Origin: Proluteimonas flavola
GTDB lineage: Bacteria; Pseudomonadota; Gammaproteobacteria; Xanthomonadales; Xanthomonadaceae
Direction: 5' to 3'
Length of the DNA stretch: 64,000 nucleotides
Assembly: GCF_021191705.1 (NCBI RefSeq)
Contig: NZ_JAIWPU010000035.1
Span: forward strand, 1-64,000
In this document: one piece after another, positions 1 to 64,000 of the stretch
How positions within the stretch are numbered: the stretch's first letter is position 1
How the letters are laid out: every line of letters begins with the position of its first letter
The notes under the pieces: generated by a model
What the model was told of the DNA's origin: nothing
The model's input: the letters and a program-made list of their open reading frames with translations, nothing else
The model's database searches: none
Made by a program: the position numbers and the translations under genes

Positions 1-39
1 CTCCCATTGGCTGTGACTTAGACTCTGATACTTGTCCAT
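1..39 (-). CDS. tnpA: IS200/IS605-family transposase, 5' fragment
   Basis: Only the first 13 codons are inside the window. They read MDKYQSLSHSQWE, which matches the start typical of IS200-type Y1 transposases, where a short leader runs into a Ser-His-Ser-x-Trp segment before the first beta strand. A GGAG ribosome binding site lies about 8 bases upstream of the ATG at position 39. The HUH and catalytic Tyr motifs would lie beyond the edge, so it cannot be said whether the gene is intact. Confidence 0.6.
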   Translation of the reverse strand, partial: MDKYQSLSHSQWE

Positions 40-145
40 CTCGGTTTCTCCAATTGTGTGCTTGGCGGCTCACAACTGGAGTCTCCGCGATGGACTCCTG
101 TAAACGTCAAACGGCTACTGCCACCCCGGCAAAGCCGGGGGAACT
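1..145 (-). mobile_element. Truncated IS200/IS605-type insertion sequence end
   Basis: The left edge of the window holds the 5' end of a minus-strand IS200-like transposase gene and its flanking terminal region. Between its start codon and about position 145 there are several imperfect hairpins, including CCCCGGC/GCCGGGG at 124-130 and 134-140 and an ACTCC/GGAGT-armed dyad around 79-108. Subterminal hairpins in place of inverted terminal repeats are typical of IS200/IS605 elements. The exact end of the element cannot be fixed here, and the rest lies outside the window. Confidence 0.6.
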
Positions 146-210
146 CCCTTGGGGGTTAGGGATCGCTGCCTGGCGCACAATGCACGCCTTGAAACCGATC
201 CGGACGTGTC

Positions 211-429
211 ATGGAACTTGAAGCCCTTCTCATCGCGGCCCTGCGCGAAGCCGGCTACGGCCCGGATGCCATCGGTTCAGCGATGCCGCGGATCATCCGC
301 ATCCTGCAGGCCGAGGACGTGCGGATCGAAATGGGCCGCAGCCTCTCGCGCAAGGAGCGCGAGTACGTGCGCCTGCAGCTCGAACTGGGCCTCAATGTGT
401 CGGAAGTCGTGGCGGGTCTGGGGAAGTAG
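211..429 (+). CDS. Small hypothetical protein (72 aa)
   Basis: I do not recognise a family. The protein begins MELEALLIAALREAGY and is predicted to be largely helical and soluble, with no signal peptide or membrane segment. Strong GC preference at third codon positions and a sensible charge pattern (RKEREYVRLQLELGLN near the C-terminus) argue for a real gene. There is no strong Shine-Dalgarno sequence before the ATG. It sits just downstream of the IS200-like end, so its promoter region may have been altered by that insertion. It could be an unannotated chromosomal gene or a remnant of an accessory region. Confidence 0.5.
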   Translation: MELEALLIAALREAGYGPDAIGSAMPRIIRILQAEDVRIEMGRSLSRKEREYVRLQLELGLNVSEVVAGLGK

Positions 430-977
430 TGGCGGAAACCCCGGCCTCGATCGATCGCTACGGACTGCTGCGTGGCGCCTGGCACGGAAGATCGGAGTTC
501 CGCGCTGCAGGCGCGAGGCCGGTGCCGCCAGCGCGGTCTTGTTCACAGCGGCCGCGAATCGGACAAGCGCTGGATCCCGTTCTACTTCGGCCACGGCAAG
601 GGCTGCCTGATCTTCACCGCTGGCACTGGCCGGGTGTGGCGGGGCGCTGATCCAAATCGATGCCGATCCCGAAAGTGGTTGCCACCCGCCCGTGCCCCCT
701 TCCCGGCATGATGGACGGGCGCGAAAGCTTCACATGGAAGCGGCGTGTCTGGATCGGCGCGATCCATCCACCACTTCCCGTTCCGGCTGGTGCGCGGCAC
801 GGACCGTTGCAGCGACGACATCGCCTTCGGCATTGCCAAGCGAGGCATGCGACCACACCTTGAACCGGCTTGCGACGTCCCGTGCGGACGTCGTGCCGCA
901 TCGACACAGGGTCTTCCTGGACAGTTCGCCCTGATGCTCCCCCCCCACGAGCTGTCCCCCTCCAAGGAGCCGATTCC
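430..977 (+). other. Intergenic stretch without a convincing gene
   Basis: No reading frame here has both a plausible start and convincing composition. The longer open frames on the minus strand are antisense shadows of the dehydrogenase downstream. The last 20 bases carry the ribosome binding site AAGGAG (962-967) of the gene starting at 978. A plus-strand stretch around 540-640 has coding-like composition but no clean start or stop and could be a gene remnant. Confidence 0.5.
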
Positions 978-2369
978 ATGGCCTTTGCCACCGTCAATCC
1001 CTTTACCGGCGAAACCCTCAAGACCTTTCCCGAAGCCAGCCACGACGAGATCGATGCCGCGATCGCGCGTGCGCATGCCGCGTTCCTGGACTGGCGCGAG
1101 CGGCCCCTCGATGCGCGCGCGAAGGTGCTCGGACGCGCGGCCGAACTGCTGCGCGCCGAGCCGCGCAGGTTCGCGCAGATCCTCACCCTGGAGATGGGCA
1201 AGCTGATCGGCGAAGCCGAAGCGGAAGTCGAGCTGTGCGCGAAGATCCTCGACTACTATGTCGCGCACGGCGCCGAAGGCCTGGCCCCGCGCTATCTGCC
1301 CGCCGAAGGCTTCGGCGATACGGACGTGCAGCTGATCAAGCAGCCGCTGGGCGTGCTGTTCGCGGTGGAGCCGTGGAACTTCCCGTTCTACCAGGTGATC
1401 CGCATCACCGCGCCGCAGGTCACGGCGGGCAATGCGATCGTGCTCAAGCACGCGGCCAACGTGCCGCAGTCGGCGCTGGCGATGGCGCAGTTGTTCCGCG
1501 ATGCCGGCGCGCCCGAAGGCCTGCTCACCAATCTGTTCGTCTCCCATGAGGCGGCCGAGCGCGTGATCGCCGACAAGCGCGTGCGGGGCGTGGCGCTGAC
1601 CGGCAGCGAACGCGCGGGATCCGCGGTGGCGGCGCTGGCCGGCAAGTACATGAAGAAGAGCACGCTGGAACTGGGCGGCGCGGATGCGTTCATCGTGCTC
1701 TCGGACGCCGATGTGGAGCAGGCGGCGAAGTGGGCGGTGTTCGGCCGCCACTGGAACGCCGGGCAGGTGTGCGTGTCGTCGAAGCGGATCATCGTCGAGG
1801 CGCCGGTCTACGACGCGTTTCTCGCGCACTATCGCGCGGGTGTGGCCGCGCTGCGGGCGGGCGACCCGATGGATCCGTCGACCACGCTGGCGCCATTGTC
1901 TTCACTGGGTGCGCGCGACGGCCTGGCCAGGCAGGTCGAGGATGCGATCGCCCACGGCGCCACGGCCGAGACGCTTGGCGAGGCGGTGCCCGCGCAGGGT
2001 GCGTTCTACCAGCCGACGCTGCTGACCGACATCACCCCGGACAACCCGGCCTTCCACACCGAGTTCTTCGGTCCGGTGAGCCAGGTCTACAAGGTGGCGG
2101 ACGAGGAAGCGGCGATCGCACTGGCAAACGACTCGCCCTACGGGCTGGGCGGTTCGGTGTTCAGCCAGGACACCTCGCGTGCCAAGCGCGTGGCCGCGCG
2201 GCTGGAGACCGGCATGGTCTACATCAACCAGCCCACCGGCGTGAAGGCCGACATCCCGTTCGGCGGCGTCAAGAACTCCGGCTATGGACACGAGCTGATC
2301 GACCTGGGCCTCAACGAGTTCGTCAACGAGAAGGTCGTTGTGGTGACCGATATCCACGGCACGTTCTGA
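978..2369 (+). CDS. NAD(P)-dependent succinate-semialdehyde dehydrogenase family protein
   Basis: A 463-residue aldehyde dehydrogenase-superfamily enzyme, probably oxidising succinate semialdehyde or a related aldehyde in the cytoplasm. It starts MAFATVNPFTGE, as in the shorter Sad/YneI-type enzymes. Visible landmarks are the Rossmann region with VEPWNFP near residue 130, the catalytic glutamate in LELGG near 233, and the catalytic cysteine in GQVCVSSKR near 267. The ATG at 978 is chosen because AAGGAG lies 10 bases upstream; an upstream in-frame extension lacks family similarity. It appears to be transcribed alone. The precise substrate is inferred from family resemblance. Confidence 0.85.
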   Translation: MAFATVNPFTGETLKTFPEASHDEIDAAIARAHAAFLDWRERPLDARAKVLGRAAELLRAEPRRFAQILTLEMGKLIGEAEAEVELCAKILDYYVAHGAEGLAPRYLPAEGFGDTDVQLIKQPLGVLFAVEPWNFPFYQVIRITAPQVTAGNAIVLKHAANVPQSALAMAQLFRDAGAPEGLLTNLFVSHEAAERVIADKRVRGVALTGSERAGSAVAALAGKYMKKSTLELGGADAFIVLSDADVEQAAKWAVFGRHWNAGQVCVSSKRIIVEAPVYDAFLAHYRAGVAALRAGDPMDPSTTLAPLSSLGARDGLARQVEDAIAHGATAETLGEAVPAQGAFYQPTLLTDITPDNPAFHTEFFGPVSQVYKVADEEAAIALANDSPYGLGGSVFSQDTSRAKRVAARLETGMVYINQPTGVKADIPFGGVKNSGYGHELIDLGLNEFVNEKVVVVTDIHGTF

Positions 2370-2575
2370 CCGGCTCGACATGCGCACCCGTCCTCGACCC
2401 GATGATCGCCGGTCGAGGACGCGACCGGGCCGCGAGGCCCGGCTGGCGCGCCACGCATCCGCCGCATCCGCCGATACAGCCAAGGTGCCGGAATGCGGAT
2501 CTCGCGGGGGCGGCTTGGATTCGGCGGCATCGGCACCTATATCCGCGACTCGCGTAGCTGCCCTCCGGACCGACC

Positions 2576-4477
2576 ATGACCACAACCACCGAAACCCGCA
2601 AATTCGAAGCCGAAGTCGCCCAGGTCCTGCACCTGGTCACGCACTCGCTGTACTCGCACAAGGAGATCTTCCTGCGCGAGCTGATCTCCAACGCCTCGGA
2701 CGCCTGCGACAAGCTGCGCTTCGAGTCGATCGCCAATCCCGACCTGCTGGCCGGCGACAGCGAACTGCACATCGACGTCAGCTGGGACAAGGCCGCGCGC
2801 ACGGTGACGATCCGCGACACCGGCATCGGCATGCACCGCGACGACGTGGTCGCCAACATCGGCACCATCGCCAGCTCGGGCACGCGCCGCTTCCTCGAAG
2901 CGATGAGCGGCGAGCAGAAGGCCGACGCGCGCCTGATCGGCCAGTTCGGCGTGGGCTTCTATTCGGCCTTCGTCGTCGCCGACCGCGTGACCGTGCTGAC
3001 CCGCCACGCGGGCGCCGCGCCCGAGGCCGGCGTGAAGTGGGACAGCGACGGCCGCGGCGAGTACTCGCTCGAAGACGTCACCCTGCCCGAGCGCGGCACC
3101 ACCGTCGTGCTGCACCTCAAGGCCGACGAGGACGAGTTCCTCGATGGCTGGAAGCTGCGTTCGCTGGTGCGCAAGTACTCCGACCACGTCGCGTTCCCGA
3201 TCCGCATGCCCAAGGACGCGCCGTCGCCGGTTGAAGACGAAGACGACGCCAAGGCCGATGCCGCGCCGGAGTGGGAAACCGCCAACGACGCGTCCGCGCT
3301 GTGGACGAAGCCGAAGTCCGAGATTTCCGACGCGGAGTACCAGAACTTCTACAAATCGCTCGGCCACGATTTCAACGATGCGGCCGCGTGGACCCACAAC
3401 CGCGTCGAAGGCAGCCAGAGCTTCACCACGCTGCTGTACCTGCCGTCGCAGCCGCCTTTCGACCTGATGATGGGCGGGCGCGACGAGCGCAAGGGCCTGA
3501 AGCTCTACATCAAGCGCGTGTTCGTCATGGACGCCGCCGAAGAACTGCTGCCGAACTACCTGCGTTTCGTACGCGGCGTCGTCGATGCCGACGATCTGCC
3601 GCTCAACGTCAGCCGCGAACTGCTGCAGCACAACCGCCAGCTCGACCGGATCAAAGGCGCCTGCGTGAAGCGCGTACTCGACCTGATCGAGAAGCTCGCG
3701 CGCGACGAGCCCGAGAAGTTCACCGCGTTCTACAAGGCCTTCGGCAACACGCTGAAGGAAGGCATCGTCGAAGACGCCAGCAACCGCGAGCGCATCGCAA
3801 AGCTGCTGCGCTTCGCATCGACGAAAGGCGAGGGCGCATCGCAGACCGTGTCGCTCGACGAGTACGTCGGCCGCATGCCGGTCGGCCAAGACACCATCTG
3901 GTACATCACCGCCGATGGCCACAAGGCCGCCGCCGGCAGCCCGCAGCTCGAGGCCTTCCGCGCGAAGGACATCGAAGTGCTGCTGATGTTCGACCGCATC
4001 GACGAATGGATGCTCGGCAGCCTGCACGAGTACGCCGGCAAGTCGATGAAGAACGTCGCCAAGGGCGAACTGCCGCTCGACGAAGCCGACAAGGCCAAGC
4101 AGGAAGAAGCCGCGACCGCTGCCGCGCCGCTGGTCGAGCGCATCAAGAGCCTGCTCGGCGAGCGCGTCGGCGACGTGCGCGTGTCCGCGCGCCTGACCGA
4201 TTCGCCCTCCTGCCTGGCGCTGGCCGACTACGAGATGGCCCCGCACCTCGCCCGCCTGCTGCGCGAAGCCGGCCAGGACGTACCCGACAACAAGCCGACG
4301 CTGGAGATCAATCCGCAGCATGCGTTGCTGCAGCGGATCGAAAGCGAAGCGGACGATGCGAAGGCGACGGATCTGGCGACGCTGCTGCTGGAGCAGGCCG
4401 AAATCGCCGCGGGTGCGCCGCTGCCGGATCCGGCAGCGTTCGTGCAGCGGATGAACCGGGTGCTGTTGGGCGGCTGA
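2576..4477 (+). CDS. htpG: Molecular chaperone HtpG (Hsp90)
   Basis: Bacterial Hsp90, an ATP-dependent cytosolic chaperone that remodels client proteins, often with DnaK. The 633-residue length is normal for HtpG. The N-terminal GHKL ATPase domain shows FLRELISNASDACDKLR near residue 35, DTGIGM near 85 and GQFGVGFYS near 122. The middle domain carries LPLNVSRELLQ near 343, and the C-terminal dimerisation domain completes the protein. The start matches the family's short N-terminus (MTTTTETRKFEAEV); the Shine-Dalgarno is weak. It is a single gene followed by palindromic repeats. Confidence 0.97.
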   Translation: MTTTTETRKFEAEVAQVLHLVTHSLYSHKEIFLRELISNASDACDKLRFESIANPDLLAGDSELHIDVSWDKAARTVTIRDTGIGMHRDDVVANIGTIASSGTRRFLEAMSGEQKADARLIGQFGVGFYSAFVVADRVTVLTRHAGAAPEAGVKWDSDGRGEYSLEDVTLPERGTTVVLHLKADEDEFLDGWKLRSLVRKYSDHVAFPIRMPKDAPSPVEDEDDAKADAAPEWETANDASALWTKPKSEISDAEYQNFYKSLGHDFNDAAAWTHNRVEGSQSFTTLLYLPSQPPFDLMMGGRDERKGLKLYIKRVFVMDAAEELLPNYLRFVRGVVDADDLPLNVSRELLQHNRQLDRIKGACVKRVLDLIEKLARDEPEKFTAFYKAFGNTLKEGIVEDASNRERIAKLLRFASTKGEGASQTVSLDEYVGRMPVGQDTIWYITADGHKAAAGSPQLEAFRAKDIEVLLMFDRIDEWMLGSLHEYAGKSMKNVAKGELPLDEADKAKQEEAATAAAPLVERIKSLLGERVGDVRVSARLTDSPSCLALADYEMAPHLARLLREAGQDVPDNKPTLEINPQHALLQRIESEADDAKATDLATLLLEQAEIAAGAPLPDPAAFVQRMNRVLLGG

Positions 4478-4529
4478 TCCAGGCTGCCGAAGCGCATGCA
4501 GTCCGCCAGTTGCGGCGTCAAGTCTTGAG

Positions 4530-4852
4530 CCCTCCCCCGCAAGCGGGGGAGGGTTGGGTGGGGGCACACGTTCCGAGCGCATGACGCGCTGTGCGCGCGA
4601 CATGTCTGCAGCTGCCTCGCCGCTTTGCATGTGCGAAACAGCAGCTGCAAAAACGCACTCTTATTGCTGTGGACGATGAGCCGCATTGCGTCCGGTCGGG
4701 CTTGCAAGTTCGTTGTGTTCCAGAGCGTGTCCGCCCTCACCCCAACCCCTCTCCCGGAGGGAGAGGGGCGCAAAGCGTGCACATCGTGATTCCGGACCGC
4801 GCGCGGCGTCTGATAGCCCCTCTCCCCCCGGGAGAGGGGTTGGGGTGAGGGC
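4530..4852. repeat. REP-type palindromes downstream of htpG
   Basis: The 4478-5070 gap contains no gene but several palindromes. At 4530-4553 CCCTCCCCCGC and its complement form a hairpin with a 2-base loop. At 4733-4769 and 4816-4852 there are two copies of a longer element of the form CCCTCACCCCAACCCCTCTCC, each with its own internal hairpin. They lie in opposite orientation, so the pair also forms one large dyad. Such GC-rich extragenic palindromes are common in Xanthomonadaceae. They may act as transcription barriers or mRNA stabilisers after htpG. Confidence 0.85.
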
Positions 4853-5070
4853 GCTTCAAGCGTGGGACGCGTTATCGCCCGGCCGCATGGCGATGCGCTC
4901 TGGAAACGCCAGCCCGCCAATTCCCACACAGCGACCCGGCATGCCCCGATTCCATGCAGCGTCGGCTTGCGCCATCCTGTCTGCCTCCGTCCCGCGTCCG
5001 TTCGAACCCGCCGGACACATCGGCCAGGTGCCGGGATGCAGGGCGGAACCGTTCAACGGCAGGGAGCACG

Positions 5071-5703
5071 ATGATGGCCCACAGGCTCGGGCGTCCGCAT
5101 CGACAAGGCAGGCCAGCACAGCGGATCGCGACCGCGATCGTCGCAGCCGCACTCACCACGACAGGATGCCAGGGCATGGCGGCAACACAGGGGTCCAGTA
5201 CAGCGCCACCGGCCGACGCGGATCCCCGCATCGTGGCCGACTGGCCGCTCAGGTTCATGCGCCACAACTTCGGCATCGCAACCTACGCGGTGCAGGAGTG
5301 TCTGGTGGTTTACGCGGACCGACCGCACACGAGTGGACCCCGTCCCGCGCTCGGGGACGTGCATCCCAACTCGCTCAAAATCAAAACCGCGAACCACCTC
5401 ATGATCCGCAATTTTCCGCCACCCGCAGTGGTGAAGTGGAAGAGCCGCGACGGCACGCCGCTGGAGGCTGAAGTCGATATCGGTGAGATCTTCAAGAATG
5501 AACTGGTCGTCCATGAAACTCCACGCGAAGAGATGTCCGAGTACACGCCGATGGTGAATCCGGACGTCATCATGGAAATCAACGATCGGACGATCAACGT
5601 CTACATGAAGGCATTCATTTCGTTGAAGGCGCCGCGAGTCGAAGGTAACCCGCACAGCGACTACAGAAGCGATCTCGTTCTCGCTTGGAGCAAGACGTAC
5701 TGA
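5071..5703 (+). CDS. Lipoprotein, candidate immunity partner of the DUF2235 lipase
   Basis: A 210-residue exported lipoprotein of unknown function. The N-terminus has an Arg-rich n-region, a hydrophobic stretch (IATAIVAAALTTTGC) and a lipobox-type cysteine at about residue 33. The mature part begins with low-complexity Ala/Pro residues and continues as a beta-rich domain with repeated charged strands. Start at 5071 is chosen from a GGGAG site 6-10 bases upstream; the adjacent ATG at 5074 is equally possible. The DUF2235 gene starts 24 bases after its stop. Periplasmic lipoproteins next to Tle1-like lipases are typically immunity proteins, so that role is inferred from context, not from a recognised domain. 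Confidence 0.6.
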   Translation: MMAHRLGRPHRQGRPAQRIATAIVAAALTTTGCQGMAATQGSSTAPPADADPRIVADWPLRFMRHNFGIATYAVQECLVVYADRPHTSGPRPALGDVHPNSLKIKTANHLMIRNFPPPAVVKWKSRDGTPLEAEVDIGEIFKNELVVHETPREEMSEYTPMVNPDVIMEINDRTINVYMKAFISLKAPRVEGNPHSDYRSDLVLAWSKTY

Positions 5704-5727
5704 TCCGGATCCACATGGAGGTGGAGC

Positions 5728-7116
5728 ATGGGCGGGAACCGACATCCGGATGGGGTGCGGGCGGACGCTGCGACAGCGACGCAGTTGGCGAGTTTCGAGG
5801 AGGCAGAACGTTCGCTCGAGCGCTTCACTGCGCCAGTGCTGCTGGATGAGGACAGGCCCGAGCAACGCCTGTTCGTCGCGTCCTTCGACGGCACCGGGAA
5901 CAGCAAGCGCGATCCGGCGAAGTTCACCAATATCGCGCTTGTCGACGAGCAGATTCGCAGCTACGCACGTGTAGCAGAAGACCGACTCGGCCATGTGCCG
6001 ATCCATGCCGGCTACGTTGAGGGGCCAGGTACGCAGGGTGGCGTCAGCGGCATGATCGATGCCGCGTATGGCGGCAGCTACGAAGCGCGTATCGAAGACA
6101 TGTATCTCCAGTTCGTCTCCCAGACAAAGATCTGGCTGGACGAGAATCCGGACGCCGACATCCGCATCCTGGCAACTGGTTTCAGCAGAGGCGCGGAGCA
6201 GGCGGCTGGATTCACTCGACTGGTCGAAGCGCGCGGCATCCAGAATCCGACGGATGCTGTCGTCAAGCGCGACGCGGATGGCCTGATCGTCGGCCAGGTC
6301 GTCTACCCGAATCCGCCGCTTCGAGAACCCGGCCAAGTGATCCAGGCCGCCGTCCTGTTCGATCCCGTCGGCACAGGTGCTCCCAGGCAGAACGACCGGC
6401 GCCTCGCGGAGTCGGTTGTCTCGGCATTCCAGATCACGGCACTGCATGAGCGGCGCAATCTGTTTCAAGGCACCTGGATCACAGACTTCGGAATCACGCC
6501 GGACAGTCGATTCCTCAACGTGGGCGTCGCCGGTGCGCACAGCGACATCGGCGGGGGGTATCACCGCGACGGGCTCGGCATCCTGTCTGGGAATCTTGGC
6601 ATCGACTACGTCAACGCCATGATCCGGCCGCCGCCGCTGGAGAAGCGCGCGCTTCCCGAAGATCCGGATCGTTACGTGGTCCATCGATCCGAAGAGCATC
6701 GCTTCATCTACGGCACTTCGGTCTTCGACAGGGCCGGCGCGCGTGGCATGCAGGATCTGCTGGCACCGTCGGCGCTGTGCCGTATCGACTGCCGCGACGC
6801 GATACCGCGCAATGAAGCGATGGCAGCGGCGCTGGAATGGCAGCGTGTCGGAATCGGACCGGTGCAGGGCAGTGTGCCGGTGCGCGATGCGGGTCTGGAG
6901 ACCTCCGCGTTCGCGAGCGATCTGCTGTCGGCGGCCGCGCGCGAAGACGGGCATGCGATCTCGGAACGCTTGCGCGAGCAACTGGCGAGCGATGCGGGGC
7001 GCGCGTGGTTGCAACAGGGATTGGAAGCGCTGGAGCGGCAGTCGCGCGAGTTCGCGGCGCGCGATGGTGCGCATGGCGTGGCGCCGGCGCATGAGGTGGA
7101 TGGGCCGGCGCTGTGA
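5728..7116 (+). CDS. DUF2235 alpha/beta-hydrolase, Tle1-like phospholipase
   Basis: A 462-residue member of the DUF2235 family, which includes the type VI secretion phospholipase effectors Tle1. The fold's start is visible as FVASFDGTGNSK near residue 50 (an oxyanion-type GTGN loop) and the catalytic serine nucleophile lies in GFSRGAEQ near 152. A GVAGAHSDIGGGYH segment near 270 provides a likely catalytic Asp/His region. No signal peptide is present, as expected of a T6SS cargo. RBS GGAGGTGGAG precedes the ATG. No vgrG, PAAR or T6SS structural gene is in the window, so this is an orphan pair here, or the protein is a non-secreted lipase. Confidence 0.75.
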   Translation: MGGNRHPDGVRADAATATQLASFEEAERSLERFTAPVLLDEDRPEQRLFVASFDGTGNSKRDPAKFTNIALVDEQIRSYARVAEDRLGHVPIHAGYVEGPGTQGGVSGMIDAAYGGSYEARIEDMYLQFVSQTKIWLDENPDADIRILATGFSRGAEQAAGFTRLVEARGIQNPTDAVVKRDADGLIVGQVVYPNPPLREPGQVIQAAVLFDPVGTGAPRQNDRRLAESVVSAFQITALHERRNLFQGTWITDFGITPDSRFLNVGVAGAHSDIGGGYHRDGLGILSGNLGIDYVNAMIRPPPLEKRALPEDPDRYVVHRSEEHRFIYGTSVFDRAGARGMQDLLAPSALCRIDCRDAIPRNEAMAAALEWQRVGIGPVQGSVPVRDAGLETSAFASDLLSAAAREDGHAISERLREQLASDAGRAWLQQGLEALERQSREFAARDGAHGVAPAHEVDGPAL

Positions 7117-7205
7117 GCGATTCGGGTTTGCGCGCATGGAACGTTCGTCTTTCGTCTTTCGCGAAGGGAACTTGATCACATCGACAGAACGTCGCTTTCA
7201 GCGCT

Positions 7206-7257
7206 CGTCATCCCGGCGGTTTTTAACGGACGAATGTCTGGTCAAGCCGGGATGACG
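7206..7257. repeat. REP-like inverted repeat
   Basis: A 12-base perfect inverted repeat, CGTCATCCCGGC and its complement, separated by 28 bases. It lies between the convergent DUF2235 and outer-membrane factor genes, and may serve as a bidirectional transcription end. The motif belongs to the same class as the GTCATTCCCGC element at 12831. Confidence 0.7.
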
Positions 7258-7304
7258 GACTCCGATCAGTAGCAGCCCCGATCAATGATCGGATGCAATG
7301 GTCC

Positions 7305-8750
7305 TCAGCGCACCCCCGCCGTCTCCCGTGCCGGCAGAGTCTGCGGCCAGCCGCCGGCCAACGCGCGATACAGCGCGACCGCATCAGTGGTCGTGCGCGT
7401 ACGGCCTGAGGCGAAGGCATCTTCGGCCTGCAGCTGGGTGCGCTCGGCGTCGAGGACATCCAGCAGGCCGGTGGCGCCGGCTTCGAAACGCATGCGGGCG
7501 AGCTGGGCGGCGCGGGCGCTGTCGCGGGCGGCGCGTTCGAGTTCGACGTCGGCGTCGTGGGCGCGGTCGAAACGCACCAGGGCGTTGCCGGTGTCTTCGA
7601 GTGCGCGCAGCACGGTCTGCTGGTAGCGCGCGAGTTCCATCGAGGCGTCGGCATCGGCCGCGGCGATGCGTGCACGCACGCGGCCGATGTCGAGGAACGA
7701 CCAGTCGATGCCGAGTGCGACCAGTCGCGTTTCGCTGTCGCGTCCCAACAGCGCGTCGATGTCGCCGGCCTGGCTGCCGATCAGTCCGCCCAGCGTGAGC
7801 CGCGGGAACAGATCCGCCGTGGCAACGCCGACGCGCGCGGTCGCCGAGTGCAGGCGATGTTCGGCGGCGGAGACGTCGGGACGCAGACGCAGCACGTCGG
7901 CCGGCGTGCCGGGATCGATCGCGCGCGGCACCGCAGGCAATGCACGTGCGACCGTCAGCTGCGCGCGCAGTGCATCGGGCGTGCGCCCGGTCAGCACGGC
8001 GATGCGGTGGGTGGCGACGGCGATCTCGGCTTCCAGCATCGGGATGCGTGCTGCCGTCGACGCGGCCTGCGCCGAGGCGCGTGCGCTGTCGAAGTCGCTG
8101 TCCTGGCCGGCGTTGCGTCGCGCGTCGACCAGGGCCAGCGTGTGCTGCTGGTTGCCGGCGTTCTCGGTCGCCACGCGCAGCCGTTCCTGCAGGCCGCGCA
8201 GGTCGAGATAGGCCGTGGCGACCTCACCGACGATCGCGACCTGCAACGCACGCAGGTCGTCCGCGCTCGCGGCGACATCGGCGCGTCCGGCTTCGACGCT
8301 GCGCCGCACGCGGCCGAACAGGTCGAGTTCCCAGCTGGCGCCGATGCCGACGTCGAAGCTGTCGGTGTCGCGTGCATCGCGCGGCACGCCGGGGGCCTGG
8401 TCGGCGCTCGCGCGATTGCTGGCGGCGGCCCCGCTGGCATCGATCGCGGGCAATTGGTCGAAGCGCGTGCCGCGCAGCAATGCGTTCGCGCGGTCGTAGC
8501 GGGCCAGCGCGATGCGCAGGTCGTGGTTCGCGACCAGCGTGTCGTCGACCAGCGCGTTCAACTGCGGATCTCCGAACGCCTGCCAGAACGCAGTGTCGGC
8601 CACGACCGGCGCGGCAGTGGCGTTCGTCGCATCCGGCGCGGCGCCGCCTTCGAAGGTCTGCGGCACGGCCATCGACGGTCGCACGTGCTCGGGGCCGACG
8701 GCGCAGGCGGCGAGTAGCGCCGCCGCCAGCACCGTGATCAATGGACGCAT
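7305..8750 (-). CDS. RND efflux outer-membrane lipoprotein, OprM/OprN (NodT) family
   Basis: Outer-membrane channel of a tripartite efflux pump, 481 residues, the usual length of the family. The N-terminal signal MRPLITVLAAALLAAC ends in a lipobox cysteine. The body has the duplicated OEP repeats rich in long Ala/Arg helices, with GVATADLFPRLTLGG near residue 345 marking the second half. Its ATG overlaps the stop of the upstream SDR gene in TGATG, indicating translational coupling. It is the last gene of the operon that begins at 15023. Confidence 0.92.
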   Translation of the reverse strand: MRPLITVLAAALLAACAVGPEHVRPSMAVPQTFEGGAAPDATNATAAPVVADTAFWQAFGDPQLNALVDDTLVANHDLRIALARYDRANALLRGTRFDQLPAIDASGAAASNRASADQAPGVPRDARDTDSFDVGIGASWELDLFGRVRRSVEAGRADVAASADDLRALQVAIVGEVATAYLDLRGLQERLRVATENAGNQQHTLALVDARRNAGQDSDFDSARASAQAASTAARIPMLEAEIAVATHRIAVLTGRTPDALRAQLTVARALPAVPRAIDPGTPADVLRLRPDVSAAEHRLHSATARVGVATADLFPRLTLGGLIGSQAGDIDALLGRDSETRLVALGIDWSFLDIGRVRARIAAADADASMELARYQQTVLRALEDTGNALVRFDRAHDADVELERAARDSARAAQLARMRFEAGATGLLDVLDAERTQLQAEDAFASGRTRTTTDAVALYRALAGGWPQTLPARETAGVR

Positions 8751-9499
8751 CACCACGGCAGCACCTCATCGAGATAGAAGTAGCCGCCGGTCGGGCCGGC
8801 GTCGTCGATCAGCGCGAGACGGACGCTGGTGCGCGCGCCATCGGCGACCTCGAGTTCGCCCTTCTGCTCGTCGCCCGCCTTGTTCATGTCGGTGCGCACG
8901 TAGCCGGGGTGGATCGTGTTGACCTTGATGCCGGCATCCTTGAGCGCATGCGCCAGATGCACCGTCCACGCGTTCACCGCGCTCTTGGAGACGTTATAGG
9001 CGGGGATGCCCTTGAAGTCGTAGATGAAGGACGCCGGATCCTGATGCTGACTCAGCGAGCCGAGCAGGCTGGACACGTTGACAATGCGACCGGCTGCCGA
9101 CTTGTGCAGCAGCGGCAGCAGCGCCTGGGTGATGGCGATCAGGCCGAACACGTTGGTCTCGAACGTCGTACGCCAGGTGTCGAGGGACTGGCCTGCCGTG
9201 CCGAGCTGCGCATCGTCGAGTCCGATACCGGCGTTGTTGACCAGGATGTCGAGACGGCCGTGGCGGTCTTCGATGGTCTTCGCTGCTTCGGCGATGCTGG
9301 TGGCATCGGTGACGTCGAGCGCGATGGCCTCGACCGGCAGGCCGTCGGCCTGCAGCTTCAATGCGGCTTCGACGGCCTTGTCGCGGTTGCGACCGGCCAG
9401 CAGCGTGTGCACGCCGGCCTCGGCCAGCTGACGCACGGTTTCCAGACCGATGCCACGGGTGGCGCCGGTGACGAGGGCGATGCGGGGAGAGCTGTTCAT
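8750..9499 (-). CDS. SDR-family NAD(P)-dependent oxidoreductase
   Basis: A 249-residue classical short-chain dehydrogenase. It shows the cofactor motif TGATRGIG at residues 11-18, NNAG near 87, the catalytic Ser near 140 and YNVSK (catalytic Tyr and Lys) near 159. The N-terminal MNSSPRIALVTG start at 9499 is preceded by a GGAG-type site. It is inserted between the RND transporter and the outer-membrane factor genes and is coupled to the latter. The substrate is unknown. Location suggests it modifies a compound handled by the pump, similar in idea to MexS beside MexEF-OprN, though MexS is a different family. Confidence 0.88.
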   Translation of the reverse strand: MNSSPRIALVTGATRGIGLETVRQLAEAGVHTLLAGRNRDKAVEAALKLQADGLPVEAIALDVTDATSIAEAAKTIEDRHGRLDILVNNAGIGLDDAQLGTAGQSLDTWRTTFETNVFGLIAITQALLPLLHKSAAGRIVNVSSLLGSLSQHQDPASFIYDFKGIPAYNVSKSAVNAWTVHLAHALKDAGIKVNTIHPGYVRTDMNKAGDEQKGELEVADGARTSVRLALIDDAGPTGGYFYLDEVLPW

Positions 9500-9593
9500 G
9501 GATGACTCCTGGATTGGGGATCTGGGGTGGGGCCGCGCGCGTCGGCGCGGCCTGGGTGGAAAGAGGGAACGTGTGCGGTGTGGACGGCGTGGG

Positions 9594-12500
9594 TCATGCG
9601 TGCACCCCCGTCCCCGGCGCGTCATGCGCGACCGGCTTGTGCGACACCACCGGGGTATTGGCGAGCTTGCGCAGCGCGACGTAGAACACCGGCGTCAGGA
9701 ACAGGCCGAACAGGGTCACGCCCAGCATGCCGGCGAACACGGTGACGCCGGTGATCGAGCGGACTTCCGCGCCTGCCCCCGTCGACAGCGCCAGCGGCAC
9801 GGTGCCGGCGATGAAGGCGACCGAGGTCATGACGATCGGGCGCAGGCGCAGGCGGCTGGCTTCCAGCGCGGATTCGATGATGCCCTTGCCCTGCATTTCC
9901 AGTTCGCGGGCGAACTCGACGATCAGGATCGCGTTCTTGCATGCCAGGCCCATCAACACGACCAGCCCCACCTGCACGAACACGTTGTTGTCGCCGCCCG
10001 CCAGCCACACGCCGAACAGGGCGGACAGCAGCGTCATCGGCACGATCAGGATCACCGCCAGCGGCAGCGACCAGCTTTCGTACAAGGCCGCGAGCACGAG
10101 GAATGCCAGCAGCACCGCGAGCGGGAACACCACCATCGCCGCACCGCTCTGGTTCGACTGCTGATAGCTCAGGTCGCTCCAGCCGATGCCCATGCCGGCC
10201 GGCAGCACCTGCCCGGCAAGCTCGGTGACCTTGGCCATGGCCTCGCCCGACGAGAGCACGCGCGGATCGGCATCGCCCAGCAGGTCGGCGGCGGGATAGC
10301 CGTTGAAGCGGATCACCGGATCGGGGCCGTAGGTCTGGCGCACGTCGACCATCGACCCCACCGGCACCATCTCGCCCGCCTCGTTGCGCGTGCGCAGGTT
10401 GGCGATGTCGGACACTTCGTCGCGGAACTGGCCGTCGGCCTGGGCGATGACCTGCCAGGTGCGGCCGAACATGTTGAAGTCGTTGACGTAGGCCGAACCG
10501 AGATACGTCTGCAGCGTGTCGAAGAGTTCGGTCAGCGGCACGCCCTGCGCCTTCGCCTTGACCCGATCCACGTCGGCATCGAGCTGCGGCACGTTGGCCT
10601 GGTAGCTGCTGATCGGATAGCCGAGGCCCGGCGTCTGCATCGCCGCGCCCTGGAACGCCTGCACGGCGGCCTGCAGCTCGCCATAGCCCAGGCGCGTGCG
10701 GTCTTCGACGAACAGCGACCAGCCCGAGCCGTTGCCGAGGCCCTGGATCGGCGGCGGCATGAAGGCGAAGGTGAAGCCTTCCTGGATCGTCGAAAACTTC
10801 TGGTTGAGTTCTGCGGTGATCGCTTCGGCGGTGCGCGAGCGCTCGCTGAAGGGATCGAGGGTGAAGAAGATCACGCCGTTGTTCGGCGTATTGGTGAACT
10901 GCAGCGGGTTGAGGCCCGGGAACGCGATCTCGCTGGCGACGCCGTCGACTTCACTGGCGAGCTCGGCCATCTTCTTCAGCACCGTGTCGGTGCGCTCGAT
11001 CGATGCGCCCTCCGGCATCTTCACGCCGGCGATCACGTACAGCTTGTCCTGCACCGGAATGAAGCCGGCCGGCACCACCTTGAGCATCACGCCCGCGCCG
11101 ACCAGCAGCGCCGCGTACACCAGGAACACCGCGCCGCGGCGGCCCAGCGAACGCGACACTGCGCCTTCGTAGCGTTCCGAACTGCGGTTGAAGAAGCGGT
11201 TGAACGGGCGGAACAGCCAACCGAACAGGCGATCGATGATGCGCGTCAGGCGATCCTTCGGTGCGCCGTGCGCGCGCAGCAGCTTGGCGGCGAGCGCAGG
11301 CGACAGGGTCAGCGAATTGATCGCCGAGATCACCGTCGAGATCGCGATGGTCACCGCGAACTGCTTGTAGAACTGGCCGGTCACGCCGGTCAGGAACGCC
11401 ATCGGCACGAACACCGCACACAGCACCAGCGCGATCGCGATGATCGGGCCGGAGACTTCCCGCATCGCCAGATGCGCGGCCTCCAATGGCGACGCGCCGA
11501 GTTCGATGTGCCGCTCGACGTTCTCCACCACGACGATCGCGTCGTCGACCACGATGCCGATCGCCAGCACCAGCCCGAACAGGGTCAGCGTGTTGATCGA
11601 ATAGCCGAGCAGGTACAGCACCGCGAAGGTGCCGACGATCGACACCGGCACCGCCAGCAGCGGAATGATCGACGCACGCCAGGTCTGCAGGAACAGGATC
11701 ACCACCAGCACCACCAGCAGCGTCGCCTCGATCAGCGTGACCACGACCGACTTGATCGAATCGCGCACGAAGATCGTGGTGTCGTAGATCGACTGGATCT
11801 CCACGCCCGGCGGCAGCTGCGGGCGCAGCTCGTCCATCTTCGCGACGACACCGTCGCGGATGTCGAGCGCGTTCGCGCCCGGCGCCTGGAAGATGCCGAT
11901 CGCGGCCGCGTTCTTGCCGTCGAGGCGCGCACGCAGCGTGTAGTCGCCGGCCGCGAGTTCGATACGCGCGACATCGGCCAGGCGCACGAGCTCACCATCG
12001 GCGCCGGACTTCAGCACGATGTCGCCGAATTCCTCGACGCTTTCGAGGCGACCCTTGGCGTTGATCGGCAGCAGGAAGTCGCTGCCGCCCGGCATCGGTT
12101 CCGCGCCGAGCTGGCCGGCGGACACCTGCACGTTCTGCTCGCGCACCGCGCGCACCACGTCGCTCGCGGTCATGCCGCGCGCGGCGATCCTGTCGGGATC
12201 GAGCCACAGCCGCATCGCGTAATCGCCACCGCCGAACAGCTGCGCATCGCCGACGCCAGCGATTTTGGTCATCTCGTCCCGGACGTGCAGCCGCATGTAG
12301 TTGCGCAGGTACAGCGAGTCGTAACGGCCGTCCTCCGAGGTCAGATGCACGACCATCAGGAACACCGGCGACTGCTTCTGCGTGGTCACGCCCTGCCGTC
12401 GGACGTCCTCCGGCAATCGTGCGAGGGCCTGGGCCACACGGTTCTGCACGCGCACCGCCGCTTCGTCGGCATCGGTGCCGGGCTTGAAGGTCACGGTGAG

Positions 12501-12773
12501 CTGCAGCACGCCGTCGGAACCGGCGACGGACTTGACGTACATCATGTCCTCGACGCCGTTGATGGCTTCCTCGAGCGGCGTCGCCACGGTTTCGGCGATC
12601 ACCTTCGGATTGGCGCCGGGATACACGGTGCGCACGACCACCGAAGGCGGCACGACCTCGGGGTATTCGCCGATCGGCAGCAGCGGGATGGCGATCAGGC
12701 CACCGGCGAAGATCAGGATCGACAGCACCGCGGCGAAGATCGGCCGGTCGATGAAGAAGCGGGAGAAGTCCAC
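9594..12773 (-). CDS. RND multidrug efflux permease, MexF-like (HAE1 family)
   Basis: Inner-membrane proton-driven transporter, 1059 residues with the usual 12 transmembrane segments and two large periplasmic loops. The N-terminus VDFSRFFIDRPIFAAVLS and the following EYPEVVPPSVVVR closely resemble MexF-type pumps. The proton-relay pair lies in GIVVDDAIVVVEN near residue 410. GTG at 12773 is chosen as start because AAGGAT lies 10 bases upstream and the family begins with this segment. The region upstream of the GTG is palindromic REP sequence, not coding. Substrates are likely hydrophobic drugs or phenolics, by family analogy. Confidence 0.95.
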   Translation of the reverse strand: MDFSRFFIDRPIFAAVLSILIFAGGLIAIPLLPIGEYPEVVPPSVVVRTVYPGANPKVIAETVATPLEEAINGVEDMMYVKSVAGSDGVLQLTVTFKPGTDADEAAVRVQNRVAQALARLPEDVRRQGVTTQKQSPVFLMVVHLTSEDGRYDSLYLRNYMRLHVRDEMTKIAGVGDAQLFGGGDYAMRLWLDPDRIAARGMTASDVVRAVREQNVQVSAGQLGAEPMPGGSDFLLPINAKGRLESVEEFGDIVLKSGADGELVRLADVARIELAAGDYTLRARLDGKNAAAIGIFQAPGANALDIRDGVVAKMDELRPQLPPGVEIQSIYDTTIFVRDSIKSVVVTLIEATLLVVLVVILFLQTWRASIIPLLAVPVSIVGTFAVLYLLGYSINTLTLFGLVLAIGIVVDDAIVVVENVERHIELGASPLEAAHLAMREVSGPIIAIALVLCAVFVPMAFLTGVTGQFYKQFAVTIAISTVISAINSLTLSPALAAKLLRAHGAPKDRLTRIIDRLFGWLFRPFNRFFNRSSERYEGAVSRSLGRRGAVFLVYAALLVGAGVMLKVVPAGFIPVQDKLYVIAGVKMPEGASIERTDTVLKKMAELASEVDGVASEIAFPGLNPLQFTNTPNNGVIFFTLDPFSERSRTAEAITAELNQKFSTIQEGFTFAFMPPPIQGLGNGSGWSLFVEDRTRLGYGELQAAVQAFQGAAMQTPGLGYPISSYQANVPQLDADVDRVKAKAQGVPLTELFDTLQTYLGSAYVNDFNMFGRTWQVIAQADGQFRDEVSDIANLRTRNEAGEMVPVGSMVDVRQTYGPDPVIRFNGYPAADLLGDADPRVLSSGEAMAKVTELAGQVLPAGMGIGWSDLSYQQSNQSGAAMVVFPLAVLLAFLVLAALYESWSLPLAVILIVPMTLLSALFGVWLAGGDNNVFVQVGLVVLMGLACKNAILIVEFARELEMQGKGIIESALEASRLRLRPIVMTSVAFIAGTVPLALSTGAGAEVRSITGVTVFAGMLGVTLFGLFLTPVFYVALRKLANTPVVSHKPVAHDAPGTGVHA

Positions 12774-12830
12774 GGGGAAATCCTTGTGGGCGGCGCGGGG
12801 GCCGCAGTGGGAAACGAAGGCAAGCGAATC

Positions 12831-12937
12831 CGTCATTCCCGCGTACGCGGGAATCCAGCGTCTTTCGCCTCCCAGAACAAAGTCACTGGATCCCCGCTTG
12901 ATCAGACATGCGTCTGTTGAAAGCCGCGGGGATGACG
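12831..12937. repeat. REP element inside the efflux operon
   Basis: The 223-base gap between the adaptor gene and the RND permease gene holds palindromes. ATTCCCGCG-TA-CGCGGGAAT lies at 12835-12854. A longer-range partner (GGATCCCCGC at about 12888 with GCGGGGATGACG at about 12926) completes a CGTCATTCCCGC-type repeat familiar in Xanthomonadaceae. In an operon this could damp or stabilise the mRNA segment between adaptor and pump. Confidence 0.75.
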
Positions 12938-12996
12938 ATCAGGAGATTCAGGCCATGACGCGCTCTCACAGCGCACGCCGCGGACCAGGCAACAGA

Positions 12997-14196
12997 TCAG
13001 CGCTTCGCGACGGCCTCGATCGGCGCACCACCGCGCATCGCGACCGCCGTCGGCGCGACCGGCATGCCCGGCATGAAGACCTTCTGCACGCCGTTGACGA
13101 TCACGCGGTCGCCGGCGGCGAGGCCCGATTCGACGACGCGCAGGCCTTCGACGATGCGGCCCGGCACGATGTCGCGACGCTGGGCGGTGTTGTCCTCGCC
13201 GACGACGTAGACGAACTTGCGGTCCTGGTCGGTGATGACGGCCTTGTCGTCGATCAGGATCGCCGGCCGCGCGGCCGCGCCTTCCAGCTGCACGCGGGCG
13301 AACAGGCCGGGGGTGAAGCGACGGTCCGGATTCGGCAGCACGGCGCGGGCGCGCACGGTGCCGGTCGCGGGATCGATCTGGTTGTCGAGGAAGTCGACGG
13401 TGCCAGCGTGCGGATAGCCGGTCTCGTCGGCGAGACCCACGCGCACGGCGTTGTCGGCATTGCTGCGCTCGCCGGCGCGCGACATCGCCTGGTGGCGCAG
13501 GTAGGTGCGCTCATCGGTCTCGAAGTAGACGTGCACCGGATCCTGCGAGACCACGGTGGTCAGCAGCGACGCATCGGCCTGGGCGAGGTTGCCGGTGGTC
13601 AGCATCGCGCGTCCGGCGCGACCGGCGACCGGCGCACGCACTTCGGTGAACGCCAGATCCAGTCGGGCAGTTTCAACCGCTGCCTGGGCACCGCGCACGG
13701 CGGCTTCGGCTTCGGCGCGACCGGCGCTGCGGGCTTCGAAGTCGTCGCGCGAGATCGCGCTGGCATCGATCAGTTGCTGCGCGCGGGTGTGACGCGTGGT
13801 CGCCAGCTGGGCATCGGCGCGGGCACGGGCGAGTTCGGCTTCCGCGCGCTGCAACGCCGCGCGGTAGGGACGCGGGTCGATGACGAACAGCAGGTCGCCC
13901 TGCTTCACTTCATCGCCTTCGGCGTAGGCCACGCGCTGCACGTAACCGCTGACGCGCGGGCGCAGTTCCACGCTTTCGATCGCAGCGATGCGGCCGGTGG
14001 CGTCGTTCCAGTCCTGCACCTGTTCCGACAGCACGGCGGCGACGCCGACATCCGGCGGTGGCGGCTGGGCCTGGTCCTGCGCCTGGGTGTCGCAACCTGC
14101 GATGACGAGCGCGACGGCAACGGCGAGACCGGTCGCGGCGAGGGCGCGCCACGCGCGCGGGCTTGGGAGGGAATGAAAGGGGTGGGAGCGGATCAT
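12997..14196 (-). CDS. RND efflux periplasmic adaptor (membrane fusion protein, HlyD/MexE-like)
   Basis: A 399-residue membrane-fusion lipoprotein linking the inner-membrane pump to the outer-membrane channel. The signal peptide (LAATGLAVAVALVIAGC) ends in a lipobox cysteine near residue 27. The lipoyl half-motif VELRPRVSGYVQ lies near 67, followed by a coiled-coil hairpin (residues 105-175) and beta-barrel domain (FTEVRAPVAGRAGR near 180). The ATG at 14196 overlaps the upstream SDR stop as ATGA, so translation is coupled. It is second in the efflux operon. Confidence 0.93.
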   Translation of the reverse strand: MIRSHPFHSLPSPRAWRALAATGLAVAVALVIAGCDTQAQDQAQPPPPDVGVAAVLSEQVQDWNDATGRIAAIESVELRPRVSGYVQRVAYAEGDEVKQGDLLFVIDPRPYRAALQRAEAELARARADAQLATTRHTRAQQLIDASAISRDDFEARSAGRAEAEAAVRGAQAAVETARLDLAFTEVRAPVAGRAGRAMLTTGNLAQADASLLTTVVSQDPVHVYFETDERTYLRHQAMSRAGERSNADNAVRVGLADETGYPHAGTVDFLDNQIDPATGTVRARAVLPNPDRRFTPGLFARVQLEGAAARPAILIDDKAVITDQDRKFVYVVGEDNTAQRRDIVPGRIVEGLRVVESGLAAGDRVIVNGVQKVFMPGMPVAPTAVAMRGGAPIEAVAKR

Positions 14197-15023
14197 GAGC
14201 GGGATTCCTGGGGGGAGGCGGCGGTGGCGAGGCGACGCAGCAAGGCGCTGGCATCGGTCTGGTGGGATTGGGTGGGTGGGCAGGGGCCGATATCGAGGTC
14301 GTCGGACAGGCCGGGCGGGCGCACGGCGGCGCCGATCGGGAAGCGCACGAGGGCGACGTCCGCATTCGCGGCGCCATCGACCAGACGCAGCGCGTGGTCG
14401 GCGATCGCATCGACATCCGGCCATTGCGCACGCGCATGGGCGGCGTTGGCATCGCAGCGCACCGGCGAATCGACGGCGAGCATCTGCACGCGCACCGGCA
14501 GCGTGCGGGCTTCTTCGTGCAGCACCCGCGCGAGCATCCGCAGCGCGGACGCGCCGATCGAGTGATGGCCGTAGCCGGACCACGGCTGGTCCGCGCCCGG
14601 GCCGCCGACCAGCACGTAGCCGGCGCGCGGCTGTGTGGCGAGCAGCGGGAGCAGATGCCGCGCGATGGACAGATGCGGCAGCAGGTCTTCGTCGAGGCGA
14701 CGACGCAGGAAGTCCACGGGCGCATCGAGCACACGCTGGCTGCCGACCGCGCCGCGGATCGCCGCGATCACCGAGCCCGGCGGCGGGCCGGGCAATGCAC
14801 GCAGGCGCGCTGCGAGATCGGATGCGCCACCGTCGCTGCGAATGTCGGCGAACAGTGTCGTCAGTGCGGCGCCGTGCCGGGCCTGCAGGCGGTCCAGCGC
14901 ATCGGTGTCATTGGCGACCGCGATGGTGCGGCGTCCGGTGGCCAGCGCTTGTGCAACCACGCGCGTTCCGACCATCCCGGTGGCGCCTACAATCACCAAG
15001 GGCGCCTTGATTGTCCCTTTCAT
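14193..15023 (-). CDS. NAD(P)-binding SDR-like oxidoreductase
   Basis: A 276-residue protein with an N-terminal dinucleotide-binding motif VGATGMVGTR at residues 11-20 (atypical SDR GxxGxxG pattern) and a Rossmann-like fold. The YGHHS segment near 160 replaces the classical YxxxK, so catalytic competence as a classical SDR is doubtful. It is the first gene of the efflux operon, 381 bases from the divergent LysR gene, and its stop overlaps the adaptor start. ATG at 15023 is supported by GGGAG about 10 bases upstream. Function in the pump's physiology is unknown. Confidence 0.75.
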   Translation of the reverse strand: MKGTIKAPLVIVGATGMVGTRVVAQALATGRRTIAVANDTDALDRLQARHGAALTTLFADIRSDGGASDLAARLRALPGPPPGSVIAAIRGAVGSQRVLDAPVDFLRRRLDEDLLPHLSIARHLLPLLATQPRAGYVLVGGPGADQPWSGYGHHSIGASALRMLARVLHEEARTLPVRVQMLAVDSPVRCDANAAHARAQWPDVDAIADHALRLVDGAANADVALVRFPIGAAVRPPGLSDDLDIGPCPPTQSHQTDASALLRRLATAASPQESRS

Positions 15024-15311
15024 GGGATTTTGTCTCCCGAAAACCGGTCTTTGATCGACGCCGGGACACCGCGGGGGCGGGCATTGCCGGGCAGCCAGGA
15101 CCACAGCCAGCCCCAGCCGGCACGGCCAGCCTGGAGCCGCTTCGGAGTGGCGATCCGTGCGCTAGACGATTGATTCGGCGGGATTTCCATGCGCAGCCCA
15201 CGGCGACGCGCGGGGGCGGTCGCGGGGCGTGGCACAGGGGGCGCGGCGGGACGGGGGGCGGACATGGGCGGCGTCGACTCGGGGGATGCCGCAGATCATC
15301 CGCCTCGAAAG

Positions 15312-15351
15312 GGGACTTGATTAGTCCCGATTCGAGGGAATAATTATCCCC
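15312..15351. promoter_or_regulatory. Candidate LysR operator/promoter region
   Basis: Two dyads lie side by side in the divergent interval: GGGACT-N5-AGTCCC at 15312-15328 and GGGAATAATTATCCCC at 15336-15351 (one mismatch from a perfect palindrome). The second is the only AT-rich core in the interval. LysR regulators usually bind such sites between their own gene and the divergent target operon, so this is the likely site controlling both. The rest of the 15024-15404 gap shows no gene. Confidence 0.6.
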
Positions 15352-15404
15352 ATCACGGTCCAATCCTCCGCGCACCGTGCGCGCGCCCGCTCCAGGAGTT
15401 CCAC

Positions 15405-16457
15405 ATGGCACACGATCTCAACGAGACCCTGATCTTCGTCAAGGTGGTCGAGCAGGGCAGCTTCATCGCGGCCGCCAACGCGCTCGGCCTGCCCAAGACC
15501 ACGGTCAGCCGCAAGGTGCAGGAACTCGAACAGCGACTCGGCGCGCGCCTGCTCAACCGCACCACGCGCAGGCTCGGCCTGACAGAGGCCGGCAGCATCT
15601 ATCACGAGCATTGCCAGCGCATCGCACGTGGGCTCGAAGAAGCGGAGAGCGCGGTCGCGCAGTTGCAGTCCGGCCCGCGCGGCTGGCTGCGCTTCACCGT
15701 GCCGTATTCGATCGGCATCACCTGGATCGCGCCGCTGCTCGGCGACTTCCAGGCGCAGTACCCCGAGATCCAGCTCGACATGCACATGGGCAACGAGAAG
15801 CTCGACCTGATCGCAGGCGAAGCCGACCTCGCGCTGCGTATCGGCACGCTGCCCGATTCCAACCTCGTCGCGCGCAAGCTCGGCAGCCTGCGCACGCAGG
15901 TCTTCGCCAGCCAGTCCTACATCGAACAGCACGGCGAACCGCTGCACCCCGACGACCTGCAGCACCACCGCACGCTGGTGATGCGTAAGAGCCACAACGC
16001 GAACAACCGTTTCATCTGGTCGCTGACCGACGGCCGCGCGCTTCGCGATTTCCCGGTCAACCCGCAACTCGTCGCCAACGATCCTGCCGCGCTCAACTGG
16101 GCGCTGATCAAGGGCGAAGGCCTGATGCTCACCGGCGATGTGATGGCCAAGGCCTTCGTCGAAGCCGGCATGGCGCAACGCGTGCTTGCCGGTTGGACCG
16201 GCCCGGAAGTCGATTTCAACGCCGTCTTCCCCGGCGGCCGCCTCGTGTCGCCGAAGGTCCGCGCGTTCGTCGATTTCCTGATCGAACGCCTGAACTTCGA
16301 CGCCGACCACATGCAGACGCTGTGTCAGGTGCAGCAGCAGGCGCTGGAAGCGAAGGCAGCCGGCAAGGTCGCGCTCGCGCAGCTGGAGAAGGCGTCGCGG
16401 CGGGCGGGGGGGCCTGAGCTCGATCTCGAGGAAGAGATCGTGCACGTGGAGCGCTGA
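15405..16457 (+). CDS. LysR-family transcriptional regulator
   Basis: A 350-residue LysR regulator, longer than the usual 300 because of a C-terminal tail of about 45 residues. The winged helix-turn-helix is at the N-terminus (GSFIAAANALGLPKTTVSRK near residues 19-38), followed by the linker helix and a periplasmic-binding-like effector domain from about residue 90. RBS CAGGAG precedes the ATG. It is divergent from the RND operon, as MexT is relative to mexEF-oprN, so it probably activates or represses that operon in response to a small ligand. The tail after residue 305 has no recognised motif. Confidence 0.92.
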   Translation: MAHDLNETLIFVKVVEQGSFIAAANALGLPKTTVSRKVQELEQRLGARLLNRTTRRLGLTEAGSIYHEHCQRIARGLEEAESAVAQLQSGPRGWLRFTVPYSIGITWIAPLLGDFQAQYPEIQLDMHMGNEKLDLIAGEADLALRIGTLPDSNLVARKLGSLRTQVFASQSYIEQHGEPLHPDDLQHHRTLVMRKSHNANNRFIWSLTDGRALRDFPVNPQLVANDPAALNWALIKGEGLMLTGDVMAKAFVEAGMAQRVLAGWTGPEVDFNAVFPGGRLVSPKVRAFVDFLIERLNFDADHMQTLCQVQQQALEAKAAGKVALAQLEKASRRAGGPELDLEEEIVHVER

Positions 16458-16483
16458 TCCGCTTCTGCCCGGCAAGTGCCGAA

Positions 16484-16506
16484 GAGGCCGCGCGAGTCGC
16501 GGCCTC
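16484..16506. terminator. Hairpin between convergent LysR and TonB-like genes
   Basis: GAGGCCGCG and its complement form a 9-bp stem with a 5-base loop 27 bases after the LysR stop. There is no T-run on either side, so efficiency as an intrinsic terminator is uncertain. It is nonetheless placed where both convergent genes end. Confidence 0.5.
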
Positions 16507-16706
16507 TCCGTGATGCATTCGCACAGGCGTGCTGCAGCGGCAGGCGAGGCGCGGCGACCCTGGCCGCGGACACACCCTCGAAAGATGCGTGCCGAGCAGA
16601 CCCTGCACGGGAAGCGCATCTGCCAGCGAGTCGATGGCTTGTGCGGAATCGCGTTCCGTGCGCGCTTCGTGCCCCGGTTCTGGGGCGCGAAGCGCACAGA
16701 AGCGGA

Positions 16707-17747
16707 TCAGTTGGCCGCAGGCGCGAACCCGATCGTTCGACGCGTCGTCACCGGTGCCGGCACCGGTTCGAAGCGCCAGCGGCGCACCGCCGCCAATGCC
16801 TCGCGATCGAAGGTGCGTGGCGGATCGGCGCGGACCACGCGGGCGTTGCTGACCGAGCCGTCGACGCCAACGGTGAACTCGACCATGACTTCGCCGCTCG
16901 TGCCGGCGCGCAGGGCGTCGGCGGGATAGCGCGGTGCGGGGGTGCTGAGCGGGCGCAGCTGCGCGGGCGCAGCCGCCGTTGCGACCGGTGCAGGCGTCGG
17001 GGCCGCAGGCGCAGGCGCTTGCTGTGGCACGGGTTCCGGGCGGGCGGCCTCTTGGGCGGCGGCCTGGCGGGCGGCTTCTTCGCGAGCGCTCTGTTCGCTG
17101 GCTGCCTGCTGCTGCGCCAGTTGCTGCGCAGCGGCGGCCTGCTGCTGTTGCTGCTGCTGCGCGCGTTCGCGTTCGACGGTCTGGGCGCGTTGCGCTTCCT
17201 GCTCGGCGGTCAGCTTCTGCTGTTCGGCGCGCGCGGCAGTCTGTTCCTCGGCACTGGCGATGCTCGCGCGCAGACGCTCGAGCGCGGGATGCGTGCTGTC
17301 GGCGCGCTCGATCAGGCCGAGCAGGCGACGCGCTTCGGCATAGTCGCCGCGGTCGCGGCTCTGCTCGGTCGCGATGACGCTCATCGGCAACAGGTCGATC
17401 AATGCGCTGGACGCCGCGGCGTCGCCGGCCTGCTTCTCGCGCAGCGCGAGGTAGTACTCCATCGCGTTCTCGCCGGCCGGCGCGTACAGACGGCTTTCCT
17501 GGTAGGCGGCCGAAGCCGCGCTGCGCAGTTCGTCGACCGACAGTCCGGCGATCGCATCGTCGGCCGCCTGCTGCCGCGCAGCCGCCTGCTGGGTGGCCTG
17601 CGCGGTGACCGCGCCCGGCGCCGCGGCGGCAGGCGCCTCGGCATCTTCACTGCGCCCGCAGGCGACCAGTACACATACCAGACCCACAACAGCGGCCCGC
17701 CGCGCGCGAGACGCGCGACGGGCCGTCGGAATCTTCGAGACCATCAT
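16707..17747 (-). CDS. Lipoprotein with C-terminal TonB domain
   Basis: A 346-residue exported protein. The hydrophobic N-terminal stretch (AAVVGLVCVLVAC) ends in a lipobox cysteine near residue 30, so the protein is probably lipid-anchored. The middle (about 150-240) is a Gln/Ala/Glu-rich helical region with a poly-Gln run, then a short Pro/Ala linker. The C-terminal 80 residues form a TonB_C domain (YPADALRAGTSGEVMVEFTV and the RRWRFEPVP strand). Canonical TonB uses an N-terminal transmembrane helix; this one has none except the signal. It may couple a periplasmic stress or transport function. It is the last core gene before the island. Confidence 0.75.
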   Translation of the reverse strand: MMVSKIPTARRASRARRAAVVGLVCVLVACGRSEDAEAPAAAAPGAVTAQATQQAAARQQAADDAIAGLSVDELRSAASAAYQESRLYAPAGENAMEYYLALREKQAGDAAASSALIDLLPMSVIATEQSRDRGDYAEARRLLGLIERADSTHPALERLRASIASAEEQTAARAEQQKLTAEQEAQRAQTVERERAQQQQQQQAAAAQQLAQQQAASEQSAREEAARQAAAQEAARPEPVPQQAPAPAAPTPAPVATAAAPAQLRPLSTPAPRYPADALRAGTSGEVMVEFTVGVDGSVSNARVVRADPPRTFDREALAAVRRWRFEPVPAPVTTRRTIGFAPAAN

Positions 17748-17910
17748 CTTTCCCCAAGGATGCATGTCCGCAAGAGTGCGTAGAACGCGTCAGTCGCGAC
17801 GATTTGTCAATCCTTGCGCGGTTTCGGGCCCGGCAGACTGTCGACGCGATCATGAATCTTGGCAGCCTGATCGCCGTCGATCACGTCCGTTCGAGTCCCT
17901 GGTTGCATGG

Positions 17911-17928
17911 CTATTCGCCGATGTACAA
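17911..17928. repeat. Candidate distal attachment site (attR-like)
   Basis: CTATTCGCCGATGTACAA. Read on the minus strand this is a diverged counterpart of the mnmE 3' end: it would encode a Leu-Tyr-Ile-Gly-Glu-stop ending against Phe-Cys-Ile-Gly-Lys-stop in mnmE. It matches 12 of 18 bases, including CCGATG. The collinear flanking homology with the 22.77 kb copy is what makes the site credible. Confidence 0.5.
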
Positions 17929-17987
17929 AGTCTGATCGATTGATATCTCGTTGATTTCCAATGATCTTGTGAGGGTCATTGGTCCGC

Positions 17988-18040
17988 TTGGACCTGTTCT
18001 TGGATCCAGAACACGGGATTCCTTGATGGCGATCCATACG
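17988..18040. repeat. Island-end repeat, copy 1 (TTGGACC motif)
   Basis: Begins TTGGACCTGTTCTTGGATCC and continues with CCTTGATGGCG. It is a diverged copy of the sequence at 22845-22903, at the same distance (about 60 bases) from the att-like site. A third, shorter relative lies at 44766-44792. The repeated GGACC units resemble arm-type recombinase-binding sites. This part of the 17748-18147 gap contains no gene. Confidence 0.6.
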
Positions 18041-18079
18041 CGTAGTGGATCGTCTCTCGGCGCTTGGCCTGCAGGAAGG

Positions 18080-18141
18080 GGTGTAAATGGGTTGTCTAAT
18101 GGGGGGGGATGGACTTTTTTGGGTGTAAACGGGTGTACTAT
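18080..18141 (+). promoter_or_regulatory. Direct repeats in front of the first Fic gene
   Basis: GGTGTAAAtGGGTtGT at 18080 and GGTGTAAACGGGTGTACTAT at 18122 are direct repeats 42 bases apart, with a third GGTGTA unit at 18132. The second copy contains a TACTAT box (18136-18141) only 7 bases before the GTG start. This suggests either a leaderless transcript or an operator overlapping the promoter. The regulator is unknown; many Fic proteins with a winged-helix tail control their own gene. Confidence 0.45.
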
Positions 18142-18147
18142 TGCTGC

Positions 18148-19197
18148 GTGATTCGCACCGACTCTCTCCAGATCTCCCCGAACATCCTCGGCCTGATCGC
18201 CGGCATCGACGAATTCAAGGGTGCCTGGCGCGCCCTGGGCACGCTGGCGCCTGACCGGCTGTCGGCATTGCGGCGGGTTGCCACCATCGAGAGCATCGGT
18301 TCCTCGACACGGATCGAGGGCAGCAGACTATCGGACCGTGAAGTCGAGCGCCTGCTCTCCAACCTGCAGACCAGATCGTTCGAGATCCGCGACGAACAGG
18401 AAGTGGCTGGCTATGCCGAAGTCATGGAGCTGCTGTTCGCGTCCTGGCAGGACATCGCACTGACCGAGAACCACATCCGGCAACTGCATCGCGACCTTCT
18501 GACCCACAGCGACCAGGATGCCTGGCATCGCGGCAGCTACAAAACCGCCACCAACAGCGTCGCGGCATTCGATGAAGATGGCAGGCCGCTGGGTGTGGTG
18601 TTCGAGACCGCAACGCCTTTCGATACGCCACGCCTGATGGCCGAATTGGTAGCCTGGTTCAACGAGGCACGCAGCAGCGGACGCCTGCATCCATTGCTGT
18701 TGATCGGCATCTGGGTCGTGGTGTTTCTGGAGATCCACCCCTTCCAGGACGGCAACGGCCGCCTGAGCCGGGTACTGACCACGTTGCTGCTGTTGCAGGC
18801 CGGCTACGCCTACGTGCCCTACAGCTCGCTGGAAAGCGTGATCGAGCAGAACAAGGAAGCCTACTACCTGGCGCTGCGCCAGACACAAGGCAGTATTCGC
18901 ACTGACGCGCCGAACTGGCAGCCTTGGCTGGTGTTCTTCCTGCGCGCACTGTCCCAGCAGGTACGTCGCCTGGAACGCAAGGTCGAGCGCGAGAAGCTGG
19001 TGCTGGCCAAGCTGCCGGACCTGGCATTGCAGATCGTCGAATTCACGCGCGAGCACGGCAGGATCACCATGGCCGAGGCCATCCGCCTGACCCGCGGCAA
19101 CCGCAATACGCTCAAACAGCACTTCCGTGCACTGGTGGCGCAAGGGCACCTGGCCCAGCAAGGGGGTGGGCGCGGGACCTGGTACGAGCTGCGCTGA
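18148..19197 (+). CDS. Fic-family protein (AMP-transferase) with winged-helix C-terminus
   Basis: A 349-residue Fic/DOC enzyme that would transfer AMP or another nucleotide moiety onto a protein hydroxyl. The catalytic motif is HPFQDGNGRLSR near residue 197. An N-terminal inhibitory helix of the class II type is visible as SSTRIEG near residue 51. The last 60 residues form a winged-helix DNA-binding domain. GTG at 18148 is chosen because family members begin at this point; an ATG 13 codons upstream is less likely and neither has a clear ribosome site. It is convergent with the oxygenase gene. Target is unknown. Confidence 0.88.
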   Translation: MIRTDSLQISPNILGLIAGIDEFKGAWRALGTLAPDRLSALRRVATIESIGSSTRIEGSRLSDREVERLLSNLQTRSFEIRDEQEVAGYAEVMELLFASWQDIALTENHIRQLHRDLLTHSDQDAWHRGSYKTATNSVAAFDEDGRPLGVVFETATPFDTPRLMAELVAWFNEARSSGRLHPLLLIGIWVVVFLEIHPFQDGNGRLSRVLTTLLLLQAGYAYVPYSSLESVIEQNKEAYYLALRQTQGSIRTDAPNWQPWLVFFLRALSQQVRRLERKVEREKLVLAKLPDLALQIVEFTREHGRITMAEAIRLTRGNRNTLKQHFRALVAQGHLAQQGGGRGTWYELR

Positions 19198-19272
19198 GTT
19201 GCCCGACGACACGCATGCGTCAGCGGGGTCCTGGATCTGCGGGCCCGAACGCCTCCATCACGTTGGGTCGCC

Positions 19273-21603
19273 TCATTGCCCCTCTGCCTCCGGTCGGGCA
19301 AACCGGTCCGCCACCTGCCGCAGCCAGGCCAGATCGCCGGTCCATTGCCGGCGCTCGGCAGCCTCGCGCTCAAACAGGGCCGGCGTCTTCTCCAACACCA
19401 GCGTGTACGGCCGGCCGCTGCGCCGGGTTTCATGCCGCACCGCCAGTTCGTGGCGGTCGATGAACTGGTGGATGAGCTGTCGCTTGGCCTGGGCCAGGGG
19501 CCACTCGAAGCGCTGCTGTGCCGGTGATGCCAGGAAGCGCGCCAAGGGTTCGCCCAGTTCGCCCAGGCGGACGTCGTCGGCTGGCGGCGCGATCGACCAG
19601 TCGTCGTCGGCGCGTTCGGGCTGCGCCAGGCGGGTGGCAAGCACACGGGTGCAGAATTCATGCACAGGCACCAATCCGAGTGCAACGACATCCAGCGTGG
19701 CCGTGGCCGCCGCACGCAACACGCCCAGTGGCACCTGCAGCGGCAGTTCGCGGGACAGCAGTGCGTCGATGACCCGCTGCCGAAGCCCGCCAAGACCAGC
19801 GTCATGGCTGGACCGGAGCACCCCCAGCAACGCCGGGCTGGTGGCCGCCAGCGCCTTCACCCTGGCGCTGCCGCCGATGCGCGCCTGTACCTGGGGGGCG
19901 TGCTTGCGCAGCCAATCCCAGCGCTCCTGCACCAGAGCGGCAGCCAGTGCGCGTCCGTCCGCGGGCGCCGCCGTGCTCCAGGCATGGGCCAGCACCGGCA
20001 AGGTGCGCGCCAACCAGTGCAACTGGTCTTCATCGGTCTGGTAGGGCTTGCTCCATTGCTGCAAGCGTTCCTTGCACCACTCCACACCTTGGCGTTCCAG
20101 CAACCGCAGCACAGAGGGCGTCGCGTCCGGCATCAATTTCACCAGCGCGAAAGGCGCCAGCAGGCCGGCGGCGGTCGGCGCATCGTCGAGCGCGGCAGCC
20201 ACCGCGAGGGTAGTGCCGAGCAGACCCGAATCCTTTGCCGCACCCCGGTTCCAGAAGGGCAGCAGGGAGTGCGCCCACTGCTGCGCCTGCCCGGCGTCGC
20301 CGGCGGCCAGCCGCTCGGCGACCTGCTCGATGCCCCAGCGTGGCGATTGCCGGGCACGGATGACGAAGGCGCGCTCGCGCGGCCACAGCACCACGGCGGC
20401 GCGGTGGTACCAGCGATCGACCGTGTTGCCGTAGTTGCCCATGTAGCCTTCGTGTTCGGAGCGAAACGGCGTGCAGTCGACCGAGAGACGATTCATGCAC
20501 AATTCGGCGTCGGCGACGAAATTGGCCTCCGACGCCAGCGCGCCGCCATCCGGGGCGATCCCGTGGCGCAATTCGATCTCGCTGTCGATCAGATCACCCA
20601 GCGTCGGCTCGGCCACGCCGTCGGCATCCAATTCCTCTTCGTCCTCGGCATAGCCCCAGCGGTCGTGGTCCGGGTAGTCGTCTTCGGCCTGCCAGGTCTC
20701 GTGCACGTCGGCCAGCGCCAGGAAGATCTCCGCATCCAGCCGCTCGGCCACGCGCCGCAGCGCGGCGACCCGAGGCGCATCCGCACCCTTGAGCCGGTCC
20801 CAGGACAGGCCGCTCTGGGTGTACTGGTGATCGAGCAGATAGACCAGCCGATCCGGCGGCTCGGTGGCGGTATCGCTCGTCCAGCGTGGGAGCGCCGGCG
20901 TGTGCCAGAAGCGGCGCACCGCATCGGCCAGCGCGTCGAGCGCCTGCGCCGGCAGGTCGGCGACGGGTGCGCCGCCGCGCGCGACCAGGTTCCAGGTCAA
21001 CACGACGCGATAGCCCTGCTTGACCGGCCGCACCTCGTGGTGGCAATCGGCATAGAAGGCGACCATGCCCAGCTTGCCGGCCGAGCCGCGCGTGCGCAGC
21101 GTCTGCCCCTGGTGCGAGACCACGAACTCGCCGCCGCTGAACTTCGACGGCAAGGTGACCACCAGCGTGCCCAGCATGCCGTCGGCCTTCTCCGAATCCT
21201 GGTGCACGGCGAAGAACTGCCCGGGCGCGTACACCAGCAGATTGTGCAACTGCGCGTCGAGCCGCATGCCGGGCGGCAGGCCCAGGTCGCGGCCGATCCG
21301 CGCCAGCGCACGCTCGAGCACGGCGGACCACTGCGGCGAATCGAAGCGCAGGCGGCTGGCCTGGATCTCCCAGGTATCGCGCACGCGCGGATCCAGCCGC
21401 GTCTGGTCCTTGTAGCCATGGTGCGCCGGCTGCGCCGCCGCGCACAGCCGATGCGCGGTGTGCATCGTCACCGGCAGCGGCACGGCGCCGACGCCTTCGA
21501 CATGCAGCTGCGGATCGGCCTCGATGGCAAAGCGCGTCGCGAAGTTGCCGCTGCCGCCGAGCGCGGCGAGCCGTTGGGCGATGGCCTGGGCGGGGGTGGT
21601 CAT
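19273..21603 (-). CDS. 2OG-Fe(II) oxygenase superfamily protein (776 aa)
   Basis: The N-terminal 230 residues form a prolyl-4-hydroxylase-like dioxygenase domain. It contains VHQDSEK near residue 138 (the HxD iron ligands) and, near 190-205, CHHEVRPVKQGYRVVL with the distal iron-binding His and the Arg that holds 2-oxoglutarate. The remaining 540 residues are Trp/Leu/Arg-rich and helical, with no domain I recognise. It starts 18 bases after the RhuM gene stop, so the two are likely cotranscribed. The substrate is unknown. Long proteins of this kind occur in accessory regions. Confidence 0.75.
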   Translation of the reverse strand: MTTPAQAIAQRLAALGGSGNFATRFAIEADPQLHVEGVGAVPLPVTMHTAHRLCAAAQPAHHGYKDQTRLDPRVRDTWEIQASRLRFDSPQWSAVLERALARIGRDLGLPPGMRLDAQLHNLLVYAPGQFFAVHQDSEKADGMLGTLVVTLPSKFSGGEFVVSHQGQTLRTRGSAGKLGMVAFYADCHHEVRPVKQGYRVVLTWNLVARGGAPVADLPAQALDALADAVRRFWHTPALPRWTSDTATEPPDRLVYLLDHQYTQSGLSWDRLKGADAPRVAALRRVAERLDAEIFLALADVHETWQAEDDYPDHDRWGYAEDEEELDADGVAEPTLGDLIDSEIELRHGIAPDGGALASEANFVADAELCMNRLSVDCTPFRSEHEGYMGNYGNTVDRWYHRAAVVLWPRERAFVIRARQSPRWGIEQVAERLAAGDAGQAQQWAHSLLPFWNRGAAKDSGLLGTTLAVAAALDDAPTAAGLLAPFALVKLMPDATPSVLRLLERQGVEWCKERLQQWSKPYQTDEDQLHWLARTLPVLAHAWSTAAPADGRALAAALVQERWDWLRKHAPQVQARIGGSARVKALAATSPALLGVLRSSHDAGLGGLRQRVIDALLSRELPLQVPLGVLRAAATATLDVVALGLVPVHEFCTRVLATRLAQPERADDDWSIAPPADDVRLGELGEPLARFLASPAQQRFEWPLAQAKRQLIHQFIDRHELAVRHETRRSGRPYTLVLEKTPALFEREAAERRQWTGDLAWLRQVADRFARPEAEGQ

Positions 21604-21621
21604 GGGTTCGGCAAGCCGTGG

Positions 21622-22692
21622 TCAATCGTTGCTGTCATTGGGTTCAAGGGAAGGTAGAGGCCCGTCGGGAGACAGGCTCTTCACCGCCTTGTCGAAGTCG
21701 CTTTCAAACATGCGGTCCTGCACAATTCTGTAGTTCTCGAATTCACTTTCCGCATGCATCTGGGCAAGTTTTGCAGAAATCTTGCCGCTGTTCTGCAGCA
21801 CTTCCCGGTCATCAAAATCCAGGAAGGCATCCAGACGCTTGGCCCAATCCTCCATGGTCATGGGGATCTTGCGACGGGCGCGATCCTCGGCCAGTTCCAG
21901 ATAGGCGTTGACGATACGGCCGAATGAATCCAACTCGTCCTTGGTCAGGTAGTTCTTGGCCACGGCCACGTCGGTTTTCAGGATCTTGCCTTCGGGCGCG
22001 CTCGCCCAGGAAGTCAGTCCCATATGTGGCTTGCTGCTGTCGGCCCGCTTGCGGATCAACTCTGCAGCGGTATGGCCGTGGATGGTGTAATGCAGTTTGT
22101 TCTGTACTTTGGCGAAGAATGCCTCGGTCGTTGGTGCGTCCTTGTTGTAATCCACGCTGGTGGCGTAGATGTCGGTGATCTTCTGGTAGAAGCGTCGCTC
22201 GCTGAGGCGGATCTCGCGGATTTCCGCCAGCAGCCGCTCGAAGTAGTCCTCGCCCAGGAAGCTGCCGTTTTCCATGCGCTGACGATCCAGCACATACCCC
22301 TTGATGGCGAACTCACGCAGGACGCCGGTCGCCCACTGGCGGAACTGGGTTGCGCGTATGGAGTTGACCCGGTAGCCGACGGAAATGATGGCGTCGAGGT
22401 TGTAGAACTGGGTCTGGTAGTTCTTGCCGTCACTGGCAGTTATCCGGAATTTCCGGATAACTGCTTCCGCGGCCAGTTCCTGGCTGGAAAAGATGTTCTT
22501 CAGGTGCTCGCTGACGGTGCGCACATCCACCCCGAACAGCTCGGCCATCAGCTTCTGTGACAGCCACAGGGTCTCATCCTCGTAGCGGGCCTCGATGCTC
22601 TGTTCGCCGGCCTGGCCGGTGAAGATCAGGAACTCGGCGGTGCTGTTGCGGATCAGTTTCTTGCCACATACCAGGTCTCCCAGCGCAGTCAT
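21622..22692 (-). CDS. rhuM: RhuM-family virulence-type protein
   Basis: A 356-residue member of the RhuM family (first known from Salmonella pathogenicity island 3). The N-terminal DNA-binding-like segment is LWLSQKLMAELFGVDVRTVS near residues 42-61, followed by the conserved block YNLDAIISVGYRVNS near 115 and TQFRQWATGVL. The C-terminal half (from about 180) is the charged conserved RhuM region. Start at ATG 22692 is uncertain; a TTG four codons upstream is also possible. Biochemical function is not established. Such genes are common passengers of islands and R-M loci. Confidence 0.85.
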   Translation of the reverse strand: MTALGDLVCGKKLIRNSTAEFLIFTGQAGEQSIEARYEDETLWLSQKLMAELFGVDVRTVSEHLKNIFSSQELAAEAVIRKFRITASDGKNYQTQFYNLDAIISVGYRVNSIRATQFRQWATGVLREFAIKGYVLDRQRMENGSFLGEDYFERLLAEIREIRLSERRFYQKITDIYATSVDYNKDAPTTEAFFAKVQNKLHYTIHGHTAAELIRKRADSSKPHMGLTSWASAPEGKILKTDVAVAKNYLTKDELDSFGRIVNAYLELAEDRARRKIPMTMEDWAKRLDAFLDFDDREVLQNSGKISAKLAQMHAESEFENYRIVQDRMFESDFDKAVKSLSPDGPLPSLEPNDSND

Positions 22693-22766
22693 CGCTTCGA
22701 CCAAGCGTTCGACCGTGACTCCGTCTGTTTCATTGATTTCGTCCGGGTGATTTCGATCGACCCTGC

Positions 22767-22784
22767 ATCACTTCCGATGCAGAA
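22767..22784. repeat. Candidate internal attachment site between tandem elements
   Basis: ATCACTTCCGATGCAGAA. Its last 11 bases, CCGATGCAGAA, are identical to the mnmE 3' end complement at 44906-44916, and allowing a one-base deletion extends the match to 15 bases (ACTTCC-GATGCAGAA). It lies in the 22693-23182 gap between the RhuM and STY4528-type genes, where no gene is seen. Confidence 0.65.
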
Positions 22785-22844
22785 GCGGAATTTATCCCGC
22801 ATGTCGTTGATTTTAAAGATAGTCATGGCGGTGACGAAACGCGC

Positions 22845-22903
22845 TTGGACCTATTCTTGGACCCAAATACCAAGCGTGTCCCTTGGTGGCGGCGGATGGC
22901 CCT
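22845..22903. repeat. Island-end repeat, copy 2 (TTGGACC motif)
   Basis: Begins TTGGACCTATTCTTGGACCC and continues with CCCTTGGTGGCG. About 20 of the first 27 bases match copy 1 at 17988, and the flanking words CGTTGATTT (22805 and 17949) and CGATG (22775 and 17919) keep their spacing. This shows that about 140 bp at the two left ends are homologous. Confidence 0.65.
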
Positions 22904-23182
22904 CCCTGGACGCTCCCCGCGCTCTCGTCGCCGGTACAGCACGCCAGCAGGCGGTCTGATCAAGGACGCCGAACATGGCCACCGGCGTTCAGCAACGTCC
23001 AATGACTGTAGCGGAGGCTTATTTTCCCACCTCCTGACCCGGAACACCAAGGATGTTGCGCCCTGCTTCAGCCCGAAAAAACGGGAGGCACGCAGTTCGG
23101 ATTGATGGCTGCGGCAGCGGTGATGCCGGGGTGAGATGAAGGCTCCTTTGGCCAGTTGGCCGATACCGATAGGAGCCTCGCC

Positions 23183-24370
23183 ATGTCACACCCAACCTCA
23201 GACATCATCACCCCGAAAGCCCTGTTGCTCGATGAGCGGCTGACGCCGCTGGAGCGCAACGCCTGGCTGACCTTCCGTTCTCTGGCCGGCAGCGACCGCA
23301 CCGTGGTCATCAGCTACGACGCACTACGCGGATACCTGCCCAGTGCGCCGGGCAGCAAGCGCGCCGCCCTCGAAACCGTGTCCAGGGCCGTGCTGTGCCT
23401 GCGGCTGTCCACATGGATTGCGCTGGTCGAGTACCGCCGCAACCCCATGACCGGCTTCTCCATGGCCAGCCGTTATGCCGTGCGGAATCAACCGCTGGCC
23501 TTCGTTGAAGCCTGCCTGGAAGACGACGATTACCTGCCGTTGCTCGAACGGGCGCTCGGCCATGCCAGTGCGACGATCCGCCAGTTGGCGAGGTCCATCC
23601 TCAACGAGGCCATGCGTTCTCCCGACAAGCTGCAGATGTTGCCTGCGGCGGTGCGTGAGCGGTTCGAGCGGCTGCGGCGCAATGATGATGATCACGATCC
23701 TGGTGGCCCAGGTGGGCCAATTCCACGCGACGGTCGCCAGACCATCAAGAACGGGCACGTCGAAACCGGGGAGGACATTCCGAAGTCCGCACCGCCATCC
23801 ACTGCAACAGTACGTGCTGTAGAAAAAGAAGTATTAAAAGAAGTACATACGTACCGGCCACGGTCCGACGTACAGGCATGCAGGTCGGATTTGCCAACTC
23901 GCTTCAGGCAACTGCCGCAAGATCAGCAGCAGATCCTCTTGGCGCGTCTCAAGGGCCTGTCTCTGGAGCAACGCCAGGCCGTGCTGGCTGAGTGGGACGT
24001 GCGTTGCGAAATGGGTTGTGTGCATAACGCCATCGCCTACCTTTATGGACTGATCAAGAAGGCGGTAAACGGTGCGTTCAAGCTGTGGGCGGCGCGCAAG
24101 CCTGCCTCACAGCAAGTCCCTGCACAAGCGGTCGCCAGCGGATTACCCGCCTCGGCGCCTACTGCTCCTTCACCGCCGGTCGTCCAACCAGCCAAACCCG
24201 CGTCTCGCGAGGTGGTGCAGCGACACATGGAACAGATTCGGCGCATCCTGCAGACGCCAACCAAATCGGTCGGGCAGATCATCGAGGACCTGGCTTGCAG
24301 CGGAATGCAGCCTACGCGGACCAAGGGTTTGCACGTCACTGGAAAGCTCGGATCACTTGGCACAACGTAA
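23183..24370 (+). CDS. STY4528-family pathogenicity-island replication protein
   Basis: A 395-residue protein of the family named after STY4528 of SPI-7, linked to replication or maintenance of integrative elements. The family signature is visible as RAALETVSRAVLCLRL near residues 62-77 followed by a LVEYRRNPMTG segment and the LLERALGHASATIRQ block near 125-140. The C-terminal 100 residues are Pro/Ala/Val-rich linker and a basic tail. RBS GGAG lies 7 bases before the ATG. It is the first gene inside the larger element and is transcribed toward the HigA-like gene. Confidence 0.75.
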   Translation: MSHPTSDIITPKALLLDERLTPLERNAWLTFRSLAGSDRTVVISYDALRGYLPSAPGSKRAALETVSRAVLCLRLSTWIALVEYRRNPMTGFSMASRYAVRNQPLAFVEACLEDDDYLPLLERALGHASATIRQLARSILNEAMRSPDKLQMLPAAVRERFERLRRNDDDHDPGGPGGPIPRDGRQTIKNGHVETGEDIPKSAPPSTATVRAVEKEVLKEVHTYRPRSDVQACRSDLPTRFRQLPQDQQQILLARLKGLSLEQRQAVLAEWDVRCEMGCVHNAIAYLYGLIKKAVNGAFKLWAARKPASQQVPAQAVASGLPASAPTAPSPPVVQPAKPASREVVQRHMEQIRRILQTPTKSVGQIIEDLACSGMQPTRTKGLHVTGKLGSLGTT

Positions 24371-24383
24371 GGCATGACCTTAC
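24367..24383. promoter_or_regulatory. Palindromic operator candidate before the HigA-like gene
   Basis: GTAAGGCATGACCTTAC is a perfect inverted repeat (6-base arms, 5-base spacer) overlapping the stop of the upstream gene, 60 bases before the antitoxin-like gene. A second hairpin, AACCGGC/GCCGGTT at 24400-24419, follows. HigA-type proteins usually repress their own promoter through such palindromes. Confidence 0.5.
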
Positions 24384-24442
24384 ACTGAGGACATGATGAA
24401 ACCGGCGTTTTGGCCGGTTCCTGCCACGGGAGAGTTCACGCC

Positions 24443-24727
24443 ATGCCCATGTACGATCCACCGCATCCTGGCGAGTCCCTGCGCGAGGACGTGTTGCCTG
24501 CCATCGGCCTGAACATCACCGCCCTGGCCGAACATCTTGGCTATTCACGGGGCCAGCTCTCCACTGTGTTGAACGGCCGCGCGGCCATCAGCGCCGACCT
24601 GGCCCATCGGCTGGAACTGGCGGGGCTGGGCAGTGCCAGCCAGTACTTGAGGGAGCAGATCGCCTACGACCTGTGGCAGGCCAGGCAGCGGCCCCATCCG
24701 CCGATCAAGCGTCTGCGCGCCAGGTGA
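24443..24727 (+). CDS. higA: HigA-family addiction-module antitoxin / XRE regulator
   Basis: A 94-residue XRE-type helix-turn-helix protein of the HigA/VapI group. The family start PPHPGESLREDVLPAIG is visible at residues 5-21, with the recognition helix in HLGYSRGQLSTVLNGRAAIS near residues 29-48. No higB toxin gene is adjacent: the upstream gap is only 72 bases and downstream there is no toxin-like frame. It is therefore an orphan antitoxin or an element regulator. The ATG at 24443 is preceded by GGGAGA; a second ATG two codons later is possible. Confidence 0.8.
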   Translation: MPMYDPPHPGESLREDVLPAIGLNITALAEHLGYSRGQLSTVLNGRAAISADLAHRLELAGLGSASQYLREQIAYDLWQARQRPHPPIKRLRAR

Positions 24728-25480
24728 AGTCGCTGGCTGCGCCACCACGTGCGGAACTGCGCCAACCGATTCGGTTGAAGGTCTGCTGCAACTGGCGACT
24801 TCCGCTCTGGGGCCGTCACTGCCCGCCGCAGTGACGGCCCGGCGAACTGCAGCAGAAATGCGGGTTGGCGAAGTTTCCTATTGAATGCGGCGCACGTGAT
24901 GATGCCCCCGCATACTAGCCTTGCAATGACCTGCCGGTGGGTATGAACACCGGAACCCTGGCGCGGGGCAGCAAGCGCCACATGGAGCATCGCCATGCTT
25001 TCCATGCCGTACCCATACGGTTGTCCCGATAGCGAAGGTTCCTGCAAGCGCTGATCCGGCTCGCCGGACGGAACCATCCCAGGCACACCTTGGCACGTTT
25101 CGGTGTGCCGCCCCACCCACGGGCAGAGCCCTCCTCATCCCCGGCTTGGTTCATCCAGCCATCTTTAGCTGCCACACACGTCCTCAGGCGTTCTTCTATC
25201 CAGAACATTCGCTGCAGGTCTCCGACCTGGCACAGCGTGCCGACTCCTTTTTCCACCATTCCCAGGAGGTATCCATCCCAGCACATCGTGTTGTCGTCTT
25301 TTGCACTTCCTCCGCTTGGTCTTCCCACAGGAAGCATGGCGGAAGCCTCATTCGAGGCCACAGGTGAACTGAGCGCCTGGCCCTTGCCCTTCGGGGATCT
25401 CCGGGGATCTCGCCTTGGCGAGTTGGCACAAACACTGACCCTTGACTCTCAGACCCGATAACCGATGGAGGGCCGCTCCG
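24728..25480. other. Non-coding stretch with strong nested dyad
   Basis: No confident gene in 750 bases. At 24811-24839 a perfect 12-bp stem (GGCCGTCACTGC and its complement) with a 5-base loop is nested inside an outer dyad, CTGCTGCA at 24784 with TGCAGCAG at 24848. The structure could be a terminator-like end of the HigA transcript or a structured RNA or recombination site. A minus-strand frame at 24915-25361 is open but Trp-rich and without family resemblance. Confidence 0.55.
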
Positions 25481-26344
25481 ATGGACGACCTGACCTACAC
25501 CTTGCGCCAGCTCTGCCTGCGCAACCGCGACGGCAGTCACGCCACCCAGGCCGACCGGCAGCGCTCACTGAGCCTGGCTGCACGCCAACTGCGCGAAGCG
25601 GGTTTCCGCCAGATGCGCGCCACCTCGCTCAAGGGCAAGCATGTCGAAGCCCTGCTGCAACGCTGGCAAGCCGAAGGCCTGTCGGCTGGCACATTGAAAA
25701 ATCGCATGGCGCACCTGCGCTGGTGGGCCGAGAAGGTCGGCAAGGCAGGCATCTTGCCGACAGACAACACCAAGCTAGGCGTTCCCGAACGACGCTATGT
25801 GACCAATGAAAGCAAGGCCAAGGAACTGGATGGCAGGCTGGATCGCATCACCGATCCTCAAGTTCGTATGAGCCTGCGTTTGCAAGCGGCTTTCGGTTTG
25901 CGGCGGGAAGAGTCCATCAAGTTCCAACCCCGCTATGCCGACCGTGGCGACCATATCGTCATCAAGGGATCGTGGGCAAAAGGTGGTCGCGATCGGACGG
26001 TGCCAATCACGACGCCGGAACAGCGTGCGGTACTGGATGAGGCCCATCGCTTGGCAGGCCTGGGATCACTGATTCCATCGCACAAGACTTACATCCAGCA
26101 GCGGCATGTCTACGACGGGCAGTGCAAGGCGGCGGGGCTGAGCAACATGCACGGGCTGCGGCATCGGTATGCGCAGATGCGGTATGAGGTGCTGACGGGA
26201 TGGGCAGCTCCTGCGGCAGGTGGGCTATCGCGTCATGCGCTGTCGGCGGAGCAGCGCGAGTTCGACCTCTATGCGAGACAAAGCATCAGTCGAGAACTGG
26301 GACACGGAAGGCCGCAGATTACCGACGTCTATTGCGGAAGGTAG
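25481..26344 (+). CDS. Tyrosine recombinase / site-specific integrase (second)
   Basis: A 287-residue phage-type integrase, unrelated in sequence to the 43509 integrase. The N-terminal 100 residues are a SAM-like core-binding domain (LKNRMAHLRWWAEKVGK near 75-91). The catalytic set appears intact: Arg in FGLRREESIKF near 144, Lys in SWAKGGRDR near 168, HGLRHRYAQ near 225, His in ELGHGRP near 274 and the nucleophile Tyr in DVYCGR at the C-terminus. ATG at 25481 has GGAGGG about 10 bases upstream. It is convergent with the HNH gene, with 20 bases between stops. Its role may be excision of a sub-element or inversion. Confidence 0.85.
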   Translation: MDDLTYTLRQLCLRNRDGSHATQADRQRSLSLAARQLREAGFRQMRATSLKGKHVEALLQRWQAEGLSAGTLKNRMAHLRWWAEKVGKAGILPTDNTKLGVPERRYVTNESKAKELDGRLDRITDPQVRMSLRLQAAFGLRREESIKFQPRYADRGDHIVIKGSWAKGGRDRTVPITTPEQRAVLDEAHRLAGLGSLIPSHKTYIQQRHVYDGQCKAAGLSNMHGLRHRYAQMRYEVLTGWAAPAAGGLSRHALSAEQREFDLYARQSISRELGHGRPQITDVYCGR

Positions 26345-26364
26345 GGTGCGGCATTGAATGGTGC

Positions 26365-27114
26365 TTACAGCTTGGCAACATTGTTGCGGTGAAAGCGCAG
26401 ATATTCGATATGCCCCGGGAGAATGAAACGCAAGCTCGCAGAGTCGTCCAGGTGCAAAACCTGCCGTGCCTCCTGCGATAGTGAAGACGAGAGCAGCAGG
26501 TGTCCGCCATCGTCAAATGTGATCAGACCCTGATCGAACAATGCATCGTAGTGAACCGCCAATAGCAAGCCATTGAACGGATCGAGCCTTTCGTTATTGT
26601 CAGCCAGCGACCAAGGCTTGGTATGACTGGCTCGCAGCAGGGAGAGTGGCAAGTCGCTGCCGGAGAGGGCGCAACGTCCTCCCCACAGCTCCAGTAGGGC
26701 TTCACGATAAACATCCTGTCCTATGCGCTGGCGTACTTCGTTGGTGCGATCCGTAGCCGGGATTGCCGCCAGTCGCGCTTCCACCTTGGCCGACAAGACT
26801 GAAGCTGGATGCGTTTGCAGGGAATGAAGAACACGTAGCACGTCATAGAGTTGAGCAGCATCTGCGGCCAGACCTGCACTGGCCATGCCGCGTGGTAGCT
26901 GTTGTGCTGCGGGGATAAGGCCGATACGCGCCATCGCGTTGGGTTCTGGCCCTGCAAGCAAGACACCCTGCCCGGAGGCACGCACTGCCACTCGAATGGG
27001 GGTTCCACTGATTCCAGCCAGAAACCAGCCGTCTTCGGCTGTGGAGAGCAAATCGTAGCCACTGTCGGTCAAGGCTTTGACGACAAGGGTAGGCAGTTTC
27101 ATTTCGCGTGGCAT
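26365..27114 (-). CDS. HNH endonuclease, last gene of the DISARM-like operon
   Basis: A 249-residue protein whose C-terminal half is an HNH nuclease of the HNH_2 type. Visible are RCALSG near 149, RASHTKPWS near 162 (first His), LDPFNGLLL near 178 (Asn) and HYDALFDQGLITF near 189 (last His). The N-terminal 120 residues are a Leu-rich domain without recognised motif. ATG at 27114 has GGGAG 8 bases upstream and starts 13 bases after the upstream ATPase gene. A nuclease at the end of a helicase/methylase operon suggests that it is the DNA-cutting effector, by inference. Confidence 0.82.
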   Translation of the reverse strand: MPREMKLPTLVVKALTDSGYDLLSTAEDGWFLAGISGTPIRVAVRASGQGVLLAGPEPNAMARIGLIPAAQQLPRGMASAGLAADAAQLYDVLRVLHSLQTHPASVLSAKVEARLAAIPATDRTNEVRQRIGQDVYREALLELWGGRCALSGSDLPLSLLRASHTKPWSLADNNERLDPFNGLLLAVHYDALFDQGLITFDDGGHLLLSSSLSQEARQVLHLDDSASLRFILPGHIEYLRFHRNNVAKL

Positions 27115-27127
27115 CACGCTTGCTCCC

Positions 27128-29059
27128 TCAAAGATCTCGTTTCAAGAGACGATCAGAAGCAGGAGAGCCCCGCAGTTGTATGGCGACCCAAGGGGCCTGT
27201 GCGTACGCTTGCGGCGGTGGGGTGGTGGTCGTAACGATGTACTGAAACAGCGGGGCCGATCCGAGCGCTTCCAGTTCATGCACAAGATGAAACAGGCCGT
27301 GGTACAGGGCGAGCCCCAGATCGGCTTCACGTGGGCTGTCATGAAGCAGGAAAGCCGGGAGCCTCGTGTCACCTTCGATGCTCATGCACAGGGTCGCGAG
27401 ATCGAAGGCCACGACTTTCAGCGAGTCGATGGCCGACGTCGAACGATCCCCGCCCATCTGGACAACCAGGCTCAGCCCGTTTCCGGTCAATCGGATCTCG
27501 CCGCTGGCTTCAGGTCCGACCAAACGTCGAATGATCGGGTCGAACTTCTGGGCAAGCTTCGAGAAAGCGGTCGCATTCTGACTTTGCAGCGCCGCGATCC
27601 GCTCTCGCGCTTGCTCAATCTCGGTTTGGTGCCTGTCCAGGCGGGCTTCGGCAGATTGCTGCTGTTCGAGCAGCGAGGCCAGGCGCTCTACATCGTCCGC
27701 CGCCTTGCGCGCGGCATACCACGCCCCATCGCGCTGCTCGCGAAGCTTCAGCAGGTTCTGGTAATGCTGCTCCCTGCGCGTTGCATCCTGTTTCGCCAAC
27801 GCCAGCTCCGGCTTTAACTGATTCAGCAGGGATTGGGCCGATTCGAGGCGAGCCTGCTCATCCTCCAGTGTCTTTCTACCGCTCTCCAACCTGGCTTTGC
27901 AGGCCTCCAGGTCTGGAACCTTGTGTGACAACCCGCATTGGCTCGCCAGCACGCGGTCAATGGGTACCTCGCAAATGGGACAAGGATAATTTTCTGCTTC
28001 CTTGAGCGAGTAGGCCAAGGTCGGATATTCGCCCTTGATCGCGGATACCGCACGCTCGATGGCTGGTATCACAGCCTCTTGCCTTCCGATATCAGCCTGG
28101 ATTCTTGCCACCTCAGCTTGGGCATCTTCGTGCGCCTGCCGCACGGAATCAATATCCGGAGTTGCGCCCGCACCGCTGGACTGGGTTTGCGCTGCCAATC
28201 GCTCCTGCGCCGCCCGACGCAGGATTTCGACACCCAGAGTGCCCTGCGCAAGTTCATCGTCTGTAACGCCAAGCACTTCCAGGAGCTGCTTTCTCAGCTT
28301 GCGGATCTCCCAGGCGCGATGGCCTATTTCCTGCTCCTGGCTACGGCTCGACTCGCTCATCGCGGCGATGTCGACGCGGAGCGCCTGTTCGGAAGGGTCG
28401 ATGGCGTTCAACAGGGCCCGTAGTGCCTCCAGCCTCTCGGTTCGATTCAGCCCCCGCGCCGGCGACTCCGAGTCGGATAGCGAGGATCGCCATTCAAGAA
28501 CATGGTCGAATCTGCATTCCTGGTCCCTGCTCAACAGCGCCAAGGCAATCTGCCAGGCCTGATGCCCTTGTTTCTTGCCAGCGATCAGATCCCTGACGCC
28601 TGGTGTCAGCAGATTCTCTTCGATGGCGTTGAGCAACGGAGACAGGCCCGTAGCCGGCATTTCGCTGAGAACAAGCTCATCGAGATTGCCATCCAGTACC
28701 GCGAAATGCCGCCGCCGGATGCCCAAGGGTCGAAGGACGGCCCAACAGGCGCCATCCAGCACGACTTCCATGCCAACCCATCCGTTGGGGAATGCCGAAC
28801 CGATTCCATTGCGCTGATCTTCGGGAGCGAACTTGTCCTCGCCCAGGCAATAGCGCAGCAGCCTGCAGAACAAGGTCTTGCCGCCGCCATGACCGATGCC
28901 GTTGTCGTCTGGCGTCCAGACGATGTTCAGGCCTGGACGTAATGGAACATCCCGCAAGGGCGGCTCTCCAGGTTTTTCCCAGATCACCAGCCGCCTCACC
29001 CATAAACGTGGCTCATGCATCTGTGCCGGCGGAGTGAGGAATAGCGGTTGCTGGAACAT
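27128..29059 (-). CDS. SMC/Rad50-like ATPase with zinc-hook motif
   Basis: A 643-residue protein with an ABC-type ATPase head split by a coiled coil. The Walker A is GIGHGGGKT near residues 55-62. Helical coiled coil runs from about 230 to 520, rich in Gln/Arg/Glu. A CPIC motif near residue 358 is a Rad50-type zinc-hook candidate at the coil turn. The C-terminal head has a Walker-B-like FLLHDSPREADLG near 570. ATG at 29059 comes one base after the methylase stop; a TTG six codons upstream, overlapping the methylase, is an alternative. It probably senses or loops DNA for the partner nuclease, by analogy with SMC-like defence proteins. Confidence 0.78.
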   Translation of the reverse strand: MFQQPLFLTPPAQMHEPRLWVRRLVIWEKPGEPPLRDVPLRPGLNIVWTPDDNGIGHGGGKTLFCRLLRYCLGEDKFAPEDQRNGIGSAFPNGWVGMEVVLDGACWAVLRPLGIRRRHFAVLDGNLDELVLSEMPATGLSPLLNAIEENLLTPGVRDLIAGKKQGHQAWQIALALLSRDQECRFDHVLEWRSSLSDSESPARGLNRTERLEALRALLNAIDPSEQALRVDIAAMSESSRSQEQEIGHRAWEIRKLRKQLLEVLGVTDDELAQGTLGVEILRRAAQERLAAQTQSSGAGATPDIDSVRQAHEDAQAEVARIQADIGRQEAVIPAIERAVSAIKGEYPTLAYSLKEAENYPCPICEVPIDRVLASQCGLSHKVPDLEACKARLESGRKTLEDEQARLESAQSLLNQLKPELALAKQDATRREQHYQNLLKLREQRDGAWYAARKAADDVERLASLLEQQQSAEARLDRHQTEIEQARERIAALQSQNATAFSKLAQKFDPIIRRLVGPEASGEIRLTGNGLSLVVQMGGDRSTSAIDSLKVVAFDLATLCMSIEGDTRLPAFLLHDSPREADLGLALYHGLFHLVHELEALGSAPLFQYIVTTTTPPPQAYAQAPWVAIQLRGSPASDRLLKRDL

Positions 29060-29060
29060 G

Positions 29061-32000
29061 TCAGGCTGTGGCTTCAATCCATCCCCCTATCTCGTCAGGC
29101 AACTCGCGAATGACACGATCGAAGTCCTGCCCTCGCGCTTGCAGGAAAACAAGAATCATCTGGGCGCGCCCTTCGGCCCATTCGGAAACAGGCACATCCA
29201 ATTCGGCACCTTTGGCCCAGGTTCCCGCCCCCAGATCTTCAACCAGGTGGCCATTGCTTCGCAGAAAGCGCACAGCCTTGCCCCAAGCCTGATTGGCACG
29301 CGGTACGAAGCTCAACACCGCCCCGGAGAGCGGCCTGGCTTCTTCGCCTATCAGACGCTGCCAATCCAGAGCATCCTGCGCATCCAGCAAAGGCGTCATC
29401 AGCCTTGGCTCAAGCGCCAGGACGGCGGCGAGGCGTACATGGCGCACTGGCCATGGGGTCTCGGCAACCTTGAGCAAGGCGGCCAGGGCCACCCCCGTCT
29501 CCGCACCTTCATCCTGTTGTGGTCGTGCCCAGATTCCATCAGGCAGGGATGCTCGATCGACGACCTGCCGAACCTTGGCTTCAGCATGAGCAGGCAATGC
29601 GTCTTCTACCTGGAAACCTCGCTTGAAGGCTTCCAACACCAGATGCTGGGTGCGGTACTGCACGTGATCGCGACGGGTTTCGCCATCGACACTGGCCAAT
29701 CGAACGGGCGTGGGTGACACCTCCCTGTAAGCCCCGAAATCCCGCAGCTCATTGTTTCGGAGCACACGAAAAGTCTCGCTGGGATAGTCTTCGCCGGCCA
29801 CGTCGGCCGGATCGAGAATGTAGCGCAGTTCTTCCTCGGTCAGGCCGTAGAGTCTGGCGTAGTAGGCATCGAGTTCGGCACGCAGATGGGCGCGGCGTTC
29901 GGGGTGCCAAGAGAAAGGTGGATCGGTATAGCCAAGGTCGGCAGCCCAGTCGGCCAGGTCGTGGGCGGTATAGGTCAGTTCCAGTACGCGCGGGACGATA
30001 AAAGCCAGGTCGGATTCGGTGTAGCGGTCTGGCGAGAGAATAGGAAGCTGTTTGTAAATAAAGTAATTAAGGTGCGTCCCACCGACTTTATGGCGAGCCA
30101 CAAAATCAAGAGCGAGTGAGCCCAAGTTGCCCAACAGGGCAGCCGCTTTCCGGGAATCAAGGTCTGCTCCAAGTAGCATCAAGGGCATGTTGTTCCCCAC
30201 CCCCGCTCTCGGAATTACCGACGCGATCACGGTGCGCTCGTCCGTGGCACGGCAGATATCCCGCCAACCCATCAGCCAGCGTGGGCTGCGACGGTCCATC
30301 CAGGTATCGAGTTCAGTATGAACACCTTTATCGCGGGTCTCACTCGCGGCTTGCGCGGCAAAGCGTTGCAGAATGGCGAGTTCGTCGTCGGACAGGGATT
30401 GGTCTCTGTCCTGATGGGCCCATTTGGCGAATTCGGTGATGGCCTTTTTGCCGGTGATTTTGTTGTCGCGCAGGGAGATGGCGCAGGCAGGGTAGTCACT
30501 GGCCAAGGTGCGTTCCACACGTGGGGCGGTGTGCAGTTTCCGGGCGTCGCTGTAGCTGCCGTCGGGCTCGGGATTGCCGCCGTCGCGGCGGAAGAGTTCG
30601 CCGGCGACCCACTGGGCCAGCGTCAGCCATAAGGTGTCCAGTGCGCTGCGCCGCGTATCTGAAAAGCTGGTCTGGTGCACGGCCAGCCAAGCCTTGCTGA
30701 CGGTGCGAGGCACGCGAGCGACGCGAGCCAGCACTTCGCGCTGCTCCACCCAGTAGCGTGGGCGCAGGATGAAGGTTGGATCGACCTTTTGCTCCTCGCT
30801 CATGTCCACTGTCGTCAGGCCATCCTGGCTGGAAAGGTCTTCCACGTAGCTGGCCCAGCGATGATCGAACTGGTGAATCATCTTGGCTTCGTATAGGGGC
30901 AGGTTATCCGGTGAATCACCGTCGCGGAACAGGTGGCTGTCATTGGACATGTGGAACATGGTTTGGAAGCGAATCCCCCAAGGATTGGCTCCCGGTTCCA
31001 CGATATCGCCGTTTTCGTCCACCTGCGCTTCGCGTATCAGCACCGGCGCTTGGCGGTAGAGCTTCTTGGTCAGTTCTGCGTCGCGCTGGCTGCGAAAGAC
31101 TGGGCAAGTGCGTGTGTTGGGGTTGATCAGTGCGAATTCCTGCGGCGTCAGGGCGAAGTGGCGGCGAGTATCGGCCAAGTGGCTCACCTGAGTAGCGAAG
31201 CAGACGAAACGGGCGGCTTCTGCCTGGCCCAGTGTCAGCAGGCAGAACTTCTGACGGCTGTCCACAGCCGGGAAAACCCCTTCACGGTTCTCGAAGTCGA
31301 ACAGGCTGACCAGCCGTCCGGATTGGCTGACGGCGGAGAAGAACGCCTTGGTGGAATCGTCGGTGGCGATGCCAGTGGGCACAATCAGCCCCGCTCGGCC
31401 CGGTCGTCCCGCCAGTTGTGCAAAGGTCTCGGAAAATAGCGCATAAGTATTAACGTCACCGACGCCGGTCAGTGGGTAGCGCCCGCCCTCGCTGCCCTTG
31501 ACGTGAACGAAGGCACTGGTGGCCTCAGCGGTACGGCGGGCGGTAATAAATTCCTGGTACAACCGCCGCTCATTGCTGCAAACCAGTTCGGTCTGAACCC
31601 TGTCCGGCTCCAGATGCCGGGCCAGTATCCCCTCGCTCAGCCACTGGATGCGCTGGCTGCGCTCCGCCTTGTTCCTGGCGTTTGCGATATCGCTATTACG
31701 GCTGGCGAAGAATTCCTCTTCTTGCAACTTGATGCGCTCCCAGGGCGGGTTGCCCAGCATCACGCTGAAGCCGCCCTGCGCGGCGATATGGGGGAATGCA
31801 ATCCACCAATGCAGAACACGGGCCAGGACGCAGGCTTCGCGGGCAGTGGCTTCGACGAGAGCCAGGGTCGGCTCAGTCTCACTATTCGCTACGGCCCACA
31901 GGTGGCGGGAGCTGGGGACAAGCTGGTTATCCGCCTTGGTTAGCAGGAAGGCCCCCAGGTAAAGATCAGCCAGGCGCGCCAAGCGGCTTTGACTGGCAGC

Positions 32001-34031
32001 GCTACGGGCCTGCTGCCAGCGGGCCTGTTTAGCGGCCACCTGCAGTAGATCATCGTCGGTGAGTTGCTCCACCGCGCCGGTGCGGATGGCCAGTTGTTCC
32101 TCGCGGAACAGGTCGCCACTGGCAAGTGCCCTTTGCCAACTCTCGCGTTCCCGCTTGTTCTGTTTCTTGAGCTCGCTGGCAAGGGTCTTGTTGTCGCCAC
32201 TCAGGGGAGTGAAGGCGACATCCGGCAGGCCTCGGTCGAGGATGGCGGGATCGAGTACGCCCAACAGGGCATCGCCGCATTGCAGATGGTGATCTAGGAA
32301 GCCCAAGGGCTTGTCGGGCGTCATGGCTTCCAGCCACAGGGACATGCGCGCCAGTTCCAGCGCCAGTGGGTTCAGATCCACGCCGTAGATACAGTGGCCA
32401 ATGACGTCGCGCAGCGCCTGACGGTAGTCGTCGCCGCTGGGCGTGCCCTGGGCGCGCAATTGCGCCAGGTGATTGGCCAATCGCCTGGCGGCGGCGAGCA
32501 GGAAGTGGCCGCTGCCGCAGGCCGGATCGCAAACGGTGATCGACAGGAGTGCGGCCTGCGGGTCGCTGGCACCCGCTATTCGCTGGCGGATGACCGGTTC
32601 CAGCGCGGAATTCAGCAGTTCCTGTACCAGGGGATCGGGCGTGTAGTAACTGCCGCTGGTCTTGCGGGCATTGCCCTGGCTTTGCTCGGCGTTGGCAAAG
32701 CGGAACACGCGGCCATCCTGGGCGACCTGGGGCACCAGTTCCAACAGGCTTTCATAGACGCTGCCCAGCTCTTCCGGCCCCATGTCACGCCAGTTGATGC
32801 GGGTGAGGCTACCGCCGTCAGGTATCCAGGCCAGCCGGTGAGTCGCGGCCAGCAGGGTATTGTTGCCCAGGCCTGCGTGATCCAAATCAGGGCATTGATC
32901 GGTCGCGAACAGGCCTCCCAGTGCCGGCAGCGCCAACAGCGGCTGACCGCTGGCCAGCCCTGCAAACACTGGTTTGAGTGCCTGCCAGAGGTCGGTATGG
33001 CGATCCCAGGTGCGGCGTCGTCGGGTGCGTTCGCGCAGGCGACGCAGGCTGTAGCCGTCTTGGTACAGGCGAATGGCTTCAGGGGCCGCGTGATCCGGGT
33101 GCAGCAGACCACGCTCCTCGATGGTCAGCAGGAAGATGAGCCGGTAGACCAGACGCAGTAGTTGCTGGAAGTAATCGTCGGGCGTAAGTTCGCCGCTCGC
33201 CAGGCGCTGACGCAACGCGCCATTGCCGGCTTCGGACAGGAAGCCTTGGCCCAAGGTCTTGAGCGCATCCTCCACACCGATGCGCAGTTTTTCACGGGCA
33301 CGGGTGCCCTGCTCGCGGCTGGCGGCGTACCAGGCTTCCAGTGCGCATTGCTGCGGCAGTTGCTGGCCTTGGCCGAAGCGGCTGGCGTGGATCAGCAGCC
33401 ACAACAGTGAGAAGTCGGCGAAGCGCTGCTCGGTAAAGATGCGTTCCAGATCGGCTTCGATCCAAGCCGGGCGGGTCAGGCTGGCATTGTCGCGGGCCAC
33501 CCGCAGCGACAGGCCATTGCTCGCGATGCCCCACAAGGTAGTGTCGGCCGCATTGAGATAGTCCTGCAACAGCCCGAAGGCGCTGCGCTGGCGCCCGCCA
33601 TCGCCCAAGCGGCGGTCACGCTCCTCCAGACGCTGGTCGTAGGGAGCGACCACCAGCGGCAACCGGCCATTGCCAGCGGTGGCCGTGAGTGGATAGCTGC
33701 GCTCATCCAGGATTTGCGGCTCGACGCCGGCAACGATATCGGTAACGCCGAACACTTCGCGCAGCAGCTGAGTGACGAAGCGTTTTGTCAATGCCTGGGC
33801 ATCGCTTGCACCCGCGCGGGTGGCGGCGAAATCGTTCCAGTGCGCTTCGGCGATACGCCAGTAGCGCCCCAGTTCGTCGCGCAGATTCAGGCCCTTGGGC
33901 ACCCCATAGTCCGTAGGGGCCTGCTGCGGAGCATGCAGGGCGGCCACCTTGGCCAGCCACTCAGCCGGCAGCAGTCCGCCTTCGATGGCGATCGCATCGA
34001 ACTGCAGCACGGCATCCTTGCGACGGCTCAT
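29061..34031 (-). CDS. Eco57I-type N6-adenine DNA methyltransferase (DrmMI-like), 1656 aa
   Basis: A very long DNA methylase. The AdoMet-binding motif I is CDPACGSGHFLLAAAR near residue 500 and the catalytic motif IV is GNPPWERIK near 760. Both are typical of gamma-type m6A enzymes of the Eco57I/PglX/DrmMI group. The N-terminal 450 residues hold no recognised nuclease PD-(D/E)XK signature, and the C-terminal 700 residues presumably hold target recognition. Its start overlaps the helicase stop by 4 bases (ATGA). It should mark self DNA so that the rest of the system can discriminate, as in DISARM or BREX; that role is inferred. Confidence 0.88.
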   Translation of the reverse strand: MSRRKDAVLQFDAIAIEGGLLPAEWLAKVAALHAPQQAPTDYGVPKGLNLRDELGRYWRIAEAHWNDFAATRAGASDAQALTKRFVTQLLREVFGVTDIVAGVEPQILDERSYPLTATAGNGRLPLVVAPYDQRLEERDRRLGDGGRQRSAFGLLQDYLNAADTTLWGIASNGLSLRVARDNASLTRPAWIEADLERIFTEQRFADFSLLWLLIHASRFGQGQQLPQQCALEAWYAASREQGTRAREKLRIGVEDALKTLGQGFLSEAGNGALRQRLASGELTPDDYFQQLLRLVYRLIFLLTIEERGLLHPDHAAPEAIRLYQDGYSLRRLRERTRRRRTWDRHTDLWQALKPVFAGLASGQPLLALPALGGLFATDQCPDLDHAGLGNNTLLAATHRLAWIPDGGSLTRINWRDMGPEELGSVYESLLELVPQVAQDGRVFRFANAEQSQGNARKTSGSYYTPDPLVQELLNSALEPVIRQRIAGASDPQAALLSITVCDPACGSGHFLLAAARRLANHLAQLRAQGTPSGDDYRQALRDVIGHCIYGVDLNPLALELARMSLWLEAMTPDKPLGFLDHHLQCGDALLGVLDPAILDRGLPDVAFTPLSGDNKTLASELKKQNKRERESWQRALASGDLFREEQLAIRTGAVEQLTDDDLLQVAAKQARWQQARSAASQSRLARLADLYLGAFLLTKADNQLVPSSRHLWAVANSETEPTLALVEATAREACVLARVLHWWIAFPHIAAQGGFSVMLGNPPWERIKLQEEEFFASRNSDIANARNKAERSQRIQWLSEGILARHLEPDRVQTELVCSNERRLYQEFITARRTAEATSAFVHVKGSEGGRYPLTGVGDVNTYALFSETFAQLAGRPGRAGLIVPTGIATDDSTKAFFSAVSQSGRLVSLFDFENREGVFPAVDSRQKFCLLTLGQAEAARFVCFATQVSHLADTRRHFALTPQEFALINPNTRTCPVFRSQRDAELTKKLYRQAPVLIREAQVDENGDIVEPGANPWGIRFQTMFHMSNDSHLFRDGDSPDNLPLYEAKMIHQFDHRWASYVEDLSSQDGLTTVDMSEEQKVDPTFILRPRYWVEQREVLARVARVPRTVSKAWLAVHQTSFSDTRRSALDTLWLTLAQWVAGELFRRDGGNPEPDGSYSDARKLHTAPRVERTLASDYPACAISLRDNKITGKKAITEFAKWAHQDRDQSLSDDELAILQRFAAQAASETRDKGVHTELDTWMDRRSPRWLMGWRDICRATDERTVIASVIPRAGVGNNMPLMLLGADLDSRKAAALLGNLGSLALDFVARHKVGGTHLNYFIYKQLPILSPDRYTESDLAFIVPRVLELTYTAHDLADWAADLGYTDPPFSWHPERRAHLRAELDAYYARLYGLTEEELRYILDPADVAGEDYPSETFRVLRNNELRDFGAYREVSPTPVRLASVDGETRRDHVQYRTQHLVLEAFKRGFQVEDALPAHAEAKVRQVVDRASLPDGIWARPQQDEGAETGVALAALLKVAETPWPVRHVRLAAVLALEPRLMTPLLDAQDALDWQRLIGEEARPLSGAVLSFVPRANQAWGKAVRFLRSNGHLVEDLGAGTWAKGAELDVPVSEWAEGRAQMILVFLQARGQDFDRVIRELPDEIGGWIEATA

Positions 34032-36838
34032 GCAGCACCTCCAGGCATCAGGACATAGGCGGCAATGACGTCCACTGGCTTGAGCGCGCGTACTTCATAG
34101 CGGCCCCGGGCATCGGCGGCTTCGCGCACTCGCCGGTGATCTGCCAGCAGTCTTTCGGCCTGGGCATCGGCGAGGTGTTCCAGTTGCTCCTGACGCTGCT
34201 GCAACGTCTCCAGCAGGTTGTGCATTTCGCGCTGACGCACCACGTCCGGCAGGTTGCCTTGGGCTGGCGCCTCCAGCCAGGCGAGCAATTGATCGCCCTG
34301 GATCTCGACCGGATCGGTACGTCCCTGCCAGGCCACGGGCAAGGCTTCTTCGACCAGCAAGGTCTGGTTGCGGCCCTCCCGGGTGGTGCTGATCTGGTGC
34401 CGCAGGCGCAGCAACAGCACCGAGGTGACACTCTGCACCGCCGGGCTGCGCCAGACGCCGATCCGGCCCAGCGTGGCCAGTTGCTGGCCGTCATGGGTTT
34501 CCGCCATCAAGGAACGCTCCAGCAGTTCGTCGGCCAGGGTGGCGATTAGCGGATGGCTACGGTGGATGAAGCGGCAGCGCGACGCCGGGGGCTGGTTGAA
34601 GTCGATGCGCAAATCGCCGTCCACGCCTTCGGCTGCAAGCCGCTCGCGCAATGCTGCAGGCAAGGCGCTGATGGGCGCGGTAGCTCCGCGGGCGCGCAGC
34701 GACAATCCTGCCCCCAGACGCGCCATGGCTTGAGTGGCAAAACGCTTGACGTCATCGCTGCTGCCAAGCACGGCACGCATGCGCTCCCATTCCGGCAGTA
34801 CGTCAGCAGGCCGCAAGCGGCGCTGGGCAAATACGGTGCGGTTCTTCTTGGCTTTTTCGGCCAGGTCGGTCCAGCGAACGTCGAGTGCCCGGCTTTCTGG
34901 GTACTGATCGAAATCAAAGGAGCGTTGTGGGCCGCCTGCGCGCTCGCTGCGCAGCATCACAGCCTTCATCAGCGCCTGAGTGAGGGTATGGTCGTCGTCG
35001 GGCAGTGGCACCGGCACGCCCAGTTCCTGGCGGATCTTTTCCGCCTTGCGCAAGATGACCTGCAGCACGGCACCATCCACCGGGTTATTGGCGCCATAGA
35101 TCAGGGTGGCGCGCACCTTGGGGCTGGTCTGACCGAAGCGATCTACCCGACCTTCGCGCTGCTCATGACGCGTGGGGTTCCAGGACAGGTCGTAATGGAC
35201 CACGGCATCGAGGTTTTCCTGCAGGTTGATGCCTTCGGACAGGCAGTCGGTAGCGATCAGCAGGCGACGCTCGGCTTCGCCCAGGGCATCGACACGGCGC
35301 TCCCGCTCTGCGGCCGGAAATTCACCCGTCACCACGTCCACGGTGACGCCTCGGAATCTGCCCGCCAGATGGTCATGCAGGTAGCGGGCGGTGGCGATGT
35401 AGCGGCAGAACACCACGGGATTGAAGCCATCGTCGATAAGCTGTTTGAGATGGCTGCCGAGCAGGCGCAGTTTGGGATCGCTCTCTTCGCCGGCCAGCGT
35501 CTCGGCCTTGTTCAACAGGTCGAGCAGGGCAGGATCGCCGATGTCAGCGGCTGGCACCACATCGTCTTCGCTCAGAGCATCTTCCGTGCCATCGAACAAC
35601 GGGCCGAGGATCTCTTCAGGCGCCTGTTCCACCTGCTCGGCCAGCAGGCGGGTGCGCAGGGCCTGTACGGCCGCCGCCGGGCTGCTGGCGACGCAGCGCA
35701 TCAGCGCCAGCGTGCCCCAGAAGCTGAGGCGCTGACTCCGCTCGTCCCCACCGGCGCGTTGCACCACTTCACGGCAGTAGTCGAGCACGTCCTGAAAGAA
35801 GTTTTCCCACAGGCCACCAAGGCGATAGGTCAGCTCGGCCGTTTCGCGCTGGGGGAAGATGCTGCCGTCCTGCCATTCGTCGATGTCGGGTCGGCGCCGC
35901 TGCACGAAATGCAATGCCAACTGATCGCGCAGCCGTTCCTTGGTATCGCCGCTGGCTGTCGCCAGCGCAGCGAACTCCGGCTTCAACAGCCCCAGCAAGC
36001 TGTAGAACGTGTCCTGGTCGCCGCTGTGAGGAGTGGCGGTGAGCAGAACCAGGTGGCGTGCTTCGTTGGCTGCCAACGCACGCAGCAGCTCGAAGCGCAG
36101 CTGCCGGCCCTGGCCCGCGCTGACGCAGGTGTGGGCTTCGTCGACGATGACGAATTCCGGGCAGGCGCGGATGAAGTCGTGACGATGGCGCTCGGACTTG
36201 ATGTAGTCGAGACTGACGACGGTGACCGGATGCACCTGAAACAACGATTCACCGACCGGGATGCCTCGCTCCAATCGGGCCGCACTGGTCGCGGTGACAG
36301 CAACCGCGTGCAGGTGAAAGCGGTCGTTGAGTTCGCGCACCCACTGTTCGACAAGGTGCGGCGGACACAAGATGGCCATACGCTGGATCTCGCCGCGATC
36401 CTGCAGTTCGCGTGCGATCAGGGCGGCTTCGATGGTCTTGCCGATCCCCACGTCGTCGGCGATCAACAGGCGCACCGGATCAAGACGCAACGCCATCAAC
36501 AGCGGCACCAGTTGATAGGTACGCGGTTCCACCGCGATGTTGCCGAAGCTGCGGAAAGGGCCGGCACCGCGACGCAGCGCCATGCGCAGCGCATCGGAGA
36601 GCAGGATGGCTTCGCCCTGACTGCCCTCCAGCGAGGGATCGGGTGGTGGGAAGTGAGCGGATTCGATGCCAGGTTCCAGATCGATGTGGATCAGTGCGCC
36701 CTCTTCTTCGGTGCCGGACAAGGGCCGCAAGCGCAACAACGGAGGAACGCTGCCTGGCTGCACGATCCATTCGCGCCCGCGCGCATGGATCAGCGAACCC
36801 GGGGTGTATTGAGGAATGGACATCTCGATGGTTCTCAT
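34028..36838 (-). CDS. SNF2-family DEAD/DEAH helicase (DrmD-like), 936 aa
   Basis: A Swi2/Snf2-type ATPase. Motifs: DDVGIGKTIEAAL near 128 (Walker A), VIVDEAHTC (DEAH) near 230, LLTATPHSG near 265, and in the second RecA lobe VVFCRYIATARYL, ATDCLSEGINLQ and QREGRVDRFGQ. The long C-terminal region is Leu/Arg-rich and presumably partner-binding. The start at 36838 is chosen because its ATG overlaps the upstream stop as ATGA; an upstream in-frame extension to 37306 is antisense-like overlap within the preceding gene and is rejected. DISARM class 1 has an SNF2 helicase (DrmD) next to its methylase, as here. Confidence 0.9.
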   Translation of the reverse strand: MRTIEMSIPQYTPGSLIHARGREWIVQPGSVPPLLRLRPLSGTEEEGALIHIDLEPGIESAHFPPPDPSLEGSQGEAILLSDALRMALRRGAGPFRSFGNIAVEPRTYQLVPLLMALRLDPVRLLIADDVGIGKTIEAALIARELQDRGEIQRMAILCPPHLVEQWVRELNDRFHLHAVAVTATSAARLERGIPVGESLFQVHPVTVVSLDYIKSERHRHDFIRACPEFVIVDEAHTCVSAGQGRQLRFELLRALAANEARHLVLLTATPHSGDQDTFYSLLGLLKPEFAALATASGDTKERLRDQLALHFVQRRRPDIDEWQDGSIFPQRETAELTYRLGGLWENFFQDVLDYCREVVQRAGGDERSQRLSFWGTLALMRCVASSPAAAVQALRTRLLAEQVEQAPEEILGPLFDGTEDALSEDDVVPAADIGDPALLDLLNKAETLAGEESDPKLRLLGSHLKQLIDDGFNPVVFCRYIATARYLHDHLAGRFRGVTVDVVTGEFPAAERERRVDALGEAERRLLIATDCLSEGINLQENLDAVVHYDLSWNPTRHEQREGRVDRFGQTSPKVRATLIYGANNPVDGAVLQVILRKAEKIRQELGVPVPLPDDDHTLTQALMKAVMLRSERAGGPQRSFDFDQYPESRALDVRWTDLAEKAKKNRTVFAQRRLRPADVLPEWERMRAVLGSSDDVKRFATQAMARLGAGLSLRARGATAPISALPAALRERLAAEGVDGDLRIDFNQPPASRCRFIHRSHPLIATLADELLERSLMAETHDGQQLATLGRIGVWRSPAVQSVTSVLLLRLRHQISTTREGRNQTLLVEEALPVAWQGRTDPVEIQGDQLLAWLEAPAQGNLPDVVRQREMHNLLETLQQRQEQLEHLADAQAERLLADHRRVREAADARGRYEVRALKPVDVIAAYVLMPGGAA

Positions 36839-39800
36839 AGCCCCAGCAGACGACCCAGGCGCTGGAACAGCATCGGCCAGGCGTCGGTGTCGGCAGGGAA
36901 ACGGATAAAGGTATAGCCGCGGTCTTCCCAGGCAGCCTGCAAGTCGCGCGGGGTATCGGGCAGGGCGATGGCGGCGTAGTGATCGGGCCAGTGCAACAAG
37001 GTGAGGCCTTCGATATCCACGCTTGCCGGGGGCGGACCATCCGGCAGATGCGTAGTCGCCGCCTGTCGCCACTGGCCTGCCCAGCCTGACGAGGCTTCCG
37101 GTTCGGGGGGCAGTAAAGGTTCGGCCTCTTGCTGCTGAGCCATGGATTCGACCTGTGCCAGGCGCCAGAGAATGTGAACCGCTTCGGCGTCGCGGCGATC
37201 GATCAGTTCGTGGTCGGGCTGGTTGTAATAGGACAACAGGCAACGGTAGCACCCCGCGACGCAGCGAGTGTCCGGCTGTTCCTGGCGGCTCTCGAACGTC
37301 GGCCATTGGCCACCGTCGACCGGTACGTCGTAGTGCATGATGCGCAACGCGTAGCGCGCCGCCTGTTGCAGCGCCAATGGATCGTTGACCAGCCGGGTAA
37401 GCACGCCTGCGCCGCCTTCGGTCGCTTCATAGAACAGCACGCCATTGCGGTGGCGGAGATCGGGCAAGGCCTCGGCCAGCAACTCAGCCTCTTCGAGCTG
37501 GAAGGCTGCTTCAATGCCACGCTTGAGCGCATGCTGCAGGGTGACGAAGGTCTGTTCATCCCAGGCGCCGCAAGGTTGCAGCAGCAGGGCGTTCTTGTGA
37601 TCCTGGACATAGGGAACAACGCGTTGCGGTGGCAGGCGATCCCCTTCGTTAGCGGTGTTGGCCGAACGACGCTCCTCTCCTTCCCACCACCCCGTCCGGG
37701 AGTTGATGAAGAAGCCGAAGTCATTCGGTTGCCGACGCCGGCGCAATCCCTTGTTGATGCGGGTAATGGTGGCACCGGCACCGTAGCGCAGGGTACATAT
37801 CTCGCCTTCGCTGTCTCTGGCCAACACGGTGCGCACGTCGATGCGGCGATTGCGGATCGCCCAGCGGAAGGTGGTCTGCAGCTCGAAGGCCTGGCGCTGG
37901 CGCTCCTCGTCGTTGGCGGTGATGCGCTCGGTGGGCTCGGTATCGACGTTGTCGATGCGATACAGGCTGTTGATCTTCAGCGCATCCAACAGCGATTGGT
38001 CGCAGGCGTGACAGTCGTTCCAATGGGACTCGAAGTGCGCGGCGCCGCAGTTCGAGCAGATGCGTACTGACTGGGTGCTAAGCGTGCCACCGGCACTGCC
38101 GGGATCATCGGACGACAAGGCAATGCGAGCGCGAACCACCCTGTAGGCACGGCCTTCGTGATACACCAGGCTGCGCGGTCCGAACTCGGAAAGCGCCAGA
38201 AAGCGCGGGCGCTGCAGGAAGGTATTGCCACCCCGCACATCGGCACGACCGGGCACGTAGGCCATCAGCGGCAGCCGCGGAAAATTGTAGCCTGGGAGGA
38301 AGCCCTCGGTGGCCAAATAGCGGTAGGTGTAAAAATCGCTGGAGAAGGAGTCGCGGCCGTGCAGGAGCAGCTCGATCTGATCGGAGGCCTGCCGCCAACG
38401 GCGCTTGGCATCGTCGCGCTCGCGCTTATCGGTGATGGCGTAGTTGTTCAAGGTTTCGTTGGCCAAGCGCTTTTGCCGCTCCGCCGACGTGAATAGATCC
38501 CGCCAGCGATTGAACGCACGATGGAAGGCCTCCGGTGCCGATGCAATGGCGGCCTGAGCATAGGCCTGGCAATCGGTGAACCACGGAGCGCGTTCGGGCG
38601 TCAGGTGTTCCTCCACCATGTGCAGCACGTTGATGGCTTGCCGGGTCGCTTCGGCCGTCACCCCCTCCTGACCCAAGGCTTCGACGATGTGCGCTCGCAC
38701 GGGCAGTTGCGGTACGCCGGGATCGACGATGTTGGAAATCGAGCTGTCGAGCTCCTTGCGGCTGGCGGCCAGCCAGACAGCCTGTAGATGGCTCTGGATC
38801 AGATCCTGGTTGGCCAGATCCAGCAGCGGCGCCTTGACCACGCCATGCACCATGGCGGTGGGGTCACGGAAGAAATACTGGTCATGCGGGCTGCGCGCGG
38901 CGCAGTAGGTCACCACCAGCGCCGCCTGACCACTGCGTCCGGCACGGCCGGCGCGCTGCACATAGTTGGCGGGCGTGGGTGGCACATTCCGCAGGTACAC
39001 GGCATTCAGCGCCGAGATATCCACGCCCAGTTCCATGGTCGGTGAGCAGAACATCAGGGGCAGGAAGCGCGTGGGCTCGCCCTGCTTGTGGGCGATATCG
39101 TGCAGTTCGCCGTCGGTCAATGCTTCCCGCTCGCTGTTGCCGAAGCGAAAGCGGCTTTCGCGCAGCGCACGCAGTTCACCATCGACCTGAGCGGTATGTT
39201 CGCGTGCCTCCAGCCCGAACAGGAAACGATCCCGTTGCCCAAGCATCGCGGCGATGGCTTGGTATTGCTGTTTGAAGAACGCGTTCGGCCGGGTGCCGGA
39301 TGCATCGCCCAGATGGAATCGCACCCGGCCGGCATTGAGCCGAAAGCCCGGTACGTTGAACAGAGTGTGTTCATCCCTGCGAATGAATCCGCCCTCTTGT
39401 GCGGCGCGGATCATGGCGTTCAGCAAGGTCTGATAGTCGGCACGTCGCAGGTTGGCCGCCGCCGGCTGCTCCCATATGGTCGAGCTACGCAGGCTCTTGC
39501 CCAGGGCCGTCTGCAGCCCGCCGCGCAGCACCAGTTCTTCATCCTTGCCGCGCAATGCATTCGCATTGGGAGGCTGAAGGAACAGCCAGCGCCAACCGAG
39601 CAGGCGCTCTTCCCGGCCGATGCCCCATGGGTTGCGCAGCAAGCGCAAGGCTTCGTCCTTACGCTGCTGCAACAGGTTGGGATCGAGGGCGGCGGCATCC
39701 ACTGCCAGCCCTTTGCGCATGTAGTCGAAGAGGCAACGGAAAGCCTTTTCACGCGCCAGTGGCGTCGCGTTTCGCAGCAGGTCAGGCGCTTTGTCGAAAC

Positions 39801-42102
39801 GCACCGCCTCATTGCAGAATGCCTGCAGGCCGGAGTAGTCCGCTTCCAACAACCCCAGTTCTTCCAGGTTCGGATTGGTATAGCGCCAACCACGACGCTG
39901 ATCGAACCAGGCGCGGTACGCGAGCACGAAGCGCAAGGCTTCCTCCGCATCGGCTAGATTCCGACCGACTGATTGCGGTTCCTGCATCCACTCACCCCGG
40001 TGGCTTTCTTCCGGGGTTTCCGTCGTGCTCAGTGGCTGATCGAAGCCCAAGGCCGCTCGCACTGCCGCACCCAGTCCACTGTCGCCCAAACCCGCCGCGC
40101 CAGCTTGTACCAGCGCCCGATAGATGGCGCCGCGCAACAGACTGACGAAGGTGAAATCATTGAAATGGCCCGCCTGGAGCGCTGCATCCTGGCGGTTGTC
40201 AGTGAAGCCGAGCAGTTTTCGCTTGTCCGAGCCAATGGATGGATGGCCGTGCATCCAGCGCAGCGCACTGGTGGTCAGCAGCGTCGTCGCCGAGCTTCGC
40301 CCTTCCGCAGACAGTGCCGAAAGACGATTGCTGTCCTTGCCCTGGGCGCCATGCACCGTGCGGCAACGCAAGCAATAACGGAACTTGCCAGGCAAGAACC
40401 AGGCCTCCTGGCCTCGCCCGACTCTGCCATTGGCTTGAATCGAGAGTTGTTCCGCCTCCAGGCGCTGATGGGTGCGCTTGAACCTCACCTCACCATGTCG
40501 CGTGATCTCGATCCAGGACTCCGGATAGTCCTCTACCTTGCCGTTAAATTCGATGGGATCGTTGGCGTTCAGGGGCAGCAGGAAGCCCAGCCGTTCGCCA
40601 ATGGCATCCTCTTCGACTTCGGAGGCGTCCGTGTCGTCGTCCCGCATTTTTGGCATGTCGTCGATGTCGCGGGCTAGCACCTCCCAACCGGCATCGTCCC
40701 GACGCATCCTGACCGGGTGGTACTCCTGCCCACAATCCCGGCAGAAGTGCGTGGAGTACAACCGTTTTTGCTCATCTCCAGGCAGGAACTGCTGTCCCTC
40801 CAACTCAACGGGGCGTGTCCCTGGGGCATCGAGGGTCGTGAACACGACGCCAGCACCGCTGATGAACTGGTGGAGACGAAAGGCGAAGAAGGCTTTTTCG
40901 CTGCCGTGCCCGTCGGGACGACGACTCTTTTCGGGTTGGGCTGCCAGCAGCAGCATGGCGCGCAGCATGGCACCCGCAATCACTTCATCCCTTCCCGACT
41001 CTTCGGCTAGGCGCTCGGTGGCCTTGGCAAAGGTCAGGGGATTAGCACGAACCCATTTCCCTGCCTGTTCGCGCGTGATGCCAAGGCGTGTTTCCACCCA
41101 GATCGCCAAAGGATGTTGTCGCAACGTGGCATCATCGGCATGCGTGGAAACGCCCGCGTCGATGGCGGCGCCCAGTTGCGATCTGACCGAGTCGGCAGTC
41201 TTGGATGGCTCTGTAGCCCGTTCCAGATCTTCGGTGACGACATTGAAGGGTGATATCTGGGTTGCGAACAACGTGGAGGCAACGGAAGCGACTTTTTGGT
41301 TGCGATCTTCCTGACTGCCGCCCGAAGCCATCGTGGCGGACGTGCCGATGCACTGCAGGTACTCCGGTGCCAGCCGTTCTCGAACGCGCCTCACCAACAT
41401 GGCCACGTCGGCGCCTTGCCGTCCGCGATAGGTATGCAATTCATCCAGCACCAGAAACTGCAGGCCGGCGCAGTTGGCGATCACCCGGCTGTCGGTCTCG
41501 TTCTGCCGAGTCATGAGCATTTCCAACATCATGAAGTTGGTCAGCAGAATGTCCGGCGGGTTATCCCGAATCCGATCCCGCTCCTCCTTGCTTTCCTGGC
41601 CGGTATAGCGCGCGAAGGTTACCGGCCCATCGTTGCCTACGAACTTGATCAGCTCTTCGCGCTGACTGTTGGCCAGAGCGTTCATTGGGTAGATCACGAT
41701 GGCGCGCGTTCTGGGCATGCTGTCGTGGGCCTTGGCGCGCAGCACCGCATCTACGATCGGGATGAAGAAGCACAACGACTTGCCCGAGCCGGTTCCCGTG
41801 GTCACTACGTAACTCTCGCCTCGGTCGGAGAACGCGATCGCCTGTTCCTGGTGGGTGTAGAGGTCAATGGGAAACAGGGCGGCCGTTGCCGTCAGCAATT
41901 CGTTCGTGGCGGCAAGCTGTTGTGTCGAACGCCCCTGGCGATAGCGCGGATTGATCTGTATCAACGGCTCCGGCCAGTAACGGCCGCCGTCATAGGCCGC
42001 ATGAACGCCCGAGCGGATATCTTCCGCCCGAATGGAAGTGAAAGAACTCGCGAACTGGCTATAGTCCTCGATCAACTGGCTTCTGAGTGAGAAAACATCC
42101 AT
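36835..42102 (-). CDS. Giant DUF1998-containing superfamily 2 helicase (DrmA-DrmB-like fusion), 1755 aa
   Basis: The N-terminal helicase core has TTGTGSGKS near 101-109, the Walker B LDELHTYRGRQG near 219, GTSATMAS, and QRAGRAGRSG in the second lobe near 1030. Cysteine pairs suggest zinc sites: CRDCGQE, CLRCRTVHG and CSNCGAAH. The C-terminal 200 residues contain the DUF1998/MrfA signature, CVAGCYRCLLSYYNQPDHE near 1630. In DISARM the helicase (DrmA) and DUF1998 protein (DrmB) are separate genes; here one polypeptide spans both. RBS GAGGAC precedes the ATG, and it starts 11 bases after the Fic stop. Sure of helicase and DUF1998; the DISARM equivalence is inference. Confidence 0.85.
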   Translation of the reverse strand: MDVFSLRSQLIEDYSQFASSFTSIRAEDIRSGVHAAYDGGRYWPEPLIQINPRYRQGRSTQQLAATNELLTATAALFPIDLYTHQEQAIAFSDRGESYVVTTGTGSGKSLCFFIPIVDAVLRAKAHDSMPRTRAIVIYPMNALANSQREELIKFVGNDGPVTFARYTGQESKEERDRIRDNPPDILLTNFMMLEMLMTRQNETDSRVIANCAGLQFLVLDELHTYRGRQGADVAMLVRRVRERLAPEYLQCIGTSATMASGGSQEDRNQKVASVASTLFATQISPFNVVTEDLERATEPSKTADSVRSQLGAAIDAGVSTHADDATLRQHPLAIWVETRLGITREQAGKWVRANPLTFAKATERLAEESGRDEVIAGAMLRAMLLLAAQPEKSRRPDGHGSEKAFFAFRLHQFISGAGVVFTTLDAPGTRPVELEGQQFLPGDEQKRLYSTHFCRDCGQEYHPVRMRRDDAGWEVLARDIDDMPKMRDDDTDASEVEEDAIGERLGFLLPLNANDPIEFNGKVEDYPESWIEITRHGEVRFKRTHQRLEAEQLSIQANGRVGRGQEAWFLPGKFRYCLRCRTVHGAQGKDSNRLSALSAEGRSSATTLLTTSALRWMHGHPSIGSDKRKLLGFTDNRQDAALQAGHFNDFTFVSLLRGAIYRALVQAGAAGLGDSGLGAAVRAALGFDQPLSTTETPEESHRGEWMQEPQSVGRNLADAEEALRFVLAYRAWFDQRRGWRYTNPNLEELGLLEADYSGLQAFCNEAVRFDKAPDLLRNATPLAREKAFRCLFDYMRKGLAVDAAALDPNLLQQRKDEALRLLRNPWGIGREERLLGWRWLFLQPPNANALRGKDEELVLRGGLQTALGKSLRSSTIWEQPAAANLRRADYQTLLNAMIRAAQEGGFIRRDEHTLFNVPGFRLNAGRVRFHLGDASGTRPNAFFKQQYQAIAAMLGQRDRFLFGLEAREHTAQVDGELRALRESRFRFGNSEREALTDGELHDIAHKQGEPTRFLPLMFCSPTMELGVDISALNAVYLRNVPPTPANYVQRAGRAGRSGQAALVVTYCAARSPHDQYFFRDPTAMVHGVVKAPLLDLANQDLIQSHLQAVWLAASRKELDSSISNIVDPGVPQLPVRAHIVEALGQEGVTAEATRQAINVLHMVEEHLTPERAPWFTDCQAYAQAAIASAPEAFHRAFNRWRDLFTSAERQKRLANETLNNYAITDKRERDDAKRRWRQASDQIELLLHGRDSFSSDFYTYRYLATEGFLPGYNFPRLPLMAYVPGRADVRGGNTFLQRPRFLALSEFGPRSLVYHEGRAYRVVRARIALSSDDPGSAGGTLSTQSVRICSNCGAAHFESHWNDCHACDQSLLDALKINSLYRIDNVDTEPTERITANDEERQRQAFELQTTFRWAIRNRRIDVRTVLARDSEGEICTLRYGAGATITRINKGLRRRRQPNDFGFFINSRTGWWEGEERRSANTANEGDRLPPQRVVPYVQDHKNALLLQPCGAWDEQTFVTLQHALKRGIEAAFQLEEAELLAEALPDLRHRNGVLFYEATEGGAGVLTRLVNDPLALQQAARYALRIMHYDVPVDGGQWPTFESRQEQPDTRCVAGCYRCLLSYYNQPDHELIDRRDAEAVHILWRLAQVESMAQQQEAEPLLPPEPEASSGWAGQWRQAATTHLPDGPPPASVDIEGLTLLHWPDHYAAIALPDTPRDLQAAWEDRGYTFIRFPADTDAWPMLFQRLGRLLGL

Positions 42103-42113
42103 CGTCTCGTCCT

Positions 42114-43196
42114 CTATTGATCTTCGTTGATCGTGCTATCAGGGCCGGCTGCCGTAATGCGCTTCCATTTCGCCCCCCGTCCCTTGCCCGTTGATTCGAT
42201 CAACCCTTCCGATTTCATCGCCCGCAGCACCAGCCGAACCATGTCCCGGCTAACGCCTGGGCAGGCTTCTTCGATTTCGGAAATCGAAAACGGCAGACTG
42301 CGCCCCAGCACTTCTGCGCGCACCCGGTCACCTTTGCTGCCGCGGCCACGCTCGATGGTGCCGACACGCTCCTCGAATTCGCGGTAAGCCCGTAGCAAAG
42401 CACCCCAGAAGTAATCGAGCCAGGGTTTGGCGTCGTGCTGCCCCTGATGCCAGCCCTGCGAGCTGGCTTCCAGCGTCTCGTAATAGCCTTCCTTGGTTTC
42501 CTCGAAGATGCGTTCCAGGCTGATGTAGCGACCCACTGCATAGTCGAAGTGGTAAAGCAGCAGCAAGGTCAACAAGCGGGACATGCGACCGTTACCGTCC
42601 GGGAAGGGGTGGATGCACAGGAAGTCGAGCATCGCCAGCGGCACCAGTACCAGGGGGTCGGCCAGGTGCTGGTCCAGCGCGGTCGCGTAGCGCCCGGTCA
42701 GATCGGCCATTGCCATCGGTGTCAGGTGCGCAGCGACTGGTTGGAAGCGCAGACGCGAAGTGCCGTCTGGGTGACGCTCGATGATGTCGTTGTTGGTAGC
42801 CTTCCAGCGCCCGCCCGTTTGTGGCATGTAGCGGTACAGCATGGTGTGCAGTTGCAGCACCACGCCTTCGTTGAAGGGCATGTGCGCAGCGGATTCGTGG
42901 ATCAGCGCCAGGGCATCGCGATAGCCGGCGATCTCTTGTTCGGAGCGACTCTTTGGCGTTGCGTTGCGGATGACCAGGGACTTCAAACGCGAGGGCGCGA
43001 CGACAACGCCTTCCAGGCGGTTGGACGATTCGGTGGACTCGACCACCGCGATCTGGCGTAGGCCTTTCAGGGCTTCAGGCGACTGCGCGGCATACAGCTG
43101 TTGCTTGCCCTGGTACTCGCCCAGTGAGCGCAATGTGGCAGCCTGGGTGCCGTCGAAGCGAAGTGCGGCGAGGTACTCGGGTGTGAGCGAGTGCAT
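42114..43196 (-). CDS. Fic-family protein with winged-helix domain, leader of the DISARM-like operon
   Basis: A 360-residue Fic/DOC protein. The inhibitory motif SSNRLEG is near residue 56 and the catalytic motif HPFPDGNGRMSR near 197. The C-terminal third, FSISEIEEACPGVSRDMVR near 305-323, is a winged-helix domain. An apparently active Fic site with an intact inhibitory glutamate suggests a regulated AMP-transferase. Being the first gene, 11 bases before the helicase, it may autoregulate the operon via the inverted repeat upstream or act as an effector. The same fold, but only distant sequence, occurs in the 18148 gene. Confidence 0.88.
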   Translation of the reverse strand: MHSLTPEYLAALRFDGTQAATLRSLGEYQGKQQLYAAQSPEALKGLRQIAVVESTESSNRLEGVVVAPSRLKSLVIRNATPKSRSEQEIAGYRDALALIHESAAHMPFNEGVVLQLHTMLYRYMPQTGGRWKATNNDIIERHPDGTSRLRFQPVAAHLTPMAMADLTGRYATALDQHLADPLVLVPLAMLDFLCIHPFPDGNGRMSRLLTLLLLYHFDYAVGRYISLERIFEETKEGYYETLEASSQGWHQGQHDAKPWLDYFWGALLRAYREFEERVGTIERGRGSKGDRVRAEVLGRSLPFSISEIEEACPGVSRDMVRLVLRAMKSEGLIESTGKGRGAKWKRITAAGPDSTINEDQ

Positions 43197-43224
43197 GAAA
43201 ATGTGAGCCCAAGCTGTCTAAATG

Positions 43225-43289
43225 GGGTAATCATAGCTTTAAATAGGGCATTGTCCGCAGAAATGCCTCATTTAAAGCTATGATTACCC
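43225..43289. promoter_or_regulatory. Perfect 20-bp inverted repeat before the Fic operon
   Basis: GGGTAATCATAGCTTTAAAT at 43225-43244 is exactly mirrored at 43270-43289. The spacer holds a second inner dyad (GGCATT/AATGCC, at 43247 and 43262). On the minus strand the near copy contains GCTATGAT, a plausible extended -10. The words AAATGGGGTAAT (43220) and AAATAGGGCA (43241) recur exactly, in reverse orientation, at 43391-43402 and 43414-43423. This looks like a set of operators for a DNA-binding repressor, most simply the winged-helix Fic protein. The remainder of the 43197-43508 gap contains no gene. Confidence 0.75.
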
Positions 43290-43508
43290 TGTTTACAGAC
43301 CTTTGCGCAGCCTGACGGCGGGAACACCACGTGCCTGATAGGGCGCTACCGCATGAGCCACGGGCCATAAAGGGGCATTACTACATAAAATTACCCCATT
43401 TAAGCATTGGATTGCCCTATTTCTAGCCGCCTGTTCATGGCGAAAGCAAATGGCAAGGGAATGGCGCACAAGGGACAACGGCCCTAACCAGAAAAGGAAA
43501 GGCCGCCG

Positions 43509-44714
43509 TCACGCCGAGCCGGCACCGATCACCAGATTCCCCGATGGCGCCAGCCTGTCGATGTAGTCCGACCACGCCTGCAACATCTCCCGCCGCTGTT
43601 CGGCGTACTCGGCGCGGTTGTAGACACCGCGCACGCCGCCGATGGTGTGGTTCAGCGCCTTTTCCACCACATCCGAAGGCCAGCCCTGTTCGTGCAGCAG
43701 TGTCGATGCGGTGCGCCGCAAGTCGTGGATGGTGAAGGCGGGGATCTCCTGCCCCTGCAATGACACCTTCAGCGCCTGGTTCAGCGCGTTGCTGGCGAAG
43801 GGCTTGGCCAGGGTGCCACGCCCCGGCAACACCCAGCCGCTGCTGCTGGCCAGCGGCTTGAGTTCCTTGAACAGCGTCTTCGCTTGGGTGGAGAGGTAGA
43901 CGATGTGCGGCTTGCCGGTCTTGGAGTTCTCGACCGGGATGTGCCATTCGCCTTCGTCCAGATGCACGTCCTTCCACTGCGCCAGCATCAGCTCGGACTT
44001 GCGCACCAAGGTCATCAGGATCAACTGGAAGGCGATCTTGAACTGGCGGCGGATGTTGGAGGTCTGCATGGCGCGCAGGAACTGCCGGATCTCGTCCGGC
44101 GTCAGCGCCCGGTCGCGGGCGGCGGCGCGGTAGACATGCCGGATCGGCAGGGCCATGACCGGGTTGGCCTGGATCAGGCCGCAGGTCAGCGCGTAGTCGA
44201 ACATGCGCTTGAGCAGGCCGCGCACCTGGCCGGCGGCGGCGTCGAAGCCTTGCCCCTTCTTGCGCCAGATGACGCTGCGCACGTCCTCGGCGGTAATGTC
44301 CCGAACCGGCTTGCTGCCGATGTGCGGCAGGATGTCCTTTTCCAGGTAGCGGCGCGGCATGGTTACATCCTTGCGGTCGCGTGACTGGATGTCCTTGAAG
44401 AAGCGTTCGGCGAAGTCGGCCACGGTGGCGTCTGCTGCGCCGGCCACCTTCTCCTGCTGCTTTTTCTGCGCCGGAGACTGGCCCAGCGCCACCAGATGCG
44501 CCGCCTCGTCCCGTTTCAGGCGCGCGTTCTTCAGGGTGAGGGCCGGGTACTTGCCCAGAGTGAGCTTCTCGCGCTTGCCACTCAGCCGATAGCGATAACG
44601 CCAGACGATGCTGCCACTCGGCAGCACTTCGACGTACAGCCCGCGATCGTCGCTGACGATGTACGAGGCGTCCCGGGGTTTGAGCGCCTTGAGTGCGGTG
44701 CCTGTGAGAGACAT
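43509..44714 (-). CDS. int: Tyrosine-type integrase of the mnmE-targeting island (P4/CP4-57-like)
   Basis: A 401-residue integrase with the N-terminal arm-binding domain typical of P4-like integrases (LTGTALKALKPRDASYIVSD at the start, GLYVEVLPSGSIVWRYRYR near 25-43). The catalytic domain has Arg in TLVRKSELM near 212 (core Arg), HDLRRTAST near 310, His in ALNHTIGGVRG and the nucleophile Tyr in GVYNRAEY near 365. It stands next to the mnmE 3' end, the expected position for an integrase recombining there. The Shine-Dalgarno AAAGGAGG lies between the arms of a GGACCC/GGGTCC hairpin. Confidence 0.92.
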   Translation of the reverse strand: MSLTGTALKALKPRDASYIVSDDRGLYVEVLPSGSIVWRYRYRLSGKREKLTLGKYPALTLKNARLKRDEAAHLVALGQSPAQKKQQEKVAGAADATVADFAERFFKDIQSRDRKDVTMPRRYLEKDILPHIGSKPVRDITAEDVRSVIWRKKGQGFDAAAGQVRGLLKRMFDYALTCGLIQANPVMALPIRHVYRAAARDRALTPDEIRQFLRAMQTSNIRRQFKIAFQLILMTLVRKSELMLAQWKDVHLDEGEWHIPVENSKTGKPHIVYLSTQAKTLFKELKPLASSSGWVLPGRGTLAKPFASNALNQALKVSLQGQEIPAFTIHDLRRTASTLLHEQGWPSDVVEKALNHTIGGVRGVYNRAEYAEQRREMLQAWSDYIDRLAPSGNLVIGAGSA

Positions 44715-44735
44715 GGACCCTCCTTTGGGTCCATG
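44712..44735 (-). promoter_or_regulatory. Hairpin enclosing the integrase ribosome binding site
   Basis: CATGGACCC and GGGTCCATG are 9-bp arms with a 6-base loop; on the minus strand the loop is AAAGGA, the core of the integrase ribosome binding site, and the ATG is part of the stem. Closing the stem would hide the start. The same GGACCC unit occurs again at 44768 and 44781, so the arms may also be integrase-binding units and the site could autoregulate expression. Confidence 0.6.
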
Positions 44736-44765
44736 GAAGCCAATCAGTCAAGCCATTCGGAGAGA

Positions 44766-44792
44766 TTGGACCCATATATGGACCCGAATAGC
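44766..44792. repeat. Island-end repeat, right copy (GGACCC units)
   Basis: TTGGACCCATATATGGACCC followed by GAATAGC. It matches 21 of 27 bases with the repeat at 22845 and is in the same orientation, about 110 bases inside the island from the mnmE end. It is placed like an arm-type site of the integrase. The other parts of the 44736-44898 gap show no gene. Confidence 0.55.
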
Positions 44793-44898
44793 GATGGCTT
44801 CGACTGTATCACCGAATCCTTCAGAAGACAAAAATCCCTTTATTTATGAGGCTTACAGGCACATCAGCAGACTTCAGTGGAAGTCCCTGGACCCCACC

Positions 44899-44916
44899 TT
44901 ACTTCCCGATGCAGAA
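44899..44916. repeat. Attachment site at the mnmE 3' end (attL-like)
   Basis: TTACTTCCCGATGCAGAA; on the minus strand TTCTGCATCGGGAAGTAA, the last six codons of mnmE. It differs at two positions from the SGI1 attB core TTCTGTATTGGGAAGTAA as I recall it. This conserved end is a known integration target of SGI1-type islands. Confidence 0.75.
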
Positions 44917-46236
44917 ACTCGAGAAGATGTGTCCGAGCAGGTCGTCGGGCAGGATCCGCCCGGTGATCGCGCCGACTGCGTCGTGCGCGACGCGCAGCGA
45001 TTCTGCGGCCAGCTCGAGATGTTGCGCGGCCAGCGTGCCGCGGGCGTCGTCCACGGCGTCAGCGGCGTCCCGCAGCGCGTCGACATGCCGCTGCCGCGCA
45101 GTGAATGCGCCTTCGCCCGCCAGTGTGTCGCCGCCGAGCCGGGCCTGCAGCGCATCGCGCAACGTGTCGAGGCCGGCCCCGGTGCGCGCGGACACCTGCA
45201 CGGCATCGCGCGTAACGAACGCGTCGGCTGCGAGCAGGTCGGTCTTGTTGTGCACGACGATGCGGTCGGCGACACCGGCAATGGCGTCTTCCACCGAGGC
45301 CCAACCCGCATCCGGATCCCGTGCATCGAGCACCACCAGCGCGAGATCGGCGCGTTGCAGTTCGGCGCGCGCGCGGCGCATGCCTTCGCGCTCGATCGCG
45401 TCGCCTTCGCTGCGCAGGCCCGCGGTATCGACCAGGGTGAGTTCGACGCCGCCGATGCGCAGCGTCTCGTGCAGCAGATCGCGCGTGGTGCCGGCGATGT
45501 CGGTGACGATGGCGCGGTCCACGCCGGCCAGCGCATTGAGCAGCGAGCTCTTGCCGGCATTCGGCGGTCCGACGATCACCGTATGCAGCCCGTCGCGCAG
45601 ACGCCGGCCCTGTTCGGCTTCGGCCAGCAGCTGCGACAGCGCCGCGGCGAGTGCGTCGATGCGCCGCGCGACCTCGTCGCCACCGAGGGTGTCGATCGGC
45701 TCGTCGGAGAAGTCGATCATCGCTTCGACATAGACGCGCAGATGCAGCAGTTCGGCGGCCAATGCATCGCAGCGATCGGAGAACACGCCATCGAGTGCGC
45801 GGCGTGCGGCGCGGGCCGCGCGGTCGTCGCCTGCGGCGATCAGATCGGCGACGGCTTCGGCCTGGGCCAGGTCGAGCCGGCCGTTGAGGAACGCGCGTTC
45901 GCTGAACTCACCGGGCCGCGCGAGCCGGGCGCCGAGCGTGCGACAGCGCGCCAGCAGCTGCTGCAGCACGACCGGGCTGCCGTGCGCCTGCAGCTCCACG
46001 ACGTCCTCGCCGGTGTAGCTGGCCGGGCCGGGAAACGCGAGCGCGAGGCCGTCGTCGAGCACGGCGCCATCGGCATCGCGGAAGCGCACGTGGTGCGCAT
46101 GACGCGCGCGCAGTGCGCGTCCGCACACCGCGCGCGCGATCGACAGCGACGCCGGGCCCGACAGGCGCACGATGCCAACGCCGCCTGCGCCGGGCGCGGT
46201 GGCGATCGCGGCGATGGTCTCGGTCGATGTCGTCAT
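44899..46236 (-). CDS. mnmE: tRNA modification GTPase MnmE (TrmE/ThdF)
   Basis: MnmE, with MnmG, installs the cmnm5 group on the wobble uridine of several tRNAs. The 445-residue length is normal. N-terminal formyl-THF-binding domain starts [19 protein letters not shown]; the G domain shows [14 protein letters not shown] (P-loop) near 220, DIAGTTRD near 246, DTAGLR near 268 and NKTD near 335. It ends with the conserved FCIGK, whose Cys is required in known MnmE. GAGGAGC 8 bases upstream supports ATG at 46236. Its 3' end is the island attachment site and reads through intact. Confidence 0.97.
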
Positions 46237-46254
46237 GTCGTTGCTCCTCAACGC

Positions 46255-46280
46255 ACGAGCCCGCCATGCGGCGGGCTCGT
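46255..46280. other. Hairpin in the yidC-mnmE gap
   Basis: ACGAGCCCGCC and its complement form an 11-bp stem with a 4-base loop between yidC and mnmE. No T-run follows on the minus strand, so it is more likely an attenuating or processing hairpin than a full terminator. On the minus strand the mnmE ribosome site follows 10 bases later. Confidence 0.55.
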
Positions 46281-46302
46281 GGAGATTGCGTCGGCGCGGC
46301 CG

Positions 46303-48015
46303 TCAGGCCTTCGCCGGCGCCTCGCTGTAGCGCTTGATCATCCACCACTGCTGCAGCAGGCCGAGCCCGCCGTTGGTCACCCAGTACAGCACCAGACCGG
46401 ACGGGAAGAAGATCATGATCGCGCCGAACACCAGCGGCATGAACTGCATGATCTTCTGCTGCATCGGATCCATGCCGACCATCGGCGTGAGCTTCTGCGT
46501 CGCCCACATGATCGCGATGTTGAGCACCGGCAGGATGAAGTACGGGTCGCGCGCGGTCAGATCCTGGATCCACAGCATCCACGGCGTGTGGCGCAGTTCC
46601 ACCGACTCGAGCAGCACCCAGTACAGGGCGAAGAACACTGGCATCTGCAGCAGCACCGGCAGACAGCCGCCGATCGGGTTGATCTTCTCCTTCTTGTAGA
46701 GCTCCATCATCGCCTGCTGGAACTTCTGCTTGTCGTCGCCGTAGCGCTCCTTGAGCTGGGCGATGCGCGGCTGGAACTTGCGCATCTTCGCCATCGACTT
46801 GTACTGCGCGACCGACAACGGATACAGCGCCAGCTTCACCAGCAGCACCAGGCCGATGATCGACCAGCCCCAGTTGCCGATCAGGCCGTGCAACTTGGAG
46901 AGGATCCAGAACAGGCCTTCGCCGAGCATCGCGAAGATCGAGAAGCGGCTGTAGTCGACGACGCGGTCGAGACCGCGCACGCCCTGCGCCTGGATCAGAT
47001 CGACCTGCTTGGGGCCGACCCACAGACGCGCGGTGGTGGAAACCTGCTGACCGGCCGGCACTGCGACCGGCGCACCGAACTCGCGGATCAGGTACCGCGG
47101 CGCGCCGGTACTGCGGTCGATCTGCATCGAGATCGTGCCGGTGTCGTCCGGACGCGGGATCCACGCACTGAAGAAGTGGTGCTGGACCATCGCGATCCAG
47201 ATCTGGCTGTCCTTCGCGTTGAGCGGGCCGTCGCTCTCGAAATCGCCGAGCTGGCGGCGGCTGTAGCCGATGTCGCTGCCGAACCAGGTCGCACCGGTCA
47301 GGCTGTAGGACTCGGGATTGGTCATGCCGCGCTTGACCGCCGGTTCGGTGCGGATCAGCTGGCGGTACGGGAAGCCCTGCCACGCGGCCGTGCCGGTGTT
47401 GACGATCTCGTCGCGGACCTCGATCGCGTAGTCGCCGCGGGTCAGCACGAAGCTGCGGCGGATCGTCACGCCATCGGCGCCGGTCCACACGAACGGCACG
47501 ATGACGCTGTTCTCACCCTCGGCGAGCACGGCCGACGTGGCGGTACCTTCGGGCACGAACTGGCCCTCGTGGCTCGGCGCGGCATTGCTGCTGCTGACCC
47601 AGCCGGTCTGCGCGGCGTAGTAGTGCAGCGGATCGGTGTCGAACATCCGCACCGGCGGCGCGCCGTCCTCGCGGGTCTGCGGATACGCCAGCAGGTCGGC
47701 TTCGATCACGTTGCCGGCGTCGAGCACCACCCGCAGCACGTCGGTCTGGGCGACGACCTGGCGCGCGGCCGGTGCGGCGGCAGCGGATACAGGCGCGGCG
47801 CCAGGCGCCGGCGGCACCGGCGCGGCATCGGTGGGCGCAGTCGGCACGGCGGCACTGCCGGCGGCGGCACCCGGCACGGTGACCGACGGTGCCGCCTGCG
47901 CGGCGCTGGTCTGCGGCTGGGTCGCGGCTGCGGTCTTTTCCTTGCCCCACTCCATCCACAACAACACGGCCACCATCAGCCAGGCGAGGACGAGGAAAGT
48001 ACGGATCTGGTTCAT
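46303..48015 (-). CDS. yidC: Membrane protein insertase YidC
   Basis: Inner-membrane insertase and chaperone (YidC/Oxa1 family), 570 residues. N-terminal transmembrane segment FLVLAWLMVAVLLWMEW at residues 6-22, then an Ala/Pro-rich linker and the large periplasmic domain. The C-terminal five-helix core from about 360 includes QFMPLVFGAIMIFF near 510. ATG at 48015 matches the usual start MNQIRTFLV. The rnpA stop is only 13 bases upstream, leaving no room for the yidD gene found between rnpA and yidC in many relatives. Confidence 0.97.
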   Translation of the reverse strand: MNQIRTFLVLAWLMVAVLLWMEWGKEKTAAATQPQTSAAQAAPSVTVPGAAAGSAAVPTAPTDAAPVPPAPGAAPVSAAAAPAARQVVAQTDVLRVVLDAGNVIEADLLAYPQTREDGAPPVRMFDTDPLHYYAAQTGWVSSSNAAPSHEGQFVPEGTATSAVLAEGENSVIVPFVWTGADGVTIRRSFVLTRGDYAIEVRDEIVNTGTAAWQGFPYRQLIRTEPAVKRGMTNPESYSLTGATWFGSDIGYSRRQLGDFESDGPLNAKDSQIWIAMVQHHFFSAWIPRPDDTGTISMQIDRSTGAPRYLIREFGAPVAVPAGQQVSTTARLWVGPKQVDLIQAQGVRGLDRVVDYSRFSIFAMLGEGLFWILSKLHGLIGNWGWSIIGLVLLVKLALYPLSVAQYKSMAKMRKFQPRIAQLKERYGDDKQKFQQAMMELYKKEKINPIGGCLPVLLQMPVFFALYWVLLESVELRHTPWMLWIQDLTARDPYFILPVLNIAIMWATQKLTPMVGMDPMQQKIMQFMPLVFGAIMIFFPSGLVLYWVTNGGLGLLQQWWMIKRYSEAPAKA

Positions 48016-48028
48016 CAGGCAGGCAGGC

Positions 48029-48445
48029 TCATGCGCCGGAAGACACCGGCGTGGATGGAATCGGGGAGGCGGGCATTGTGCCGGCCGCGGATGACGGCGG
48101 CAACGCGCGGGCACGCCGCAACACGTTGAGGAACGCGGCGCGCAATGCGGGATTGTCGGCCTGCGCCGCGGCCGGACGGGCCACGACGACGTAGCTGCCC
48201 GGCGCCAGCTGCGGCTGCATCAGGCGGAAGGCATCGCGCAGGACACGCTTGATCCGGTTGCGGCCGACGGCGCGCTTGTCGACCTTGCGCGACACTGCGA
48301 GGCCCAGACGCGCCGGTCCTGCCTCGGACAACCGGTGGACGGCCAGCATCGGCGACGCAGTCCGCGTCGCACCGGCGAAGATTCGATCGAAATCCGCACG
48401 CGCGCGCACACGCACGTGCCGCGGATAGCGGACACCGGCGGTCAT
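48029..48445 (-). CDS. rnpA: Ribonuclease P protein component
   Basis: The 138-residue protein subunit of RNase P, which matures tRNA 5' ends. The start MTAGVRYPRHVRV places the conserved RVRARADFDRIF near residue 11. The RNR signature, KRAVGRNRIKRVLRDAFR, is visible near residues 60-77. The C-terminal tail of about 35 residues is Ala/Pro-rich and longer than in E. coli. It follows rpmH by 61 bases in the usual rpmH-rnpA pair. Confidence 0.94.
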   Translation of the reverse strand: MTAGVRYPRHVRVRARADFDRIFAGATRTASPMLAVHRLSEAGPARLGLAVSRKVDKRAVGRNRIKRVLRDAFRLMQPQLAPGSYVVVARPAAAQADNPALRAAFLNVLRRARALPPSSAAGTMPASPIPSTPVSSGA

Positions 48446-48506
48446 GGAAGCAGCGCTGCAGAACGGGTCGGGAGTGCGGAGACGCGACTCACCGACCCGG
48501 AGGGCT

Positions 48507-48647
48507 TCAGGCCGAGAGGACCTTGCGGCCCTTCGCGCGGCGACGCGCGAGGATCTTGCGGCCATCGGCCGTCGCCATGCGGGCACGGAAACCGTGGTCG
48601 CGCTTGCGCTTGAGGTTGCTGGGCTGATAGGTGCGCTTGGTAGCCAT
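48507..48647 (-). CDS. rpmH: 50S ribosomal protein L34
   Basis: A 46-residue, highly basic L34. It begins [20 protein letters not shown] and ends in GRKVLSA, near-invariant in proteobacteria. It is divergent from dnaA and starts the rpmH-rnpA-yidC-mnmE transcription unit. Confidence 0.97.
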
Positions 48648-48686
48648 GGTCGAGCCCTTCGGGCAACGTGACGAATAGAACCGGAA

Positions 48687-48716
48687 ATTCTAGCGGCCCG
48701 CTGTGGGGCCGGTCAA
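48687..48716 (-). promoter_or_regulatory. Sigma-70 promoter of rpmH
   Basis: On the minus strand TTGACC (48711-48716) and TAGAAT (48687-48692) are separated by 18 bases, about 40 bases upstream of the rpmH start codon. A near-consensus promoter for a highly expressed ribosomal gene. Confidence 0.7.
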
Positions 48717-48852
48717 GCCGGTGCGCCCGTCGGGTCTGCGGGGGCTGCGCTGGGGCGGGCCGCGGGTGGCGGCATGATAGTCTGCGTGCCCTTCCCCGGC
48801 GACCTTGGCCGCGCATCTGCGTGGCGGCGCCCGCTTTGTCGAATTCCGCCGC

Positions 48853-50193
48853 ATGATGGATGCCTGGCCCCGCTGCCTTCAACGCCTCGAAGCCGAGTTT
48901 CCGGCCGAGGATGTCCACACCTGGCTCAAGCCGCTCCAGGCCCACGCCGACGACCGCTCGACCGTGCTGTATGCGCCCAATGCCTTCGTCCGCGACGAGG
49001 TGCAGGCGCGCTACATGCCGCGTATCCGCGAGTTGCTGGCGCATTTCGCCGGCGTCGAGGATGTGAGCCTGCAGGTCGGTTCGCTGCCGCGCGCGGTGCC
49101 GCCAGCGGCGACGACGGGTCTGTCGAGTGGCGATGCGCGGGCGCAGCCTGCCACGCCGATCGAAGCCTTCGCCGGCAACATGGACAGTCATTACACCTTC
49201 GACAACTTCGTCGAGGGCCGCAGCAACCAGATGGGCCGCGCCGCCGCCTGGCAGGCCGCGCTCAAGCCGGGCGACCGCGCCCACAACCCCTTGCTGCTCT
49301 ACGGCGGCACGGGCCTGGGCAAGACCCATCTGATGTTCGCCGCCGGCAACGCGATGCGCCAGGCCAATCCGCGTGCGCGCGTGCTGTATCTGCGTTCGGA
49401 GGAGTTCTACAGCGCGTTCTTCCGCTCGATCCAGGAAAAGACCTCGGACCAGTTCAAGCGCCAGTTCCGCCAGATCGACGCGCTGCTGATCGACGACATC
49501 CAGTTCTTCGCCGGCAAGGACCGCACCCAGGAAGAGTTCTTCCACACCTTCAATACGCTGTTCGACAGCAAGCAGCAGATCATCATGACCTGCGACCGCT
49601 ATCCGCGTGAGGTGGAGGGCCTGGAGCCGCGGCTGAAGTCGCGCCTGGCCTGGGGCCTGTCGGTGGCGATCGATCCGCCCGATTTCGAGACCCGCGCGGC
49701 GATCGTGCTGGCCAAGGCCGCCGAACGCGGCACCCAGGTGCCCGACGACGTGGCCTTCCTGCTGGCCAAGAAGATGCATTCGAACGTGCGCGACCTCGAG
49801 GGCGCGCTCAATACGCTGGCCGCACGCGCGAACTTCATGGGCCGGGCGATCACCGTCGAGTTCGCCCAGGAGACGCTGCGCGACCTGCTGCGCGCCCAGC
49901 AGCAGGCGATCAGCATGTCCAACATCCAGAAGGTCGTGGCCGACTACTACGGCCTGCAGATCAAGGACCTGCTCTCCAAGCGCCGTACGCGCTCGCTGGC
50001 GCGTCCCCGTCAGGTGGCGATGGCGCTGTCCAAGGAACTCACCGAGCACAGCCTGCCGGAGATCGGCGAGGCCTTCGCGGGCCGAGACCACACCACCGTG
50101 CTGCACGCCTGCCGGCAGATCCGCACCCTGATCGAAAGCGACGGCAAATTGCGCGAGGATTGGGACAAGCTGATCCGTAAACTCAGCGAGTAA
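48853..50193 (+). CDS. dnaA: Chromosomal replication initiator DnaA
   Basis: Initiator ATPase, 446 residues. Domain I starts [15 protein letters not shown], domain II is a short linker (to about 115), the AAA+ domain shows [11 protein letters not shown] near 152 and LLIDDIQFF near 215, and domain IV ends with the DnaA-box reader [14 protein letters not shown] near 415-428. ATG at 48853 (or the adjacent ATG at 48856) matches the family N-terminus. There is no clear Shine-Dalgarno. It opens the dnaA-oriC-dnaN unit. Confidence 0.97.
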
Positions 50194-50447
50194 GCTGTGC
50201 ATCGCCGGGCCCTGCACAACAGGGGGACCGGAGGTGGAGAGGCTGTGGACAACTTGAGGGGTCGAAAGTTGTCCACAGCTTGATCCACCCCTCCACACCG
50301 CACTGTCCACCGGGTTTGGAGGTCCGAAAAACGTAATCGATTCAGTGGTTTGCAGTAGATACCAACCGATTCTGGCCTCACCCAGCACCACCATTTTTAG
50401 ATTTATATCCTTTTTATAAAAGCACGGGACAAGGGGATAACACCGAC
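50194..50447. other. Origin of replication candidate (oriC)
   Basis: The 254-base dnaA-dnaN gap holds DnaA-box-like 9-mers: TGTGGACAA at 50244-50252 (complement TTGTCCACA) and TTGTCCACA at 50269-50277, two inverted sites one mismatch from the TTATCCACA consensus, plus weaker TGATCCACC (50281) and CTGTCCACC. An AT-rich tract (TTTTTAGATTTATATCC, 50394-50410, then TTTTTATAAA) is the likely unwinding element just before dnaN. This position is standard for gamma-proteobacterial origins of this family. Confidence 0.75.
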
Positions 50448-51548
50448 ATGCGTTTCAGTCTCCAACGCGAAACACTGCTCAAGCCGCTGGCCCAGGTCGT
50501 CAACGTCGTCGAGCGCCGCCAGACCCTGCCCGTGCTGGCCAACCTGCTGGTCCAGGTCCAGGACGGCCAGCTGTCGTTGACCGGTACCGACCTCGAAGTC
50601 GAGATGGTCTCTCGCCGCGCGGTCGACGATGCCCAGGACGGCGAGACCACGATTCCAGCGCGCAAACTGTTCGACATCGTTCGCGCATTACCCGACGGCA
50701 GCAAAATCGTGATCTCGCAGTCGGGCGAGAAGATCACCGTGCAGGCCGGTCGCAGCCGCTTCACGCTGTCGAGCCTGCCGGCCGGCGACTTCCCGTCCGT
50801 GGACGAGGTCGAAGCCACAGATCGCATCGCGGTGCCGGAAGCGGCGCTCAAGGAACTCATCGAGCGCACCGCGTTCGCAATGGCGCAGCAGGACGTCCGC
50901 TACTACCTCAACGGCCTGTTGTTCGATCTTGGCGATACACGCCTGCGCTGCGTGGCGACCGACGGCCACCGTCTCGCGCTGTGCGAAACGACGCTGGAGA
51001 CGGCGGTCCAGACCAAGCGCCAGATCATCCTTCCGCGCAAGGGCGTGACCGAGTTGCAGCGCCTGCTCGAAGGCGGCGACAAGACCCTGGAACTGGAACT
51101 CGGCCGCAACCACCTGCGGGTCAAGCGCGACGATGTCACCTTCACCAGCAAGCTGATCGACGGCCGCTTCCCGGATTACGAGGCGGTGATTCCGATCGGT
51201 GCCGACCGCGAAGTCACGATCGACCGCGAACTGCTGCGCGCCGCACTGCAGCGCGTGGCGATCCTGTCGAACGAGAAGTACCGCGGTGTCCGGCTGGAAG
51301 TCTCGCCGGGCACGGTGCGCATCAACGCGCACAACCCTGAGCAGGAGGAGGCGCACGAGGAAGTCGAGGCCGACACCAAGGTCGACGACCTGGCGGTGGG
51401 CTTCAACGTGAATTACCTGCTGGACGCGCTGACCGCGCTGCGCGGCGAACAGGTGATCCTGAAACTGCGCGATGCGAACTCGTCCGCGCTGGTGCGCGAG
51501 GCGACCGACGAGCGCAGCCGTCACGTGGTGATGCCGCTGCGTCTCTGA
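50448..51548 (+). CDS. dnaN: DNA polymerase III subunit beta (sliding clamp)
   Basis: Ring-shaped processivity clamp for replicative polymerases, 366 residues and three repeats. It starts MRFSLQRETLLKPL and ends HVVMPLRL, close to the E. coli end that forms part of the hydrophobic ligand pocket. RBS AAGGGGAT lies 11 bases before the ATG. A GC-rich hairpin and a parS-like site follow its stop. Confidence 0.97.
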   Translation: MRFSLQRETLLKPLAQVVNVVERRQTLPVLANLLVQVQDGQLSLTGTDLEVEMVSRRAVDDAQDGETTIPARKLFDIVRALPDGSKIVISQSGEKITVQAGRSRFTLSSLPAGDFPSVDEVEATDRIAVPEAALKELIERTAFAMAQQDVRYYLNGLLFDLGDTRLRCVATDGHRLALCETTLETAVQTKRQIILPRKGVTELQRLLEGGDKTLELELGRNHLRVKRDDVTFTSKLIDGRFPDYEAVIPIGADREVTIDRELLRAALQRVAILSNEKYRGVRLEVSPGTVRINAHNPEQEEAHEEVEADTKVDDLAVGFNVNYLLDALTALRGEQVILKLRDANSSALVREATDERSRHVVMPLRL

Positions 51549-51583
51549 CGCCATCGGTAGACTGGGCGCCCGTCGCCCACACA

Positions 51584-51599
51584 TGTTTCACGTGGAACA
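51584..51599. promoter_or_regulatory. parS: parS-like site 1
   Basis: TGTTTCACGTGGAACA, one base from the canonical TGTTTCACGTGAAACA bound by ParB. It lies 36 bases after dnaN. Confidence 0.85.
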
Positions 51600-51600
51600 C

Positions 51601-51622
51601 GACGCCCGGCTTGCCGGGCGTC
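51601..51622 (+). terminator. GC-rich hairpin after dnaN
   Basis: GACGCCCGGC and its complement with a 2-base loop, followed by TTCC. It could end dnaN transcription, though there is only a short T-run, and it abuts the first parS site. Confidence 0.5.
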
Positions 51623-51688
51623 TTCCGTTCCGGCCCGACGACTGCGCCTACGGCGGCAGGCGCCGAGAAAGCCACTCCCAGGATTTCC

Positions 51689-52786
51689 GTGCAGATCACC
51701 CGCTTAGACCTCCACAACGTGCGCAATCTGCAGCCCACCTCGCTGCGGCCCGGACCCGGGCTGAATCTGCTGCTCGGCGACAACGGCGCGGGCAAGACCA
51801 GCGTGCTCGAGGGGCTGCACCTGATGGCCTACGGCCGCAGCTTCCGCGGTCGCGTGCGCGACGGACTGGTGCAGCGCGGGCGCGAGGCGGTCGAGCTGTA
51901 CGCCGAATGGCGCGAAGATCCCGCGCATCCGGATCGCTTCCGTCGGGCCGGGCTTCGCCATACCGGCCAGGACTGGAGCGGCCGTCTGGACGGCGAGGAC
52001 GTTGCCCAGCTCGGCGATCTGTGCGCGGCGCTGATGGTCGTGACCTTCGAACCGGGCAGCCATGCGCTAATGTCCGGCAGCAGCGAAGTCCGGCGCCGGT
52101 TTCTCGACTGGGGACTGTTCCACGTGGAACAGGACTTCCTGCAGCAATGGCGCCGCTACGCCCGGGCGCTGCGGCAGCGCAATGCGCTGCTCAAGTCCGG
52201 CGCCGGTGGCGCGCAGCTCGACGCCTGGGATCACGAGCTCGCCGAAGCGGCGCTGCCGCTCGATACGCGACGCGAAGCTTATCTTCGGCGGCTGCAGGTT
52301 GCGTTACAGGGGGTCGCCGGGCAGGTCGCGCCGGCGCTCGGCGCGCCGGAACTCGTCTTCCTGCCCGGCTGGCGCCGCCAGGAGTTGTCGCTGGCGGATG
52401 CGCTGATGGTGGCCCGCGACCGTGACCGCACAGCGGGCCACACCAGCGTCGGTCCGCATCGGGCCGACTGGCGGATCCGCTTCGACGATCGGCCCGAACA
52501 GTCGCTGCTGTCGCGCGGCCAGGCCAAGCAGTCCGCATTGTGCTGTCTGCTCAGCCAAGCGCGGGACTGCGCCGACCGGTGCGAAGGCCGTTGGCCGGTG
52601 ATCGCGCTCGACGATCTGGCCTCGGAACTGGATCGTCATCACCAGCAACAGGTACTGGCGTATCTGCGGGATGCCGGGGCCCAGGTTCTGATCACCGGTA
52701 CCGAACGTCCGGACTACTGGTCCGACGCAGTAAGAGAAGACGCGACGACGTTCCACGTGGAACATGGTGTTGTCCGGCCGGCTTGA
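51689..52786 (+). CDS. recF: DNA replication/repair protein RecF
   Basis: Loads RecA at gaps with RecO and RecR; 365 residues, close to E. coli's 357. It shows the P-loop LLLGDNGAGKTSVLEGLHL near 33-51, LLSRGQAKQ (ABC signature-like) near 275 and LDDLASELD near 310 (Walker B and D loop). GTG at 51689 is chosen because GGAT lies 8 bases upstream and homologues begin ITRLDLHNVRNL. A parS site lies inside the gene at 52116 and another overlaps the C-terminal codons, giving the translated words LFHVEQ and FHVEH. Confidence 0.95.
   Translation: MQITRLDLHNVRNLQPTSLRPGPGLNLLLGDNGAGKTSVLEGLHLMAYGRSFRGRVRDGLVQRGREAVELYAEWREDPAHPDRFRRAGLRHTGQDWSGRLDGEDVAQLGDLCAALMVVTFEPGSHALMSGSSEVRRRFLDWGLFHVEQDFLQQWRRYARALRQRNALLKSGAGGAQLDAWDHELAEAALPLDTRREAYLRRLQVALQGVAGQVAPALGAPELVFLPGWRRQELSLADALMVARDRDRTAGHTSVGPHRADWRIRFDDRPEQSLLSRGQAKQSALCCLLSQARDCADRCEGRWPVIALDDLASELDRHHQQQVLAYLRDAGAQVLITGTERPDYWSDAVREDATTFHVEHGVVRPA
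52116..52131. promoter_or_regulatory. parS: parS-like site 2 (inside recF)
   Basis: TGTTCCACGTGGAACA, a perfect palindrome, two changes from the canonical site. It encodes part of recF (Leu-Phe-His-Val-Glu). Confidence 0.8.
52749..52764. promoter_or_regulatory. parS: parS-like site 3 (recF 3' end)
   Basis: CGTTCCACGTGGAACA, with the first base altered relative to the other sites. Confidence 0.7.
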
Positions 52787-52822
52787 GTTTCGGGCGCGCA
52801 ATCGCCAGAAACGCGCATTTGG

Positions 52823-52838
52823 TGTTCCACGTGAAACA
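52823..52838. promoter_or_regulatory. parS: parS-like site 4
   Basis: TGTTCCACGTGAAACA, one base from canonical, in the recF-gyrB gap. Confidence 0.85.
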
Positions 52839-52857
52839 TCATGTACTCCGGTTCTGA

Positions 52858-55455
<2,598 letters not shown>

Positions 55456-55563
55456 ACCGTCCCGCTGCGCCTCACCGTGCGCCTCCGTATGGAGGCCGCG
55501 ATTGACGGCGCGTTAATCCAAGCCGTTCTAAAAGGTGGGTTCTTGAACAGGGGAGTCTCGTCC

Positions 55564-56373
55564 ATGAAAACCTCTATTGCGGCGCTCGCCGCGGCTGTGC
55601 TGCTTGCCGGCTGCGCGACCACCACGTCCCCGACCGGACGTACCCAGTACGTCGGCGCCGTCTCGCAGGCCCAACTCAACCAGATGGGCGAGGCGGCATT
55701 CGCCGAGACCAAGACCCAGATGCGCGCCTCGACCGATGCGAAGCAGCAGGCCTACGTGCGCTGCATCGTCACCGACATCGTCCGCGAACTGCCGGCCAAC
55801 TGGCAGCAGCTCAACTGGGAATCGGTGGTCTTCGTCGACGACAACCCGAACGCGTTCGCATTGCCGGGCGGCAAGGTCGGCGTGCACACCGGCATCCTCA
55901 AGGTCGCGCAGAACCAGGATCAGCTGGCGGCAGTGATCGCGCACGAGATCGGCCACGTCTACGCCAACCACCACGACGAACGTGTCACGCGGCAGATGGG
56001 CGCCCAAGGCGCGCTCGGAGTCGTCGGTGCGATCGCAGGCTCTCGCTACGGTGAAGGTGCGCAGCAGGCGACGAGTCAGTTTGGTGGTGCGGCGGCGCAA
56101 GGCCTGTTCCTGCTCCCGGGCACGCGCACGCAGGAAACCGAGGCCGACGTCGTCGGACAGGACCTGATGGCCAAGGCCGGCTTCGATCCGCGCGCGGCCG
56201 TCGGCCTGTGGCAGAACATGATCGCGGCCAGCGGCGGCAGCCGTCCCCCGCAGTGGCTGTCGACGCATCCCAATCCCGAAAGCCGCATCAGCGAACTGCA
56301 GACGCGTGCGGCGAGCCTCGTGTCGACCTACGAGCAGGCGCAGGCCGCAGGCAAGCGTCCGCGCTGCGGTTGA
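55564..56373 (+). CDS. M48-family zinc metalloprotease lipoprotein
   Basis: A 269-residue exported protease of the M48 (HtpX/LoiP-BepA-like) group. The signal MKTSIAALAAAVLLAGC has a lipobox cysteine. The active site is HEIGHVYANHH near residue 125, with the third zinc-ligand Glu probably in ETEADVVGQD near 195. RBS GGGGAG precedes the ATG. It likely degrades misassembled outer-membrane proteins. Its position just after gyrB is conserved in Xanthomonadaceae as I know them. Confidence 0.85.
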   Translation: MKTSIAALAAAVLLAGCATTTSPTGRTQYVGAVSQAQLNQMGEAAFAETKTQMRASTDAKQQAYVRCIVTDIVRELPANWQQLNWESVVFVDDNPNAFALPGGKVGVHTGILKVAQNQDQLAAVIAHEIGHVYANHHDERVTRQMGAQGALGVVGAIAGSRYGEGAQQATSQFGGAAAQGLFLLPGTRTQETEADVVGQDLMAKAGFDPRAAVGLWQNMIAASGGSRPPQWLSTHPNPESRISELQTRAASLVSTYEQAQAAGKRPRCG

Positions 56374-56483
56374 GCGCGTCTCACCGGCGCCTGCGCGCAG
56401 CTCCGCAACCATCCGGCGATAATCGCCGTATCCAGACTCCGGCCCCCGGCGTACCGCGGGCCACCTGCCAATCGAGGTGCTCC

Positions 56484-57731
56484 ATGTCGAAGTCACGCAT
56501 GTCCCAGCAGGCGCTCGCCGCTGCCCTGGCCACCGCCCTGCTCGCGTTCGCGGCGCCGTCGATGGCGCTTGCGCAGGACGAAGGCGGCAGTGACCGCAGC
56601 GAGCGCAGCAGCCGCGCCGACCGTTCGTCGCGCAGCGCCGATCGCAGCGAGCGCCGCAGCTCGCGCCAGGCGCCGCAGAAGGCCGAGGCGCTGTATCCCA
56701 ACAGCACCCGCCAGGAGCCGGGCGTGCCCGCCAGCCAGCGCCTGATCAAGCAGCTCAACACACTGTCGGAAGCGAGCAACGCGTCGGATGCGGCGAAGGG
56801 CCTGCCGGTCGCCGACGAGATCCTCGCCAACAGCAATGCCAACACCTACGACAAGTCGATGGCGGCCCTGCTCGCAGGCCAGCTGCTCCTCAACGAGGAC
56901 AACGACCGTGCGATCGCCTATCTCAACCAGGCGATCGACACCGGCGGTCTCGACAACAACAACCACTTCCAGGCGATGCTGATCGTCGCGCAGCTGCAGG
57001 CGCAGGAAGACACTTACGACCAGGCGCTCGTGTCGCTCGACCGCTACCTTACCGAGTCGGGTTCCACCGACCCCAAGGACCAGGCGCTCAAGGGCAACCT
57101 GCTGTATCGCCTCGAGCGTTATCCGGAGGCGATCGCGACGCTCAAGCTGCTGGTCGACGCGGGTGGCGAAGTCGATCCGCAGTGGACCCAGATCCTGATG
57201 GCGTCCTACGCCGAGTCGGGCAACAGCGCCGAGGCGACCCGCCTGGCCGAGCAGATCGCGCAGGCCACGCCGGACGACAAGCGCTCGCAGGTCAACCTCG
57301 CCGTGTCCTATCTGCAGACCGATCAGAACGACAAGGCGATCAAAGTGTTCGAGCGCCTGCGCGCATCGGGTCAACTTACCGAGGAAAGCGAATACCGCAA
57401 CCTCTATGCCCTGTATCTCAACAGCGAGAACAAGGAGCGTGAGGCGATTGCGGTCATCAACGAGGGCCTGCAGAAGAACATCCTCAAAGAGGACTACCGC
57501 ACGATGGCGGCGCTCGGTCAGGCGAACTATTTCAGCGACCAGATCGAGCCTGCGATCGCCGCATGGCGCAAGGCCGCACCGCTCGCGGAGAATGGCGACA
57601 CGTACCTCAATCTGGCACGTGTCCTGCATCAGGAAGGGCGCGCGGCGGAAGCGAAGGAAGCCGCACAGCAGGCGATCGCAAAAGGCCTAAAATCCAACGC
57701 CGATGCGGAGCGCATCATCTCCGGTCGTTAA
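56484..57731 (+). CDS. Periplasmic TPR-repeat protein preceding tonB
   Basis: A 415-residue protein. A signal peptide (about residues 1-29, ending AAPSMALAQ) is followed by a Ser/Arg-rich stretch of repeated RSxRS and RSERS words. Then several tetratricopeptide repeats follow (for example near 145-180, DNDRAIAYLNQAIDTGG, and 290-330). RBS GAGGTG precedes the ATG. It lies upstream of the tonB-exbB-exbD genes, a linkage seen in Xanthomonas, and may be a scaffold in TonB-dependent uptake. No catalytic motif is seen. Confidence 0.75.
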   Translation: MSKSRMSQQALAAALATALLAFAAPSMALAQDEGGSDRSERSSRADRSSRSADRSERRSSRQAPQKAEALYPNSTRQEPGVPASQRLIKQLNTLSEASNASDAAKGLPVADEILANSNANTYDKSMAALLAGQLLLNEDNDRAIAYLNQAIDTGGLDNNNHFQAMLIVAQLQAQEDTYDQALVSLDRYLTESGSTDPKDQALKGNLLYRLERYPEAIATLKLLVDAGGEVDPQWTQILMASYAESGNSAEATRLAEQIAQATPDDKRSQVNLAVSYLQTDQNDKAIKVFERLRASGQLTEESEYRNLYALYLNSENKEREAIAVINEGLQKNILKEDYRTMAALGQANYFSDQIEPAIAAWRKAAPLAENGDTYLNLARVLHQEGRAAEAKEAAQQAIAKGLKSNADAERIISGR

Positions 57732-57773
57732 GAAAAAGTTGCCGGAATCATCGATGGTACTGGCAACCGGGAT

Positions 57774-57782
57774 TGGTATAAG
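57774..57782 (+). promoter_or_regulatory. Extended -10 promoter of tonB cluster
   Basis: TGGTATAAG is a good extended -10 about 85 bases before the tonB start. The -35 is poor. No Fur-box palindrome is obvious in 57732-57866, so iron control is not supported from the sequence. Confidence 0.5.
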
Positions 57783-57866
57783 CTTTCGGGTTCCTGCCGA
57801 CCGATCAGGTCGACATGTCAACTTTTCCACCGGGGTTTCGACCCCGGCCTCACCAGAGTTCTCCGC

Positions 57867-58532
57867 ATGACGCAACGCTCGACGACGACCGACAGGAATG
57901 ACGAAGACGAGGGCCTGAACTGGGGCCGCATCGCCGGCTTCACGATGGTGGTCGCGTTCCACGCCGCTGCGATCATGCTGCTGCTCGCGCCCGTCAATCC
58001 GCCGAACGCCGCAGCGCAGGAAGAAGCAGCCACGCGGGTGGTGATCATCGAACCGCCGCCGCCGCCTCCCCCGCCGCCGCCGCCGCCGCCGGAGCCGCCG
58101 AAGCCCACGCCGATCAAGGAACTGACCCCGCCGCGTCCGACGCCGGTGCCGCCGCCGCCGGAAGCGCCGCCTGTCGTGTTCGACGATCCGTCGCCGATGG
58201 ATACGCCGGCTCCGCCGCCGGCCCCGCCGTCGCCGCCCGCCCCGTCCGCCGACATCGGCGCCAGCGTCGATATCTCGTCGAAGAACATGAATCCGCCGCG
58301 TTACCCGCCTGCCGCCGCGCGCGCGCAGATCGAGGGCACGGTGATCCTGGTCATCGACGTCGATGCCAACGGCAACGTCACCAACGTGTCGGTCGAGAAG
58401 TCCAGCCGCAACCGCGACCTCGACCGTGCGGCGATCGAAGCCGCACGCAAGTGGTCGTTCGCGCCGGCGATGAAGGACGGTCAGCCTGCCGCCGGTCGCG
58501 TCCGCGTGCCGGTCGACTTCAACCTCGGCTGA
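57867..58532 (+). CDS. tonB: TonB, energy transducer
   Basis: A 221-residue TonB. A transmembrane helix (MVVAFHAAAIMLLLAPV near residues 30-46), then a periplasmic linker with a run of 12 prolines followed by Pro-Glu-Pro-Lys repeats, and the C-terminal domain (YPPAAARAQIEGTVILVIDV near 149, RKWSFAPA near 194). It transduces the inner-membrane proton motive force to outer-membrane receptors together with ExbB and ExbD. Start at 57867 has no strong ribosome site, but the cytoplasmic N-terminus of about 30 residues is plausible. Confidence 0.92.
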   Translation: MTQRSTTTDRNDEDEGLNWGRIAGFTMVVAFHAAAIMLLLAPVNPPNAAAQEEAATRVVIIEPPPPPPPPPPPPPEPPKPTPIKELTPPRPTPVPPPPEAPPVVFDDPSPMDTPAPPPAPPSPPAPSADIGASVDISSKNMNPPRYPPAAARAQIEGTVILVIDVDANGNVTNVSVEKSSRNRDLDRAAIEAARKWSFAPAMKDGQPAAGRVRVPVDFNLG

Positions 58533-58631
58533 TCGATCCGTTCCATCCGTTATATCGGCGATCTCGCGGTTGTCGATGGTGACGCGTCAACGTTCCACTC
58601 TTCAAACCACTACATCTAGAAGGTAAGCGTC

Positions 58632-59381
58632 ATGCTGCAGGAAACCACCAACGCCGCTGTGTCCAACGCTGCAGGTCTGGAGTCGATGGGCTTCGCTGAC
58701 ATGATCGAGCACATGGACGCGGTCAACTGGACCGTGCTCATCGTTCTGATCGTGATGTCGGCCATGTCGATCTTCTGGATCATTTTCAATGCCATCAAGG
58801 CCGCACGCCTGAAGGGCAGCACCGACCGCGTGATCAACACGTTCTGGGAAACCCCGAACGCGCAGGACGCGATCCGCTTCATGGAAGAGCAGCCCAAGAG
58901 CGAGCCCTTCTCGAAGGTCGCCCTCGACGCCGCCCAGGCCGCCGCCCACCACCAGCGTCATGAAGGTTCGCGTCTGGTCGAGTCGCTGAACCGTTCGGAG
59001 TTCGTCGATCGTGCCCTGCGCCAGGCCGTGACCCGCGAATCGCTGAAGCTCGAGGACGGCCTGACCGTGCTCGCCACCGTTGGTGCGACCGCGCCGTTCG
59101 TGGGTCTGCTCGGTACGGTGTGGGGCATCTACCGCGCCCTGATCCGCATCGGTGCCAGCGGCCAGGCCGACATCGGCGCAGTGGCAGGCCCGGTCGGCGA
59201 GGCGCTGATCATGACCGCGATCGGTCTGGGCGTCGCGATCCCGGCGGTGCTGGGTTACAACTTCTTCGTCCGTCTCAACCGCGGTACGAACAACAAGCTC
59301 GACACCTTCGCGCACGATCTGCACGACTTCTTCGCCACCGGTTCGCGCGTCGGCGAGACGCCGGCTCCGGCCAAGGTCTAA
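58632..59381 (+). CDS. exbB: ExbB, proton-channel component
   Basis: MotA/TolQ/ExbB-family protein, 249 residues. Transmembrane segments: WTVLIVLIVMSAMSIFWIIF near 33-52, then GATAPFVGLLGTVWGIYRAL near 152-171, and ALIMTAIGLGVAIPAVLGYN near 195. A long charged cytoplasmic loop lies between the first and second. RBS GAAGGT precedes the ATG. It forms the TonB motor with the two ExbD proteins that follow. Confidence 0.94.
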   Translation: MLQETTNAAVSNAAGLESMGFADMIEHMDAVNWTVLIVLIVMSAMSIFWIIFNAIKAARLKGSTDRVINTFWETPNAQDAIRFMEEQPKSEPFSKVALDAAQAAAHHQRHEGSRLVESLNRSEFVDRALRQAVTRESLKLEDGLTVLATVGATAPFVGLLGTVWGIYRALIRIGASGQADIGAVAGPVGEALIMTAIGLGVAIPAVLGYNFFVRLNRGTNNKLDTFAHDLHDFFATGSRVGETPAPAKV

Positions 59382-59418
59382 GAAGCGCGCACGTCAGTAG
59401 CGACAACGGAGTTCAGAT

Positions 59419-59841
<423 letters not shown>

Positions 59842-59856
59842 ACCGGAGCAACACGC

Positions 59857-60267
59857 ATGGCATTTTCATCCGGTGGCGAAGGCCCGATGGCCGACATCAA
59901 CATCATTCCGCTCTGCGACGTGATGTTGGTGCTGCTGATCATCTTCATGGTGACGGCGCCGAAGGCTTCCTATCCAATCGACATCGACCTCCCGCAGCGT
60001 TCCACGACGCCGCCGGAGAATCCGGTGGAACCACCGGAGCCGATCCGGCTGCGCATCGACGGTTCGGGCCAGATCTTCTGGAACGACAGCCCGACGCCAG
60101 TCTCGGCACTGCGCAACATGATGGAGTCGGAAGTCCAGCGCGACCCGACCAATCAGCCGACGCTCGAGATCGACACCAACGCCGATGCCGATTACGGCGT
60201 GCTGGCCAAGGTGCTGGCGGAAGCGAAGAACGCGCAGATGCAGAAGATCGGCTTCGTGCGCCAGTAA
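59857..60267 (+). CDS. exbD2: ExbD (second copy)
   Basis: A 136-residue ExbD paralogue with the same N-terminal MAFSSGGE and helix [16 protein letters not shown] near 21-36. The periplasmic domain differs from copy one, with a Pro-rich linker [13 protein letters not shown]. It starts 15 bases after exbD1. In Xanthomonas a second ExbD has been reported to have a distinct role from the first, which may apply here. Confidence 0.93.
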
Positions 60268-60326
60268 ACCGCAGTACACGCCGGTGCGGGCCTGCAGCAC
60301 GCGCCGGTGATCGATGCAGTGATTTG

Positions 60327-60353
60327 AACGCCGCCTCCGGGCGGCGTTTTTTT
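60327..60353 (+). terminator. Rho-independent terminator after exbD2
   Basis: AACGCCGCC-TCCG-GGCGGCGTT followed by five further T residues. A 9-bp stem, 4-base loop and U-tract 60 bases after the exbD2 stop, ending the tonB cluster. Confidence 0.92.
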
Positions 60354-60512
60354 GGATGCGTATCGGGGATGGGAGCGTGCCGGACTCGCGTCCAGGGCCG
60401 CGCTTCTGCGCATCTGGGAGCGCGTGGTCGGCCGGATGGGATTGCGAGCAGGGCGGGCGGGGCTGCAACCGCACTCACCGTCTCGCTCAGAGCAGGGCAG
60501 CGCGTGCCTGGA

Positions 60513-61274
60513 TCATGCCGGACGGGCCGCGACCTCGATGATCGCGAGATAGCGACGCACCGTGGTCTCCAGGCCGTCGTACAGGGCCTCGCCGATCAGC
60601 GCGTGGCCGATCGAGACTTCGTCGATACCGCCAAGCGCGGCGAGGAACGCACCGAGATTGGCCTGGCTGAGATCGTGGCCGGCATTGACGCCGAGTCCGG
60701 CGGCGCGCGCCTGGCGCGCGGTCGTCACGAATGCGGGCAGTGCCGTCTCCGGCGCTGCCGCATCGAAGGCTTCGGCCCACGGGCCGGTGTAGAGCTCGAT
60801 GCGATCGGCGCCGCTGGCCCGCGCCGCTTCGATGTCGGCGCCCGCGTCGCCGAACAGGCTGACGCGGCATCCCAACGCATGGAAGGCCGCGACCAGTGGG
60901 ATCAGCGCGTCGCGCTCGCGTGCGAAGTCGAAGCCGTGGTCGGAGGTCAGTTGTGCGTCGCCATCGGGTACCAGCGTGACCTGCGCGGGACGCGTTTCCT
61001 CGCACAGCGCGAGCAGGCCCGGATAGCCGTCGCGCGGTGGTGCGAACGGATTGCCTTCGATGTTGAACTCGACGTCGCGCCCGGTCGTCAGCCTGGCCAA
61101 TGCGCGCACGTCGTCGGCACGGATGTGGCGGGCATCGGGCCGCGGATGCACGGTGATGCCGTGCGCGCCGGCATCGAGGCAGGCCTGCGCCGCGCGCACG
61201 ACATCGGGATCGCGGCCGCCGCGCGAATTGCGCAGGACCGCGATCTTGTTGACGTTGACGCTGAGCCGGGTCAC
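60513..61274 (-). CDS. pdxJ: Pyridoxine 5'-phosphate synthase PdxJ
   Basis: Condenses 1-deoxyxylulose 5-phosphate with 3-amino-1-hydroxyacetone phosphate to pyridoxine 5'-phosphate. The 253-residue protein is of usual length. Landmarks: [16 protein letters not shown] at the start, the [14 protein letters not shown] block near 44-57, FNIEGNPF near 70 and [15 protein letters not shown] near 193. The GTG start overlaps the stop of the upstream small gene as GTGA, so expression is coupled. Linkage of pdxJ to tonB-exbBD is known in Xanthomonas. Confidence 0.94.
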
Positions 61275-61552
61275 GGACCGGTCCGCGGCGAGCGGGCCGG
61301 ATCGTCGACGGGCAACGATCCGGTCGCGCGGCGGCCATCGGCCTGCTCGCGCAGGCGACGCAGTTCCGCCGGGTCGACCATCATCGCCTCGCTGCGGCTC
61401 TGGTTGCCGACCCGCTGCGCCAGCAGGCCCAGCACGCCGATCACCACGAACACGAGCGACAGCACCAGCGCGATCGCCGCGAGCGGGACCGAGGTGGTGG
61501 TGAACGCGATGACGACCGCGCCGAGGGCGAGCAACAGGAACAACCAGGGCAT
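61271..61552 (-). CDS. Small membrane protein (93 aa)
   Basis: Two hydrophobic helices are visible, [17 protein letters not shown] near 2-18 and [22 protein letters not shown] near 23-44, then a basic C-terminal tail with [17 protein letters not shown]. No family is recognised. RBS GGAGG precedes the ATG at 61552. Its stop overlaps the pdxJ start, so it probably precedes pdxJ in one transcript. Confidence 0.75.
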
Positions 61553-61688
61553 GGGACGGCCTCCGCCTGACGTGTCGGCGAGTCTAAACCAGTCGTCGGC
61601 CGGAACCCGCTCCGGCATGCCGCCGGCTTCGAGGCGCGTGCAACCTGTGCGACGCGCGGTGGAGCCGCTTGCTTGCGACGCGCCGCGG

Positions 61689-63131
61689 CTACAGCAGTGG
61701 CGAGCACAGCCGCGCGAGCGCTTCGGGCAGGCGCGCGGTCAGCAGCGGACGACGGCGGCCACGCTGCACCCGCGGGGCGTTGGCGAACTCGCGTTCGATG
61801 TATTGCGAGAGGGCCGCGGCCATGCCGGGATCGTCGAACAGGACCGAGACTTCGAAGTTGAGCCGGAAGCTGCGGTGGTCGAAATTGGCGCTGCCGATCA
61901 GCGCGAGGTGGTCGTCGACCAGCAGGGTCTTGCTGTGCAGCAGGCGCGAGCGGTACTCGTAGATCTTCACGCCGGCGACCAGCAGCTGGCCGAAGTAAGA
62001 GCGCGCGGCGAGCGTCACCAGCCTGGAGTCGCTGGTCTGCGGCACCAGCAGGCGCACGTCGAGGCCGGCGAGCGCGGCCGAGGTCAGCGCCATCATCGCC
62101 GCCTCGCCGGGCACGAAGTACGGCGTGGTCATCCACACGCGTTGCTGCGCGGCGTGGATCGCGCCGACATGCGCGCGATGGATCGCTTCCCAGTTGGAAT
62201 CCGGGCCCGAGGTCAGCACCTGGGTGCGGATCGGCCCGGCGTCGGCGGGCGGTGTCTGGCGTTCGACTTCGGCGAGGAAATCGCGGCGGCCGGTGGCGTA
62301 GGCCCAGTCCTCGGCGAACACCAGCTGCAGCACGCGCACCGACTTGCCGACCAGGCGCATGTGCAGATCGCGATAGGCATCGCCGCGCAGGCGCTCGTCC
62401 TGCTCGTCGGTGATGTTCATGCCGCCGGTGTAGCCGATGCGGCCGTCGATCACGACGATCTTGCGGTGTGTGCGCAGGTTGGTCCACGGTCGCTGCCAGA
62501 TGCGTCCGAAGCGCATCGGGTGGAACCAGGCGAGTTCGCCGCCGGCGTCGAGCAGCGGCGCGAAGAACCTGCGCGACGCCTTGGAGCCGACGAAGTCGAG
62601 CAGCACGCGCACGCGCACGCCGGAACGCGCACGCTCGACCAGCGCGTCGCGCAATGCAGCGCCGGTCGTGTCGGGTTCGTAGATGTAGTACTCGAGATGG
62701 ACGTGGTGTTCGGCGCGGGCGATGTCGGCGAGCAGCGCGGTGTACTTCGCCGCGCCGTCGATCAGCAGGTCGACTTCGGCCGAAGACGTTGCCGGCAATC
62801 CGGTCGTCGCCTGTCCCAGTCGCACGAGCTCGGCGGCTTCGCCCTGTTCGGCCTCGATCTGCGTGCTGCGCATCGATGCGCGGCTGTGGCTGCGGCGCAG
62901 ACGGTTGCGGCGGATCTTCTGCGGCCCGAACACGTGATAGACCAGAAAACCCACGTAGGGCAGCAGGGCGAGGCCCAACAGCCAGCTCAGCGTCGCGACC
63001 GGCTCGCGCTTCTGCAGCACGATCCACATGCCCAGCACCACCAGATACAGCGCCCAGCCCACCGTCAGCACCGCCAGGAGATGCGGCATGGTCGCGAACG
63101 ACTCCCAGGCGCGCTGCAGGGTTCCGGACAT
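61689..63131 (-). CDS. cls: Cardiolipin synthase (phospholipase D family)
   Basis: Condenses two phosphatidylglycerol molecules to cardiolipin at the membrane. 480 residues. Two N-terminal transmembrane helices (LLAVLTVGWALYLVVLGMWI near 18-37, LLGLALLPYVGFLVYHVFG near 51-69) precede two PLD catalytic motifs: HRKIVVIDGRIGYTGG near 216 and HSKTLLVDDHLALIGSANFD near 395. The ATG at 63131 has only a weak ribosome site. The organisation is that of ClsA-type enzymes. Confidence 0.93.
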   Translation of the reverse strand: MSGTLQRAWESFATMPHLLAVLTVGWALYLVVLGMWIVLQKREPVATLSWLLGLALLPYVGFLVYHVFGPQKIRRNRLRRSHSRASMRSTQIEAEQGEAAELVRLGQATTGLPATSSAEVDLLIDGAAKYTALLADIARAEHHVHLEYYIYEPDTTGAALRDALVERARSGVRVRVLLDFVGSKASRRFFAPLLDAGGELAWFHPMRFGRIWQRPWTNLRTHRKIVVIDGRIGYTGGMNITDEQDERLRGDAYRDLHMRLVGKSVRVLQLVFAEDWAYATGRRDFLAEVERQTPPADAGPIRTQVLTSGPDSNWEAIHRAHVGAIHAAQQRVWMTTPYFVPGEAAMMALTSAALAGLDVRLLVPQTSDSRLVTLAARSYFGQLLVAGVKIYEYRSRLLHSKTLLVDDHLALIGSANFDHRSFRLNFEVSVLFDDPGMAAALSQYIEREFANAPRVQRGRRRPLLTARLPEALARLCSPLL

Positions 63132-63380
63132 GGGCGACTCGACGACGGCGCCGATCGCGCCGCGCACAGGGTAGCGGCGGGCCACGCAAAAACGCGCAAT
63201 GCCGATGCACTGTGACCTGTGACATCCCGGTGTCGCAGCTGTGTGACACCGGCGCAGCCGCGTCGTGGCGCGGTTCGAGGCCTTCGCAGCCCGATGCACC
63301 TGTAACAGGCGGCGGCGAACGGCGCCAGGGAAAACAGCGAAAGAAAAATACAAAGTATTGATCTGCAAGGACAAAACCAC

Positions 63381-63397
63381 TTGGCACGCGCTCTGCG
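63381..63397 (+). promoter_or_regulatory. Sigma-54 promoter candidate
   Basis: TTGGCACGCGCTCTGCG has the invariant GG and GC dinucleotides with 10 bases between them, as required for RpoN (-24/-12), and matches TTGGCAC in full. It lies about 35 bases before the next start codon. The 63132-63431 gap contains no gene. Confidence 0.6.
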
Positions 63398-63431
63398 TTG
63401 ACTTCCTCGCTGAAGAACCGCGGAGCCGACG

Positions 63432-63953
63432 ATGCGCCATCCAATCCAGACAGACCTGATCCTGCTGTTGCCGTGCCTCGCACTGGCCGCGGGCACTGCG
63501 CAGGCCGCCGGTGCCCGCGCCGGCGTGCATCCGACACCCGGCGAGATGGTGCTGCTGCGCGATGTCAGCGCCCGGCATGCGGTGCGCCAGGCGCCCCCGG
63601 GCATCGGCCTGATCGTCGACCCCACGCCGAACCGGCAGTTGATGCCGTCGCTGCCGGGTGGCGAACTGAGCGACGCCGACTTCTTCGCGCTCGACACCGG
63701 CCACCAGGTGCAGGGCGCGATGCGCGGCCACGGCGGCATCGCCGCACCGGTGACGCAGTTGCTGACCGGTACGCTGGGTGGTGGCGCGAATGCGCGCGAC
63801 GCCAGCGGCATCCAGGGCGCCGGCACGCTGGGCGCGGTCACCGGCGGTCCCCTGGGCGCGGTCGGCAACACCACGCGCGGCATCGGCGGCCACGTCACCG
63901 GCGCGCTGTCGCAGATTCCGTTCGCCCAGCCGGCGAATGGGGGCGGGCCGTGA
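63432..63953 (+). CDS. Exported hypothetical protein (173 aa)
   Basis: A secreted protein of unknown function. The N-terminus has a signal peptide (DLILLLPCLALAAGTAQA, about residues 8-25). The middle carries PTPNRQLMPSLPGGELSD near 63-80, and the C-terminal 50 residues are Gly/Thr/Ala-rich. There are no Cys pairs or known motifs. It is located behind a sigma-54-type promoter and its stop overlaps the next start (GTGA), suggesting a secreted or envelope operon. Confidence 0.65.
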   Translation: MRHPIQTDLILLLPCLALAAGTAQAAGARAGVHPTPGEMVLLRDVSARHAVRQAPPGIGLIVDPTPNRQLMPSLPGGELSDADFFALDTGHQVQGAMRGHGGIAAPVTQLLTGTLGGGANARDASGIQGAGTLGAVTGGPLGAVGNTTRGIGGHVTGALSQIPFAQPANGGGP

Positions 63954-64000
63954 TCCGCATCGCCGCCTGCCTCGCCCTGGGCCTGCTCGCCTCGGTGTCC
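63950..64000 (+). CDS. Exported protein, 5' fragment
   Basis: Starts at GTG 63950, overlapping the preceding stop as GTGA, and runs off the window after 17 codons: MIRIAACLALGLLASVS. This is a signal-peptide-like hydrophobic start. Nothing further can be said. Confidence 0.5.
   Translation, partial: MIRIAACLALGLLASVS

Follow-up and report, generated by a model that had tools for sequence, protein, structure and literature searches.

A conserved four-box array upstream of a class II Fic gene as the probable autoregulatory operator of an exchangeable immune operon

We report that the perfect inverted repeat upstream of the Fic gene in the window, that is, the whole 64,000-nucleotide stretch of Proluteimonas flavola DNA analysed here, belongs to an array of four short boxes, and that this array is probably (we would put it at roughly 0.8) the operator by which a Fic-led operon with exchangeable immune cargo regulates itself, one that would be read by the C-terminal winged helix of the Fic protein and through which Fic would repress its own gene. 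The preliminary description had proposed a tight cooperative repression of a long defence operon, most simply by the winged-helix Fic protein. The comparisons below favour this protein as the reader of the operator, through the conserved layout of the boxes, their confinement to fic loci and their correlation with the recognition helix, while binding by Fic, repression and cooperativity are what we infer from the sequences.

The repeat consists of a Fic-proximal arm of 20 bp, GGGTAATCATAGCTTTAAAT at 43225-43244, and its exact mirror in the Fic-distal arm at 43270-43289, separated by a spacer of 25 bases, with a GGCATT/AATGCC dyad inside the repeat (43247-43252/43262-43267), and in all of this the preliminary description was confirmed. 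Two words of the repeat had also been said to recur inverted at 43391-43423; the reuse was found, at 43390-43401 and 43413-43422, and the earlier range was thus off by one (43390-43422). The possible -10 element placed in the near arm was likewise recovered, as GCTATGAT on the minus strand (43237-43230), where a sigma-70 scan picks TATGAT. A repeat search of the window extended the arms to 42 nt at 83% complementarity. Four places in the 64-kb window have exact inverted repeats of at least 14 nt whose spacer does not exceed 100, and the 20-nt repeat before Fic is the second longest; the longest, with 26 nt, lies at 4732-4853 (CCCTCACCCCAACCCCTCTCCC...) and is one that we take to resemble a dispersed intergenic palindrome. 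Among the 82 loci compared below, the exact arm of 20 bp is the longest, the next being 18 and then 14. Only the window locus has perfect identity over 20 bp, and the general conserved feature is the array of boxes. A search of plasmid DNA with the intergenic region as the query gave no match.

The array comprises four boxes of 12 bp, arranged as two mirrored pairs with neighbours 21 bp apart from start to start. Read on the Fic strand, box 1 (AAACAGGGTAAT, 43283-43294, minus strand) and box 2 (AAATGAGGCATT, 43262-43273, minus strand) are forward, and box 3 (AAATAGGGCATT, 43241-43252, plus strand) and box 4 (AAATGGGGTAAT, 43220-43231, plus strand) are reversed. Because 21 bp corresponds to two helical turns, all four boxes would lie on one face of the DNA. 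The sigma-70 scan predicted a promoter CGGACA-16-TATGAT for Fic, one such site being found versus 0.4 expected from shuffles, with the -35 at 43252-43257 between boxes 2 and 3 and the -10 at 43230-43235, both on the minus strand, so that the inverted repeats sit at the -35 and -10 of Fic's own predicted promoter. Box 3 falls within the -35/-10 spacer; the -10 runs into box 4, which overlaps its end and also the presumed start site. The first T, the A and the following A of this predicted -10 stand at 1.82 bits in the 82-locus set. Starting 73 bp further upstream than box 1, three more boxes form a second cluster (43368-43422), made up of box a (AAATAGGGCAAT, 43411-43422, minus strand), box b (AAATGGGGTAAT, 43390-43401, minus strand) and box c (TAAAGGGGCATT, 43368-43379, plus strand).

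Conservation of the dyad upstream of close homologues had been set as a check in the preliminary description, and it was borne out at the level of the array. The set of 82 loci was made up of the best 80 of 144 relatives from a genome scan (78-98% identity), one plasmid copy and the window, and 79 of them carry the four-box layout upstream of Fic, defined as two forward and two reversed boxes with start-to-start distances of 19-23, 20-24 and 19-23 bp; these loci are akin to one another, their effective number being about 37 at 80% upstream identity. The layout is missing in three loci (L058, L083 and L090). Mononucleotide shuffling of the upstream regions, 4100 times in all, never produced it; the box weights had been set after the loci had been viewed. 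With weighting for kinship, boxes 1 to 4 reach 1.35, 1.26, 1.46 and 1.63 bits per column, and the linkers 0.12-0.46.

The boxes were also found to be confined to fic loci in the genomes examined. A tandem-pair pattern searched in the 4.22-Mb genome to which the window belongs matched twice, at 43220-43252 and 43390-43422, both in this intergenic region, and a reversed-pattern control gave 0. In 20 further hand-chosen genomes the pair pattern gave 19 matches in 15 genomes, of which 19/19 lay within fic loci as assigned by pairing contigs by number and coordinates, with a reversed-pattern control again at 0. The other five of these 20 fic-bearing genomes hold variants of the boxes that fall outside the strict pattern. 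A genome of the same genus (L007) has a broken Fic remnant, 89% identical over 63 residues, and no box was detected at that locus at the threshold used.

The Fic protein encoded directly downstream of the array (42114-43196, minus strand, 360 aa) belongs to the class II Fic AMP-transferases (PF02661, 8.9e-14) and carries a C-terminal winged helix; it matches the PADLOC SoFic profile at 1.3e-35 over residues 22-342. The Fic motif HPFx[DE]GNGRxxR is present as HPFPDGNGRMSR and the N-terminal inhibitory motif (S/T)xxxE(G/N) as SNRLEG. Since the catalytic residues (H196, P197, F198, D200, G201, N202, G203, R204 and R207) and the inhibitory ones (S58, E62 and G63) are invariant in 44/44 rows of the alignment, the enzyme is probably active and self-inhibited, as expected of class II. 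The structure predicted from this 44-row alignment (mean pLDDT 89.9, against 38.8 for a single-sequence prediction) shows a Fic core followed by a C-terminal HTH/winged helix, with helices at residues 288-297, 305-311 and 317-329 and strands at 333-336 and 343-346. The winged-helix domain thus predicted spans residues 288-346 (42159-42335, minus strand), and its recognition helix, assigned from the predicted structure and homologue comparison, residues 317-329 (42210-42248, minus strand). The nearest solved structure, PDB 8uqu, is the N-terminal domain of a Fic family protein of Bordetella bronchiseptica and is 96% identical over 253 aligned residues; residues 1-283 are ordered in it, and the winged helix lies outside the ordered part. 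A literature search on 8uqu found no paper. The other fold matches cover mainly the Fic core, and PDB 7xux, which we take to be the Yersinia protein CccR, is 22% identical to the window Fic over 250 residues.

Covariation of the recognition helix with the operator, a check named in the preliminary description, was found, at a modest level. Distant Fic-wHTH homologues were gathered from plasmids, viral contigs and genomes; of 88 candidates, nine lacked a start or were too short and were left out, and the 79 with usable upstream DNA were reduced to 51 at 85% identity. A dyad at P <= 0.05, judged against a shuffle that preserves dinucleotides only approximately, precedes 25 of the 50 distant homologues (window excluded), whereas control genes drawn from these loci have one in 16 of 90 cases (Fisher P = 8e-5). 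The other 25 homologues are without a significant dyad. At 36% identity to the window Fic or above, 20/38 have the dyad; below 36% the count is 5/12 (P = 0.07), not clearly above controls. Smaller homologue sets gave 20/39 versus 11/73 controls and 26/43 versus 15/87 controls. Similarity of the dyad follows that of the recognition helix when the Fic core is given (partial Mantel r = 0.17, P = 0.0005, n = 51, arms taken automatically), whereas it does not follow the Fic core when the helix is given (r = -0.003, P = 0.51). For the wing r was 0.22 (P = 0.0005), and for the stretch of the domain that precedes the helix 0.12 (P = 0.008, full set). The helix correlation shrank as the set was completed, from r = 0.26 with 40 rows through 0.23 with 44 to 0.17 with 51.

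Pairings of helix and box could also be picked out by eye. The RDMxRxVLR helix goes with AAATGGGGTAAT, and a homologue 56% identical to the window Fic (L185) combines the helix motif RDMIRLVLR with this very box, AAATGGGGTAAT; TTIE/STVE goes with TTCTGCAT, KASVEN with TTCGCCTAA, SSVEGALRK with CCCTTAA and GRSSALAAL with TTGGACGAA. These comparisons point to a modest helix-operator code, real as a tendency and not proven residue by residue. In SoFic-type relatives (about 30% identity), direct repeats of TGGGTGTA were seen by eye; the two copies are separated by two bases and directly precede the start codon in L194, L198, L199, L206, L207 and L209, and in L203 with one mismatch. The window itself holds a second Fic gene of the SoFic type (18109-19197, 30% identical) with a RhuM-family gene nearby (21622-22704), and a similar GGGTGTAAATGGGTTGTC precedes this second Fic (18078-18108).

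Behind the window Fic, genes of restriction type follow on the minus strand. A YprA/DruE-like helicase of 1755 aa (36835-42102; PADLOC DruE3, 2.7e-88) begins 11 bp after Fic, followed by a SNF2 helicase ORF of the DpdE/DrmD/BrxH kind (34028-37306; DpdE 1.5e-199, with DrmD at 7e-78 and BrxH at 1.3e-57 below it), a DrmMI/PglX-like methyltransferase (29061-34031; DrmMI 1.2e-68, PglX 2.6e-14), an LmuB-like protein (27128-29077; LmuB 3.8e-17) and an HNH nuclease (26365-27117; PF13391, 2.8e-12). The true start of the SNF2 helicase is probably near 36.8 kb, because its best profile begins at residue 166. This operon had been labelled DISARM-like, which the PADLOC profile matches and the cargo order refine to ARMADA type I-like: ARMADA type I has the order YprA-like helicase, BrxHII-like helicase, PglX-like methyltransferase (preprint PMC12458937, available portion), and the window profiles DruE, DpdE and DrmMI stand in the same order. 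The PADLOC 2023 output for the window contains no ARMADA-named model.

The cargo differs from locus to locus, while the operator is retained with each of seven cargo labels and also at unlabelled loci of the 82-locus set. Labels were assigned by hand from PADLOC and Pfam on representatives, followed by tblastn of these on the 82 loci. The genes after Fic were labelled as YprA-like at 18 loci (window included), type I R-M at 21 (five of these labels resting solely on HsdM, matched at 32-33%), type III R-M at 6, DrmD-like at 5, PLD-SNF2 at 4, and Cas9 and Schlafen-type at one each. The 26 loci without a label are short contigs, remnants or other genes, and among ten proteins taken from them nine had a Pfam match, including transposases, a transporter and metabolic enzymes. 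At the single Cas9 locus (L086), the Cas9 gene (L086:6568-9762) lies 452 bp after a Fic with the same operator, and co-transcription is unsure at this distance. A Fic tree requires at least 12 cargo changes among the 56 labelled rows, but only 8 of its 79 inner branches are strongly supported. As to location, Fic-led islands often lie downstream of ychF (L016, L020, L060, L065, L086, L092 and others), with an integrase between or absent; YchF motifs were present in 33 of 87 sequences examined and absent from the window, and the ychF-adjacent site looks like an integration hotspot.

A tyrosine integrase gene (43509-44714, minus strand; PF00589 and the arm-binding PF13356, Arm-DNA-bind_3) lies upstream of Fic, with 315 bp between its end and the Fic start. 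The words could accordingly be arm-type sites of this neighbour, serving recombination. The second cluster speaks for such a role in part, as it is tied to the adjacent integrase: of the 31 loci with the cluster, 25 are among the 30 with an integrase match ending within 700 bp upstream of Fic and 6 among the 52 without. (The figure of 30 in 82, not 41, follows the removal by hand of 11 loci whose hits, named L016_1773_490, came from an antisense frame of ychF and not from an integrase.) Because it lies downstream of the integrase gene, this cluster is not the integrase promoter. The four-box array, in contrast, is kept in 49 of those 52 loci and is not dependent on the integrase, although some of the 52 have short upstream contigs or farther integrase matches (L024, L025, L028, L037 and L048) and other integrase families would escape the search. 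The same words moreover adjoin two integrase families about 30% alike, and the dyads track the Fic recognition helix. We consider arm-type sites a very unlikely account of the array. Still less credible is that the repeat works at the RNA level, as a hairpin that terminates or attenuates transcription between the integrase and Fic genes. Pairing of the 42-nt arms is conceivable, but the greater part of the repeat is on the upstream side of the predicted start, a scan of the region for terminator-like sites found none, and it is box orientation and two-turn spacing, not linker sequence, that are conserved.

Two further explanations accept the boxes as regulatory sites, and both appear improbable to us. 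According to one, a host factor or antitoxin encoded elsewhere binds them and Fic is the regulated gene only. Such a regulator has no evident candidate in the neighbourhood, since none of the neighbours recurs at the majority of loci (the commonest gene family in first position downstream reaches 18/82 and the adjacent integrase 30/82) and the 11-bp gap to the next gene leaves no antitoxin gene directly after Fic in the window; it would also have to fit with the confinement of the boxes to fic loci and with operators that change together with the Fic winged helix. According to the other, Fic binds the boxes and activates the operon, for which boxes 1 and 2 upstream of the predicted -35 would be a possible position. 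Boxes 3 and 4, in the spacer and over the -10 and start, occupy a repressing position instead, and the repeats through which CccR exerts its repression are close to its -35 and -10 (PMC9755527, available text).

Based on these comparisons, we propose autorepression by Fic in the following form. With its C-terminal winged helix, Fic would occupy the four AAATGGGGTAAT-type boxes, with boxes 2 and 3 flanking the predicted -35, box 3 filling the spacer and box 4 covering the -10 and the start, and Fic dimers on the boxes would exclude RNA polymerase, so that Fic and the genes behind it, here the ARMADA-like helicase/methyltransferase set, would be expressed only weakly. The second three-box cluster may strengthen repression by looping or as a roadblock. 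A bolder version, which we offer as a rather unlikely speculation, is that Fic and its four-box operator form a portable switch for any restriction-type immune operon, in which the AMP-transferase is the sensor and a change of its catalytic state in infection (release of the inhibitory helix, self-AMPylation or a change of nucleotide) frees the winged helix and opens the operon. The link between AMP transfer and transcription control suggested in the preliminary description finds both domains in one protein, and that alone, whereas for CccR the toxicity and the regulation were reported to be independent (PMC9755527, available text).

Fic-HTH autorepressors as a kind are already known, judging from the available part of the report on CccR of Yersinia pseudotuberculosis, a class II Fic with an HTH that gave a footprint AGATAATCAT-N26-ATGATAATCT in its own promoter and was shown to repress it (PMC9755527). 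According to the same text, class II makes up 80% of all Fic proteins, and knowledge of its function and control is minimal. CccR resembles the window Fic in being of class II, in its N-terminal inhibitory motif and C-terminal HTH and in the inverted repeats near its own -35 and -10, and its half-site AGATAATCAT resembles GGGTAATCAT of the window operator; it differs in that one pair of half-sites stands 26 bp apart, whereas the window has two mirrored pairs at 21 bp, and in having been studied as a T6SS effector, whereas the window Fic gene leads an immune operon (PMC9755527, as available). SoFic shares with the window Fic the Fic domain, a C-terminal domain and the PADLOC profile, but has a small antitoxin gene, AS1, downstream, where the window has the 1755-aa helicase instead (PMC12249575, available portion). 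The main text of the ARMADA preprint, so far as available, does not contain the word Fic and does not describe the leader or its operator (PMC12458937). A search of titles and the beginnings of abstracts, whose coverage excluded most subscription papers, returned no Fic as the operator-bound leader of R-M, ARMADA or CRISPR operons. As far as searched, therefore, what is new is the four-box architecture and the portable leader role in exchangeable immune operons.

In conclusion, one subfamily of class II Fic proteins seems to stand at the head of exchangeable immune operons as a gene that regulates itself, and its operator is recognisable in the sequence. This raises the directly testable question of whether the catalytic state of Fic controls transcription. 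If this is true, ARMADA-like, type I and type III R-M, DrmD-like and perhaps Cas9 systems would share the Fic protein and its operator as a point of control, and the box array would serve as a marker for finding new immune cargo.
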